A stretch of 37,846 bases of DNA, taken from positions 1 to 37,846 of the IMG/VR virus record IMGVR_UViG_3300030060_005727. The stretch is one strand, 5' to 3'. Shown here piece after piece: positions 1-37,846 of the stretch; within the stretch, counting starts at the first letter, position 1; every line of letters starts with the position of its first letter. A program made the translations under genes and the position numbers. Source of the stretch: a virus. The notes beneath the pieces were generated by a model. The model saw only the letters and a list, made by a program, of their open reading frames with translations, ran no database searches and was not told the DNA's origin.

Positions 1-1442
1 AATAATGACACCGTACCACTTGGTTTTACTGAAGTTGTTTTGATAGAACGAGGAACAGCGAACCAATCTGAATATTGTTTGTCCCATTCTTGTATTGTAT
101 CATATCCATCTTCTAACCACGTTCTCAATTCTTCCATACCATGTTTTGTTATAAACTGAGCAACACCACTTACACTACATCCAATTCTTCTATTTCTTAA
201 CATCACTCTGTTTGTATCTGACCAATGTGTTTTACCTAACGTAACGGTTTTAGCATATAAGTAAGCATATTTTAATGTACGTTGATAATCTTCTAATGAA
301 TCGTGATTAGTCGGAAATGTCTCTACTAAACAACATAACTCATACGATTCAAGTGATTGTTCAAGACAAGGATTACCTCCAGCTACTCTGTGGTCTTTGT
401 TATCTCCTCCGTTTTTCATACGAGAATAGTGTCTCATATTATCTAACCAGGCGAAACCAGGTTCTCCATTGTCTGTAATTCTTTCACAAACATCTGTATA
501 GTCCATACCGAGTTCAGCAAATATACTATTGTTACTTGTCCATCCATACTGGTCTCTATGTGGATTTACTTTATAGTTTTTTAAATCTAAATATTCTTCT
601 GAATCAGGGTCACCAAATACAATCTCAGCAGTTCTACGAACATTTCCTGCTACAACACATTTACCTATAAGGTTCATTATGTCTACGATTGTTGTGATTG
701 TGATTGGTTCTCCTTCGTTAGTTTCTAAAACTTTTTCAATATCTTTATGTACTTCTTGTAAAGGTTCAGGTCCTGAACTCATACCACCGAAACCTTTTAT
801 TGGAACACCAGCAGGTCTAATCTTACTATAATCAAATCCTACAGGAGCTGTACCATGAAAATGACTTTCTAATAATAATTTGAGTGATTCAACCCAACCT
901 TCACGAGTATCTGGTATCTCAAATACTTCTTCGTTTCTATCTTTGTTAACACCCTTAACTACAATCTCCCCCGCTCCTTTAGTATCGAATCCCACTCCGA
1001 CACCTAACATAGAAGCGTCCATCAAGAAACAAAATGGTTTTGAATAATCTTCTTTGATTGTTTTTGTAGATACGAAAGCACAATTATTCAAAGCAGCATA
1101 CAGATTTTTTTCTTCTGTAATTGCTGTTCCCATTGCCCATAAACCTCGTCCTGGAGGTAAGAACTTCATGTTGAACATTCTGTCATACATTTCTTGAGCT
1201 GACTTTTGTGCTTGCCATGCGTTCCAACCTAATTGATGTGATTCAATCCAGTTTTTTTGCATTGTGTAGGTACCCTCTACAACCCTTTGAATGGTTTCCC
1301 ACCATCTTTCATTCTTACCATTCTCTTTAATACGAGAATAAGTTCTCATGTATACTAATTCACCTAATCCGTTGAACCCGAAAGGCGGTCTTTTTCTTTT
1401 GTACTTGTCTATAAACTTTTCGGATAACTTAAATTTTTCCAT
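1..1442 (-). CDS. nrdJ: Adenosylcobalamin-dependent (class II) ribonucleoside-triphosphate reductase, 3' end outside window
   Basis: This is about 480 codons of a monomeric B12-dependent reductase (RTPR type), which turns NTPs into dNTPs for phage DNA synthesis. The start is ATG at 1442-1440 with AAGGAG upstream, and the frame stays open to base 1, so the C-terminus is missing. The N-terminus has the family's PPFGFNGLGELVYMRTYSR block. The expected cysteines are visible: C121 in NNCAFVST (equivalent of Lactobacillus RTPR C119), the thiyl-radical C359 in NPCLEQ (C408), and C370 (C419), with the exact 11-residue spacing of the last two; E361 matches the catalytic Glu. VKPSGTVSLL lies at the window edge. 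The region between C121 and C359 is about 50 residues shorter than in the Lactobacillus enzyme. The C-terminal redox cysteine pair lies outside the window. It is the last gene of the replication block. Confidence 0.93.
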   Translation of the reverse strand, partial: MEKFKLSEKFIDKYKRKRPPFGFNGLGELVYMRTYSRIKENGKNERWWETIQRVVEGTYTMQKNWIESHQLGWNAWQAQKSAQEMYDRMFNMKFLPPGRGLWAMGTAITEEKNLYAALNNCAFVSTKTIKEDYSKPFCFLMDASMLGVGVGFDTKGAGEIVVKGVNKDRNEEVFEIPDTREGWVESLKLLLESHFHGTAPVGFDYSKIRPAGVPIKGFGGMSSGPEPLQEVHKDIEKVLETNEGEPITITTIVDIMNLIGKCVVAGNVRRTAEIVFGDPDSEEYLDLKNYKVNPHRDQYGWTSNNSIFAELGMDYTDVCERITDNGEPGFAWLDNMRHYSRMKNGGDNKDHRVAGGNPCLEQSLESYELCCLVETFPTNHDSLEDYQRTLKYAYLYAKTVTLGKTHWSDTNRVMLRNRRIGCSVSGVAQFITKHGMEELRTWLEDGYDTIQEWDKQYSDWFAVPRSIKTTSVKPSGTVSL

Positions 1443-1483
1443 TTACTAAACTCCTTGTAATCTTTTATTCCCGTAACAAATAT

Positions 1484-1491
1484 AAGTATAA
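1484..1491 (-). promoter_or_regulatory. TTATACTT element upstream of the reductase gene
   Basis: The minus strand reads TTATACTTAT, with a -10-like TATACT, about 42 bases before the reductase ATG. The same octamer occurs twice upstream of the SSB gene (5873-5903). No good -35 box is visible. It may be an early or middle promoter element; that is inference from position and recurrence. Confidence 0.3.
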
Positions 1492-1515
1492 TATATACCA
1501 AAGTATATTCAGGAT

Positions 1516-2883
1516 TTATTCAAACCCGTCAACTTTTTTTCCAAAATCTTTGTATTTGTTTGCTAATTCTTTTCTCATATACTCTTCACTATTATTCATC
1601 TTACTTTGTGCATCTTTTCCGAACTGACTACTACCTTCAAATATCTGAACTTGTCCTATATTTGTATTGATAGTCGAAGGATATGTAACACCATCAACAC
1701 CGAATCTGTTTTTGATGACATGAAATCTACCTGTGTTGGCTATCTTGTCTTCTACTTTTCTACTCATACTCATCACAAAATCAGCTGTCATAACTTTACT
1801 ATAATCTTCAGCCACTTTATCAGCTCCAATCACATCCTCTTCAAGAGCTGAACGATTAGCTTGAGAAGCAGTCCAGATAGGAACTTCTAGTTCACCAGCT
1901 AATCCTCTCAAGTCTTCATAGATATTACCTATAGCATGTCTCTTCTCTCTAAAATTACCTGTAGGCATCAAAATGTCAGCATAATCTACAAGAACTACAT
2001 CAGGTTTGATACCACTTAATTCTATTTGTTTCAAGTGAGAACCTATTGTCTGAACACTAGCTGCTTTAGTAGGAAAGTATTTGATTAGTAATTTTCCAGG
2101 AAGTTTTTCTATCTTTGACTTAACATCTTCTTTATAATACTTGATGTTAGATGTTGTTACACCTGTAAAGATACTATCATATCTTAAACCTACATAATTT
2201 TCATTCAACTCAAGAGTATAATGTACAACCGTCTTGTCTGTCTTGAGAGCTCCAGCTCCTAGAGCTTGTAGAGTCCAAGACTTACCGATACCAGCAGGAG
2301 CTACAATGACACCTAACTCACCTTCTCCTAGACCTCCATCCATTATATCATTAATAACGTCCCACGGAGTTTGTGTTGTAGCTCGAGCAGAAGCCTCAAG
2401 TCTCAAGTCAAGTGATGTGATATAATCTTGTCCTATATCTCGTTCAGTACCAGCCTTCATAGCCTCATCTATAATAGATTTTATACCATCATAGTCTTTG
2501 TTATCTAACAAATCAACTGATTCAAGTATAGCACTTTTAAGTGATTGATTTTTACAGAAATCTAATGTTTGTGATTGTACAAACTCTAAATCAGTAGCCT
2601 CAATGTTCTTCCATACTTCTCGTAACTTGTCAACTACACCACTTTTCAACACTTCATTTTCAATTTTATCTACTTGATATTTTATGACTTCAAGTGTAGG
2701 CTGTTTTTTGTATTCTTCGTAATACTCACTAATTGAATTGACTAACCATTTGTTAGAGTCTGAATCAAACATCTCAGGACTCAAGATATCATTAATAGTC
2801 TGCATAAATTTCATATCTCTCATTAAAGAAGCTATGATTTTAGACTGAAATGATGTCCCAAATTGTGTTAATGTTTCACTCAT
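1516..2883 (-). CDS. DnaB/gp41-type replicative DNA helicase
   Basis: This 455-residue protein is a RecA-fold hexameric helicase that would unwind the replication fork. The N-terminal 150 residues look like the helical primase-binding domain of DnaB/gp41. Walker A is APAGIGKS at about 195-202 and Walker B is DVVLVDY at about 295-301, followed by a conserved TASQANRS segment (the sensor region after strand 4) and a basic C-terminal stretch. The start ATG at 2883 overlaps the end of the 5' nuclease gene by 8 bases, so translation is probably coupled. No primase is seen in the window; either it lies elsewhere or the phage uses another one. T4 gp41 is of similar length (475). Confidence 0.9.
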   Translation of the reverse strand: MSETLTQFGTSFQSKIIASLMRDMKFMQTINDILSPEMFDSDSNKWLVNSISEYYEEYKKQPTLEVIKYQVDKIENEVLKSGVVDKLREVWKNIEATDLEFVQSQTLDFCKNQSLKSAILESVDLLDNKDYDGIKSIIDEAMKAGTERDIGQDYITSLDLRLEASARATTQTPWDVINDIMDGGLGEGELGVIVAPAGIGKSWTLQALGAGALKTDKTVVHYTLELNENYVGLRYDSIFTGVTTSNIKYYKEDVKSKIEKLPGKLLIKYFPTKAASVQTIGSHLKQIELSGIKPDVVLVDYADILMPTGNFREKRHAIGNIYEDLRGLAGELEVPIWTASQANRSALEEDVIGADKVAEDYSKVMTADFVMSMSRKVEDKIANTGRFHVIKNRFGVDGVTYPSTINTNIGQVQIFEGSSQFGKDAQSKMNNSEEYMRKELANKYKDFGKKVDGFE

Positions 2884-3892
2884 GTGTTTTCTCTGCGTAA
2901 TGATTTAACTGATTAAAGTTTGTAAGTAACCAACTATTGAGATTAGGTAAAGCAGAATATAACTTATCTTCTAAAAACATCTTCTGAAACTGATACTTTA
3001 TTAATCTGTTTATTGGTTGTCTTACCTTGTCTTGTATTTTTGTTTTCGTTGAACCTGATATATCAACTTCTGATAACTGCATCAATTTATAGTTCAATTC
3101 TATAACATCTTTTGAATCTGGTAATTCCGTAATTACTTCATCTATAGTAACTATACGGCTCTCCTTCAAAAACGGTAATTTTTTTTGTATAGTCTTCAAT
3201 CCTAAACCTCTAACACCTTTTATGTTATCAGATTTATCACCGTCAATAACTCTATACCAAATAAGATTATGAGATGATATACCAAACTCATCTAATACAG
3301 CTTGTTCATCATACATTTTCTTCTTAGTAGGACTCCATATTTTAATACGTCCATTAGCTAGTTGTAGAAAATCCTTATCAGTTGACATTATAGTAATTTT
3401 TGATTCAGTTAAAACTTGTCTACAGATATAACCAATCGTATCATCAGCTTCGATATTATCGTAAGAAAGAACCGTTATAGGTAATGTATCTAAATATTCA
3501 ACTATACGTTGTAATTGCATTATCATGTTTTGTTTCTCATCTTCTTGAGAAGCAAAATCATAAGTTCTGTTTACACGATATTTAGTTTTTCTATTTTGTT
3601 TATACTCAGGATATATCTTCCTACGGCGAGTAGACCCACCTTTACCATCAAACGCAATGATGACTCTAGTGGGTCTAAACATATTTATGGCATAACCTAT
3701 ACTTCTTAGAAAACCAACTATTCCACCAACGTGAATACCATCATCGTTAGTAGTTGGTATAACACTAAACACTCTTATGAAAGTATTTAGACCATCTATT
3801 ACAAGTACTTTATCGTCAGGATTACCGCCGTCTAAAGAACCACCTTTCTTCTTGATTTCATCAAGTATAGAAAGATATCTTTTGTTACTCAC
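2876..3892 (-). CDS. rnh: RNase H-type 5'-3' exonuclease (FEN family)
   Basis: This 338-residue nuclease resembles T4 RNase H and the 5' nuclease domain of PolA; it would remove RNA primers and flaps from lagging-strand fragments. Acidic metal-binding residues are in place: D33 in VIDGLN, D82 in AFDGKGG, the EADD cluster at 148-151, TDKD at 171-174, and DGDKSDN at 217-223, which leads into a helix-hairpin-helix (GVRGLGLKTIQ). The basic arch helix (RRRKIYPEYKQNRK) follows D82. The start is GTG at 3892, supported by GAGGAG just upstream; it overlaps the end of uvsX by 8 bases. It sits between recombinase and helicase, as expected for a replication operon. Confidence 0.9.
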   Translation of the reverse strand: MSNKRYLSILDEIKKKGGSLDGGNPDDKVLVIDGLNTFIRVFSVIPTTNDDGIHVGGIVGFLRSIGYAINMFRPTRVIIAFDGKGGSTRRRKIYPEYKQNRKTKYRVNRTYDFASQEDEKQNMIMQLQRIVEYLDTLPITVLSYDNIEADDTIGYICRQVLTESKITIMSTDKDFLQLANGRIKIWSPTKKKMYDEQAVLDEFGISSHNLIWYRVIDGDKSDNIKGVRGLGLKTIQKKLPFLKESRIVTIDEVITELPDSKDVIELNYKLMQLSEVDISGSTKTKIQDKVRQPINRLIKYQFQKMFLEDKLYSALPNLNSWLLTNFNQLNHYAEKTHE

Positions 3893-4976
3893 TTAACTCC
3901 TCTTCTACGACCACATCATCTATACCAAAGTTTTTTTCGTATTTGAGAATGACTTTATCAGCAATTAAGTTGTAACAATGAGTTCTGAAGTCTTTATCTT
4001 TGAGTTGTTCACTCCAATCTTTAGATTGAAACTTGAGTTCTTTACCTTTATGATTGTTCATAGTGTACCAAGCTCCAGCTTGTTTTACAAGTCTATGTTC
4101 TTTCATAACTTTTAACCAACTTCCCTCATCGTCAATTCCAGTTTCAAAGTAAAGTTCAAAATCAGCATGTCTCATAGGAGGACCAAGTCTATTTTTGATG
4201 ACTTGAGCTCTCATCTTCATACCGATAGTGTTGTTCTTTTTGTCTTTGATTTGACCAGTGTTTTTCAATCTAATACGTGTTGAAGCGTGAAATGGTAATG
4301 CTTTTCCTCCACTTGTTGTCCAAGGGTCTCCAAACATAACACCAAGTTTCTGTCTGAGTTGATTCGTGAACACTAAAGCTATTCGTTGTCTTCCAATCAT
4401 TTGAGTAATCTTTCTCATAGCTTTAGATATGATGATAGCTTTTGAAGTAGCATAACCATCTTTATCAAACTCGGCATCCATTTCTATTTTTGTCGAAGCA
4501 GCCGCTAGTGAATCGACTAAGATAGTAACTAATCTATCCTTATCACTTTCACGAACTTTTGCTGTGATTTCCTCGATAGCTGAGAAAATGTCTTCTACCG
4601 TCTCTAAGTGTAAATACAACATACTCTCTACATCAACACCGATTGATGAAAGAAACTCTGTACTTACAGCAGTCTCAGTATCGATATAGACAGCAACTCC
4701 ACCTTTCTTTTGTGTTTCAGCCAGCATATGAGCTCCAAGTAATGATTTACCACTACTCTCAAGTCCATTTAGTTCTGTGATTCTACCGACTGCTATACCT
4801 CCGTCTTGTTTATTTGATATAGCTAAATCTAACATTGTAGAACCCGTTGACACAAAATCTTTTATATCGGTGGGAGTTGTATCTGTTCCATCCAAGAAAT
4901 ATGCAACTTTCATATCCTTGAATTGTTTATTTAAGGTGTCGGCTAAGACACCAGCTAATTCGTCTCTTGTAGACAT
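3885..4976 (-). CDS. uvsX: UvsX/RecA-like recombinase
   Basis: This 363-residue RecA-family strand-exchange protein would drive recombination-dependent replication and repair. Walker A is GLESSGKS (about 71-78 from the chosen start), Walker B is ILVDSLA, and the DNA-binding L2 region is recognisable around NQLRQKLGVMFGDPW. The C-terminus is acidic (VVVEEELSE), as in other RecA proteins. A longer reading from a TTG at 4988 is possible, but that TTG overlaps the GGAG Shine-Dalgarno, which lies 6 bases before ATG 4976; I therefore start at MSTRDE. A 96-base leader with a strong stem-loop separates it from the SSB gene. Confidence 0.93.
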   Translation of the reverse strand: MSTRDELAGVLADTLNKQFKDMKVAYFLDGTDTTPTDIKDFVSTGSTMLDLAISNKQDGGIAVGRITELNGLESSGKSLLGAHMLAETQKKGGVAVYIDTETAVSTEFLSSIGVDVESMLYLHLETVEDIFSAIEEITAKVRESDKDRLVTILVDSLAAASTKIEMDAEFDKDGYATSKAIIISKAMRKITQMIGRQRIALVFTNQLRQKLGVMFGDPWTTSGGKALPFHASTRIRLKNTGQIKDKKNNTIGMKMRAQVIKNRLGPPMRHADFELYFETGIDDEGSWLKVMKEHRLVKQAGAWYTMNNHKGKELKFQSKDWSEQLKDKDFRTHCYNLIADKVILKYEKNFGIDDVVVEEELSE

Positions 4977-4998
4977 ATTTTTCTCCAATTAAAGGTTA

Positions 4999-5060
4999 GT
5001 GGGTAGTTAGGCGTACAAACACAGCCATCTCATCACTTAATTCTGTAGGATACTACCCAC
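4999..5060 (-). promoter_or_regulatory. Stem-loop in the SSB-uvsX intergenic leader
   Basis: GTGGGTAGT (4999-5007) is perfectly complementary to ACTACCCAC (5052-5060), giving a 9-bp GC-containing stem with a 44-base loop, inside which CTACAG/CTGTG-type pairing can form a second short stem. On the minus strand no U-run follows, so it is not a classical terminator. It lies 23 bases before the uvsX ATG and ends 13 bases from the SSB stop. An mRNA processing site, translation control element or small RNA are all possible. Confidence 0.5.
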
Positions 5061-5072
5061 GGATTGTTTTAT

Positions 5073-5828
5073 TTAGCTATTGAACAAGTCATCAAATGCA
5101 TCTGATGTCTCTTTAGCGTCGAATGATTTCTCAGGCTTTGCCTCTGTAGTTTTTTCAGAGGTTTCAGATTCTTTTTCTGAATCACCATTAAGATATTCAT
5201 TCAAGGCTGTTGTCAATTCATCATAAGATTGTTCCTGATAGATTTCAGTAATATTCTTTTGTGATTCTTTAATTGACTCGAGAACAGAAGCATCTTCTGT
5301 AATTGGAGTTTGATTCGGTTTTACTCGAATTGAAGTTGAAGGGAAGGATTTACCTGTCTCTTCAGCTGTTTTGAACTCTACAGCAACATCACGACCACTT
5401 GTAGCATCTGTGATATCACCATAGTCTGGGTCTGCTATAATGGAAAGCAGTTCTTGATAAACGGTCTTGCCGAAACCCCAGAACTTAACACCTTGAGACT
5501 CTTCACCTCGTACTACTACGGGAGCGAAAGTTCTCATCTTGGCTTCGATTTTCTTACCAAGACGATAGTCATCCTTAGAACCTGTTGATTTTAGTTTTTG
5601 AGCAAACTCTTCAATAGGGTCAGGTCGTCCAAACGAAATAGGTGAAAGATAATTCTTTCCTCCTAAATCATAATGAAAATACAACTCAATGAAAGGATTG
5701 TCCTGATTAAATTTATAAGGAACAATTCTAAGTACTTGTGTACCTGGTTGTGGTTTCCATAAGTTTGAAGTTCGTGTTGTTGTGGTCTGAAGTTGACCTA
5801 GACGTTTTTTGATTGCATTTAAATCCAT
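5073..5828 (-). CDS. 32: gp32-like single-stranded DNA-binding protein
   Basis: This 251-residue protein looks like a T4 gp32 homologue that coats ssDNA and recruits replication and recombination proteins. The N-terminus MDLNAIKKRLGQLQ is followed by the OB-fold core (KPQPGTQVLRIVPYK, NPFIELYFHYDLG, VKFWGFGKTVYQELL). The tail from about residue 205 is low-complexity and acidic, ending SDAFDDLFNS, the usual partner-docking tip. The protein has no cysteine at all, so the structural zinc site of T4 gp32 is absent. AGGAG precedes the ATG. Upstream lie two 12-base repeats that could serve regulation. The position before uvsX, RNase H and helicase fits the role. Confidence 0.87.
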   Translation of the reverse strand: MDLNAIKKRLGQLQTTTTRTSNLWKPQPGTQVLRIVPYKFNQDNPFIELYFHYDLGGKNYLSPISFGRPDPIEEFAQKLKSTGSKDDYRLGKKIEAKMRTFAPVVVRGEESQGVKFWGFGKTVYQELLSIIADPDYGDITDATSGRDVAVEFKTAEETGKSFPSTSIRVKPNQTPITEDASVLESIKESQKNITEIYQEQSYDELTTALNEYLNGDSEKESETSEKTTEAKPEKSFDAKETSDAFDDLFNS

Positions 5829-5872
5829 TAAATATCTCCTATTATTTATTTGTTATTTGTTAATTAGTAATC

Positions 5873-5907
5873 AAGTATAACCTTGATACGCATATAAGTA
5901 TAAACTT
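5873..5907 (-). repeat. Two 12-base repeats upstream of the SSB gene
   Basis: On the + strand AAGTATAACCTT (5873-5884) and AAGTATAAACTT (5896-5907) are 11/12 identical, 23 bases apart, and each is a partial dyad (TCAAG..CTTGA; ATAAGT..ACTTAT). On the coding strand each contains a -10-like TATACTT. They lie 45-80 bases before the SSB ATG. Tandem promoter elements or an operator are the natural readings; neither is proven. Confidence 0.4.
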
Positions 5908-5923
5908 ATTTCTGAAAATACAA

Positions 5924-6340
5924 TTATTTTTTATCTGGTGTCCAAGTTTTTGTATCAATGATAGAATATATACGTGTTGATATTTTATTTAGTCCATTTT
6001 CATTTGTTAATAGTAAGCAATTTTTGTAATTTTCCCATTTTATAGGAAATGATTTGTCGAGTTTACCACCATTTAGTTCACGAATCAAATCATTCAAAGC
6101 ATTAATCGTGTATAGTGTATTTGTATTTTTCTTCCTATGGAGCGAAATAGTGTCTGGAATACCTTGCATAAAATCTTCATCGTACTCTACGTTGTAAGTA
6201 CAGATTAATTGATGATGGTCATCTTCATTTTGAAATACATAAACTTTATTAAACACAATATCATTGCAAGTAATAATCACATCTATTACTTCGTTTAGTT
6301 TGTTTCGTTTGGTAAATGTACAAAGTAGTTGTGTTCTCAT
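5924..6340 (-). CDS. Conserved phage protein of unknown function
   Basis: The 138-residue product begins MRTQLLCTFTKRNKL and has alternating hydrophobic strands and a central NEDDHHQLICTYNVEYDEDF segment. I recall proteins with this kind of N-terminus (RTQLLCTF.. and ICTYNVE) as recurrent unknowns in marine T4-like phages, but no function is known to me. There is no signal peptide or membrane segment. The ATG at 6340 overlaps the upstream stop as ATGA, so it is translationally coupled to the 558-residue protein before it. Its place directly before the SSB gene suggests a role around DNA replication or gene expression, which is only context. Confidence 0.7.
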   Translation of the reverse strand: MRTQLLCTFTKRNKLNEVIDVIITCNDIVFNKVYVFQNEDDHHQLICTYNVEYDEDFMQGIPDTISLHRKKNTNTLYTINALNDLIRELNGGKLDKSFPIKWENYKNCLLLTNENGLNKISTRIYSIIDTKTWTPDKK

Positions 6341-8013
6341 TCTTCCTTATCCCTCTTTAACATTTTTTCTAACTTCTTTACGTCCTTATCTTCCCAAGTA
6401 CTTGTATCGAACGAACCAATTTTCAAAGCTAATGCCATAAACGAAGTTTGACCTAATTCCATTACAGGTGCAGTACCAATACCTCTTGCTCTACCGTTTA
6501 GGTAAAACAAAGGATATTTATCTCCGTCCTCGTGTTTAAATAAAATTTCTCCAGATTCATAATCTATCTCTATTTGGTCAGCCAACATCTCTTCTAATTC
6601 TTCAGGGTCTGCATCACCATTTCTTACATCTGCTAAAACCTGTTGAAACTTTGAACCGAATAAAGACACTAAATTTTCTTCATCTAAAGTAGAACCATCG
6701 GGAGGAATACCATACATAGTTATAAAAGAATCAACTCCTCCCTCTTTTAAAGTATCATTTAATCCAAGAGCATCAAAAACATGCATCGCTCTTAACACGT
6801 GTCTATTCATACCTTTTTTAGCTTCTTCGGATGAATTTAATACATTAAATGTTTTTTTCGACAAAACATTATCAGACTCACGTATATGTCTATCACCTTC
6901 CTTATCTCTGAGTTTCAGTAATCGGTGTAATGCTTTCATTTCATCACCTGAAAGGTTATTTGGTTTTTCTGTTGAAGCTAGTCGTACTTTTTCTAACAAT
7001 TTTTTAGGATTCTTCAGAATATCCAAATATTTTTGTGAAAGTTTTTCTTTTTTAATTTCTTCTGGTGTTAAACTATTCACCATTTTCAAAACATCTTCAG
7101 GTGAATATTTTTTATAAGCTTGTTTAAATCTTTCAGCTCTGTCTTTATTATATTCAGCTATCGACATAGCTTCAGATATTTTTTTATGTTCCTCTGGTGG
7201 CATCACTTCTTTTAAATCATTAAGTAATAAGGCTGATTGTTCATCCCATCCACCATTGTTTAAAAATACTCTTCCATCTTGTTTTAAAGATATTCCAATA
7301 TTTTTACCTTCTTTGGTTCTAACGAACATATCACTAGATGTTTTTAATTTAGGGTCAACACCAATTGCTTTTCTACCCTCATCAGTATCCCAGGCAACAT
7401 CATCAATGTTTTTAAGACCTATTTTTTTATCTATGGCTTTTAAAGTTGCTATTGCTGATTTTACCCATTTAGGGTTTAAAAAAGTATCATCTTCATTAGC
7501 TATTTTCATTAACTCTTTTTCGATTTCTTCAAAAGAAGCACCAGCTTTAAACATACGAATACCTGTATGAACAGCTGCTTCACCTGCTCTTGAAGTATCA
7601 GTGCCTAAACCTACTCCCTCACGTTTACCATCTTTTTTAGCTTGACTCTTTGTATACCTTAAAGCATCATCAACGGTTTCGTGGTCTGATTTTAGTAATT
7701 CTTCTTTTGATTCAGATTCTTTATCTTTTTTAACCTTCTCAATATCATCCTTAGAGGCATCTTTTTTGATTAAATCTTGTGTATCGGGATTGTGTGTACG
7801 AACAGGATATACGTTACCACTTTTCTTGTTTTTAACGATATCAACTTCACTAAGATTTTGAATCAACTCATCAATAACTTGAAGTGGCCACTTATACTCG
7901 ATAAGTAGTTCATATAATTTATACTTATGTGTTGAATTAGAAGGGTCGGGTTTTGAGTTGTCAACTCTGTAACCCCATTCTTTTACAATTTGTTTTAAGT
8001 CTGTAATCATCAT
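6337..8013 (-). CDS. Unknown 558-residue protein, possible nuclease-like segment
   Basis: I do not recognise this protein as a named family. The first 60 residues look like a small helical domain; residues about 60-130 are lysine/glutamate-rich and probably disordered; 140-260 form a compact segment with an invariant-looking E145 (RAGEAAVHTG), D228 (SSDMFVRT) and S-L-K at 242-244 (GISLKQDG); the rest is mainly helical and charged. The E...D...SLK spacing resembles a PD-(D/E)XK nuclease core, but the (D/E) before xK is a serine, so this is a weak suggestion. The start ATG at 8013 overlaps the previous stop as TAATG. It is coupled to genes on both sides in the replication block. Confidence 0.6.
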   Translation of the reverse strand: MMITDLKQIVKEWGYRVDNSKPDPSNSTHKYKLYELLIEYKWPLQVIDELIQNLSEVDIVKNKKSGNVYPVRTHNPDTQDLIKKDASKDDIEKVKKDKESESKEELLKSDHETVDDALRYTKSQAKKDGKREGVGLGTDTSRAGEAAVHTGIRMFKAGASFEEIEKELMKIANEDDTFLNPKWVKSAIATLKAIDKKIGLKNIDDVAWDTDEGRKAIGVDPKLKTSSDMFVRTKEGKNIGISLKQDGRVFLNNGGWDEQSALLLNDLKEVMPPEEHKKISEAMSIAEYNKDRAERFKQAYKKYSPEDVLKMVNSLTPEEIKKEKLSQKYLDILKNPKKLLEKVRLASTEKPNNLSGDEMKALHRLLKLRDKEGDRHIRESDNVLSKKTFNVLNSSEEAKKGMNRHVLRAMHVFDALGLNDTLKEGGVDSFITMYGIPPDGSTLDEENLVSLFGSKFQQVLADVRNGDADPEELEEMLADQIEIDYESGEILFKHEDGDKYPLFYLNGRARGIGTAPVMELGQTSFMALALKIGSFDTSTWEDKDVKKLEKMLKRDKEE

Positions 8014-8942
8014 TAACCCTTGTGAATTTTACCTTTTCGTTCTTTGAACCATTTTCTAAACTGAGCAGGTGAACCGATAGTAATTGGTTTGTTACCACTT
8101 GCTGTTGATAATAATTTTTCTATCTCAACCTTAGCCAATACACTATTATCCAATACTCTTTGCATTACAAACATATCAATTATCTTTGTATTATAAACAA
8201 GAATTTCATTCCACCAAGCAGTTCTTTTATTATGTCTTGAATTAATCAAACTCTTCTTAAATAAGTCTTTGTGTTTCATTAAAGTTTTGTTTGCTAAATT
8301 AATATAATCTTTTACATATTTGTTAATGACTGGTCCTTGTGCTTTTTTAACTAATGCTTTATATTCATCATATTCTATCGCACCATCCTCTATCCATAAT
8401 CTCTCGTATTCTTTGGTTATATCATTCATTTTCCAATCAATATTATTATAATCGAGTTTTGATTTTTCTAAAGCATTATGCCATAATCCAGGTTTTCCAT
8501 CAAACACGTGAAAAGCACTTACCCATCTACGGCCTTGTTTATCAGGTGTTGTATCAAAATCCATAGACCTTTTTGCTAATAAATGTCCCTCTACATAACA
8601 AATGATACCACCCATACCTGTTTGAACACCACGACCTTTAGCTAATGATTCATCTTCGTGAGTTGCTGTAAATGTAGATATAGTTTTTTTCTTATTAAGA
8701 ACGTATTTGAGTTGTCGTATTCCATCTGGTCCTGTAATGTGAAATGATTTTATAGGTATCTTTTTACCAACTACCTTCTCCACAAATGATGGTGTAAGTG
8801 GAATCATATCTCTTTGACGAACCCAATTCAATACGGATTTTGTGTGAGCGGGATACCACTCATTATCTATCCAACTCGGCCCAGCTTGTTTAGAGGGTGC
8901 ATAAGTGGATTCCATTAATAAATCTTTAAGTTTAATCAACAA
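8013..8942 (-). CDS. Unknown 309-residue protein, faintly ADP-ribosyltransferase-like
   Basis: The start is a TTG at 8942, placed 7 bases after GGAG; the first ATG would be ten codons later but has no ribosome site. The N-terminus LIKLKDLLMES is a short amphipathic helix of a type often seen on phage structural or packaged proteins. The middle has FHITGPDGIRQL (67-78), KKTISTFT (85-92), a Gly-rich strand GVQTGMGGIICYVEG and then DKQGRRW at 134-140. The H-x-T / S-T-x / late E order is reminiscent of ADP-ribosyltransferases but the catalytic triad cannot be assigned with confidence. The C-terminal 130 residues are helical and basic. It overlaps the polymerase gene by 11 bases. Confidence 0.6.
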   Translation of the reverse strand: MLIKLKDLLMESTYAPSKQAGPSWIDNEWYPAHTKSVLNWVRQRDMIPLTPSFVEKVVGKKIPIKSFHITGPDGIRQLKYVLNKKKTISTFTATHEDESLAKGRGVQTGMGGIICYVEGHLLAKRSMDFDTTPDKQGRRWVSAFHVFDGKPGLWHNALEKSKLDYNNIDWKMNDITKEYERLWIEDGAIEYDEYKALVKKAQGPVINKYVKDYINLANKTLMKHKDLFKKSLINSRHNKRTAWWNEILVYNTKIIDMFVMQRVLDNSVLAKVEIEKLLSTASGNKPITIGSPAQFRKWFKERKGKIHKG

Positions 8943-10206
8943 ACTTCTCCGTAATATCTTTCATCTCGTGATAATTTAATCCCCAACTTACTTTAACAGG
9001 ATATTTTTCATCTTGTTCTAACGTACCCTTTATTAACTTCAAGTAATCTAACCCGTCAGCCATATTAAAGTCAAACAAAAAACTATCGTAAGAGTATAAA
9101 ACCAACCTACTTTCGAATTTCTCAATCTTAGGGATTAATCTATTTAATACCTTCATATTGTTTTCTGTTTCCATAAGTTGAATCGTGTAATTGAACAATT
9201 TATTAGCGTTCATATCACTTAAATTCTTTTTGTATATTCGTCTATTATAAATATCTGAAACGATAAATTCTTTTGAATTATATGATGTCCATAAATCATC
9301 AATATATTCGTTAACTCTACTAAAATATTCGTTTGTCTCAATCACTTCAGGTGGAACATAACCATATAAATACTGAAAGGATAGACTTTTAGCCTCTTCG
9401 TAACCCACACCATACAATTTAGCCATGTGTTCGTGAACTGAACCCTGAGGGAACTCATAACCTATCTTATCAGCTATCAATCGTAAATGATAAGCATCGA
9501 AGTCCATTTCAACCAACACTCCGTTTTTAAATCTACTTATGAAGGGTTTTCTACTACCATCTTTTTTATTGAGAGCAGCAAAGTTTGTACCTCCGAATCT
9601 ATTACTAGGTCTACCCGTAGATGTGTATATGTTATACTCACTATGTAGTTTACCTTCTTCTGTTTGAAGACCATTCTGTTCAATATAACGTAGATTACTT
9701 AAAATCTCATCATTATAAGATAAATTGATATGTTCTGAATCAATCGAGTCTTTTAGTAATGTAGATAACTCACGACAATATTCCAAATGTTTCAACACGG
9801 GAATGATTGTGTTGATGTTCTTTTTTCTATGATGAGTTATATTGAAGTAGGTATGTGAATTTGTTGTGATATTTTCAACATCTAACGGATAACCTTTTTT
9901 CATATAGTGAATCAAGTTTACATCAATAACGTTTTCTAAATTTAAAAAATAATTTAACTTCTTAGAATCAAACGTGTATTTTTTTGTTGATGAAACTAAA
10001 TCAGGGATTTCAATCTCTAATGTCTCACTATGATTGTAAGGCAGTATAAACTCTTTTCCCTTTAACGTTTGTACGTATAACAGGGATAGCTTGTCTTTTG
10101 CCGGGTGTTTATTTATATCACGTTGTATTGGTATGACAATACAATCTTCAGTTTTGAACGTTTTTAAAAAGTCTTGAAGTAGTGATTCATTCTCTACGAT
10201 TAACAA
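8932..10206 (-). CDS. Divergent, minimal family-A DNA polymerase
   Basis: This 424-residue protein keeps the order of family-A polymerase motifs: TSTGRPSNRFGGTNFAALN at 195-213 (T-x-TGRLSS..N-Q type), motif A LVEMDFDAYHLR at 231-242 with D235 (DYSQIELR equivalent), the O-helix region with EEAKSLSFQYLYGY at 270-283, the NYTIQLMETENN helix at 339-350, and motif C YSYDSFLFD with D374 (HDE equivalent). Residues 1-170 occupy the place of the 3'-5' exonuclease but I see no DxE motif, so proofreading is probably absent or provided elsewhere. It is much shorter than T7 polymerase (704). The only in-frame start is TTG 10206, overlapping thyX by 7 bases. Low similarity at the motifs leaves some doubt that it is catalytically active. 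Confidence 0.8.
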   Translation of the reverse strand: MLIVENESLLQDFLKTFKTEDCIVIPIQRDINKHPAKDKLSLLYVQTLKGKEFILPYNHSETLEIEIPDLVSSTKKYTFDSKKLNYFLNLENVIDVNLIHYMKKGYPLDVENITTNSHTYFNITHHRKKNINTIIPVLKHLEYCRELSTLLKDSIDSEHINLSYNDEILSNLRYIEQNGLQTEEGKLHSEYNIYTSTGRPSNRFGGTNFAALNKKDGSRKPFISRFKNGVLVEMDFDAYHLRLIADKIGYEFPQGSVHEHMAKLYGVGYEEAKSLSFQYLYGYVPPEVIETNEYFSRVNEYIDDLWTSYNSKEFIVSDIYNRRIYKKNLSDMNANKLFNYTIQLMETENNMKVLNRLIPKIEKFESRLVLYSYDSFLFDFNMADGLDYLKLIKGTLEQDEKYPVKVSWGLNYHEMKDITEKFVD

Positions 10207-10889
10207 TATATCTCAGTCCAAAGTTTAGTAGTTTCAGGAAAACTATCTAACATGATTGATTTCAGAGCTCTTGCATACTCTTGTATTTCAACTTGTGAAG
10301 TTTTCTCATCTCTTAGTTCTATAAAGTTCATAACACTCTGAAATGAAGCAGTCCACCAAACTTTTGTATAAACCGTGAGTGGTAATATACTACGGGCTTG
10401 TTCCTTAGCCATTCCCATCTCTAAAAACTCTTTGTAAGTCTCTATCGATTTCATCTGAGCTGTTCTCCACTTTATCGTGGCAGATACTTGGTCTTCAACT
10501 AATCCATCACTAGCTTGTTTATTGTCTTCTGATTGTTTACGAAACTCTGTTGGTTCATAAAATTCATCATAAGGGACATAACGACCACTTATCTCATTCC
10601 AGGCATGGTCTTTAGTGACGTGTGAAGATGTTGTCTCGATACCCACTACGTGTTTGTACCATTGTCTCATCACGAACTCAGGAGCTTTGATTATGACCTG
10701 AATATGTTGATGTCTAAATGGACTAAAGTGTTTGTGTTTGATTAAGAACTTAGATAACTTTCTATCTTTGTCTGTGAATTGGTCTGAACGACCTCCGAAT
10801 GATACACGAGCAGCATTTACGGGAGTCAAATCGTCTCCGAGCGTATCTACAACTTCAATGTATCCTTTATCTAATACATCTATTTTCAT
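10200..10889 (-). CDS. thyX: Flavin-dependent thymidylate synthase
   Basis: This 229-residue enzyme would convert dUMP to dTMP with FAD, NADPH and methylene-tetrahydrofolate, feeding phage DNA synthesis. Recognisable ThyX segments are HFSPFRHQHIQVIIKAPEFV, the folded-over signature RQWYKH (75-80) ... WNEISGRY (97-104), and EQARSILPLTVYTKVWWT plus FIELRDEKTSQVEIQEYA. In the canonical RHR-x7-S motif the serine is 10 residues after the first Arg; here it is 26 residues after, so there is an insertion of about 16 residues (around GIETTSSHVTKDHA), and RHR is RQW. ATG 10889 follows AAAGG. Its neighbour is the B12-dependent reductase pathway, so dNTP supply appears phage-controlled. Confidence 0.92.
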   Translation of the reverse strand: MKIDVLDKGYIEVVDTLGDDLTPVNAARVSFGGRSDQFTDKDRKLSKFLIKHKHFSPFRHQHIQVIIKAPEFVMRQWYKHVVGIETTSSHVTKDHAWNEISGRYVPYDEFYEPTEFRKQSEDNKQASDGLVEDQVSATIKWRTAQMKSIETYKEFLEMGMAKEQARSILPLTVYTKVWWTASFQSVMNFIELRDEKTSQVEIQEYARALKSIMLDSFPETTKLWTEIYC

Positions 10890-10916
10890 GTTATAACCTT
10901 TATTTAATTATATATA

Positions 10917-11525
10917 TCAAGTTTTTTTCAGTAACGATAGTTTTTTTTCTAAATCATCAGGTGAGTTAACTGGAGGTTTCCATAACTCTAATGCAAACAA
11001 TGATTTACTGATATCTGGGAAGTTCATCATCACTCTATCGATTGTACGTTGATTGTCACGAATAACTTCTTCACGTGTACCTGAAATCTTCCAACTAAAT
11101 CTAGTATATCTATATAGATTACTTTGATTTTCATAATCGTCCTTTGTGACCTCAAATACAGGTTGTGTAGAATCATTACCCACTTGTGTGAAATATCGTG
11201 TAATACTTCCTATCCTATAGTCAGCTTCAGTTGGTGTTGATTTAGTAGCTACAGGGTATTCATCTCTCGTTGGAAATTTCAAATCGTGATATGTTTTAAA
11301 TGATGATTTAATATTTTTATAAATAATTTTAGAATTACTACTATCTTTCAAACCAGTCAAAAACTTTTCATCTTTATCTGTGGTATAATAAATACTATAT
11401 AAAGTACCCGGTCTTACAGGAGCTCCGTTACGTTCGTATATAAATTCACGTAATCCGGTTCGTAATCCTTGAGTCGTTCTCTCGACGTTATCTTTGATTT
11501 CTTGTATTTGTTGTTTAGTGCTCAT
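10917..11525 (-). CDS. Unknown protein at end of baseplate operon
   Basis: The 202-residue product starts MSTKQQIQEIKDNVERTTQGLR and is rich in strands with a basic middle; residues 50-130 contain GSITRYFTQVGNDSTQPVFEV, a pattern of the kind seen in small virion proteins. It contains no catalytic motif I can name. ATG 11525 lies 2 bases after the stop of the 999-residue baseplate gene, so the two are co-transcribed and probably coupled. From context it is most likely a baseplate or tail component or a factor for its assembly. Confidence 0.65.
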   Translation of the reverse strand: MSTKQQIQEIKDNVERTTQGLRTGLREFIYERNGAPVRPGTLYSIYYTTDKDEKFLTGLKDSSNSKIIYKNIKSSFKTYHDLKFPTRDEYPVATKSTPTEADYRIGSITRYFTQVGNDSTQPVFEVTKDDYENQSNLYRYTRFSWKISGTREEVIRDNQRTIDRVMMNFPDISKSLFALELWKPPVNSPDDLEKKLSLLKKT

Positions 11526-11527
11526 AA

Positions 11528-14527
11528 TTAAAACTGCCGTGGATTCTTAGTTGCGATGTCAATCTGTTTATTAGCGGTTTTGATATTCTTATCTATTTCT
11601 TTTTGTCTCTTGGTTTCGTTATTGACAGCTTTCTTTAAGTAATTATTTATTTGTTTTTGTTTCAAGGCAGGTAATGTTTCAAAACCTGTAATGATTGAAT
11701 CTAAATTTGACCTCATCTTGCAAGCCAACGTCACGGTCCATCCTTCGTTACCAACTCTGTGATTGACATCGAAAATTTGAAACACCGTTTTGGATTGATA
11801 TTTAGCTGGGACATAAGTTGAGTGACATGAATTACCGGGAAATATACCCCCGATACCATCTATCTCTAACTCTAAATCTAAAGGTATCAACAAAGGTGTT
11901 TTTGAATTTTTATATATACCGTGTTGTGTTGTGAGAAATCCGACCGAACGTTTAAATACCGACTTCATATTTCCTTCACTATCAAACATCCCACCGAACA
12001 ATTTACCTAATTCTCTTTTCCTAACTTTAGCTCTTTGTTCATATCTAAGCAGTTCACCTAAGTCTTCGGGTGTCAAATCACGAAGCACTGGAGGAGGTGT
12101 TGACTCATCAAAATTTAATTCTTTGTATAGGTCTTCATCCTCTGCTATATTTAATTGTTTATTTATCTCGTCTAATCTATCCTCAAGTTTTTTCTCCAAC
12201 GCGATTGAGTTTTCTGTGATAAATTTTCTGATATCATCACCTTTATTAGAAAGTTTTTCATTAGCATCACCATTGGGTGTTCCTAGATTAGGTTTGTCTG
12301 ACCTGAAAGCAATATCCATATTATTATTTATTATATCGGTATTTTCATTAAACAGAGCACCTATAAAGACCCCTTCTTTTTCACCGAAAGCAGTTCCCGG
12401 GTTACCGAAATCTTTTAACTGGTCCATGTTTGTTCCATACATGACGGCTAATTGCATAGCATCAGGTATTTTAGCTGTTATGTTTTGTCTTTTTACCATA
12501 CTATCTTTTTGCCAAACAGGGAAGAAAAATATTCCTGGTTCATATCCGTCGTCTGTTACGACATCTTCACCAAACATAAAACTTTGTTTGTTTGTAACTG
12601 GTCTGTTTTTATCAAACTCGATAGCTGTTATTTGATTATCAATAATTTTAGCTCTTTGAGTTTCCTCTTCATCTGTGACAACCGAAAAACTCCAGAAGTT
12701 TAATTCTCTGTTTATGATAGAGAATAGTGATTCTAAAGCTTCCACTACATTTATCGACTCAACGGTAAACTCATCACCAACACCGAAAGCTTCCTTGATT
12801 GTTTTTGTATTTATCAACATATTACGTAAATATCCGTATTTACCAGGAACAGGTCGTTCGGTCTCTTGTGTAACCTCTTCTGTTTGTACTTTATATGGTA
12901 AAACTTCATTATCCTTTAAAATTCTCTTATCACCATTTATAGTTTCAACAAATCTTTGTTGTATCGTTTCTGTGATTGTGATTATGTCACTACCTTTCGA
13001 AAAACTACTGAAGTTATCAGTATTGTTCACTATTTCGGCTAATTTTAATAATGAAGCAGAGTCTCCTTTTACAACACCCTCTTGTCGTTTTTCGTTCGTA
13101 TTCTCTCTAGGTTCAATCACATACGGTTTACTAGGTACAGGATAAAACTGACCCGGCATTATATGATTATTTATATCAGTGGTTTGTAATTCACTATGAT
13201 TTTTTATCAAGACACTTTCATATTCACCCGAGGGTTTCCCTTCAGGTGTTCTGATTTGTTCTATAGACCTAAACTCGGTCATCACCTCAGAGTAAGAATC
13301 AACTGATGTATCAGGTTGCGTGACCATTGATAAAAACTTTGACAAAACATTATCCTCGAACCAACCCCAACGAACCCAAGCACTATCTATTGTTGATATA
13401 GTCTGTCTAGGACCTGCTGCTCCTGTAAGAGTATCAGACTTAGTAGTTATCTCACCTATATCAATTACATATTTATTTTTTTTAAAATGAAAACCTGGTG
13501 TTGGTTCGGTTTTACCATCAAAAATTTGGTCAGTTAAATATTCATCTATTTTACTTATGAATAATTTCAATGACAAAGTTGTATCTAAATCAACTAAATC
13601 ATCTTGTTTTTCAGTTCGTTTTCCTTTTGTGGTGCCTTTAGGACCTGTGGCATTTGAAATCTTAGCAGCAACTTCTTTTGTTGAGTCATTTACTGACGTG
13701 TTATAAACTATACCAGGGTCAAGAGCTACTTCATTGGGTTCTGGATTGTTTAGTATACTAGCACCTACACTCGTAATTATCGTGGTACAATCAAATCCCC
13801 CGTCCTCTCGTGTAGTGAACTCAAAGTTTTTGATTATACCGACCATCATATCGAAGTCACCGTTTTGGTCTATAACTTTTTCTCTGTATCCTGTATCAAA
13901 AGCACTAGCGTCAATGTAGGGTGCACCTACTTTATCATATAGAATAAAACTTTTGAAATTTTCTTCTTGTCCTCCATCATAAGCCCAACCCCACTCCAAT
14001 AAAACGGTTTTACCGTGGGCAAGAAAATGCGGCATCAATATATTTAATTCTTCCCAATCCCAACACGTCCATTGAACGGTGGCTTCACGAAAGGCTCTCA
14101 CTCCTCCTTTAAATGTGATGTCAGCTGATTTTAAACCTGGCATTGGTCTTTTATTTTTGTTTTCGAATGTTCTTTTTTCAGTATAGTAATAACCTATGTC
14201 TTGCATATCTTCAGCTGATATCAATTCACCATCTATAGTTGGTGTATGATAAGTTCTTGAACCATATATTTCATCATATCCACCTGGAATATTATTATTG
14301 TCTTTTAATTTACCCCCACTCAAAACAACAGGATTAGTTTGACCTGAACACATTCTTAAAAATGTTGAACGTGTAGCTAGTTTAGCGTGAGTCAAAGTCC
14401 CATCAGGGTCTTTTCTGTTTTGTTTATTAGCTGAACCGATTTGTTCATTTGGGTCTCTACCGAGCACACGCATCTTTTCGAATAATCGTCTTTGTATTTG
14501 AGCGGCGATTGGGGTGAGATTAATCAT
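11528..14527 (-). CDS. Large baseplate hub-like structural protein
   Basis: This is a 999-residue virion protein without enzyme motifs. The N-terminal half contains aromatic-rich segments such as RAFREATVQWTCWDWEELN and KTVLLEWGWAYDGGQ. The C-terminal 180 residues are the most telling: LLIPLDLELEIDGIGGIFPG, then YQSKTVFQIFDVNHRVGNEG, then WTVTLACKMR. This order (DG.GGI.PG, FQI..V.H, W.T....+R) is typical of phage hub proteins of the gp27/late-control-D class that sit at the axis of the baseplate. The end is a Lys-rich helix (QKQINNYLKKAVNNETKRQ). ATG 14527 follows the LysM-like gene by 6 bases. The exact T4 equivalent is uncertain. Confidence 0.72.
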   Translation of the reverse strand: MINLTPIAAQIQRRLFEKMRVLGRDPNEQIGSANKQNRKDPDGTLTHAKLATRSTFLRMCSGQTNPVVLSGGKLKDNNNIPGGYDEIYGSRTYHTPTIDGELISAEDMQDIGYYYTEKRTFENKNKRPMPGLKSADITFKGGVRAFREATVQWTCWDWEELNILMPHFLAHGKTVLLEWGWAYDGGQEENFKSFILYDKVGAPYIDASAFDTGYREKVIDQNGDFDMMVGIIKNFEFTTREDGGFDCTTIITSVGASILNNPEPNEVALDPGIVYNTSVNDSTKEVAAKISNATGPKGTTKGKRTEKQDDLVDLDTTLSLKLFISKIDEYLTDQIFDGKTEPTPGFHFKKNKYVIDIGEITTKSDTLTGAAGPRQTISTIDSAWVRWGWFEDNVLSKFLSMVTQPDTSVDSYSEVMTEFRSIEQIRTPEGKPSGEYESVLIKNHSELQTTDINNHIMPGQFYPVPSKPYVIEPRENTNEKRQEGVVKGDSASLLKLAEIVNNTDNFSSFSKGSDIITITETIQQRFVETINGDKRILKDNEVLPYKVQTEEVTQETERPVPGKYGYLRNMLINTKTIKEAFGVGDEFTVESINVVEALESLFSIINRELNFWSFSVVTDEEETQRAKIIDNQITAIEFDKNRPVTNKQSFMFGEDVVTDDGYEPGIFFFPVWQKDSMVKRQNITAKIPDAMQLAVMYGTNMDQLKDFGNPGTAFGEKEGVFIGALFNENTDIINNNMDIAFRSDKPNLGTPNGDANEKLSNKGDDIRKFITENSIALEKKLEDRLDEINKQLNIAEDEDLYKELNFDESTPPPVLRDLTPEDLGELLRYEQRAKVRKRELGKLFGGMFDSEGNMKSVFKRSVGFLTTQHGIYKNSKTPLLIPLDLELEIDGIGGIFPGNSCHSTYVPAKYQSKTVFQIFDVNHRVGNEGWTVTLACKMRSNLDSIITGFETLPALKQKQINNYLKKAVNNETKRQKEIDKNIKTANKQIDIATKNPRQF

Positions 14528-14533
14528 AACTTT

Positions 14534-14827
14534 TTAACCGTTGAGTTTTTGAAAGTTTCTTACTATCTGCGTTATGTTTCCTGGTATTCTGAGTAAATCT
14601 TCTGTGCTGACAGCTGTATCTCCTTTGAGTCCATTTGATTTAGCTATTATCCACCATAATGTAGAGTCACCGTAATATCTATGAGCTAACAAATCTAATC
14701 TATCACCATCGAGAGGTCTTATAAATATGTCCGAATCCTGTATAGGTATTTCAGGATAGTAGGTTGTCCCGTAAACACGTACACCTGACTTATCTAGTTT
14801 TTGTCTAGTTGTGCTATATCTTCTCAT
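14534..14827 (-). CDS. LysM-like baseplate protein (gp53/tail protein X type)
   Basis: The 97-residue product contains one LysM-like fold: GDRLDLLAHRYYGDSTLWWI followed by AKSNGLKG and LRIPGN, the pattern of phage tail X and of the T4 gp53 baseplate wedge protein. Such proteins bridge the baseplate hub and wedges or bind peptidoglycan. The N-terminal 40 residues (RRYSTTRQKLDKSGVRVYGT) are basic and tyrosine-rich. ATG 14827 overlaps the stop of the preceding 804-residue gene (TAATG). The neighbours on both sides are baseplate genes, which supports a structural role. Confidence 0.78.
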   Translation of the reverse strand: MRRYSTTRQKLDKSGVRVYGTTYYPEIPIQDSDIFIRPLDGDRLDLLAHRYYGDSTLWWIIAKSNGLKGDTAVSTEDLLRIPGNITQIVRNFQKLNG

Positions 14828-17241
14828 TATATCCCTGCCATACTAAGTATTTGTTTCGAACGTTTTTGAGCTTCTTTTGCTGACTCAGGGTCAATTCCTT
14901 GTTTTTGTAAACCACTTAATAAATCTTCTTGAGCAAATTTAGCAGCGTTCTTAGGGTCTTTGAGTATATTTTGTAGTAAAGTTTTATCTTTGTCGTAATT
15001 TTTCTTTCTCTGTAACCAAGGATAACTATAAAGTGCCTGGTCTGAAGCTGGTAAGTCGCTCATAATAGGAATAAAAGTACAATTAGCCTGAAGGTATTTA
15101 GGTGATTTAGTCCACAATGTTTCCCATGTACCATTATCCTGCACGGTATACGTAAGAGCTGAAATATATCCTGGCATCTCTGTATACATTTCTCCTATCG
15201 TTAACTTTGTGAATGGAGCTACCATTGTTCCACTTCTGAAATCAGGATATGTCTGTCCAGCTAAAGCATTCATTTTTGTCCATAAAACGGGTAGTTCTTC
15301 TGCTGACTTTGGATAAATATCAAAAGTAAAACTGATTGTTCTACTCGTCCCGGTGTAAACATAAACTTTATCAGGTCTTCCAATATACTTTTCTTCAGCA
15401 TAATCAGGTGTGAATGAATCCGATATACCACTTAGTATAGCTCTGAATACTATGTAGTTACTATTCATATCAACGAATCTAAATGGAATAAAATCTAATT
15501 CTTCTTCCGTTTTACCTTCAGGTGATTTAGCTGTCTCACGAGGACCATAGGGAATAAGATTTACTCGGTCTCTACGAACATCAGCAAAGGCATCTAAGTC
15601 TTGAGTAACTTGTGAAATTGCTTTTTTAGAACTATCTACAGGCAGTTTATCGATATTAATAACTGGTATAAGTTCTTTTATACCTGCATAGAGTTGTCCT
15701 GCATTTTGAACTAAACCATTTACTCCCGAGAGGTCGAATGAATTTGGACTTCTTCCACTGAATGGATTTTTTACTTTAGGGAATGAAAACTTTTTACCTA
15801 CATTAGGAAGACCTATGTTAATCTTAGGACCTCTCAAATTTTTTAAATATCTTATACCTGCACCTGCTATATTAGATACAGCATCAGCTACAGGAGCTAC
15901 TAAACTCAATAACTTATCAGTAGGGAAGTCTAATTGAGAATCAACCGTTATATTATATTTTCGTTGAAAATCAGGTGAGTTGATATTGATTCCGTTTGGT
16001 GCCCAATTACTTGGAAACTTTTTCAAAACTTCCTTCGGTACACTACCTCCTTGTTCTTCTATTGATAAGTTGTATTTTTCAATAGGAGATTTTATATCAA
16101 ATTGAGTTAATACACCAAGGGTGGGGTCAAAATCTCGATTTATACTTATTTGTAAACTACGTACACCTGGTTGACTTGCTAAAGATAAAGGATTATATTT
16201 CTGTAAATTTACTGCTGTTTTTGCTGCATTACCCGATTCAGAACCGAAACTTCCTCCATTATAACCTTTTCTAAAAACTTTGTTATCAATAGTTCCGAAA
16301 GCTGTATTGTTATTTAAATTACTAGGATAAACACCAGAGATAGGGCCTCTAACCGAACCTAAATTAGCTTCAGGATTACTTCTTTTCAATACTCGTTGTT
16401 TTTCTAAAAATCCTAAACCTTTAGCTGAAGCTAAGAACATTCCCATTCTAAACAAATCAGCTCCTGCTCTATCGACATATACAGAGGGTTGTCTACCTAT
16501 GACGGCTCCCCCTAATTCATCCAAAAAGTTAAATCCTATTCGAAGAATTTGTCCTGCTTTATCAATACCAGTACCCTCTAGCTTACCTGTAAATTTATCT
16601 ACTCCCCAATTATTTCCTATATCTCTAACGACAAATGGTTGTTTGAATCCGAGATTAACAGGTCCTGTACCTCTTGGAGGTCCTTTGATACCTAATGGAC
16701 CACTTCCTTTGAGTTGTGCATAATAATCAGATAAAGGAAAGTTACTGATACGTGGTGGTGGATTGTTGTGTTGTATTTGAATTGGTGTTTGTCGTGAACG
16801 GTCATATTTATCAACTCGTGTTTGAACATATTTTTGTACATTTGTATCAATGGGATTAAAATTTCCTGAACTATCAAGAAAGACGTTATTGGGTATAGCA
16901 TCAGGTACAAAAGCATTAAGAGGTGTAGTTGTTGGTCGTTTTGCAAGTGGAGCTGTAGGTTTGAAGAAACCTATCTCTCTACTAGGTACTTTAGATTTTC
17001 TGAGAGCTTGGGTAGCTGCTTGAAAAGTCCTAGTGTTTTGTGTTTTGATTGATAATCCGATTTCTCGTAGTTTAGCTGATTGTAGTTCAAGTTTACGTTT
17101 AGCGTCAACTCTTTTTTGAGCGTCTAGTTCTGATTGTCTCTTTTGTAGAGCACGTTGTTTACTTGCCTCGATTTGAGGGTCTTTCACACGACGTGAGGCT
17201 CCTGCTCTTGATAAATTTGATTTTTGGTCAACGACACCCAT
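14827..17241 (-). CDS. Baseplate/tail-tube-associated structural protein
   Basis: This 804-residue protein has a basic, glutamine- and lysine-rich coiled N-terminus (about 1-75), a long Pro/Asn/Gly-rich middle of low complexity, and a conserved C-terminal domain from about 570: FIPFRFVDMNSNYIVFRAIL, SDSFTPDYAEEKYIGRPDKVY, YTGTSRTISFTFDIYP, ELPVLWTKMNALAGQTYPDF and APFTKLTIGEMY. I know this C-terminal pattern from many large myovirus baseplate operons, where it is a tail-tube or baseplate component, but I cannot assign it to a T4 gene number. ATG 17241 overlaps the tape-measure-like gene as TAATG. The long flexible middle may thread or tether parts during assembly. Confidence 0.68.
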   Translation of the reverse strand: MGVVDQKSNLSRAGASRRVKDPQIEASKQRALQKRQSELDAQKRVDAKRKLELQSAKLREIGLSIKTQNTRTFQAATQALRKSKVPSREIGFFKPTAPLAKRPTTTPLNAFVPDAIPNNVFLDSSGNFNPIDTNVQKYVQTRVDKYDRSRQTPIQIQHNNPPPRISNFPLSDYYAQLKGSGPLGIKGPPRGTGPVNLGFKQPFVVRDIGNNWGVDKFTGKLEGTGIDKAGQILRIGFNFLDELGGAVIGRQPSVYVDRAGADLFRMGMFLASAKGLGFLEKQRVLKRSNPEANLGSVRGPISGVYPSNLNNNTAFGTIDNKVFRKGYNGGSFGSESGNAAKTAVNLQKYNPLSLASQPGVRSLQISINRDFDPTLGVLTQFDIKSPIEKYNLSIEEQGGSVPKEVLKKFPSNWAPNGININSPDFQRKYNITVDSQLDFPTDKLLSLVAPVADAVSNIAGAGIRYLKNLRGPKINIGLPNVGKKFSFPKVKNPFSGRSPNSFDLSGVNGLVQNAGQLYAGIKELIPVINIDKLPVDSSKKAISQVTQDLDAFADVRRDRVNLIPYGPRETAKSPEGKTEEELDFIPFRFVDMNSNYIVFRAILSGISDSFTPDYAEEKYIGRPDKVYVYTGTSRTISFTFDIYPKSAEELPVLWTKMNALAGQTYPDFRSGTMVAPFTKLTIGEMYTEMPGYISALTYTVQDNGTWETLWTKSPKYLQANCTFIPIMSDLPASDQALYSYPWLQRKKNYDKDKTLLQNILKDPKNAAKFAQEDLLSGLQKQGIDPESAKEAQKRSKQILSMAGI

Positions 17242-18473
17242 TAGTCTAATTTCCTAAATCCACTTCTAAGTATGGAGTTTGTTTCTTCTGTCAATCCAAT
17301 CATAGGATTAGTTCCTTCTCCTCCTGCTGCTGCTCCAGCTGTATTGTTTCTCACAAGTCTTGATAATTGTTCCACATTCACACCAACACTATCTGCTAAA
17401 GCTTTTCTCTGTATAACATTCATTTTATTAAACTCTACCTCACCACCTACTTGTTTCAATATCTCTCTCATCACGCCTTCTTGGTCACCTGTTATGGCTA
17501 ATTGACGAGCTTTATCAAGATTGATTTGTCTTCCTAGTAATAAAGAGGCCTGTAATTGATTCTCTATACTTGATTCAAAATTCAATAATGATTCTGAAAT
17601 ACTTTCAACAGCACCTAACTCTAATCCTAACTTTCTAGCTGCTATACCAGCATTCACTATGTTCATTCCCCCATCTTTAGCAAATTGAGCGAAAAACTGA
17701 GCGTTCTCAGCTATGTCTTGCATCACGAGAGCTGGAGCTACACCTGCTTGACCTGCTAAAGCAGCATTTGTTTGTATTTGATTCAACAATACATCTCTAC
17801 TTGCAGATGAAACTGATTCCATCACAGAAAGTGTTCTTGATAATTGAGATGCTGTTTGACCGGTTGAGGCTGCTGTCCTTGCAAAATTTAAACTAAGTTC
17901 TACTGATTCTTGTACACTAGCACCTAAATCTTGTCTTATAGCGGCTTGAGCTGCTGTAACATCCTCTATAGATAATCCGAAACCTTTAGCGACTTGAGCT
18001 AAAACTTTATTTTGAGCAGTTATAGCTACAGCTTGTGTATACGAGACACCTAATTCTTTTCTTGTATCAGCAACTGCTTTTTGTATTGATAAGAATGCCT
18101 TTACAGCTGCACCAACTGCAACGACAACACCACCCATACCACCTAATAACGTATCAACTGCACTTGCTGTTCTACCTGCATTGGCCGACATACTAGCGAA
18201 TCCTGGAGCTATTTCTGCAATTGCTTCGGCTTGCTCTCCTTGCAACCCTGCAATCTTTTGTAAATTTTTAAGCTCTTTATCTGATATTTTACCTTTTTTC
18301 TCAGCCTCTTGTCTAATATTAGCGATGATTTTAGCCTGGTCACCAAAAGCACCAGTTGCTGAGGCGAGTAAAGGGCCCATATTTTTTATGGTGTCCTGTA
18401 ACTCTTTTGCAGCATCTTTTGCATCTAAAAAATTCTGGGTACGGAATTTACCAGTATCAGCGTCTCTTGGCAT
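17241..18473 (-). CDS. Probable tail tape-measure protein
   Basis: The 410-residue product is alanine- and glutamine-rich and almost entirely helical, with one strongly hydrophobic glycine-rich segment (TLLGGMGGVVVAVGAAVKAF, about 108-127). Repeated QAxAI/AA motifs (QAVAITAQNK, DVTAAQAAIRQDL) and the end of the protein (KALADSVGVNVEQLSRLVRN) resemble phage tape-measure proteins, which set tail length and are ejected with DNA. It is short for a tape measure (T4 gp29 has 590), so part of the role may lie in the 804-residue neighbour. AAGGA precedes ATG 18473. The place between the gp26-like chaperone and baseplate genes is the expected one for a tape measure. Confidence 0.68.
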   Translation of the reverse strand: MPRDADTGKFRTQNFLDAKDAAKELQDTIKNMGPLLASATGAFGDQAKIIANIRQEAEKKGKISDKELKNLQKIAGLQGEQAEAIAEIAPGFASMSANAGRTASAVDTLLGGMGGVVVAVGAAVKAFLSIQKAVADTRKELGVSYTQAVAITAQNKVLAQVAKGFGLSIEDVTAAQAAIRQDLGASVQESVELSLNFARTAASTGQTASQLSRTLSVMESVSSASRDVLLNQIQTNAALAGQAGVAPALVMQDIAENAQFFAQFAKDGGMNIVNAGIAARKLGLELGAVESISESLLNFESSIENQLQASLLLGRQINLDKARQLAITGDQEGVMREILKQVGGEVEFNKMNVIQRKALADSVGVNVEQLSRLVRNNTAGAAAGGEGTNPMIGLTEETNSILRSGFRKLD

Positions 18474-18496
18474 TTTGTATCCTTAATAATAGTTTT

Positions 18497-18757
18497 TTAT
18501 AACCAATCAGGTAGTTCACCTCTATATATTGCTTTCATATCTTTCCTAGATAATTTAGTATCAGCACCTTTTGATTTCATATGCTTATCTAAATCTTGTC
18601 TTGCTTTTTCTAAATCTTTACGAATCTTAGCGAACTTTGCATCTTTCTTAGATAATTTATCTAAAGCACGAGAACCAGCTCCTTTACCAACACTTCTAAA
18701 TATTGCATTTAGAAAGTCACCTACTAAAGCTTCGTTTATTTTTTTATATTTAGACAT
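18497..18757 (-). CDS. Small basic protein between chaperone and tape-measure genes
   Basis: The 86-residue product (from ATG 18757, 5 bases after GGAGG; a TTG further upstream overlaps that site and is rejected) is helical and very basic: MSKYKKINEALVGDFLNAIF, then alternating Lys/Asp-rich helices (KKDAKFAKIRKDLEKARQDL), ending LPDWL. It has no catalytic motif and no clear membrane segment. I do not recognise a named family. A recurring AT-rich element lies 32 bases upstream, so it may head its own transcript with the baseplate genes. A small virion or assembly protein is the likeliest role from context. Confidence 0.7.
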   Translation of the reverse strand: MSKYKKINEALVGDFLNAIFRSVGKGAGSRALDKLSKKDAKFAKIRKDLEKARQDLDKHMKSKGADTKLSRKDMKAIYRGELPDWL

Positions 18758-18786
18758 TTGAGCCTCCAACTAAATTATGTGTTATA

Positions 18787-18804
18787 ACTCAATAATAAAT
18801 ATCA
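18787..18804 (-). promoter_or_regulatory. TGATATTTATTANTG element, copy 1
   Basis: The minus strand reads TGATATTTATTATTGAGT, 32 bases before ATG 18757. The core TGATATTTATTANTG recurs before the tail-tube gene and before the glycosyltransferase gene, always in short intergenic gaps. It is probably a late-promoter or processing element. On the opposite strand the core reads AATAAATA, close to the T4 late -10 TATAAATA, but that orientation points away from the genes. Confidence 0.45.
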
Positions 18805-18817
18805 GATATATAAAAAA

Positions 18818-19027
18818 TTACTTTTTAACTGGTATATTATGTTTATTGAGTTGTTTTTGTAAGTCTTCTGCTTCTTTTTTATAGAAGGTTTGAAGTCGTT
18901 TCAGATAAAACGTACGAAGATATATGGGTAGTTGGTAAGCTTCCTTAAAAGTGAAACCACCTCTGGAATGTAGTATTAGTTGAAATATTTCTTCGTGAAT
19001 ACGAAGTTTATATTCAGGCGGAAGGCC
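18818..19027 (-). CDS. Frameshift extension of the gp26-like tail chaperone
   Basis: A protein-like reading frame of 69 codons follows the T7 tract of the gp26-like gene and ends at TAA 18818-18820. It encodes GLPPEYKLRIHEE, then LHSRGGFTFKEAYQLPIYLR and a charged helix ending NIPVKK. It has no ATG, GTG or TTG between the preceding in-frame stop and the tract, so it is not an independent gene. Skipping one T (19028) joins it to the 246-residue protein and gives a product of about 311 residues. Tail-assembly chaperones of many phages are made in exactly this two-length way (lambda G/GT, Mu). An alternative is a homopolymer sequencing error, in which case there is just one long gene. Confidence 0.72.
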   Translation of the reverse strand, partial: GLPPEYKLRIHEEIFQLILHSRGGFTFKEAYQLPIYLRTFYLKRLQTFYKKEAEDLQKQLNKHNIPVKK

Positions 19028-19754
19028 AAAAAAATCGTACGGTTACAGGAACCGTAATCACCTGTTCCTTTCCAGTTGAATCTGTTATTGTGGCACTCAT
19101 ATCAATATCAGGTGTGATTGATGATAAGTATTTTCTAAATTCTAACGAATCAACTGATAAAAATTCATTCTCTACAAAATTATTTATATAAGATGGCTCT
19201 GATTTACCATCAACTGAAAGTATCATGTGTTTTAATCTTGTAGTGAGTTCAGAACTTTGTTCTTTTGAGATTTTTGTTCTTGCTTTTGTTTCTTCATCAA
19301 TTTGTTTCTCATCATTACCCGTCAATAATTTAAAAGTTATCTCTCTTTCAGAGTTAGGTAACGTGTATTCGAATTGATTCTTACCTTTAGGGAATTTAGA
19401 AAAATCTAAATCAACAGGTTCAAGTTTTGTTAAGTCTACTGAGTGTTCTGTATCATCATACGTAAACTCATAGTCTTTACCATAACCAAGAATACGAGCT
19501 GCTACCATTATAGCGTTCTTATCACCAATCAACATATCATCAACTTTGACTGATTTATCTATAATCAAAGATTGTAATAGTTTTTCGATAACCGTACCTT
19601 GTTGTATTAGATTTTGAGAAGTAAGAATATCTTCTTCTTTAGCTGTCATGTATTTTATCTCTACTTTACCAGAGGATAAAGGATGACCTTGCACATAGAA
19701 ATGTCCCTGAGACGGTAAATCAACGATTTCCGTAGGGAATTTGAAATCTGTCAT
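19014..19754 (-). CDS. gp26-like baseplate-hub/tail assembly chaperone
   Basis: This 246-residue product resembles the T4 gp26 baseplate family: FPTEIVDLPSQGHFY, HPLSSGKVEIKYMTAKEEDI, LIQQGTVIEKLLQSLI and DKNAIMVAARILGYGKDYEF. In T4 this family helps assemble the baseplate hub and is not abundant in the virion. The last in-frame residues RFFWPSA run across TTTTTTT and stop at TGA 19014. A +1 shift on that tract reads on for 69 codons. AAGGA precedes ATG 19754; TATAAT-like sequences and a 12-base palindrome (TTATAATTATAA, 19787-19798) lie 33-44 bases upstream and may be promoter parts. It sits between tail tube and tape-measure genes, the canonical site of frameshifted tail chaperones. Confidence 0.82.
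   Translation of the reverse strand: MTDFKFPTEIVDLPSQGHFYVQGHPLSSGKVEIKYMTAKEEDILTSQNLIQQGTVIEKLLQSLIIDKSVKVDDMLIGDKNAIMVAARILGYGKDYEFTYDDTEHSVDLTKLEPVDLDFSKFPKGKNQFEYTLPNSEREITFKLLTGNDEKQIDEETKARTKISKEQSSELTTRLKHMILSVDGKSEPSYINNFVENEFLSVDSLEFRKYLSSITPDIDMSATITDSTGKEQVITVPVTVRFFWPSA
19028..19034 (-). promoter_or_regulatory. T7 slippery tract, probable programmed frameshift site
   Basis: On the coding strand the codons CGA TTT TTT TGG cover 19037-19026. Seven consecutive T's let a P-site TTT re-pair perfectly after moving +1 (or -2), which enters the 69-codon downstream frame. The zero-frame TGA follows three codons after TGG. A -1 shift would stop after about 15 codons, so it does not fit. 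Confidence 0.65.
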
Positions 19755-19820
19755 TATATTTCCTTATGAATTATTTTAATAACCAATTATAATTATAACC
19801 GTTTGGTTCCAAATAACATT

Positions 19821-19973
19821 TTATTTTGATGGTGTGATTTTGTCCTTAATTGGTTTCAAAACCATATCAAAAATAATGTCATCGTATTTTGTTGGGGTAA
19901 GTTTAACAATTTTCTCTACAGCGTAAAGTACTGCTAAAACGTATTCCCAATTTGCGACTAACCATTCACTCAT
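19821..19973 (-). CDS. Small membrane-anchored protein
   Basis: This 50-residue gene is too short for most gene finders. ATG 19973 is preceded by AGGAG 6-7 bases upstream, and the stop is TAA 19821-19823. The N-terminus MSEWLVANWEYVLAVLYAVEKIV holds one hydrophobic helix of about 18 residues, followed by LTPTKYDD and a lysine-rich C-terminus (KPIKDKITPSK). The layout, one transmembrane helix and a short charged tail, resembles small holin-like or membrane proteins of phages; no function is shown. It lies between the tail-tube gene and the gp26-like gene and is probably co-transcribed with the tube. Confidence 0.68.
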   Translation of the reverse strand: MSEWLVANWEYVLAVLYAVEKIVKLTPTKYDDIIFDMVLKPIKDKITPSK

Positions 19974-19985
19974 TTTAAACTCCTA

Positions 19986-20471
19986 TTAGAATTGTAAGAT
20001 TGCGTAATCGTATTTAAGTGTTAATGTAATTTCAGCTGGGTCACTTGTAGCGTAATCCAATTCACCGAAATTAGCATTTTCAATGTACGTACCCTTTAAT
20101 GTCCATTCTTCAACTTTATCACCTACTGGACCTAATAAATTAAAGGTCACGTCTTTTTTGTAAAAATCTGAGTAACCATCACGACCTGTTACGGATTCAT
20201 GTGATGTTCGTATCCATTCCATGACTGCTTGAGCTGCTGAAGGTACAACCGGGTCGTACAACATAATATCGATAGGTTGCCATGCCCCTTTACCTTTAAT
20301 ATATCTTTTGACATTGATGTGGTCTAATACAATCTCTTCAAATTGTATCTGTGGTCTATTTGCAGCTTTTATTAAATAAGCAGGTACACCTTCAATATAC
20401 ATAATGAACCGATTTTTTGTCTTCGGTTCAAATGGTGTAAACATAATTTCTGAAGGGTCTAATGTAGCCAT
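19986..20471 (-). CDS. 19: Tail tube protein (gp19 family)
   Basis: The 161-residue product matches T4 gp19 in length (163) and pattern: KTKNRFIMYIEGVPAYLIKA, RPQIQFEEIVLDHINVKRYI, GKGAWQPIDIMLYDPVVPS, AAQAVMEWIRTSHESVTGR, and an end in ITLTLKYDYAILQF. Hexameric rings of this protein stack to form the rigid inner tube that pierces the envelope. ATG 20471 follows AGGAG at 8-9 bases. The terminator and the recurring AT-rich element upstream separate it from the sheath gene, so the two very abundant proteins may be expressed from partly separate transcripts. Confidence 0.92.
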   Translation of the reverse strand: MATLDPSEIMFTPFEPKTKNRFIMYIEGVPAYLIKAANRPQIQFEEIVLDHINVKRYIKGKGAWQPIDIMLYDPVVPSAAQAVMEWIRTSHESVTGRDGYSDFYKKDVTFNLLGPVGDKVEEWTLKGTYIENANFGELDYATSDPAEITLTLKYDYAILQF

Positions 20472-20503
20472 TCTTTAATCTCCTAAAAAAGTCCTTTATT
20501 TTC

Positions 20504-20521
20504 ACTCATTAATAAATATCA
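20504..20521 (-). promoter_or_regulatory. TGATATTTATTANTG element, copy 2
   Basis: The minus strand reads TGATATTTATTAATGAGT, 35 bases before the tail-tube ATG and just past the terminator, an ideal place for a promoter of the tube gene. It differs from copy 1 at one base in 18. Confidence 0.5.
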
Positions 20522-20549
20522 AAAGGTAAAATTTTATGTAAAAAACAAA

Positions 20550-20577
20550 AAGCCCCGACAAAAATCGAGGCTTTTTT
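20550..20577 (-). terminator. Rho-independent terminator between sheath and tube genes
   Basis: On the minus strand AAGCCTCGA pairs with TCGGGGCTT (one U-G pair) around a TTTTTG loop, followed by TTTTTG and more T's. The + strand copy also ends in six T's but carries a C-A mismatch, so it is mainly directed at the sheath transcript. It lies 31-58 bases after the sheath stop (20608). Confidence 0.88.
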
Positions 20578-20607
20578 ATAGATTACATTTGTTTTAATAA
20601 GTTAGAC

Positions 20608-23091
20608 TTACTCAGGAAATGTAGCTCCTGTTGGTTGAACAACAAAGTCTAGTACTATAAACTCTGCAGTTCTAGTAGGTTGTATAAATATTTGACCTAC
20701 TAACTGATTTCTATCAACAACATCTGCTGTATTATTAGTATCATCCATTACTACTCTGAAAGCACTTAAACCACTATTCTGTTGTACTTGTTCGAGATAA
20801 GGATTCACTATGTTTAAGAATCTATTACGTGTTGCTGCAGTATTCTGTTCGAATACTAAGAATTGTGAAGCACTTGCGATAAACTTTCTAAGTGCAATCA
20901 ACAATCTACGTACGTTGATTCTATCTAAAGCAGAAGGTTTAGATTGTAGTGTTTTCTGTCCAAACACGACAACACCTTGACTTGGGAAAGATGCTATAGG
21001 ATTGATTCTACCCTCATATAGTCTATCTCTCTCAGCATGTGTAAGACGTGTCTTGGCTTCAGTCACACCTAATCCGGCTAAGCCTCCTCTGTTGAGTCCT
21101 GCTGGAGCAAACCATTCATGTGATACACTATCATTGAATGCTAAGACTCCTGGTAATACCACTGAAGGTGGTACAAATACAGGAACTTGTGTTTTACTAT
21201 CAACAAGTTTTACCCAAGGATAATAAGTTGCTACATAGTTAGTATCTAAAGTACCAACTGCATCAATGACGGTATTAATACTATCATCAATATCACCTGT
21301 ATCCATTATGAATAAAGCATCTGCTCTAGCTTCTACTTTTGATATAGCATGATTAGTAACTTGTGAGTGTAATCTATGTAGAACACCTGGTGTTACAAGT
21401 AAGTTAATATCAAATTCATCAGGATTACTTACAGCATTGATTGCTCGTTTGTAAGCTAACGTACCACTAGCTTCAGCTGATGATAAGTCAAATCCTTGTG
21501 TATTTGTATTTACTATATCAGTACCTAAGAAAGAAGGTGTAGCTGGATTCATACCATCAAATCCAAACTGAAACGGAACAGCAAACTTCTTTTGTTCTAT
21601 AGCTGAACCTGACAACGTTATTATTTCTGAAGTAGCTGAGTAAGATTCACCTGCACCGACTAATCTTGAAGCATCATTATTTCCTACTGCATGAGTGTTC
21701 AAGTTAAATGCAACGTTATCGTTACCTGCTGAATCAGCTCCGTTAGGAACAGGAGCTAACATCATTCTGTTTCCTTCTTTACTGAAGTCAAATCCGAAGA
21801 ATACATTTTCATCGTATGCATTATTTTCGTTGAGCTGTGTAGTAACAAATGAAGCTGTAGGGATTGTTGAACCACTTGCAGTTCCAGTAGCTGCTGTACT
21901 CTTGACAACGTTTTTAATTGATTCGAACCCGAAAGGTAACATCGTTTCAGGTAACTTAAATGTAGTGTCTTCTACCATATCAACATAATCACCAACTCTT
22001 ATGTATAAACTCTTATTATCGTAGTTTCCGAAATAAGTTAGTTTACCATTTGAATCAATAGTGATGTGCCTGTCACCAATTCTCTTAGCAAAGAAATCAG
22101 GATTCAATGGGTCAAATGACAATCCGTCAAATTGTTCGAGAATCTCATTATCGTTAGCTGCTCCTGGATTATTTCTTACGACTTGAATCGAAAATGTTCC
22201 GAAGTTTTGGTCTGATACGGTTGATGATTTTACATTCAGTATGTGTATTTTATACTGAGTGTTAGCGGCAGTTCCATGTGAACGTGTGTATATTCTAAAC
22301 AAGTTATTCACTTCAGCTGCACTATTCAACACGTGAGATTTACCATCAATCGGTTGTGATTGAATGTAAGGTGTTCTAGCTGTAGAGTAATCTTTGTTAC
22401 CACTATATGTCGAAGCATTTCCTTTAGCATCAAATGAAGTTGAACCTCCGGCAAAGTCTAAACCAGTAGCATCATGTCTAATACTTACACCTGCTCCATC
22501 AGCACCAAAATATTCATGTGATTGGTCTGAAAAATGTTTGTACACATAAACTTTTGATGTTCTACCTCCTGATTTTGTAGAAGTAGGTTCAGAAGGGATA
22601 ACATCAGTAACGTACTTATTACTACCTGTATCGAATGAAGCACTATATTTTTCATTTGTTCCATCACTACCACTTACATGCACAACAAAGGCATCCCAAG
22701 TTCCGAGTATTGTTGATTTAGACATATCGATACCGTCCCCTCCTCCATGAGAGTGAGCTAATATAGCTAGGGACTTCGATTGTAAACTACTTGTAGCCAT
22801 TAACTCAAGTGTTTGTGCTTGATATCCTCCGATACCTAAGACTCTAACGACGGTTACAACACCTGCACTTTGTAGGTATTGTTCGACGGTGTATGGTGTA
22901 TAAAATTTACTTTCTATTCCTCCAAATAACTCTTCAAATTCTTGAAATGATGTTATTTGTGTTGGTGTAAAAGCTGGACCTAGTTTTGTTGGTCCTATTA
23001 TAGCTGCTCCTATTTCACCTATTGATTGAGGAAGAAATGATAAATCTCTTTCACGAGTGAATACACCTGGCGAGACAATTCTTTCTGCCAT
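20608..23091 (-). CDS. 18: Contractile tail sheath protein (gp18 family)
   Basis: This 827-residue sheath protein starts MAERIVSPGVFTRERDLSFL and SIGEIGAAIIGPTKLGPAFT, the classic N-terminus, with FEELFGG at 50-56. The conserved C-terminal domain includes INPIASFPSQGVVVFGQKTL, SALDRINVRRLLIALRKFIA, FEQNTAATRNRFLNIVNPYL and the final IQPTRTAEFIVLDFVVQPTG. These are the handshake strands that link neighbouring sheath subunits. It is about 170 residues longer than T4 gp18 (659); the extra length appears to lie in the middle (about 100-500), which is Ser/Thr/Asn-rich and would form surface domains. AGGAG precedes ATG 23091. A terminator follows it. Codon use looks clean and highly expressed. Confidence 0.94.
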   Translation of the reverse strand: MAERIVSPGVFTRERDLSFLPQSIGEIGAAIIGPTKLGPAFTPTQITSFQEFEELFGGIESKFYTPYTVEQYLQSAGVVTVVRVLGIGGYQAQTLELMATSSLQSKSLAILAHSHGGGDGIDMSKSTILGTWDAFVVHVSGSDGTNEKYSASFDTGSNKYVTDVIPSEPTSTKSGGRTSKVYVYKHFSDQSHEYFGADGAGVSIRHDATGLDFAGGSTSFDAKGNASTYSGNKDYSTARTPYIQSQPIDGKSHVLNSAAEVNNLFRIYTRSHGTAANTQYKIHILNVKSSTVSDQNFGTFSIQVVRNNPGAANDNEILEQFDGLSFDPLNPDFFAKRIGDRHITIDSNGKLTYFGNYDNKSLYIRVGDYVDMVEDTTFKLPETMLPFGFESIKNVVKSTAATGTASGSTIPTASFVTTQLNENNAYDENVFFGFDFSKEGNRMMLAPVPNGADSAGNDNVAFNLNTHAVGNNDASRLVGAGESYSATSEIITLSGSAIEQKKFAVPFQFGFDGMNPATPSFLGTDIVNTNTQGFDLSSAEASGTLAYKRAINAVSNPDEFDINLLVTPGVLHRLHSQVTNHAISKVEARADALFIMDTGDIDDSINTVIDAVGTLDTNYVATYYPWVKLVDSKTQVPVFVPPSVVLPGVLAFNDSVSHEWFAPAGLNRGGLAGLGVTEAKTRLTHAERDRLYEGRINPIASFPSQGVVVFGQKTLQSKPSALDRINVRRLLIALRKFIASASQFLVFEQNTAATRNRFLNIVNPYLEQVQQNSGLSAFRVVMDDTNNTADVVDRNQLVGQIFIQPTRTAEFIVLDFVVQPTGATFPE

Positions 23092-23114
23092 TGTAATTCT
23101 CCTAATTAATATTG

Positions 23115-23128
23115 TTCAAAGCTTTGAA
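23115..23128. promoter_or_regulatory. 14-bp perfect palindrome upstream of the sheath gene
   Basis: TTCAAAGCTTTGAA is a perfect palindrome 23 bases before the sheath ATG, in a 105-base gap. A regulator binding site is possible; as RNA it has no loop and would be a poor hairpin. Confidence 0.35.
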
Positions 23129-23146
23129 TATATATATAGATATTCC

Positions 23147-23159
23147 CATATAAATATAA
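23147..23159 (-). promoter_or_regulatory. Variant TATATTTATATGG element upstream of the sheath gene
   Basis: The minus strand reads TTATATTTATATGG, 55 bases before the sheath ATG. It resembles the TGATATTTATTANTG element of other late genes but with one base deleted and one changed; it could be a fourth member. Confidence 0.3.
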
Positions 23160-23196
23160 CGTAAGTTCTCCAAATACAATAATTTACAAACTTTTT

Positions 23197-23472
23197 TTAA
23201 GAATTAGGTGTAAATACACCTGTTTCAGGGTCAAGTTGTCCATTACCATACTTTTCACTCAAAGATGCTACTAATTTAGCTTCTTCTTGTTGTACTTCAG
23301 AATACTCGTTTTTAACTTGTTGTTCATTTTCAAACAACTTATCGAGTTGTTGATTTAACAATAGTCTTTGTACAGATATCTGACCAAACTTTATTTGTGA
23401 ATCTTGATACTTGTTCTGTAAATCTGTTAAAGATTTCAGTTCTTCATCCGTAAATTTGATTTCTTTACTCAT
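23197..23472 (-). CDS. Small coiled-coil protein upstream of the sheath gene
   Basis: The 91-residue product is a long charged helix with heptad spacing (LKSLTDLQNKYQDSQIKFGQ, RLLLNQQLDKLFENEQQ) and a short C-terminal end YGNGQLDPETGVFTPNS. I recall similar short coiled-coil proteins in marine phage genomes near tail or head genes, with no known function. GGAG lies before ATG 23472, and the SDR gene ends 18 bases upstream. It marks the border between the enzyme island and the tail genes, and is itself more likely part of the latter. Confidence 0.7.
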   Translation of the reverse strand: MSKEIKFTDEELKSLTDLQNKYQDSQIKFGQISVQRLLLNQQLDKLFENEQQVKNEYSEVQQEEAKLVASLSEKYGNGQLDPETGVFTPNS

Positions 23473-23490
23473 TTTATCTCCTTGTGTTAA

Positions 23491-24276
23491 TTACCATATA
23501 CTCCAACCCCCATCTACTACTATGTTTTGTCCTGTTACGTATGATGAAGCTTCAGACGACAGAAATACAGCAGCTCCTGCTACTTCATCTGGTTGTCCTA
23601 CTCTTTTCATTGGAGTTCTTTTACTTAAATCTATTATGTAACCAGGTCTTTCAGGTACACCTGGTGTCTTTTTCGGGAAGTTACCAGGACTAATTGTGTT
23701 GACTCTGATTCCCTTCGACCCGTACTCTGTAGCTAATCTTTTCGTCATTTGTAGGATTCCCCCTTTAGCTACTGAATAAAATATACTACTACTTTTTACT
23801 TCTTGATATAAACTCTGGTCATGTCCTAACAGACCATATATAGAAGAAATATTTATTATTGAACCACTTCCTTGTTTTAACATTTGTGGAATGATAGCTT
23901 GTGTACAGAAAAAACTATGAGATAGAATATTATTGATACCCGAATCCCATTCTTCTTTTGTAATATCTTCTATCGATTTTCTTTCTTCACTAAAAGCATT
24001 ATTAATCAATATATCGATAGTATGTTCGTTTTCTAAAATATCATAGATTCTGTTTTTGACTTGTGTAGGATTTGTGACATCACAACGAATAAATGTCAGG
24101 TTACCATCAAAATCTATTTTTTTAGGTCCTCTTCTACCCATGACAAATACTTTAGCTCCAAACGAAGCTAGAGCTTTCGACATCGATAGACCTAAGTGAC
24201 CATAACCTCCCGTGATTATGGCTACTTTATCTTTTAAATCGAATATGTTTTTATATTGTTGTTGTTTTACCATCAT
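23491..24276 (-). CDS. Short-chain dehydrogenase/reductase
   Basis: This 261-residue classical SDR binds NAD(P)H through TGGYGHLG (22-29), has the NNA structural motif (92-94) and the catalytic S145 (INISSIYG) with Y167-x3-K171. [13 protein letters not shown] follows as usual, and the C-terminus [20 protein letters not shown] is standard. The substrate cannot be read; in sugar islands such enzymes often reduce keto-sugars or their precursors. Two adjacent ATGs (24276, 24273) are possible starts; both overlap the end of the thiamine-enzyme gene by over 20 bases, so the two are coupled. It is the last gene of the enzyme island. Confidence 0.87.
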
Positions 24277-25474
24277 AACAACTTTTTCTTTCTACTATCA
24301 TTACTGGTCCCTTTGCCATCTGAGCCTTTTTATAATCTCGTATAACTTCATCAGGTGTCTTAGGTTCAAATATAGGAAAATCAACCATCTCTCTGAATAC
24401 ATTTGTGAAGTCTTGTGAATGTGTGGGACCAGAATAGAAAGGTCCTCCGTCAGCTACAACCGTTCTTAAAATGACAGGAGCTGTAAATTCACCATGTGAT
24501 AATCTTTCTACGTGATTGATGTGATTTCCTATAGCATCAGCTCCAACTAACATAAAATCATGTCTTTCATAATACACAACAGGTTTGATACCTTCAAATG
24601 ACATACCTAAAGCAAGACTACCCATGAGATTTTCAACAACAGGAGTTTCAAGTTTTTTACGTTCAGGTACACCTTCTAGTGTTCCCATAGCATTTCCGAA
24701 ATCACCTCCTACATTATAACCAATAAACATTGTGTTGTCTTTTCCTAATTCTGTCATGGCTTGAGTTACAGCTTCTTTATACGATAAATTTTGTGTTTTG
24801 ATTTCATTAAACTCAGGAAAAGTTTCTTGAGGAAATCTAGGAAAATATTCGTCGTCTGTTCTCATTATTTTTTTCGTTTCTGATAAATCACAGAAATCTT
24901 TTGTACGAGCATGAGGAAAAGGTAACTTGTAGTGATATCTCATAACACAAGACTCAGGCCATTTTTGTATCTTACTTGTTCCCCATCTTGTTTTTTTATT
25001 AGCTATGATTGATTTATCGTTATCTTCTATAACAAACTTACAAGGTAAATCCCAACCCTGAACATATCTGACAGCTTCAGCAAAGTTTCCCGTATCTTCA
25101 GCTCCATCACCTACAAAACACCAAACTTTTTGTTTTGATTTTTTTCGTTTCAAAGCCCAAGCTATTCCTGCGGCTATACCCGGAACACCTCCTACGATAG
25201 CTGAAGCAAAAAAGTTTCGTTCTCTGTCATACATAAACATACTTCGACCATCTAATATCTTTTGTTCTATCTCGTCAGCAGGTAAACCATGTAGAAGAGC
25301 ATGATAATGATTTCTATGTGTAACTAAAACATAATCATCTTTTTCTATATGTGTGAATATATTCAATAGATGATTTTCATTCCCACCACTCAAATGAAAC
25401 AAAAATGGAAGTTTATTGTTATTGTAATGATTTATTATTTTGTTTTCGAAATTTATCAAATCTTGTTTATTCAT
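24251..25474 (-). CDS. Fused alpha/beta thiamine-diphosphate dehydrogenase E1-like enzyme
   Basis: This 407-residue protein joins two halves that are usually separate. Residues 40-200 match E1-alpha: [36 protein letters not shown], and the thiamine-diphosphate motif GDGAEDTGN...N152. Residues 228-395 match the pyrimidine-binding E1-beta domain: [39 protein letters not shown] (E282 the likely activating Glu) and [17 protein letters not shown]. The C-terminal domain of E1-beta/transketolase is absent, making it unusually compact. The likely chemistry is decarboxylation or ketol transfer on a 2-oxo acid or ketose, perhaps to build a branched or extended sugar; the substrate is unknown. GGAG precedes ATG 25474, 1 base after the oxygenase stop. 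Confidence 0.83.
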
Positions 25475-25475
25475 T

Positions 25476-26099
25476 TTATCTCCATGTAGGTCCAGTTACC
25501 CAACCAACTATCGAATACCTTGTTCCCCGTGTAATCGGAGTAACTGAGTGTCTTAAGAATGACGGAAACACTAATAAGGTTCCTTTTTGTCTTACCGTTT
25601 CAATATCAGGTCTACCAGAACCTTCACAATCAGTACGATTTAAAATTAAGTTACAATCATCGTACTCACTAGAATCTGATAATTGTAGTGAGAATGATAT
25701 TTTTCTATGTAAATCTACTTCTTCACCCTCAGGTGATTGAGCTTTGTCACCTGCAAGATACATAACGTCTTGATGTTCAGTATAGAAACCTCCTGAGTTT
25801 GTATCGTATTGCATAAATTGTATATATTCTAAATTAGTGATATCAATATTATTGAACCATTTTTTATTAGCCGCATCAACCGCTGATATTAATTTAGCAA
25901 ATATATCTCTCATTTCCTCGATATAGATATTACAAAGTTTAACTTGTCTAATGTTTGTATCTTTACGACCATCTCTACCACCTCCAACTTTACCTTCTTC
26001 TAAACCATCTTTCAAACCTTTGTTAAGACATTTTAAAGTCAATATATCACATTCTTCAGGTGTGAAATAATTTTCAAAATACGACCACATACTTTTCAT
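25476..26099 (-). CDS. 2-oxoglutarate/Fe(II) dioxygenase, PKHD/P4H type
   Basis: The 207-residue product has the iron ligands H109-x-D111 (FYTEHQDV) and H184 (FLRHSVTPI), plus R194 (TRGTRYSIVGW) to hold 2-oxoglutarate. The N-terminus YFENYFTPEECDIL and the middle HRKISFSLQLSDSSEYDDC are typical of prolyl-hydroxylase-like enzymes. T4-like marine phages often carry one or more such genes. It could hydroxylate a protein (for example the collagen-like fibre repeats) or a small sugar; which one is open. The 5' end lies 7 bases after the alcohol dehydrogenase stop. Confidence 0.87.
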   Translation of the reverse strand: MKSMWSYFENYFTPEECDILTLKCLNKGLKDGLEEGKVGGGRDGRKDTNIRQVKLCNIYIEEMRDIFAKLISAVDAANKKWFNNIDITNLEYIQFMQYDTNSGGFYTEHQDVMYLAGDKAQSPEGEEVDLHRKISFSLQLSDSSEYDDCNLILNRTDCEGSGRPDIETVRQKGTLLVFPSFLRHSVTPITRGTRYSIVGWVTGPTWR

Positions 26100-26106
26100 A
26101 ATAAAC

Positions 26107-27150
26107 CTACATTTCTATTATACATCGACCAGATAATCCTTGTCCTGAACGGACTATATCGAGAGCGTCATTCACTTGATATAAATCTAATCGATTTGTT
26201 ATTAATTTGTCGAGATTGAGTTTTCCTCGTTTATAGAGACTCAAATACCTGTTTATATCGACTGAAGGGTTTGTGAGTCCTCCATCACTATCCATCAAAA
26301 CTTTACCTTTAAAATGTTGTAATACTGAATGTAAAGTTAAATGTTCATTAGGTTTCGGTTGTCCTACCATTATAGTCTTACCACCTCCTGTTGTCATGTC
26401 ACAGGCTTTCTCAATAAGTTCAGTATGACCTGTTGTATCTATAAATACATCAACTCCTGAACTACCTACAATCTTTTTTAAACTTTCACGGACATCCTCT
26501 TGACTTGTATTTATCGTATGTGTTGCTCCAAACTCTCGAGCTAGTTCTAATTTATGGTCATGAATATCTATAGCTATAATAGGATTACCAGACACAAGAG
26601 ATGCTCCTTGTATTACATTGAGACCTACACCCCCCGAACCGAAAACAGCTACTGATTGACCTATTTTTAATTTAGCTTCATTATTGATTATACCTAAACC
26701 AGTTGTAACACTACAACCCATCAAGGCGGCTACATCATATGGAATATCATCATCTATCTTTGTTACTCTGTTTTCAGAAACAATAGCCATCTCATTGAAT
26801 GTAGTGACTAATCCCCCTCCTACCATTTTACCACTACTCTCTGAAACATATTTAGGAAACTCTGATTCTATCCCGTCTCCTTTTCTCCAGTGCATCACTA
26901 CTCTATCACCAGGACTTACCGTTGTTACTCCTTCACCAACTTCGAGTACTTTAGCACCCCCTTCATGTCCGAGTAAACAAGGTAAAAATTCTTTTTTAAT
27001 TTTCACACCTGAAATATGACCTAGTTGAGCTCCACATATACCACTACTTCGTACTTCAACTAAAACTTGTCCAACACTACATTTATGTTGTAAGTAAAGT
27101 TTTTCAACAACTAAAGGTTCATTAAAATTATAAATTACAGCTGCTTTCAT
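26107..27150 (-). CDS. Zinc-dependent alcohol dehydrogenase (MDR family)
   Basis: The start is taken as ATG 27150 (MKAAVIYNFNEPLVVEKLYL), which overlaps the kinase stop as ATGA; a longer frame reaching 27201 would lie inside the kinase gene. The 347-residue product has catalytic-zinc ligands C39 (SSGICGAQLG), GHE at 61-63 and C146 (LMGCSVTTGLG), and a Rossmann motif GSGGVG at 171-176. The lobe with four structural-zinc cysteines is missing (MHWRKGDGIESEFPKYV occupies that place), so only one zinc is expected. It is close to the class III/benzyl alcohol dehydrogenase branch. It likely oxidises or reduces an alcohol/aldehyde in the sugar pathway. Confidence 0.88.
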   Translation of the reverse strand: MKAAVIYNFNEPLVVEKLYLQHKCSVGQVLVEVRSSGICGAQLGHISGVKIKKEFLPCLLGHEGGAKVLEVGEGVTTVSPGDRVVMHWRKGDGIESEFPKYVSESSGKMVGGGLVTTFNEMAIVSENRVTKIDDDIPYDVAALMGCSVTTGLGIINNEAKLKIGQSVAVFGSGGVGLNVIQGASLVSGNPIIAIDIHDHKLELAREFGATHTINTSQEDVRESLKKIVGSSGVDVFIDTTGHTELIEKACDMTTGGGKTIMVGQPKPNEHLTLHSVLQHFKGKVLMDSDGGLTNPSVDINRYLSLYKRGKLNLDKLITNRLDLYQVNDALDIVRSGQGLSGRCIIEM

Positions 27151-27905
27151 TTCTGAGTGACTACCTCCACACCGTGTTTTTGAATGACTTCTACAGAACA
27201 TTCTTGTGCGAACTTTATTGAAGTATCTGGATTATTATTCTTTAAATAGTGTATTGTAAAGGCAGCTAAAAACGTATCACCTGCTCCTGAAACATCTCTT
27301 ACTTCTACTTTTTTGAAAACAGGATAAGTTTTATTTTGAAATCTACAACCTTTACCTCCTAATGTAACTATTAGTTTTGAATCTATACCAGGAAAATTAT
27401 TGTAATAAAGATTATCTAGTAAATGTTTTGTTTTTTCATACTCATATTCATTTAGTTTTATAAAATCAGCTTTCACACACCAGTCATCTAATAATTTATT
27501 AGTTTGTAGGAATGTAGGAGTGTCTGTCTCTAAAATCAGTTTTAAATCTCCAACATTTAGAAATCCCTTATCATAATCAGATATTATTATCCCATCGTAT
27601 CCTTTAAGTTTTTCTTCGTCATGTTCATATTTGTTTTCTACGTAATCGTGTTTATCGACTCTTATTATCATTTGATGAGTTCTATCATCAACGTAACGTA
27701 TTTTTTCTATCGTATTTTTATTTGTGATAATATCACAATCATAACCTAAAGAACGTACGTTAGCTGCTACATTACCTGCCATACCCATATTAGATTTACT
27801 TCTTGTGGGTTGAAAGACAGGAACTGGAGCTTCTGGACACATACGTTCACAAGTACCATATTCGTATGTATCTTTACAACTATCACCTATAACTAATATT
27901 TTCAT
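27147..27905 (-). CDS. PfkB-family sugar kinase, HldE kinase-domain type
   Basis: The 252-residue product resembles the N-terminal kinase domain of HldE/RfaE, which phosphorylates D-glycero-D-manno-heptose 7-phosphate: VIGDSCKDTYEYGTCERMCP, PEAPVPVF, MGMAGNVAANVRSLGYDC and the PfkB signature DVSGAGD at 204-210 with catalytic D210. HldE of Gram-negatives continues into a nucleotidyltransferase domain; here the protein ends after the kinase domain (QKHGVEVVTQK) and is some 60 residues shorter than that domain usually is. Activation of the sugar to an NDP form would need a host enzyme. It overlaps the epimerase gene by 4 bases (ATGA) and the alcohol dehydrogenase by 4. Confidence 0.85.
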   Translation of the reverse strand: MKILVIGDSCKDTYEYGTCERMCPEAPVPVFQPTRSKSNMGMAGNVAANVRSLGYDCDIITNKNTIEKIRYVDDRTHQMIIRVDKHDYVENKYEHDEEKLKGYDGIIISDYDKGFLNVGDLKLILETDTPTFLQTNKLLDDWCVKADFIKLNEYEYEKTKHLLDNLYYNNFPGIDSKLIVTLGGKGCRFQNKTYPVFKKVEVRDVSGAGDTFLAAFTIHYLKNNNPDTSIKFAQECSVEVIQKHGVEVVTQK

Positions 27906-28696
27906 TTTAAAAAATCCTTATAATCTTTAATACCTGATTCTAAATTGTATTCAGGTTCCCAACCTGGCATCCATTTACTTTTATCAGATTGAGTATGATA
28001 TTGATACCAATCAGGTATTTCATACTCTTGTTTATATTCGTAGGGTATTTCCATTAAATCTAAAACATCTTCAAATAATCTAGCTTGTCCACTACCAACT
28101 TCGTAAACACCTGGTTCTACATTATTAAATAGTGGATAAATTGTTGCCCTTACAATATCTTTTATGTAAACAAAATCTCTTTTTGGTTTTTTAGGAAAAA
28201 GTTTAAATTGACCGAGTTTATAAGCCTGATATGCAACTGAAGCCATTTTTCCTTTTCTTTCTTCACCTGGACCATATACGTTAAAGTATCTGAGAGCTAT
28301 GAAATCCATATCAAGAGCTTTTCCATAATCTTCAGCTAATAATTTAGACCATCCATACACATTACTAGGTATACCATCAACACCATCATTAGCTGCTGAT
28401 GATGAATAAATTACTTTTTTATTATATTTTTTAGCTAAATCAAATAACTTTTTACTGAAAATATAATTAGTCATCATCATTGAAGACATATTTTGGTCAC
28501 TTGTGTCTGAGTTAGCTCCTATATGTAGGATAACATCACAATATTTAACCCTAATAGCTAATTCGTTTTCCCAATCAAGTTTTTCAGTAAAATCACGTTC
28601 AATCTTATATATTACATGAATACTATGAACATCTGTTAGTGTTTTCATTACATTACGACCTATAAAACCATCATAACCTGTTAAAAGAACTCTCAT
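27902..28696 (-). CDS. hldD: HldD-like NAD(P)-dependent sugar epimerase
   Basis: This 264-residue extended SDR closely follows HldD, the ADP-glyceromanno-heptose 6-epimerase: TGYDGFIG (6-13) for NAD(P), HIGANSDTSDQN (58-69), NYIFSKKLFDLA, SSSAA (98-102), YGWSK with Y114 and K118, and YFNVYGPGEERKGKMASVA, ending in RDFVYIKDIV. The matches GAxSDT and GxxxERKGxMASV are specific for HldD rather than for GalE or RmlB. It is shorter than E. coli HldD (310), mainly in the C-terminal half. Expected product is the L,D-heptose form of a nucleotide heptose, though the substrate may be a modified sugar. Confidence 0.86.
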   Translation of the reverse strand: MRVLLTGYDGFIGRNVMKTLTDVHSIHVIYKIERDFTEKLDWENELAIRVKYCDVILHIGANSDTSDQNMSSMMMTNYIFSKKLFDLAKKYNKKVIYSSSAANDGVDGIPSNVYGWSKLLAEDYGKALDMDFIALRYFNVYGPGEERKGKMASVAYQAYKLGQFKLFPKKPKRDFVYIKDIVRATIYPLFNNVEPGVYEVGSGQARLFEDVLDLMEIPYEYKQEYEIPDWYQYHTQSDKSKWMPGWEPEYNLESGIKDYKDFLK

Positions 28697-28699
28697 TTA

Positions 28700-29260
28700 T
28701 TACTCCGTATCAAAGAAAAATACTTGTGTTAATCGACCATTTTTTAAATTATCACCAAAATAATCTAAACTTTTATGAAATAATTGTCCATCATAAAGAA
28801 CTAATTTATTATATTCATTCGAAACTTTTTGGACTAATTCCCATCTAAAATACTCTTGACCTTGTGATTCTAATTCTTTTGATTTTTCTTTATCTTGTCT
28901 AGTATTTGTTATTCCACTTTCTCTGTGTTTGTAAAAACCTGTACCTGATGACGGAGGAGCGTCAGGGGTCAAATAACATAAACCAGCCCATGTGTTATTG
29001 GTATCTGCATGAATCCAGGATTTCTCCCAAGCATATGTTATTTGAAATGACCCGTTGACGTCCTCTGAAAAATTACTTATTTTACCTCCGTAAGGAAAAA
29101 TTATATCCTGTATTACATTTTGTATTGATGAATTGATGTAAGGTTCAGTTCTTATCCCAGGATAGTTTCCTTCTTTCGAAAAAGGGAGTGATAAAGCATC
29201 ACGTCTTACATCATCCGGATTTGTATAAAAATTGTTTATTGTAATAATATCTAGGTTCAT
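28700..29260 (-). CDS. 2-oxoglutarate/Fe(II) oxygenase of the DUF6445-like type
   Basis: The 186-residue product starts at ATG 29260 (overlapping the upstream stop as ATGA); a TTG 12 bases earlier is less likely. Iron ligands H84-x-D86 lie in SWIHADTNNTWAGLCYLTPD, with H162 (GQLFHKSLDYF) and R176 (NGRLTQVFFF). SSGTGFYKHRESG is typical of this phage-rich oxygenase family. It differs from the other oxygenase in the island, so two separate hydroxylations or oxidations are implied. Substrate unknown. Its neighbours are the carbamoyltransferase partner gene and the HldD-like epimerase. Confidence 0.82.
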   Translation of the reverse strand: MNLDIITINNFYTNPDDVRRDALSLPFSKEGNYPGIRTEPYINSSIQNVIQDIIFPYGGKISNFSEDVNGSFQITYAWEKSWIHADTNNTWAGLCYLTPDAPPSSGTGFYKHRESGITNTRQDKEKSKELESQGQEYFRWELVQKVSNEYNKLVLYDGQLFHKSLDYFGDNLKNGRLTQVFFFDTE

Positions 29261-30045
29261 ACTATTTTCCAATCTGAAAGTCCTAATATATCTTTAGCTA
29301 TTTCCTCACTTGTTTGATTTAGATAATTACGAGGATTCTTAAAAGAAGCAAATAAATTCGTTGTAGGGTACCTGTTTCCTATTTGTTCAGGTAAATTAGC
29401 CTTATCCATAATATCATAATGTATAGCATGACCAGATAAATTAGCTCCATATTCATCAAAGGCAAAACGACCTATATCGTAACTCGCATAAATATGTCCA
29501 GCTAAATTTTCATTCCAAGAAGCCGTAACTACATAAGGTATAACTCCATCTTGATACTTATCAATTATATAATCTGACTTAGATTGTATAGTTAAATTAC
29601 AATCATGTTTTTTCTGAAACTCTAATGCCACTTGTGCCCATATATCAGCTTCTTCATCATCGCTAGTGTGTAATTTTACTACAACGTTTTCTCCTATCAG
29701 ATTAATTCGTTTTGAAAATATAGTAGAGAATCCGTAATCTGGATTGAACTCTTTCACTTCAACAAGCCAGTCTATATAAAAACTAGCAAAAGCACGTTGA
29801 TAGTGTTGTAGTCCCTTAGGTTGAGCAGGAATGACACCAGATGTTATCCAGTGTATTTCTTGTGATTCAGTTATGTGATTAAACAATACTAAATATTGTT
29901 TTCTACAATCAAAACCTTTATGTTTGTATGTCGTTGATTTTTGACCATGAATTGTCAATGTGGGTCCTTTATAAAATGACAAATTAATATAAGGAGGAAC
30001 ACTCCTTAAAAAACCCCCATCTAATCGTTTTATTTTATTGTTCAT
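29257..30045 (-). CDS. Carbamoyltransferase partner protein B (unknown family)
   Basis: This 262-residue protein is a paralogue of the product of 31123..31863. Both carry a long central domain with Y-rich strands, the shared motifs YDIGRF, LHT(S)D and a C-terminal EE/DE-(I/V)-AKDILGLSDW. I do not recognise a catalytic motif. The ATG at 30045 overlaps the truncated carbamoyltransferase by 11 bases, and each copy follows directly after a carbamoyltransferase, so the two probably act together (partner, acceptor-binding subunit or second enzyme). The paralogues have diverged strongly outside those motifs. No membrane segment or signal peptide is visible. Confidence 0.65.
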   Translation of the reverse strand: MNNKIKRLDGGFLRSVPPYINLSFYKGPTLTIHGQKSTTYKHKGFDCRKQYLVLFNHITESQEIHWITSGVIPAQPKGLQHYQRAFASFYIDWLVEVKEFNPDYGFSTIFSKRINLIGENVVVKLHTSDDEEADIWAQVALEFQKKHDCNLTIQSKSDYIIDKYQDGVIPYVVTASWNENLAGHIYASYDIGRFAFDEYGANLSGHAIHYDIMDKANLPEQIGNRYPTTNLFASFKNPRNYLNQTSEEIAKDILGLSDWKIV

Positions 30046-31123
30046 CAGACCATCCTATTATTGAATCAATTTCTTCTTGTGAATATTTTGTACCCAAAAA
30101 CACATCATTTAATTTTTTCGTTTTCCATTCTCCTAACTCGACTGCTTTTTTTAGAGTAGCTCCTAAAGCAAGTCCTGCATCAGTCATAGCAGGATAAACG
30201 TACATTTCATCCACCCAATCAAGTTCATTAAGTTTTTGATTTAACTTGACATTTGAAAATACACCACCGGCTACTGCTACTTTTGTGTATTCGGGATAAA
30301 CTTTATGTAAATGATTTAAATATTCTTTCATCCTATTTTCTAAAAATAATTGAACATTATAAGCTAAGTTCGCTGCTTTTTGTTCATCATCTCTCGTACC
30401 TCGTATCGGTATGACATTTATATCCTCTAAGTATTCAAATACTAGATGTATACCATAATCAGAAGTAGAAAGTCCTGCAGGAGTAAATGTCATTGTATGT
30501 TCATCGTATTGACATAAAAAATTAAGAGCATTATATATTGTTTCATCATAAACACCATGTCCTGCTAGACCCGTAACTTTACCCTCATCTTTATGTATTC
30601 TCCAACCTAACCAACGTGTTGTGTAAGCGTACATACAAGGTATTGTTGAACTTTTACTAAAAAACATAGTACTTAAATGTTTCATCGTATTGTCTTCTGC
30701 TAAATATAATTTACCATAAGTGTTTTCATGTCCGTATAAATGACCTAATCCTCCCCCATCGTATGAAATTACTAATGTAGGTTCGTTAAATCCTGATGTA
30801 TAGTAAGCTCCATAACAATGAGCATCATGATGATTAACCATGTAAACTTTTTCTTTAGGAACATCATGTTTATCGTTCCAAAATGAAGATACAGCACTTA
30901 CAGGAGTAGCTGTACAAACGTAATCTGCCTCATTCATTTTCATGTTAAATTCGTTTTCGATTCTTTGAATTGATAAATCAGGTAATGCATTTAAATCATC
31001 ACAAACTTTTATACGTTTAGGTCTTTCTTCTTGTATAGCAGATACTATTTTTCCATCTTTAAGTAAAACAGCTCCTGCATCATGACAAGTATTTCCCCCA
31101 TAAACTCCAAATAAACTACTCAT
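30035..31123 (-). CDS. Carbamoyltransferase lacking the C-terminal domain
   Basis: The 362-residue product begins MSSLFGVYGGNTCHDAGAVL at ATG 31123, which overlaps the partner-A stop as TAATG; a TTG start 15 bases earlier coincides with the Shine-Dalgarno region and is rejected. It aligns throughout with residues 1-351 of the full-length copy: QEERPKRIKV, NHHDAHCYGAYYTSG with the metal-binding HHxxH at 98-102, DEGKVTGLAGHG and AGGVFSNVKLNQKLNELDW. It then ends (SIIGWSDEQ) exactly where the second domain starts, so GPRALGARS and the NTSFN block are absent. In TobZ-type enzymes the missing domain makes the carbamoyl-adenylate, so this copy might accept it from the full-length one, or be a regulator or binding protein. 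Confidence 0.85.
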   Translation of the reverse strand: MSSLFGVYGGNTCHDAGAVLLKDGKIVSAIQEERPKRIKVCDDLNALPDLSIQRIENEFNMKMNEADYVCTATPVSAVSSFWNDKHDVPKEKVYMVNHHDAHCYGAYYTSGFNEPTLVISYDGGGLGHLYGHENTYGKLYLAEDNTMKHLSTMFFSKSSTIPCMYAYTTRWLGWRIHKDEGKVTGLAGHGVYDETIYNALNFLCQYDEHTMTFTPAGLSTSDYGIHLVFEYLEDINVIPIRGTRDDEQKAANLAYNVQLFLENRMKEYLNHLHKVYPEYTKVAVAGGVFSNVKLNQKLNELDWVDEMYVYPAMTDAGLALGATLKKAVELGEWKTKKLNDVFLGTKYSQEEIDSIIGWSDEQ

Positions 31124-31863
31124 TAAAATAACTCCCAATCTGACAATCCTAAAATATCTTTAGCAACATCTTCATCACTAAGATTGTTCGGGTCTCTAGG
31201 ATTGAGTCCTGAATAAACCATATTAGTTTCGACAAATCGTTTACCTGCTGGATACGCTTCAGGATACGGATTCGGTATATCAATTTGTTCTTGATTATCA
31301 TCTAACACACTTAGAATATGTCCTGCATCTCTAGGTTGTTCAAATCTTCCTATATCATAAGTTGAATAAACATTCATCATTTCATCTTCCATATCTAAAA
31401 AAGAAATACCAAATTCACGTACAGCTCTTCGTTGTAACTCTTTATTACTCACTGCAAAATTAAGTTGACAATGATGTAGATTTTTATAATCAAAACATAC
31501 TTTTATCCAAGTACACATTTGTTCCCAATCATCGGTGTGTAACCTTATTTGAACGTCTTTATTATAATCACTATATTGATGATAATCAACAACTTGAAAT
31601 CCGTATTCAGGACTCCATGTGCTAGTTGTTAAGACCCAAGGTACGTAAAATGAAAACATTTGAGAGCCGTACCAACCAGGAGGGTTTATACTACGACTCA
31701 TCATAGTATTCATTTGATTTCTTTTCTTATCTAATATACTAAAATCTATTTTTAAAAACATATCATATGGTGTTTCAGACGTACTACCATGAATATCTAT
31801 TTTAGGTGTAGAATTAAAAGTATAAATAAAGTAAAGATTACGAACTGACAGATTACTCAACAT
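31123..31863 (-). CDS. Carbamoyltransferase partner protein A (unknown family)
   Basis: The 246-residue product starts at ATG 31863 (MLSNLSVRNLYFIYTF), inside the end of the full-length carbamoyltransferase gene. It shares with partner B the segments YDIGRF, LHTDDWEQ and EDVAKDILGLSDW at the C-terminus. The N-terminal half is aromatic-rich (PPGWYGSQMFSFYVPWVLTT). No catalytic motif is recognisable, so its role is unknown; the fixed order behind each carbamoyltransferase argues for a joint function. It is coupled on both sides by short overlaps. A different TTG start 9 bases upstream is possible. Confidence 0.65.
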   Translation of the reverse strand: MLSNLSVRNLYFIYTFNSTPKIDIHGSTSETPYDMFLKIDFSILDKKRNQMNTMMSRSINPPGWYGSQMFSFYVPWVLTTSTWSPEYGFQVVDYHQYSDYNKDVQIRLHTDDWEQMCTWIKVCFDYKNLHHCQLNFAVSNKELQRRAVREFGISFLDMEDEMMNVYSTYDIGRFEQPRDAGHILSVLDDNQEQIDIPNPYPEAYPAGKRFVETNMVYSGLNPRDPNNLSDEDVAKDILGLSDWELF

Positions 31864-33487
31864 AGTAAACAAAATCCTCCATTACTAAATAATCTACAAC
31901 TCCGTCCACTAAGTGTTTGATAGCCTGGTCAGGTCCATCTATTATAGGTTCTCCATGTACATTGAATGATGTATTAAGAAGAACCGGTATGTTTGAAAGT
32001 TTTTCATATTCAACAAGTACTTCGTAAAAAGGATTGTAATCGAATACCAATTGAGGTCTAGCACTCTTATCAACTTTATGAACAACAGCAGGTATTTTAT
32101 CTATCCATTCTTCTCTTGTATCGTAACACATTGTCATAAATTCAGCTGTGTAATGTGATTTATTATTAGTGACAAATATTTCATTTGCTTTTTCTCCTAG
32201 AACTATCGGAGCAAAAGGCATTACTTCATTTCTTCCTAATCTCTTATTTAATTTTTCGTGAGTTTCAGCATCTGTCGGTCTTACTAATACACTTCTCGCT
32301 CCTAATGCTCTAGGACCAAATTCAAATCTTCCTTTGAACCAACCGATAATGTTCCCATCATTAAGATAACTAGCAACTGATTTCATATCAGCCTTGACTC
32401 GTTTAATTTTTTTATTATCCATTGTAACTCCTTGTATTATATCATCAATATAATCTTGACTAAATTTACTACCATAAAATAGATGTTTAAATCTTTTAGA
32501 TTTCCATTCTCCTAATTCAACTGCTTTAGCTAAAACACTTCCTAAAGCATTACCTGCATCATTCATAGCAGGATATATATAAGTCTCGTCAATCCAATCT
32601 AATTCATTTATTCTCTGATTCAATTTAACATTAGCAAAAACACCTCCTGCTAAAGCTACTTTTTTATATTCAGGATATAACTCATTCATGTGATTTAAAT
32701 ATTCAATAAATTTATTTTCTAAAAAATATTGCATATTAAATGCTAAATCAGCTCTTGACTTTTCATCATCTAAGTTTAAAACTTTGTTAAAAATAAGACT
32801 ATTTAAAACATGATTTATTCCTGTAGCACTCTCAGCTTGTGAATTAGGTACAAACTTTTTGATACTTTTATCATACCAACAAATCGTTTCAAATGACTTA
32901 TATATTTCTTCGTTATACTCTCCGTGTCCTGCTAGACCCGTAACTTTACCTTCATCTTTATGAACTATCCAACCTAAATATCTAGTAACAGCAGCATACA
33001 TACAAGGGATACTTGCTGTATAACCCATCGGAAAAGAATTTATCAATGACATTTTACCATTTTCTGCTAAGTATGTTCTACCAAAAGTAGTCTTGTAACC
33101 TTTTGATTTTGAAAGACCTCCAGCATCATAAGAAGCTACAAGTGTTTTTTCATTGAAACCTGATGTATAATAAGCTCCATAACAATGTGACTCATGATGA
33201 TTGACAATAAATATTTTCTCTTTAGGTACAGAATGTTCATACAAGAATTTTGAATCTATTCCCATCGGACTTGCTGTACAAATCCAATCAACATCTTTTA
33301 ATTTAATACCAAATTCTTTTTCGATTCTATGTAAACTTAATATAGGACTTGCATATTGGTCTTTATAAACTTTAACTCGTCTCGGTCTTTCTTCTTGAAT
33401 GACTGATTTAATTTTTCCGTCAACCATGTAAACAGAACAAGCATCGTGAGCACAAGACCCTCCGTATATTCCTATGATTTTACTCAC
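31853..33487 (-). CDS. Full-length carbamoyltransferase (NodU/CmcH/TobZ family)
   Basis: This 544-residue enzyme has both domains. The N-terminal Kae1-like part carries NHHESHCYGAYYTSG with HHxxH at 97-101 for iron, DEGKVTGLAGHGEY and AGGVFANVKLNQ; the C-terminal part carries FEFGPRALGARSVL at 388-401 and VLLNTSFNVHGEPIID at 502-517. Such enzymes use carbamoyl phosphate and ATP to carbamoylate a sugar hydroxyl of an antibiotic, Nod factor or surface glycan. The start is GTG 33487 with AAGGA 6 bases upstream, overlapping the radical-SAM stop as GTGA. In this setting the acceptor may be a heptose or a derivative of it. Confidence 0.92.
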   Translation of the reverse strand: MSKIIGIYGGSCAHDACSVYMVDGKIKSVIQEERPRRVKVYKDQYASPILSLHRIEKEFGIKLKDVDWICTASPMGIDSKFLYEHSVPKEKIFIVNHHESHCYGAYYTSGFNEKTLVASYDAGGLSKSKGYKTTFGRTYLAENGKMSLINSFPMGYTASIPCMYAAVTRYLGWIVHKDEGKVTGLAGHGEYNEEIYKSFETICWYDKSIKKFVPNSQAESATGINHVLNSLIFNKVLNLDDEKSRADLAFNMQYFLENKFIEYLNHMNELYPEYKKVALAGGVFANVKLNQRINELDWIDETYIYPAMNDAGNALGSVLAKAVELGEWKSKRFKHLFYGSKFSQDYIDDIIQGVTMDNKKIKRVKADMKSVASYLNDGNIIGWFKGRFEFGPRALGARSVLVRPTDAETHEKLNKRLGRNEVMPFAPIVLGEKANEIFVTNNKSHYTAEFMTMCYDTREEWIDKIPAVVHKVDKSARPQLVFDYNPFYEVLVEYEKLSNIPVLLNTSFNVHGEPIIDGPDQAIKHLVDGVVDYLVMEDFVYYVE

Positions 33488-34638
33488 GACATTCCTTCAT
33501 CTTGTATTGCTTGCATATCAGTACAAAGTTTACATATAAAATCAGGAGGACTACTTATATAACCATGTCCCATGTACATAAATTCTTTATACTCTTCACT
33601 ATCAAATAACTCTGATATTGTTTGAGTCGATAAGTTACCTAAAATATTTCTTTTCTGCCAATCATTACAACAAACCGTTACACTTCCATCATATAGAACA
33701 TGCAGACCTTTACCATCAAAGAATCTAGCACAAGTAAACTCATTGTCAGGTCCTATCTCTCTTACTTGTTTATTACCTCTCCACTCATCAAACAATCTTA
33801 AATCACCAGCTCTATTTTGAAATAACATAGTGTTCCAACTATATTGACCGTAACCATCGAATAAACTTGATAAATGTTTTCGATAATCTTCAGGTTCATA
33901 AAACCATAAATCAATATTTTCTTTAGTGTAGGAGACTTGTTCCTCCATACTGAATACAGAACTACCATGAGGGTCAGCTCCGTGATATCCCATTATATCA
34001 ATAGGAATAATATTATCTCTTTTGTTATTGTATTCGAGAAGAGACTGAATATTTTTTACTACATCTTCATATTGATATCTACTACCCATGATTTCTTCCC
34101 ACGATTCTTTATCAGTACCTCCGAAATGTACAAGTATACCATAATGTATTCTACCATCATTGAAATCTTCATATTTTAACATCAAATCAATTAATTTTTG
34201 AGAACGTTCTGGTGTTAATAAATTAGCATTTGTAGGAAAATTAATTCTAGTATTAGGTAGTTGTTGATAAAAGTATTCCATTCTTTCTAAAAACTTAGGG
34301 TCGGCTGTCGGTTCATTTCCGTTTTGATAACTATAATGACCTCCAAATCCAGGATAAGTATTTTTAATATCTAAAACTATTTTTTCGTAAAGTTCATCCT
34401 TCATATATCCTGGGTTCATTGTTGTCCATGCATAAGGATAAGGACAATACACACAATTCGAAGTACATACTGAGGTTGTCATGATTGAAACGTATTTTAA
34501 AGGTTCTAATTCTAGTTTTGAATTTTTTATAAAATTTTTCATAGCGTTATTAGCTTTATTTTTTTTCAAAACAGAATCAATACGTTTTTGTAGATTCATA
34601 TCATTTTTTCTAGTATCTTTCAATTTAGACCCTTCCAT
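33484..34638 (-). CDS. Radical-SAM enzyme with SPASM-like C-terminus
   Basis: The 384-residue product has the radical-SAM cluster motif C58-x3-C62-x2-C65 (TTSVCTSNCVYCPYPYAW) that binds a [4Fe-4S] and S-adenosylmethionine. The C-terminus has FTCARFFDGKGLHVLYDGS, VTVCCNDWQKRNILGNL, SELFDSEEYKEF and a final ICKLC, a SPASM-type pattern that binds extra clusters. Enzymes of this type modify peptides, alter sugars (epimerisation, dehydration) or carry out dehydrogenation; the substrate is not readable. The first ATG 34638 overlaps the glycosyltransferase by 19 bases; an ATG at 34599 is a possible alternative start. It probably acts in the same pathway as the glycosyltransferase. Confidence 0.88.
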   Translation of the reverse strand: MEGSKLKDTRKNDMNLQKRIDSVLKKNKANNAMKNFIKNSKLELEPLKYVSIMTTSVCTSNCVYCPYPYAWTTMNPGYMKDELYEKIVLDIKNTYPGFGGHYSYQNGNEPTADPKFLERMEYFYQQLPNTRINFPTNANLLTPERSQKLIDLMLKYEDFNDGRIHYGILVHFGGTDKESWEEIMGSRYQYEDVVKNIQSLLEYNNKRDNIIPIDIMGYHGADPHGSSVFSMEEQVSYTKENIDLWFYEPEDYRKHLSSLFDGYGQYSWNTMLFQNRAGDLRLFDEWRGNKQVREIGPDNEFTCARFFDGKGLHVLYDGSVTVCCNDWQKRNILGNLSTQTISELFDSEEYKEFMYMGHGYISSPPDFICKLCTDMQAIQDEGMS

Positions 34639-37076
34639 AAATTATTCTCATCCATATACTCTTTAACTTTATTTATTACCATCTTAGGTGTAATAGTTGT
34701 ACTACATTCAAATTCTCTTTCAGTATTAAAATGTCGAGGACAAAACATCCACATATCTCTTTTAAAAGGATACTCCAAACAACAATCAGTACAAATATTT
34801 TCATTGTATTCATGCTTTTTAGACCTTGAAATAATTTTATCAGCAGGTATCAGTAGTTCAGGGGGTTGAAGATTTACAATACTAATAGTAGGTGTTCCAA
34901 TCATCCAAGATAACCAACTCATACCTGAATTAAGTCCTATAAAAAAATCAGCATATTTTAAATCACTTATTCTACTTTCAAGGTTATATTGTCTTCCAGT
35001 CTTATCTATCACACCGTCGAATTTATGTTCGTTCCACATAATTCTTTTATCCCATTCTCCTCCTCCATAACCATATTCTTCATCTCGATTTAAAACGAGT
35101 ACTTTGTAACCAATTGAATTAAGATAATAAATTAACAATTGCCAACCTAATCCGTAATCTTTTGATTTTCCTCTTTCATAACCATAGTTCCAAAATTTAG
35201 CTTGAGCAGTTGACATTGTATTAATACATACATATCTCTCTTGAATATTTCTTTTGTATTTTTTAAGATTTATAATCGGTTTTTCAATTTCAAAATCTAT
35301 TCCAAGAATATTAGTTGTAGTTTGACCTAAAGGTACGGTTTGATAATTAACTGGACTATGATTAAAATTAAAAGTTTTATCGTTTCTTCGTTCTTCAGTT
35401 TGACTATCGTGACTCAAACCTTCCCATGACAACACATATTTTATATGTGCTACACTACTAAGTGAATTAGTAATAAACTCTATTTCAGGATAATTATCTT
35501 TCCAAAGTTTCGAGTAATCTTCTGTAGTCCAACATATAACTTTACACTCATTGATTTTTCTAAATCGTTCTATCTGAGGAAACCAAGCTATATTATCACC
35601 TAAAGAACCAGAGTCTAATACAACTAATACGGTTTTATCTTTTAAATCTAATCTATAATCAAATACCAATTCTTTAGAACTATTATCAGTAATTTCAACT
35701 TTCCAAGGTGTATACCAAGTTCTTTCAGTCGACACATAATGACCAGGAGTAATTTTAGTTTTATATTTTAGACTATTATCTGTTGTATCAGTCACAATTA
35801 TATCATAAGTATCATGTTCACCATTTACGTAAGGTTTCATTCTAACTTTGAAACCATCTTTATAATTTTCATGTGTGATTTTTTGTAAATGTTTACCATC
35901 ACATTGTATTAAATCTCGTATTTGTTTTTTTCTATCTACATTGTAATCTATACTAGATAAAATATCATATGCTTTTTTAGCACAAACTTTCCAATCAAAT
36001 TGTTCTCGTATTGTTTTTGATTCTTTTTTTGCCTTTGATAAAAAACTTTCATAATTTGATTTAACAAGTCTCATCTTAATAGATAAATCATTAAAATCAG
36101 GTTCGTAATAATTTCCGTTTCCTGTATCAGTTAATTTCTCACCCAATACTTTGACAGGAATACCTTTATCTTTTGCAAATTCAAGTTGACCACTACAATC
36201 TGAATATATAGAAGGTATACCGCATGCCATAGCTTCGATTAAAGGTAGATTCCAACCCTCACTTCTCGAACATGAGAGAAAAACATTACTGGTTTGTAAC
36301 TTATTAATATAATCTTTTATATCTAAATGAGAATATGTTTTAATTCTAAAATCTTCTATGTTTAATTGTTTTAAAATATCTGTAGTAAATATATTATTTT
36401 CATCAAAAGTATTATCTGTCAATAATATTAAATCAACAGGTTCAGTTGAGTCAAACGTTTTCCTAAAAGTTTCAACTATTTGTTGTGTCGATTTTCTGTA
36501 TTCCCATCTACCAACCACTATAAAAGAAAATCTATTATTTATGACAGATTTTGTAGATGGTTTAAATAATTCAGAATTGACACCTTCATTCACAACTTTT
36601 ATTTTAGATTCCTCTAATCCTTGTGAAATGTAACATTGTTTTTGCCAGTTTGTAGCTACCCAGATTTGATGAAATTTTTGTAGTGTCTTCTTAAACGTTT
36701 TTTCTAATTTTGTAGATTCTGTAACACAATATGCTATATTGTAACCCAAGTAATTTTGACTAAAATAATGATGTGATTCTGATACTAAAACTATGTTGAT
36801 GTCTTGTTTGAAGTTTTTATCGTAGGAATATATAGACCATTCTTGTGGTTCATTTTCATCAGTTAGTGTTGTTTGTTCTGATAACATAGATTTAAGGTCA
36901 TCCGTGATATAAGGCTCATCGTCATGAGGTGTATCACTTATACCTTCCCATGTTTGACCAACACTAAAGTTTCGTATTTTTAAAGGTGTTAATTTGTTTA
37001 ATGCCGTCAAAAACTCACGAGCATGAACATTATAACCAGCATTACCAATAACACTTGTATGGACTTTTATTCTCAT
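34620..37076 (-). CDS. Two-domain glycosyltransferase: GT4 fused to an autotransporter-heptosyltransferase-like domain
   Basis: This 818-residue protein joins two enzymes. Residues 1-375 are a GT-B retaining transferase (GT4 type): VNEGVNSELFKP, FIVVGRWEYRKSTQQIVETF and SRSEGWNLPLIEAMACGIPS, with the E-x7-E type donor site. Residues about 450-818 resemble the BAHT family (TibC, Aah): TWYTPWKVEI, VLDSGSLGDNIAWFPQIERF, STAQAKFWNYG, GLNSGMSWLSWMIGTPTISI and a four-cysteine finger C762-x2-C765, C779, C791. In TibC this finger binds iron and the enzyme O-heptosylates proteins from ADP-heptose. A beta-rich linker (400-450) joins the halves. It directly follows the tail-fibre gene, and HldE- and HldD-like genes lie downstream. 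A recurring promoter-like element lies just upstream. Confidence 0.88.
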   Translation of the reverse strand: MRIKVHTSVIGNAGYNVHAREFLTALNKLTPLKIRNFSVGQTWEGISDTPHDDEPYITDDLKSMLSEQTTLTDENEPQEWSIYSYDKNFKQDINIVLVSESHHYFSQNYLGYNIAYCVTESTKLEKTFKKTLQKFHQIWVATNWQKQCYISQGLEESKIKVVNEGVNSELFKPSTKSVINNRFSFIVVGRWEYRKSTQQIVETFRKTFDSTEPVDLILLTDNTFDENNIFTTDILKQLNIEDFRIKTYSHLDIKDYINKLQTSNVFLSCSRSEGWNLPLIEAMACGIPSIYSDCSGQLEFAKDKGIPVKVLGEKLTDTGNGNYYEPDFNDLSIKMRLVKSNYESFLSKAKKESKTIREQFDWKVCAKKAYDILSSIDYNVDRKKQIRDLIQCDGKHLQKITHENYKDGFKVRMKPYVNGEHDTYDIIVTDTTDNSLKYKTKITPGHYVSTERTWYTPWKVEITDNSSKELVFDYRLDLKDKTVLVVLDSGSLGDNIAWFPQIERFRKINECKVICWTTEDYSKLWKDNYPEIEFITNSLSSVAHIKYVLSWEGLSHDSQTEERRNDKTFNFNHSPVNYQTVPLGQTTTNILGIDFEIEKPIINLKKYKRNIQERYVCINTMSTAQAKFWNYGYERGKSKDYGLGWQLLIYYLNSIGYKVLVLNRDEEYGYGGGEWDKRIMWNEHKFDGVIDKTGRQYNLESRISDLKYADFFIGLNSGMSWLSWMIGTPTISIVNLQPPELLIPADKIISRSKKHEYNENICTDCCLEYPFKRDMWMFCPRHFNTEREFECSTTITPKMVINKVKEYMDENNLWKGLN

Positions 37077-37089
37077 TTAGTAACCTATT

Positions 37090-37107
37090 TACCAGTAATA
37101 AATATCA
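37090..37107 (-). promoter_or_regulatory. TGATATTTATTANTG element, copy 3
   Basis: The minus strand reads TGATATTTATTACTGG, 16 bases before ATG 37076, in the 55-base gap behind the tail-fibre gene. It shares 14 of 15 core bases with copies 1 and 2 and would allow the enzyme island to be transcribed with late genes. Confidence 0.42.
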
Positions 37108-37117
37108 AATTTATTAC
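37095..37117. other. 9-bp inverted repeat behind the tail-fibre gene
   Basis: GTAATAAAT (37095-37103) and ATTTATTAC (37109-37117) are perfect complements with a 5-base loop. It overlaps element copy 3. No T-run follows on either strand, so it is a weak terminator at best; an RNA processing hairpin or a promoter-region dyad is possible. Confidence 0.4.
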
Positions 37118-37131
37118 CAAAACATAATTTT

Positions 37132-37846
37132 TTATCCTTCGAGAGTCACTATCCTTGATTTGAGAGCATACACTCTTTTCGTAAGGTCAATCAAAGCTTG
37201 AGTTGATAATGTAGCTAAACCAGCATAATCAAGTCCGTAATAAGAACCTGAGACAGGAGCTCCTGCTTTTACACTTGTATCTGCTCTGACTAAATCTTCA
37301 TCTTCTTGTGTTCTATGAACTAATTTATAAATAAAATCACCTGAACCTGTTATATCTCTTAAATCTTGAGCTATTAAACCTGTGTGGATATTCCAGTCCA
37401 TAGAGGCACTAATTGATTGTTCGATTTTAGCACTATCAGTTGTTACCGTTCCATCATCAAGAGAACGTGTAGGTAAGTTATCATAAGTGAATGTATGAAG
37501 TAAGTTGTCTATTTTTTTAATCTCATCTAAGGCACTTTGACTTAATGAGGCTTCGAGGGGTTGTATATTTGTTTTTAATCTTGAATCAGAAACCGTCGAT
37601 GGAACGGTTGCTCCATTATGATACCACCAAAACAATCCTGTTCCACTACTATTCTGTAAATGAAGTGGGACTTGAGGAGATTTACTGATAAATCCACCAC
37701 CAGCAGCATTGATTGACATAGCATAGTTGTAGTTACCTGCTGATGAAAGTTCTTTCTGACCAGACCAAGTTAATGTTTCATTGTCATCCCAACGAGTATC
37801 ACCAGCACCACCTCCTGGACCTGCTGGTCCAGCGCCACCTTGAGGA
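37132..37846 (-). CDS. Tail fibre/spike C-terminus with collagen-like repeats and S74 self-cleaving chaperone (5' part outside window)
   Basis: The frame is open to the window edge and ends at TAA 37132, giving 238 visible residues. The most N-terminal part, PQGGAGPAGPGGGAG, is a collagen-like Gly-X-Y stretch, followed by a WSGQKEL / MSINAAGGGFISKSPQVPLH segment and the S74 domain. VSDSRLKTN (around 37600-37570) holds the Ser-x4-Lys pair by which endosialidase-type chaperones cut themselves off after trimer folding. The end (ALIDLTKRVYALKSRIVTLE) is the usual terminal coiled coil. The protein probably forms the host-recognition fibre. An ATG at 37719 is internal and is not the start. Its gene is directly upstream of the glycosyltransferase. 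Confidence 0.88.
   Translation of the reverse strand, partial: PQGGAGPAGPGGGAGDTRWDDNETLTWSGQKELSSAGNYNYAMSINAAGGGFISKSPQVPLHLQNSSGTGLFWWYHNGATVPSTVSDSRLKTNIQPLEASLSQSALDEIKKIDNLLHTFTYDNLPTRSLDDGTVTTDSAKIEQSISASMDWNIHTGLIAQDLRDITGSGDFIYKLVHRTQEDEDLVRADTSVKAGAPVSGSYYGLDYAGLATLSTQALIDLTKRVYALKSRIVTLEG

What the first reader, a model, noticed from the sequence alone, without database searches (positions are those of the whole stretch)
18818..19754. Probable +1 (or -2) programmed frameshift on seven T's in a gp26-like tail chaperone
The zero frame runs CGA TTT TTT TGG CCT TCC GCC TGA. A single T skipped at 19028 opens 69 conserved-looking codons without any start codon of their own. Position (between tail tube and tape measure) and product pattern match the frameshifted tail-assembly chaperones of other phages. 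Most described cases shift -1; Mu uses -2; a +1 on TTTTTTT in a T4-like gp26 would be unusual.
Basis: partly seen in the sequence, partly recalled or inferred. Interest (0 to 1): 0.72.

Follow-up and report, generated by a model that had tools for sequence, protein, structure and literature searches.

The report
Plus-one frameshift in T4-type tail chaperone
A marine T4-type phage appears to make a longer version of its tail-building helper protein by having ribosomes skip one base at a run of T's, a trick kept in about 190 relatives, whereas the related cyanophages shift the other way at the same place and T4 itself uses two separate genes.

Summary
On the minus strand, a gp26-like gene (19754-19014) is followed, without a start codon, by a +1-frame extension (19027-18818) beginning at TTTTTTT (19034-19028). 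Of 193 homologues checked, 189 continue into the same +1-frame domain. Many lack the T7 run (TTT CTT TGG, TTC TTT TGG), which rules out a sequencing error and transcriptional slippage and makes -2 unlikely. All 189 have an in-frame UUU followed by U or C; in 185 no U precedes it. This V_UUU_Y motif matches the published rule that bacterial UUU_Y is prone to +1 slippage. In related cyanophages the extension is in the -1 frame and U precedes UUU in 77 of 80. The fused product is homologous end to end to the -1-shifted chaperones, which match T4 gp51. The N-domain model's best solved matches are tail assembly chaperones (weak Z). Four natural exceptions fit: two lost the motif and gave the extension its own start, one has short and in-frame long copies as T4 does, one is a probable indel. 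Plus-one tail-chaperone shifts are known elsewhere (Moonbeam, HSTV-2); I found none reported for gp26, but the key paper was not readable. No translation was measured.

The parts
19014..19754 (-). Zero-frame gene: TAC-N (gp26-like short tail assembly chaperone), 246 aa, ATG to TGA
   Evidence: translation; PHROG_150 'baseplate hub' E 3e-10; AF2 mean pLDDT 91; best solved-structure matches YqbN Z 5.2 and HK97 gp13 tail assembly chaperone Z 4.4
19028..19034 (-). Shift site TTTTTTT in CGA TTT TTT TGG CCT; inferred P-site codon UUU at 19034-19032, preceded by A (19035), followed by U (19031): V_UUU_Y
   Evidence: common motif in 185 of 189 homologues, UUU_Y in 189 of 189; [quoted passage not shown]
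18818..19027 (-). +1-frame extension (T domain), 69 codons plus TAA 18820-18818, no ATG/GTG/TTG; fused to the N part it gives a 311-aa TAC-NC
   Evidence: conserved in 189 of 193 homologues; median dN/dS 0.18; AF2 three-helix model pLDDT 89; full-length profile match of the fusion to -1-shifted chaperones
19014..19016 (-). Zero-frame stop TGA, 9 bases after the TGG codon; ends the short product
19986..20471 (-). Upstream neighbour: tail tube protein (context)
   Evidence: PHROG_4542 tail tube E 4e-27
17241..18473 (-). Downstream neighbour in the position of the tape measure gene (context; identity inferred from position, no family match)
   Evidence: one search found no tape-measure family; in Immutovirus and SP-15 the annotated tape measure follows the chaperone

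Best explanation
The locus encodes the two tail assembly chaperones of a T4-type phage from one start, by a programmed +1 ribosomal frameshift. Most ribosomes stop at TGA and make the short TAC-N (246 aa). A minority shift: with peptidyl-tRNA-Phe on UUU (19034-19032) in the P site, the tRNA re-pairs one base forward on UUU or UUC, and translation continues to give TAC-NC (311 aa, N part plus a 69-residue three-helix T domain). The base before UUU is not U, which denies the same tRNA a -1 re-pairing; the base after it is U or C, which allows +1. As in lambda G/GT, the short form would coat the tape measure and the long form would recruit tail-tube subunits. Shown here: the two frames, their conservation and purifying selection, the common site motif, the homology. 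Inferred: that the shift happens, the exact slip codon, the ratio of products, the role of the preceding base, and the assembly role.
For: 189 of 193 homologues keep the +1 offset and the FFGL..EYR..YNMP.WLR domain. The T domain is under purifying selection, median dN/dS 0.18, and has a confident model. Across the non-redundant set the shift must fall between -2 and +15 of the first Phe codon. UUU_Y is available in all 159, whereas -2 re-pairing fails in 32. U before UUU is avoided: where the preceding codon ends in C or T, T occurs 1 of 69 times in the TTTTTT class against 53 expected (z -15), while the -1 family has T there in 77 of 80. L103 and L108 lack the motif and have an ATG in front of the T domain; L153 has a short copy and an in-frame fused copy. 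The fused profile matches the -1-shifted chaperones full length (99.9%, E 3e-33), and those match T4 gp51 (99.6%). Published: bacterial UUU_Y is especially prone to +1 (PMC5009743).
Against: No translation product has been measured. No conserved stimulatory RNA structure or well-placed Shine-Dalgarno element was found, so the efficiency is unknown. The slip codon is ambiguous in the T7 class, and in the SP-15/LIS04/GXN1 subgroup a CC_CGA site a few bases on is an alternative. Avoidance of T before the site is also seen, less strongly, in the TTCTTT class (3 of 8, 6.8 expected), so avoidance of -1 re-pairing may not be its only cause. Four members (L026, L068, L069, L077) do have T before UUU. 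Fold matches to known chaperones are weak (Z 4-5).
Confidence: 0.88

Rival explanations
1. The shift is -2 (as in phage Mu), which leads into the same frame as +1.
For: In the T7 class a -2 re-pairing on U's is possible (127 of 159 sites keep pairs 1 and 2).
Against: Members with TTT CTT TGG or TTC TTT TGG give no acceptable -2 re-pairing (32 of 159) yet keep the same frame and domain. A single mechanism for the whole family is +1.
Confidence: 0.05
2. The gene is a single reading frame broken by a homopolymer sequencing error.
For: T7 runs are error-prone in some sequencing chemistries; the window is a metagenomic virus record.
Against: The same offset is in cultured, separately sequenced phages (Immutovirus, Mel-JY01, SP-15, LIS04, RM378, GXN1) and at sites without a long run.
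Confidence: 0.01
3. RNA polymerase slippage on the T run makes a mixed mRNA population, translated without any ribosomal shift.
For: Runs of T or A can cause slippage; seven T's is near the lower limit for it (general knowledge).
Against: Runs in relatives are as short as three or four T's (TTTCTTTGG, TTCTTTTGG), too short for RNA polymerase slippage.
Confidence: 0.03
4. The T domain is a separate small protein with its own start, as in L103 and L108.
For: Two relatives have an ATG in front of the domain; GenBank annotates separate small ORFs in Immutovirus, Mel-JY01 and SP-15.
Against: The window's extension has no ATG, GTG or TTG at all; 88 of 153 relatives have none between the site and the core motif. 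It does not explain the conserved V_UUU_Y site, nor why the frame is continuous through it.
Confidence: 0.03

Closest known systems
Lambda G/GT-type tail assembly chaperone frameshift (TAC-N / TAC-NC)
   Same: Short chaperone plus a C-terminal extension from a shifted frame, encoded between tail tube and tape measure; the N-domain model's best solved matches are chaperones of this kind (YqbN, HK97 gp13)
   Different: Lambda shifts -1 on a heptamer; here +1 on V_UUU_Y. Sequence similarity to lambda G/T was not tested.
-1 frameshifted gp26 of cyanophages, KVP40, Aeromonas 65.2 (T4-type)
   Same: Homologous full-length fused product (99.9%, E 3e-33), same junction at the Phe-Phe end of the short form
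   Different: -1 on T_TTT_TTC with U before UUU (77 of 80); the window's family is +1 with non-U before UUU
T4 gp26 + gp51 (Vladimirov, Gautam, Davidson 2022; not readable here, paraphrased in PMC10274946)
   Same: Short and long forms of the same chaperone; gp51 matches the -1-fused family (99.6%)
   Different: T4 uses two genes and no frameshift
Bacillus phage Moonbeam (SPO1-like) and haloarchaeal HSTV-2 tail chaperones
   Same: Predicted +1 frameshift of a myovirus tail chaperone (PMC4299906; PMC5009743)
   Different: Other phage groups; homology to gp26 and the slip motif were not compared here
UUU_Y +1 sites: Yersinia YopN-TyeA, influenza PA-X
   Same: UUU with a following pyrimidine as the +1 slip codon (PMC5009743)
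   Different: Other genes and functions; PA-X is eukaryotic, with UCC_UUU_CGU

Membership tests
Tail assembly chaperone pair (TAC-N/TAC-NC) | Gene lies between tail tube and tape measure genes | tested here: met
   Tail tube upstream. The window's tape measure is inferred by position; annotated as such in Immutovirus and SP-15
Tail assembly chaperone pair (TAC-N/TAC-NC) | C-terminal extension reached from a shifted frame, conserved among relatives | tested here: met
   189 of 193 homologues
Tail assembly chaperone pair (TAC-N/TAC-NC) | TAC-N fold | tested here: inconclusive
   Top solved matches are YqbN Z 5.2 and HK97 gp13 Z 4.4; low Z
Tail assembly chaperone pair (TAC-N/TAC-NC) | Both products made, in fixed ratio, and binding the tape measure | not testable with these tools
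   needs proteomics and binding assays
T4 gp26 / gp51 family | Sequence homology of the short form to gp26-type proteins | tested here: met
   PHROG_150 baseplate hub E 3e-10; BFVD structural matches to T4-like baseplate hub proteins
T4 gp26 / gp51 family | Fused product homologous to gp51 | tested here: met
   Via the -1 family: +1 fusion to -1 fusion 99.9%, -1 fusion to gp51 99.6%; direct match to gp51 weaker, 89%
-1 slippery-heptamer frameshift | X_XXY_YYZ heptamer leading into a conserved -1 frame | tested here: not met
   The extension is in the +1 frame; T precedes TTT in only 4 of 189

The most novel reading that the evidence does not exclude
Within one homologous chaperone family the direction of frameshifting at one UUU codon follows from the base before it: U gives -1 (cyanophages), non-U gives +1 (this family). 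A single substitution, with a matching frame of the extension, could switch direction, and duplication later replaced frameshifting at least twice (T4, and the lineage of L153).
Probability: 0.6. Interest if true: 0.75.

Novelty: new variant of a known kind. Interest (0 to 1): 0.6.

Why it matters
T4 was long the exception to the rule that long-tailed phages make two tail chaperones by frameshifting. This family shows relatives of the T4 chaperone that appear to frameshift in the +1 direction, next to relatives that shift -1 and others that use two genes. That makes the change of recoding direction, and its replacement by gene duplication, testable on one protein family, and gives a compact natural +1 signal (V_UUU_Y) with about 190 variants. 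Public annotations of the cultured isolates miss the long product.

Tried and rejected
Conserved stimulatory RNA structure: folding energies around and downstream of the site are only mildly lower than shuffles (mean z about -1 to -1.4), and no conserved upstream Shine-Dalgarno spacing was seen in the position counts; not claimed. Slip at the second codon as a CUU_U (RF2-like) site for the whole family: rejected as the general rule because L108 keeps CTT TGG but has TTC before it, has lost the +1 frame and gives the domain its own ATG, and LR756508 has CTA there. A structure of the fused protein was not predicted because the tool does not accept the skipped base; N and T were modelled apart. 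An alignment mixing N and T rows (A4) misplaced the T rows and was dropped. T-domain structure searches gave no significant match. The T-domain alignment was too variable for a collection scan. Vladimirov et al. 2022 is not held, so its treatment of these phages is unknown.

Full report
What is there. The window is a 37,846-base virus record whose tail genes lie on the minus strand. Reading down that strand, a tail sheath (23091-20608) and a tail tube gene (20471-19986) are followed by a 246-aa gp26-like gene (19754-19014), a +1-frame extension (19027-18818), a 90-aa ORF, and a 410-aa ORF in the position of the tape measure. The zero frame ends CGA TTT TTT TGG CCT TCC GCC TGA. Skipping one T gives ...RFFGLPPEYKLRIHEEIFQLILHSRGGFTFKEAYQLPIYLRTFYLKRLQ... 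to a TAA at 18820-18818. The 69 codons of the extension include no ATG, GTG or TTG, and its frame is closed by a stop starting 11 bases upstream of the tract.

Conservation. I collected homologues of the short protein from annotated phages, IMG/VR and GTDB genomes. Of 193 for which the gp26-like gene ends within the stored sequence (the window among them), 189 continue in the +1 frame into the same domain. They include cultured phages of Flavobacterium (Immutovirus), Microcystis (Mel-JY01), Bacillus (SP-15), Listeria (LIS04), Rhodothermus (RM378) and Streptococcus (GXN1). Codons of the extension evolve under purifying selection (median dN/dS 0.18, 197 pairs), and it is modelled confidently as three helices (pLDDT 89).

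The site. In the 159-member non-redundant set the codons are TTT TTT TGG (110), TTT CTT (21), TTC TTT (10) and a few others. All have an in-frame UUU followed by U or C; 185 of 189 also have a base other than U before it (V_UUU_Y). Atkins et al. [quoted passage not shown] The last +1-frame stop upstream and the first zero-frame stop downstream confine the shift to -2..+15 around this site across the family, if all members shift at the same place.

Avoidance of U before the site is strong. Where the codon before a TTTTTT site ends in C or T, it ends in T once in 69 cases, with 53 expected from the same genes (z -15). The natural reading is that U there would let the same tRNA re-pair one base back. 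In 80 relatives of cyanophage Bellamy gp26 the picture is mirrored: T before TTT in 77, an open -1 extension in 76, an open +1 extension in none. The avoidance is also present, more weakly, in the TTCTTT class, which that reading alone does not explain.

Exceptions. L103 and L108, sisters of Immutovirus in the tree, have lost UUU_Y (TTC TTG TAT; TTC CTT TGG) and carry the T domain in another frame with an ATG of its own. L153 has a short copy followed by a second gene in which N and T are fused in frame, the arrangement of T4 gp26/gp51. L181 has the domain in the -1 frame, most simply a one-base indel. These are what one expects if the site is needed for the extension and the domain is supplied by other means when the site is gone.

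What the proteins are. The short form matches PHROG_150 (baseplate hub) and T4-like baseplate hub proteins in BFVD. Its best solved-structure matches are YqbN (Z 5.2) and the HK97 tail assembly chaperone (Z 4.4); these Z are low, but the two top rows are both of the chaperone family (YqbN is grouped with the chaperones in PMC9603447). A profile of the fused products matches the fused -1 products over the full length, and those match T4 gp51. In a tree of the short form the +1 family and the -1/T4 group fall on two sides of a 100/100 branch. RAS14, a long branch with a -1 site, lies on the +1 side and its place is unsure. L153's duplication lies inside the +1 side and T4's on the other.

Compared with what is known. 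Tail-chaperone frameshifting is classical (lambda G/GT). Plus-one cases are reported for Moonbeam (PMC4299906) and suggested for HSTV-2, and 350 forward slippery sites are among the positives of the PRFect training set (PMC10274946). For T4-like phages, PRFect paraphrases Vladimirov et al. 2022 as finding separate short and long genes, and the Adele paper cites them for -1 poly-T signals. I could not read that paper. I therefore file this as a new variant of a known kind, not a new kind.

Limits. No translation data exist here. The slip codon is inferred; in the SP-15/LIS04/GXN1 subgroup a nearby CC_CGA is an alternative. The homologue counts include close relatives; the non-redundant set (159) was made by shared 8-mers and is still phylogenetically structured, so the z-scores are not strict probabilities. 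The profile comparisons are single pairwise comparisons, so their E-values are for one comparison.

Noticed in passing
29257-33487 (-): Two-gene unit present twice in tandem: a carbamoyltransferase (31853-33487, N and C domains) beside a 249-aa protein of no Pfam family, and a second carbamoyltransferase (30035-31138, N domain only, 55% identical) beside a related 262-aa protein (27% identical).
   Followed up: partly
24251-37076 (-): Island of metabolic genes: E1-type dehydrogenase/transketolase-like, 2OG-Fe(II) oxygenase, PfkB sugar kinase, radical SAM/SPASM, glycosyltransferase, DUF6445.
   Followed up: partly
L103 and L108, downstream of the gp26-like gene: Frameshift motif lost and the T domain has its own ATG, in relatives of Flavobacterium phage immuto.
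   Followed up: partly
L153, from base 2501: Short gp26-like gene followed by a second gene in which the N and T parts are fused in frame, the T4 gp26/gp51 arrangement on the +1 side of the tree.
   Followed up: partly
L206 (RAS14) and L204 (LR756511): Jumbo-phage relatives with the extension in the -1 frame; RAS14 has AGT TTT TTT ATC, LR756511's shift site is not identified.
   Followed up: no

Follow-up and report, generated by a model that had tools for sequence, protein, structure and literature searches.

A phage protein joining a GT4 glycosyltransferase to a TibC-type BAHT domain, a candidate enzyme of tail-fibre glycosylation

The window analyzed here is the whole of IMG/VR record IMGVR_UViG_3300030060_005727 (37,846 bases), the sequence of a T4-like phage. 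Its genes run from a ribonucleotide-reductase-like gene through a recombinase gene and those of the tail tube and sheath to a truncated tail-fibre gene. By the UvsX-like recombinase the closest named phage is Microcystis phage Mel-JY01 (53%). All genes considered below lie on the minus strand. The tail-fibre gene (37132..37845) is cut by the end of the record and only its 3′ end is present, encoding the end of a Gly-rich collagen-like stretch followed by an S74 intramolecular chaperone. Matches to Peptidase_S74 and tail-fibre PHROGs support this assignment and agree with the preliminary description, which had placed a fibre gene next to an open reading frame thought to encode a GT4-type transferase fused to a TibC-like protein heptosyltransferase. 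That frame (34620..37076) has an ATG start and encodes 818 residues. It overlaps by 19 bp the gene of a radical SAM/SPASM protein (33484..34638), and beyond this lie two carbamoyltransferase genes, each followed by a gene for a short BAHT-related protein, a gene for a DUF6445 family protein assigned by domain profile (28700..29272), and genes resembling those of heptose synthesis. The cluster also contains ADH, 2OG-Fe(II) oxygenase, thiamine-dependent E1/transketolase-like and SDR genes (23491..27201), which have the same order in record L210.

The N-terminal half of the fusion (residues 1–380, 35937..37076) was matched by Pfam Glycos_transf_1 (PF00534; E = 8e-11, 42.2 bits against a cut-off of 26.4), by GT4-conflict (PF20706; E = 1e-8) and by PHROG 2170. 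Its EX7E motif (E273–E281) is intact, in keeping with the claim that the fusion partner is a complete GT4-type transferase. The C-terminal half (approximately residues 403–818, 34620..35870) comprises a beta-barrel, GT-B catalytic lobes and an iron finger. It scored 230.6 bits over residues 423–806 with TIGR04414 (hepto_Aah_TibC), the curated NCBI model of the BAHT family, for which the curated cut-off is 200 bits, and matched the TibC structures 4rb4 (E = 3.7e-46) and 4rap (E = 1.9e-45). The motifs from which the BAHT assignment had been proposed were all found, GSLGD at residues 490–494, STAQAKFWN at residue 622 and GLNSGMSWLSW at residue 714. Comparison of a predicted structure with TibC was one of two tests set beforehand that could refute the assignment, the other being conservation of the four cysteines, and neither refuted it. 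In the AlphaFold model (mean pLDDT 80, built with 27 relatives) the C-terminal half was predicted to have the TibC fold, with Foldseek TM values of 0.82–0.88 normalized by TibC length, and the N-terminal half matched GT4 structures.

Conserved residues tell the same story. Alignment with TibC placed the catalytic base Asp-110 (PMC4358343) at D494 (35595..35597), and Thr-226, Lys-230, Arg-286 and Trp-305, the residues that hold ADP-heptose in TibC (PMC4358343), at T623, K627, R702 and W721, respectively; F368 corresponds to F789. The TibC iron-finger cysteines C339, C342, C358 and C370 align with C762, C765, C779 and C791 (34704..34793), exactly the positions named in the preliminary description. 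The catalytic Asp, the Trp-305 equivalent and the four cysteines were invariant in 44/44 dereplicated phage homologues. The family, structure and residue tests together rule out a chance motif match. Likewise, the fusion frame is kept in records L004 (95% across the BAHT half) and L005 (81%), which rules out both a frame fusion and an assembly artefact. We therefore assign the protein firmly to both families, as a GT4 and a BAHT domain on one chain, the latter predicted from sequence and model to be catalytically intact.

Two TibC features are changed. Pro-300, which sets the D,D-heptose selectivity of TibC (PMC4358343), is replaced by N716 in the fusion and by Gly in 38/44 phage homologues, and thus the sugar may not be precisely the same. 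TibC requires its hydrophobic thumb tip F265/V266 for the active dodecamer (PMC4358343); this tip was not conserved in alignments of the window BAHT or its phage homologues, so a ring-shaped enzyme should not be assumed and a TibC-type dodecamer is unsupported. Note that the thumb tip varies also in bacterial members of TIGR04414, and hence its loss limits the claim that the protein works as a dodecamer rather than its family membership.

The characterized BAHT members have as partner an autotransporter with strand-loop-strand repeats. In the scans made, no autotransporter gene was detected in the window, and the neighbor of the fusion is the tail-fibre gene; the protein is thus a member of the enzyme family rather than part of an autotransporter glycosylation system. 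It shares with TibC/Aah (TIGR04414; PDB 4RAP, 4RB4) the fold, the catalytic Asp, the ADP-heptose-contact residues, the four-cysteine iron finger and the N-terminal barrel, but differs in being phage-encoded and fused to a GT4 domain, in lacking the hydrophobic thumb tip, in having Asn at the stereoselectivity position and in adjoining a tail fibre where TibC/Aah adjoin an autotransporter.

An IMG/VR profile scan gave at least 579 viral contigs encoding BAHT relatives, 80 of which were taken for study; dereplication left 64 clusters. All 16 other phage records tested against TIGR04414 were above its cut-off (223–352 bits), and PHROGs contained no family for the BAHT domain when two stand-alone phage BAHTs were tested. 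The search of other phage genomes proposed in the preliminary description was made with tblastn. It recovered a 1226-residue Mel-JY01 protein composed of GT4, an annotated methyltransferase segment and BAHT, a 738-residue GT4-BAHT protein of a 735-kb uncultured phage and a stand-alone BAHT of a 636-kb phage; with further fusions in several other lineages, these results rule out that the fusion is unique to the window phage. The Mel-JY01 protein (PP395634, annotated as ‘methyltransferase FkbM’) is 41% identical to the window fusion over 91% of the query and has the same GT4 N-terminal half, BAHT C-terminal half and upstream collagen-like gene, but contains an extra segment between the halves. 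No description of phage BAHTs, heptosylated fibres or the Mel-JY01 fusion was found in the open-access literature searched, a scope outside which most subscription journals fall. The earlier remark that no phage enzyme of this architecture had been described thus holds to the extent that no paper was found, although the architecture itself recurs in other phages. In a quick tree the TibC-like bacterial BAHTs grouped together with good support. Almost all of the phage BAHTs, and some bacterial and MAG-binned ones, fell outside this group, with the window BAHT on a long branch. Some of the MAG contigs in the BAHT set look viral (L198 and L200).

The commonest phage form was a stand-alone BAHT overlapping a separate GT4 gene. 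Of the 27 stand-alone phage BAHTs that remained after dereplication and had sequence upstream, 20 lay directly after a GT4 gene with a 4- or 20-bp overlap, and two (L034 and L044) directly after a NodU-type carbamoyltransferase gene. In the T4-like relatives L009, L030 and L054 the gene order was fibre, large GT, GT4, BAHT and sheath, and in the window and L005 the GT4-BAHT gene occupies the same fibre-to-sheath slot. The window fusion therefore reads as a joined operonic pair. Other fusions were FkbM-GT4-BAHT, GT4-methyltransferase-BAHT-methyltransferase-GT2 and, in L215 and L216, BAHT-carbamoyltransferase and BAHT-FkbM-carbamoyltransferase. The fused state required a minimum of seven label changes on the quick tree, and fusion has arisen repeatedly, with different GT4s and inserted methyltransferases. 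That two independent enzymes were joined by chance, with the GT4 half acting on another acceptor than the BAHT half, would fit the differing fused GT4 subfamilies and the many BAHT phages that keep the two as separate proteins. We consider this quite unlikely, because repeated fusion and the near-constant operonic overlap of GT4 and BAHT genes argue for one pathway.

What is present of the window fibre gene begins within the end of its collagen-like stretch, and intact counterparts were found in L005, where three S74-type fibre genes each encode 49–50 Gly-X-Y triplets with Thr in 18–24 of the Y positions. The L005 orthologue of the truncated fibre has 49 triplets with Thr in 19 Y positions, and in Mel-JY01 a 1016-residue collagen-like frame lies upstream of the fusion. 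Dereplicated BAHT loci for which 5 kb or more of upstream sequence was available had a collagen-like open reading frame nearby in 23/26 cases; for the T4-like tail-tube loci used as controls the figure was 4/28 (p = 6e-8). Counting only frames upstream on the same strand gave 19/26 BAHT loci and 4/28 controls (p = 2e-5). Two of the tail-tube control records turned out to carry a BAHT. The contrast was weaker when at least 8 kb of upstream sequence was required in both sets (16/22 versus 3/15, p = 0.003). Random viral loci totalling 208 kb had no collagen-like frames. The repeats near BAHT genes were dominated by Thr and Ser, and in the 138-kb record G006 all listed repeat matches lay within about 6.5 kb of the BAHT gene. 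There were exceptions in both directions: the fibre genes next to the BAHT in G027 and G033 are of other kinds and lack GTS repeats, and G023–G025 contain GTS repeats with no BAHT in the record. Given strong enrichment with exceptions both ways, a fibre is the probable BAHT acceptor, in many cases a collagen-like one but not in all.

Glycosyltransferases of T4-like phages have so far been read as modifiers of the host surface, and this is the published reading for those in pelagimyophage host-recognition clusters (PMC7029224). On this view the enzymes of the window would block superinfection by altering LPS, exopolysaccharide or an adhesin of the host, and the kinase, epimerase and carbamoyltransferase do have LPS-core homologues. 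We regard this as quite unlikely, however, as BAHT is a family of protein O-glycosyltransferases, the gene lies within the fibre-to-sheath structural block and collagen-like fibre genes are strongly associated with it. Moreover, the bacterial relatives in L195 and L205 adjoin exported Gly-Ser/Thr repeat proteins. Sugars on Gly-X-Y repeats have precedents in the collagen-like BclA of Bacillus spores, which is glycosylated (PMC8968730), and in mimivirus collagen, but these involve unrelated transferases and other sugars, and the mimivirus acceptor is hydroxylysine.

The residues of the BAHT half and the heptose-type genes of the window suggest that this half would transfer a heptosyl group from ADP-heptose to protein. 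The ADP-glyceromanno-heptose 6-epimerase-like (HldD-like) gene (27902..28696) encodes a YxxxK motif and scored 167 bits with TIGR02197, which is below the curated cut-off of 274.6 bits but well above the best non-heptose family (GalE, 40 bits). The heptose-7-phosphate kinase-like gene of HldA/HldE-N type (27147..27905) encodes a shortened protein with a GAGD motif and gave 121 bits with TIGR02198, again below the curated cut-off (345 bits) but well above the best non-heptose family (ribokinase, 41 bits). Such a kinase and epimerase were found together in the BAHT clusters of the window, L004, L005 and L210, the last three of which also have the carbamoyltransferase genes followed by the epimerase gene and then the kinase gene. 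The pair is missing from most BAHT phage records, and only a few others carry either gene; the Mel-JY01 record differs from the window in having no heptose kinase or epimerase match. No match to the adenylyltransferase HldC (TIGR02199) was found in 16 BAHT phage records. This leaves the heptose pathway incomplete, speaks against a phage-supplied HldC in these records and requires either host ADP-heptose or a changed donor. A ‘cytidylyltransferase-like’ gene of Mel-JY01 was considered as HldC and rejected, since it gave only a borderline CTP_transf_like match and the record had no TIGR02199 match.

The same enzyme class might act on the same virion acceptor with a donor other than ADP-heptose, the phage clade having switched nucleotide sugar and the heptose-type genes then making a modified sugar or another product. 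We judge this unlikely, although several observations point to it: Gly or Asn rather than Pro or Ser at the residue 300 position, the scarcity of heptose genes in phage BAHT records, the cluster E1, SDR and ADH genes able to remodel a sugar, and the long branch of the window BAHT. Set against these are the retention in the window of all four TibC donor-contact equivalents and the heptose-specific kinase-like and epimerase-like genes of its operon.

The carbamoyltransferases would modify the resulting glycan. The full-length NodU-type enzyme (31853..33487) has both Carbam_trans_C (E = 1e-51) and Carbam_trans_N (E = 3e-29) domains, and the second copy (30035..31138) has only the N-terminal, Kae1-like domain (Carbam_trans_N, E = 6e-28). 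Carbamoyltransferases found upstream of or fused to BAHTs in other records belong to the same pathway by this association. Each of the two carbamoyltransferase genes of the window is directly followed by one for a half-BAHT protein (31123..31872, TIGR04414 E = 2e-5; 29257..30045, TIGR04414 E = 7e-8), which corresponds to just the barrel and N-lobe of a BAHT. Both proteins lack the donor lobe and have Glu or Gln at the catalytic Asp position. For the second protein hhalign gave 98% (E = 6e-14), and TibC supplied the top Foldseek matches on a low-confidence model (pLDDT 56). Half-BAHTs were confined to the window, L004, L005 and L210, which rules them out as a general feature, though other records contain partial TIGR04414 matches. 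Their position after carbamoyltransferase genes, together with the BAHT-carbamoyltransferase fusions, suggests that they are acceptor-recognition subunits for the carbamoyltransferases. Carbamoylation of heptose is known from the Pseudomonas 7-O-carbamoyltransferase WapO (PMC8005017), which differs in acting on the LPS core and in having no link to protein glycosylation.

With moderate confidence, we favor the view that the fusion is a virion-protein glycosylation enzyme, its BAHT half placing a heptose or heptose-like sugar on the phage’s own fibre, its GT4 half extending it and a carbamoyl group capping it, where donor and acceptor are deduced from neighborhood and conserved residues. While the late genes are expressed, the BAHT half would bind newly made fibre and, using an ADP-heptose donor, attach heptose or a sugar derived from it to fibre Ser/Thr, with the collagen-like Gly-X-Thr/Ser segment as prime candidate acceptor. 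The fused GT4 half would then add a second sugar onto the first, and NodU-type carbamoyltransferases guided by the half-BAHTs would add carbamoyl groups to the glycan. Through its kinase-like and epimerase-like genes the phage may bias the host ADP-heptose supply. Such a sugar coat could make the fibre more stable, shield it or tune adsorption.

A broader proposal, to which we give slightly less than an even chance, is that of a widespread phage fibre-glycosylation system in which BAHTs O-heptosylate collagen-like Ser/Thr, GT4s extend the sugar and methyl-, carbamoyl- or sulfotransferase-like enzymes cap it, the degenerate BAHT halves recognizing the acceptor for the carbamoyltransferases of the window. 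If this is true, many unassigned phage genes gain a function, the chemistry of the fibre enters into both host recognition and the stability of the phage, and collagen-like repeats become an acceptor class for a family known only from autotransporters. The fusions would also offer natural multi-enzyme proteins for protein glycan engineering. For Mel-JY01 the record names the host, Microcystis elabens.

Fusions of BAHT, the TibC-type protein heptosyltransferase family, to a carbamoyltransferase were found in two records: in L216 the two are joined directly (2675-5725), and in L215 an FkbM methyltransferase lies between them (9680-13675). The L216 fusion is followed by a sulfotransferase-like gene. 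In the window, two half-BAHT proteins, which have the barrel and N-lobe and lack the donor lobe, are arranged in tandem (29257-31872), each paired with one carbamoyltransferase gene. Paired half-BAHTs were found only in the window, L004, L005, and L210, all of one phage group. Carbamoyltransferases having the N-terminal domain only lie beside full-length copies in the window (30035-31138) and L215 (8387-9676); their activated carbamoyl group may be supplied via the full-length copy.

A radical SAM/SPASM protein gene (33484-34638), kept in L004 and L005, translationally overlaps the GT4-BAHT fusion gene. The heptose-type genes are followed by two further enzyme genes (23491-25474): one for a thiamine-dependent E1/transketolase-like enzyme that is a single chain, the other for an SDR. 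Their substrate is perhaps a modified heptose. Both are present in L210, and L004 contains the start of the E1-like gene.

In bacterial MAG contigs L195 (4512-4940) and L205 (4528-4950), apparently exported Gly-Ser/Thr repeat proteins, encoded near a stand-alone BAHT on the opposite strand, are possible non-autotransporter acceptors. Microcystis phage Mel-JY01 has a collagen-like structural frame of >1000 residues (L001 2-3052, plus strand), which the record annotates on the wrong strand, as hypothetical proteins of the minus strand.
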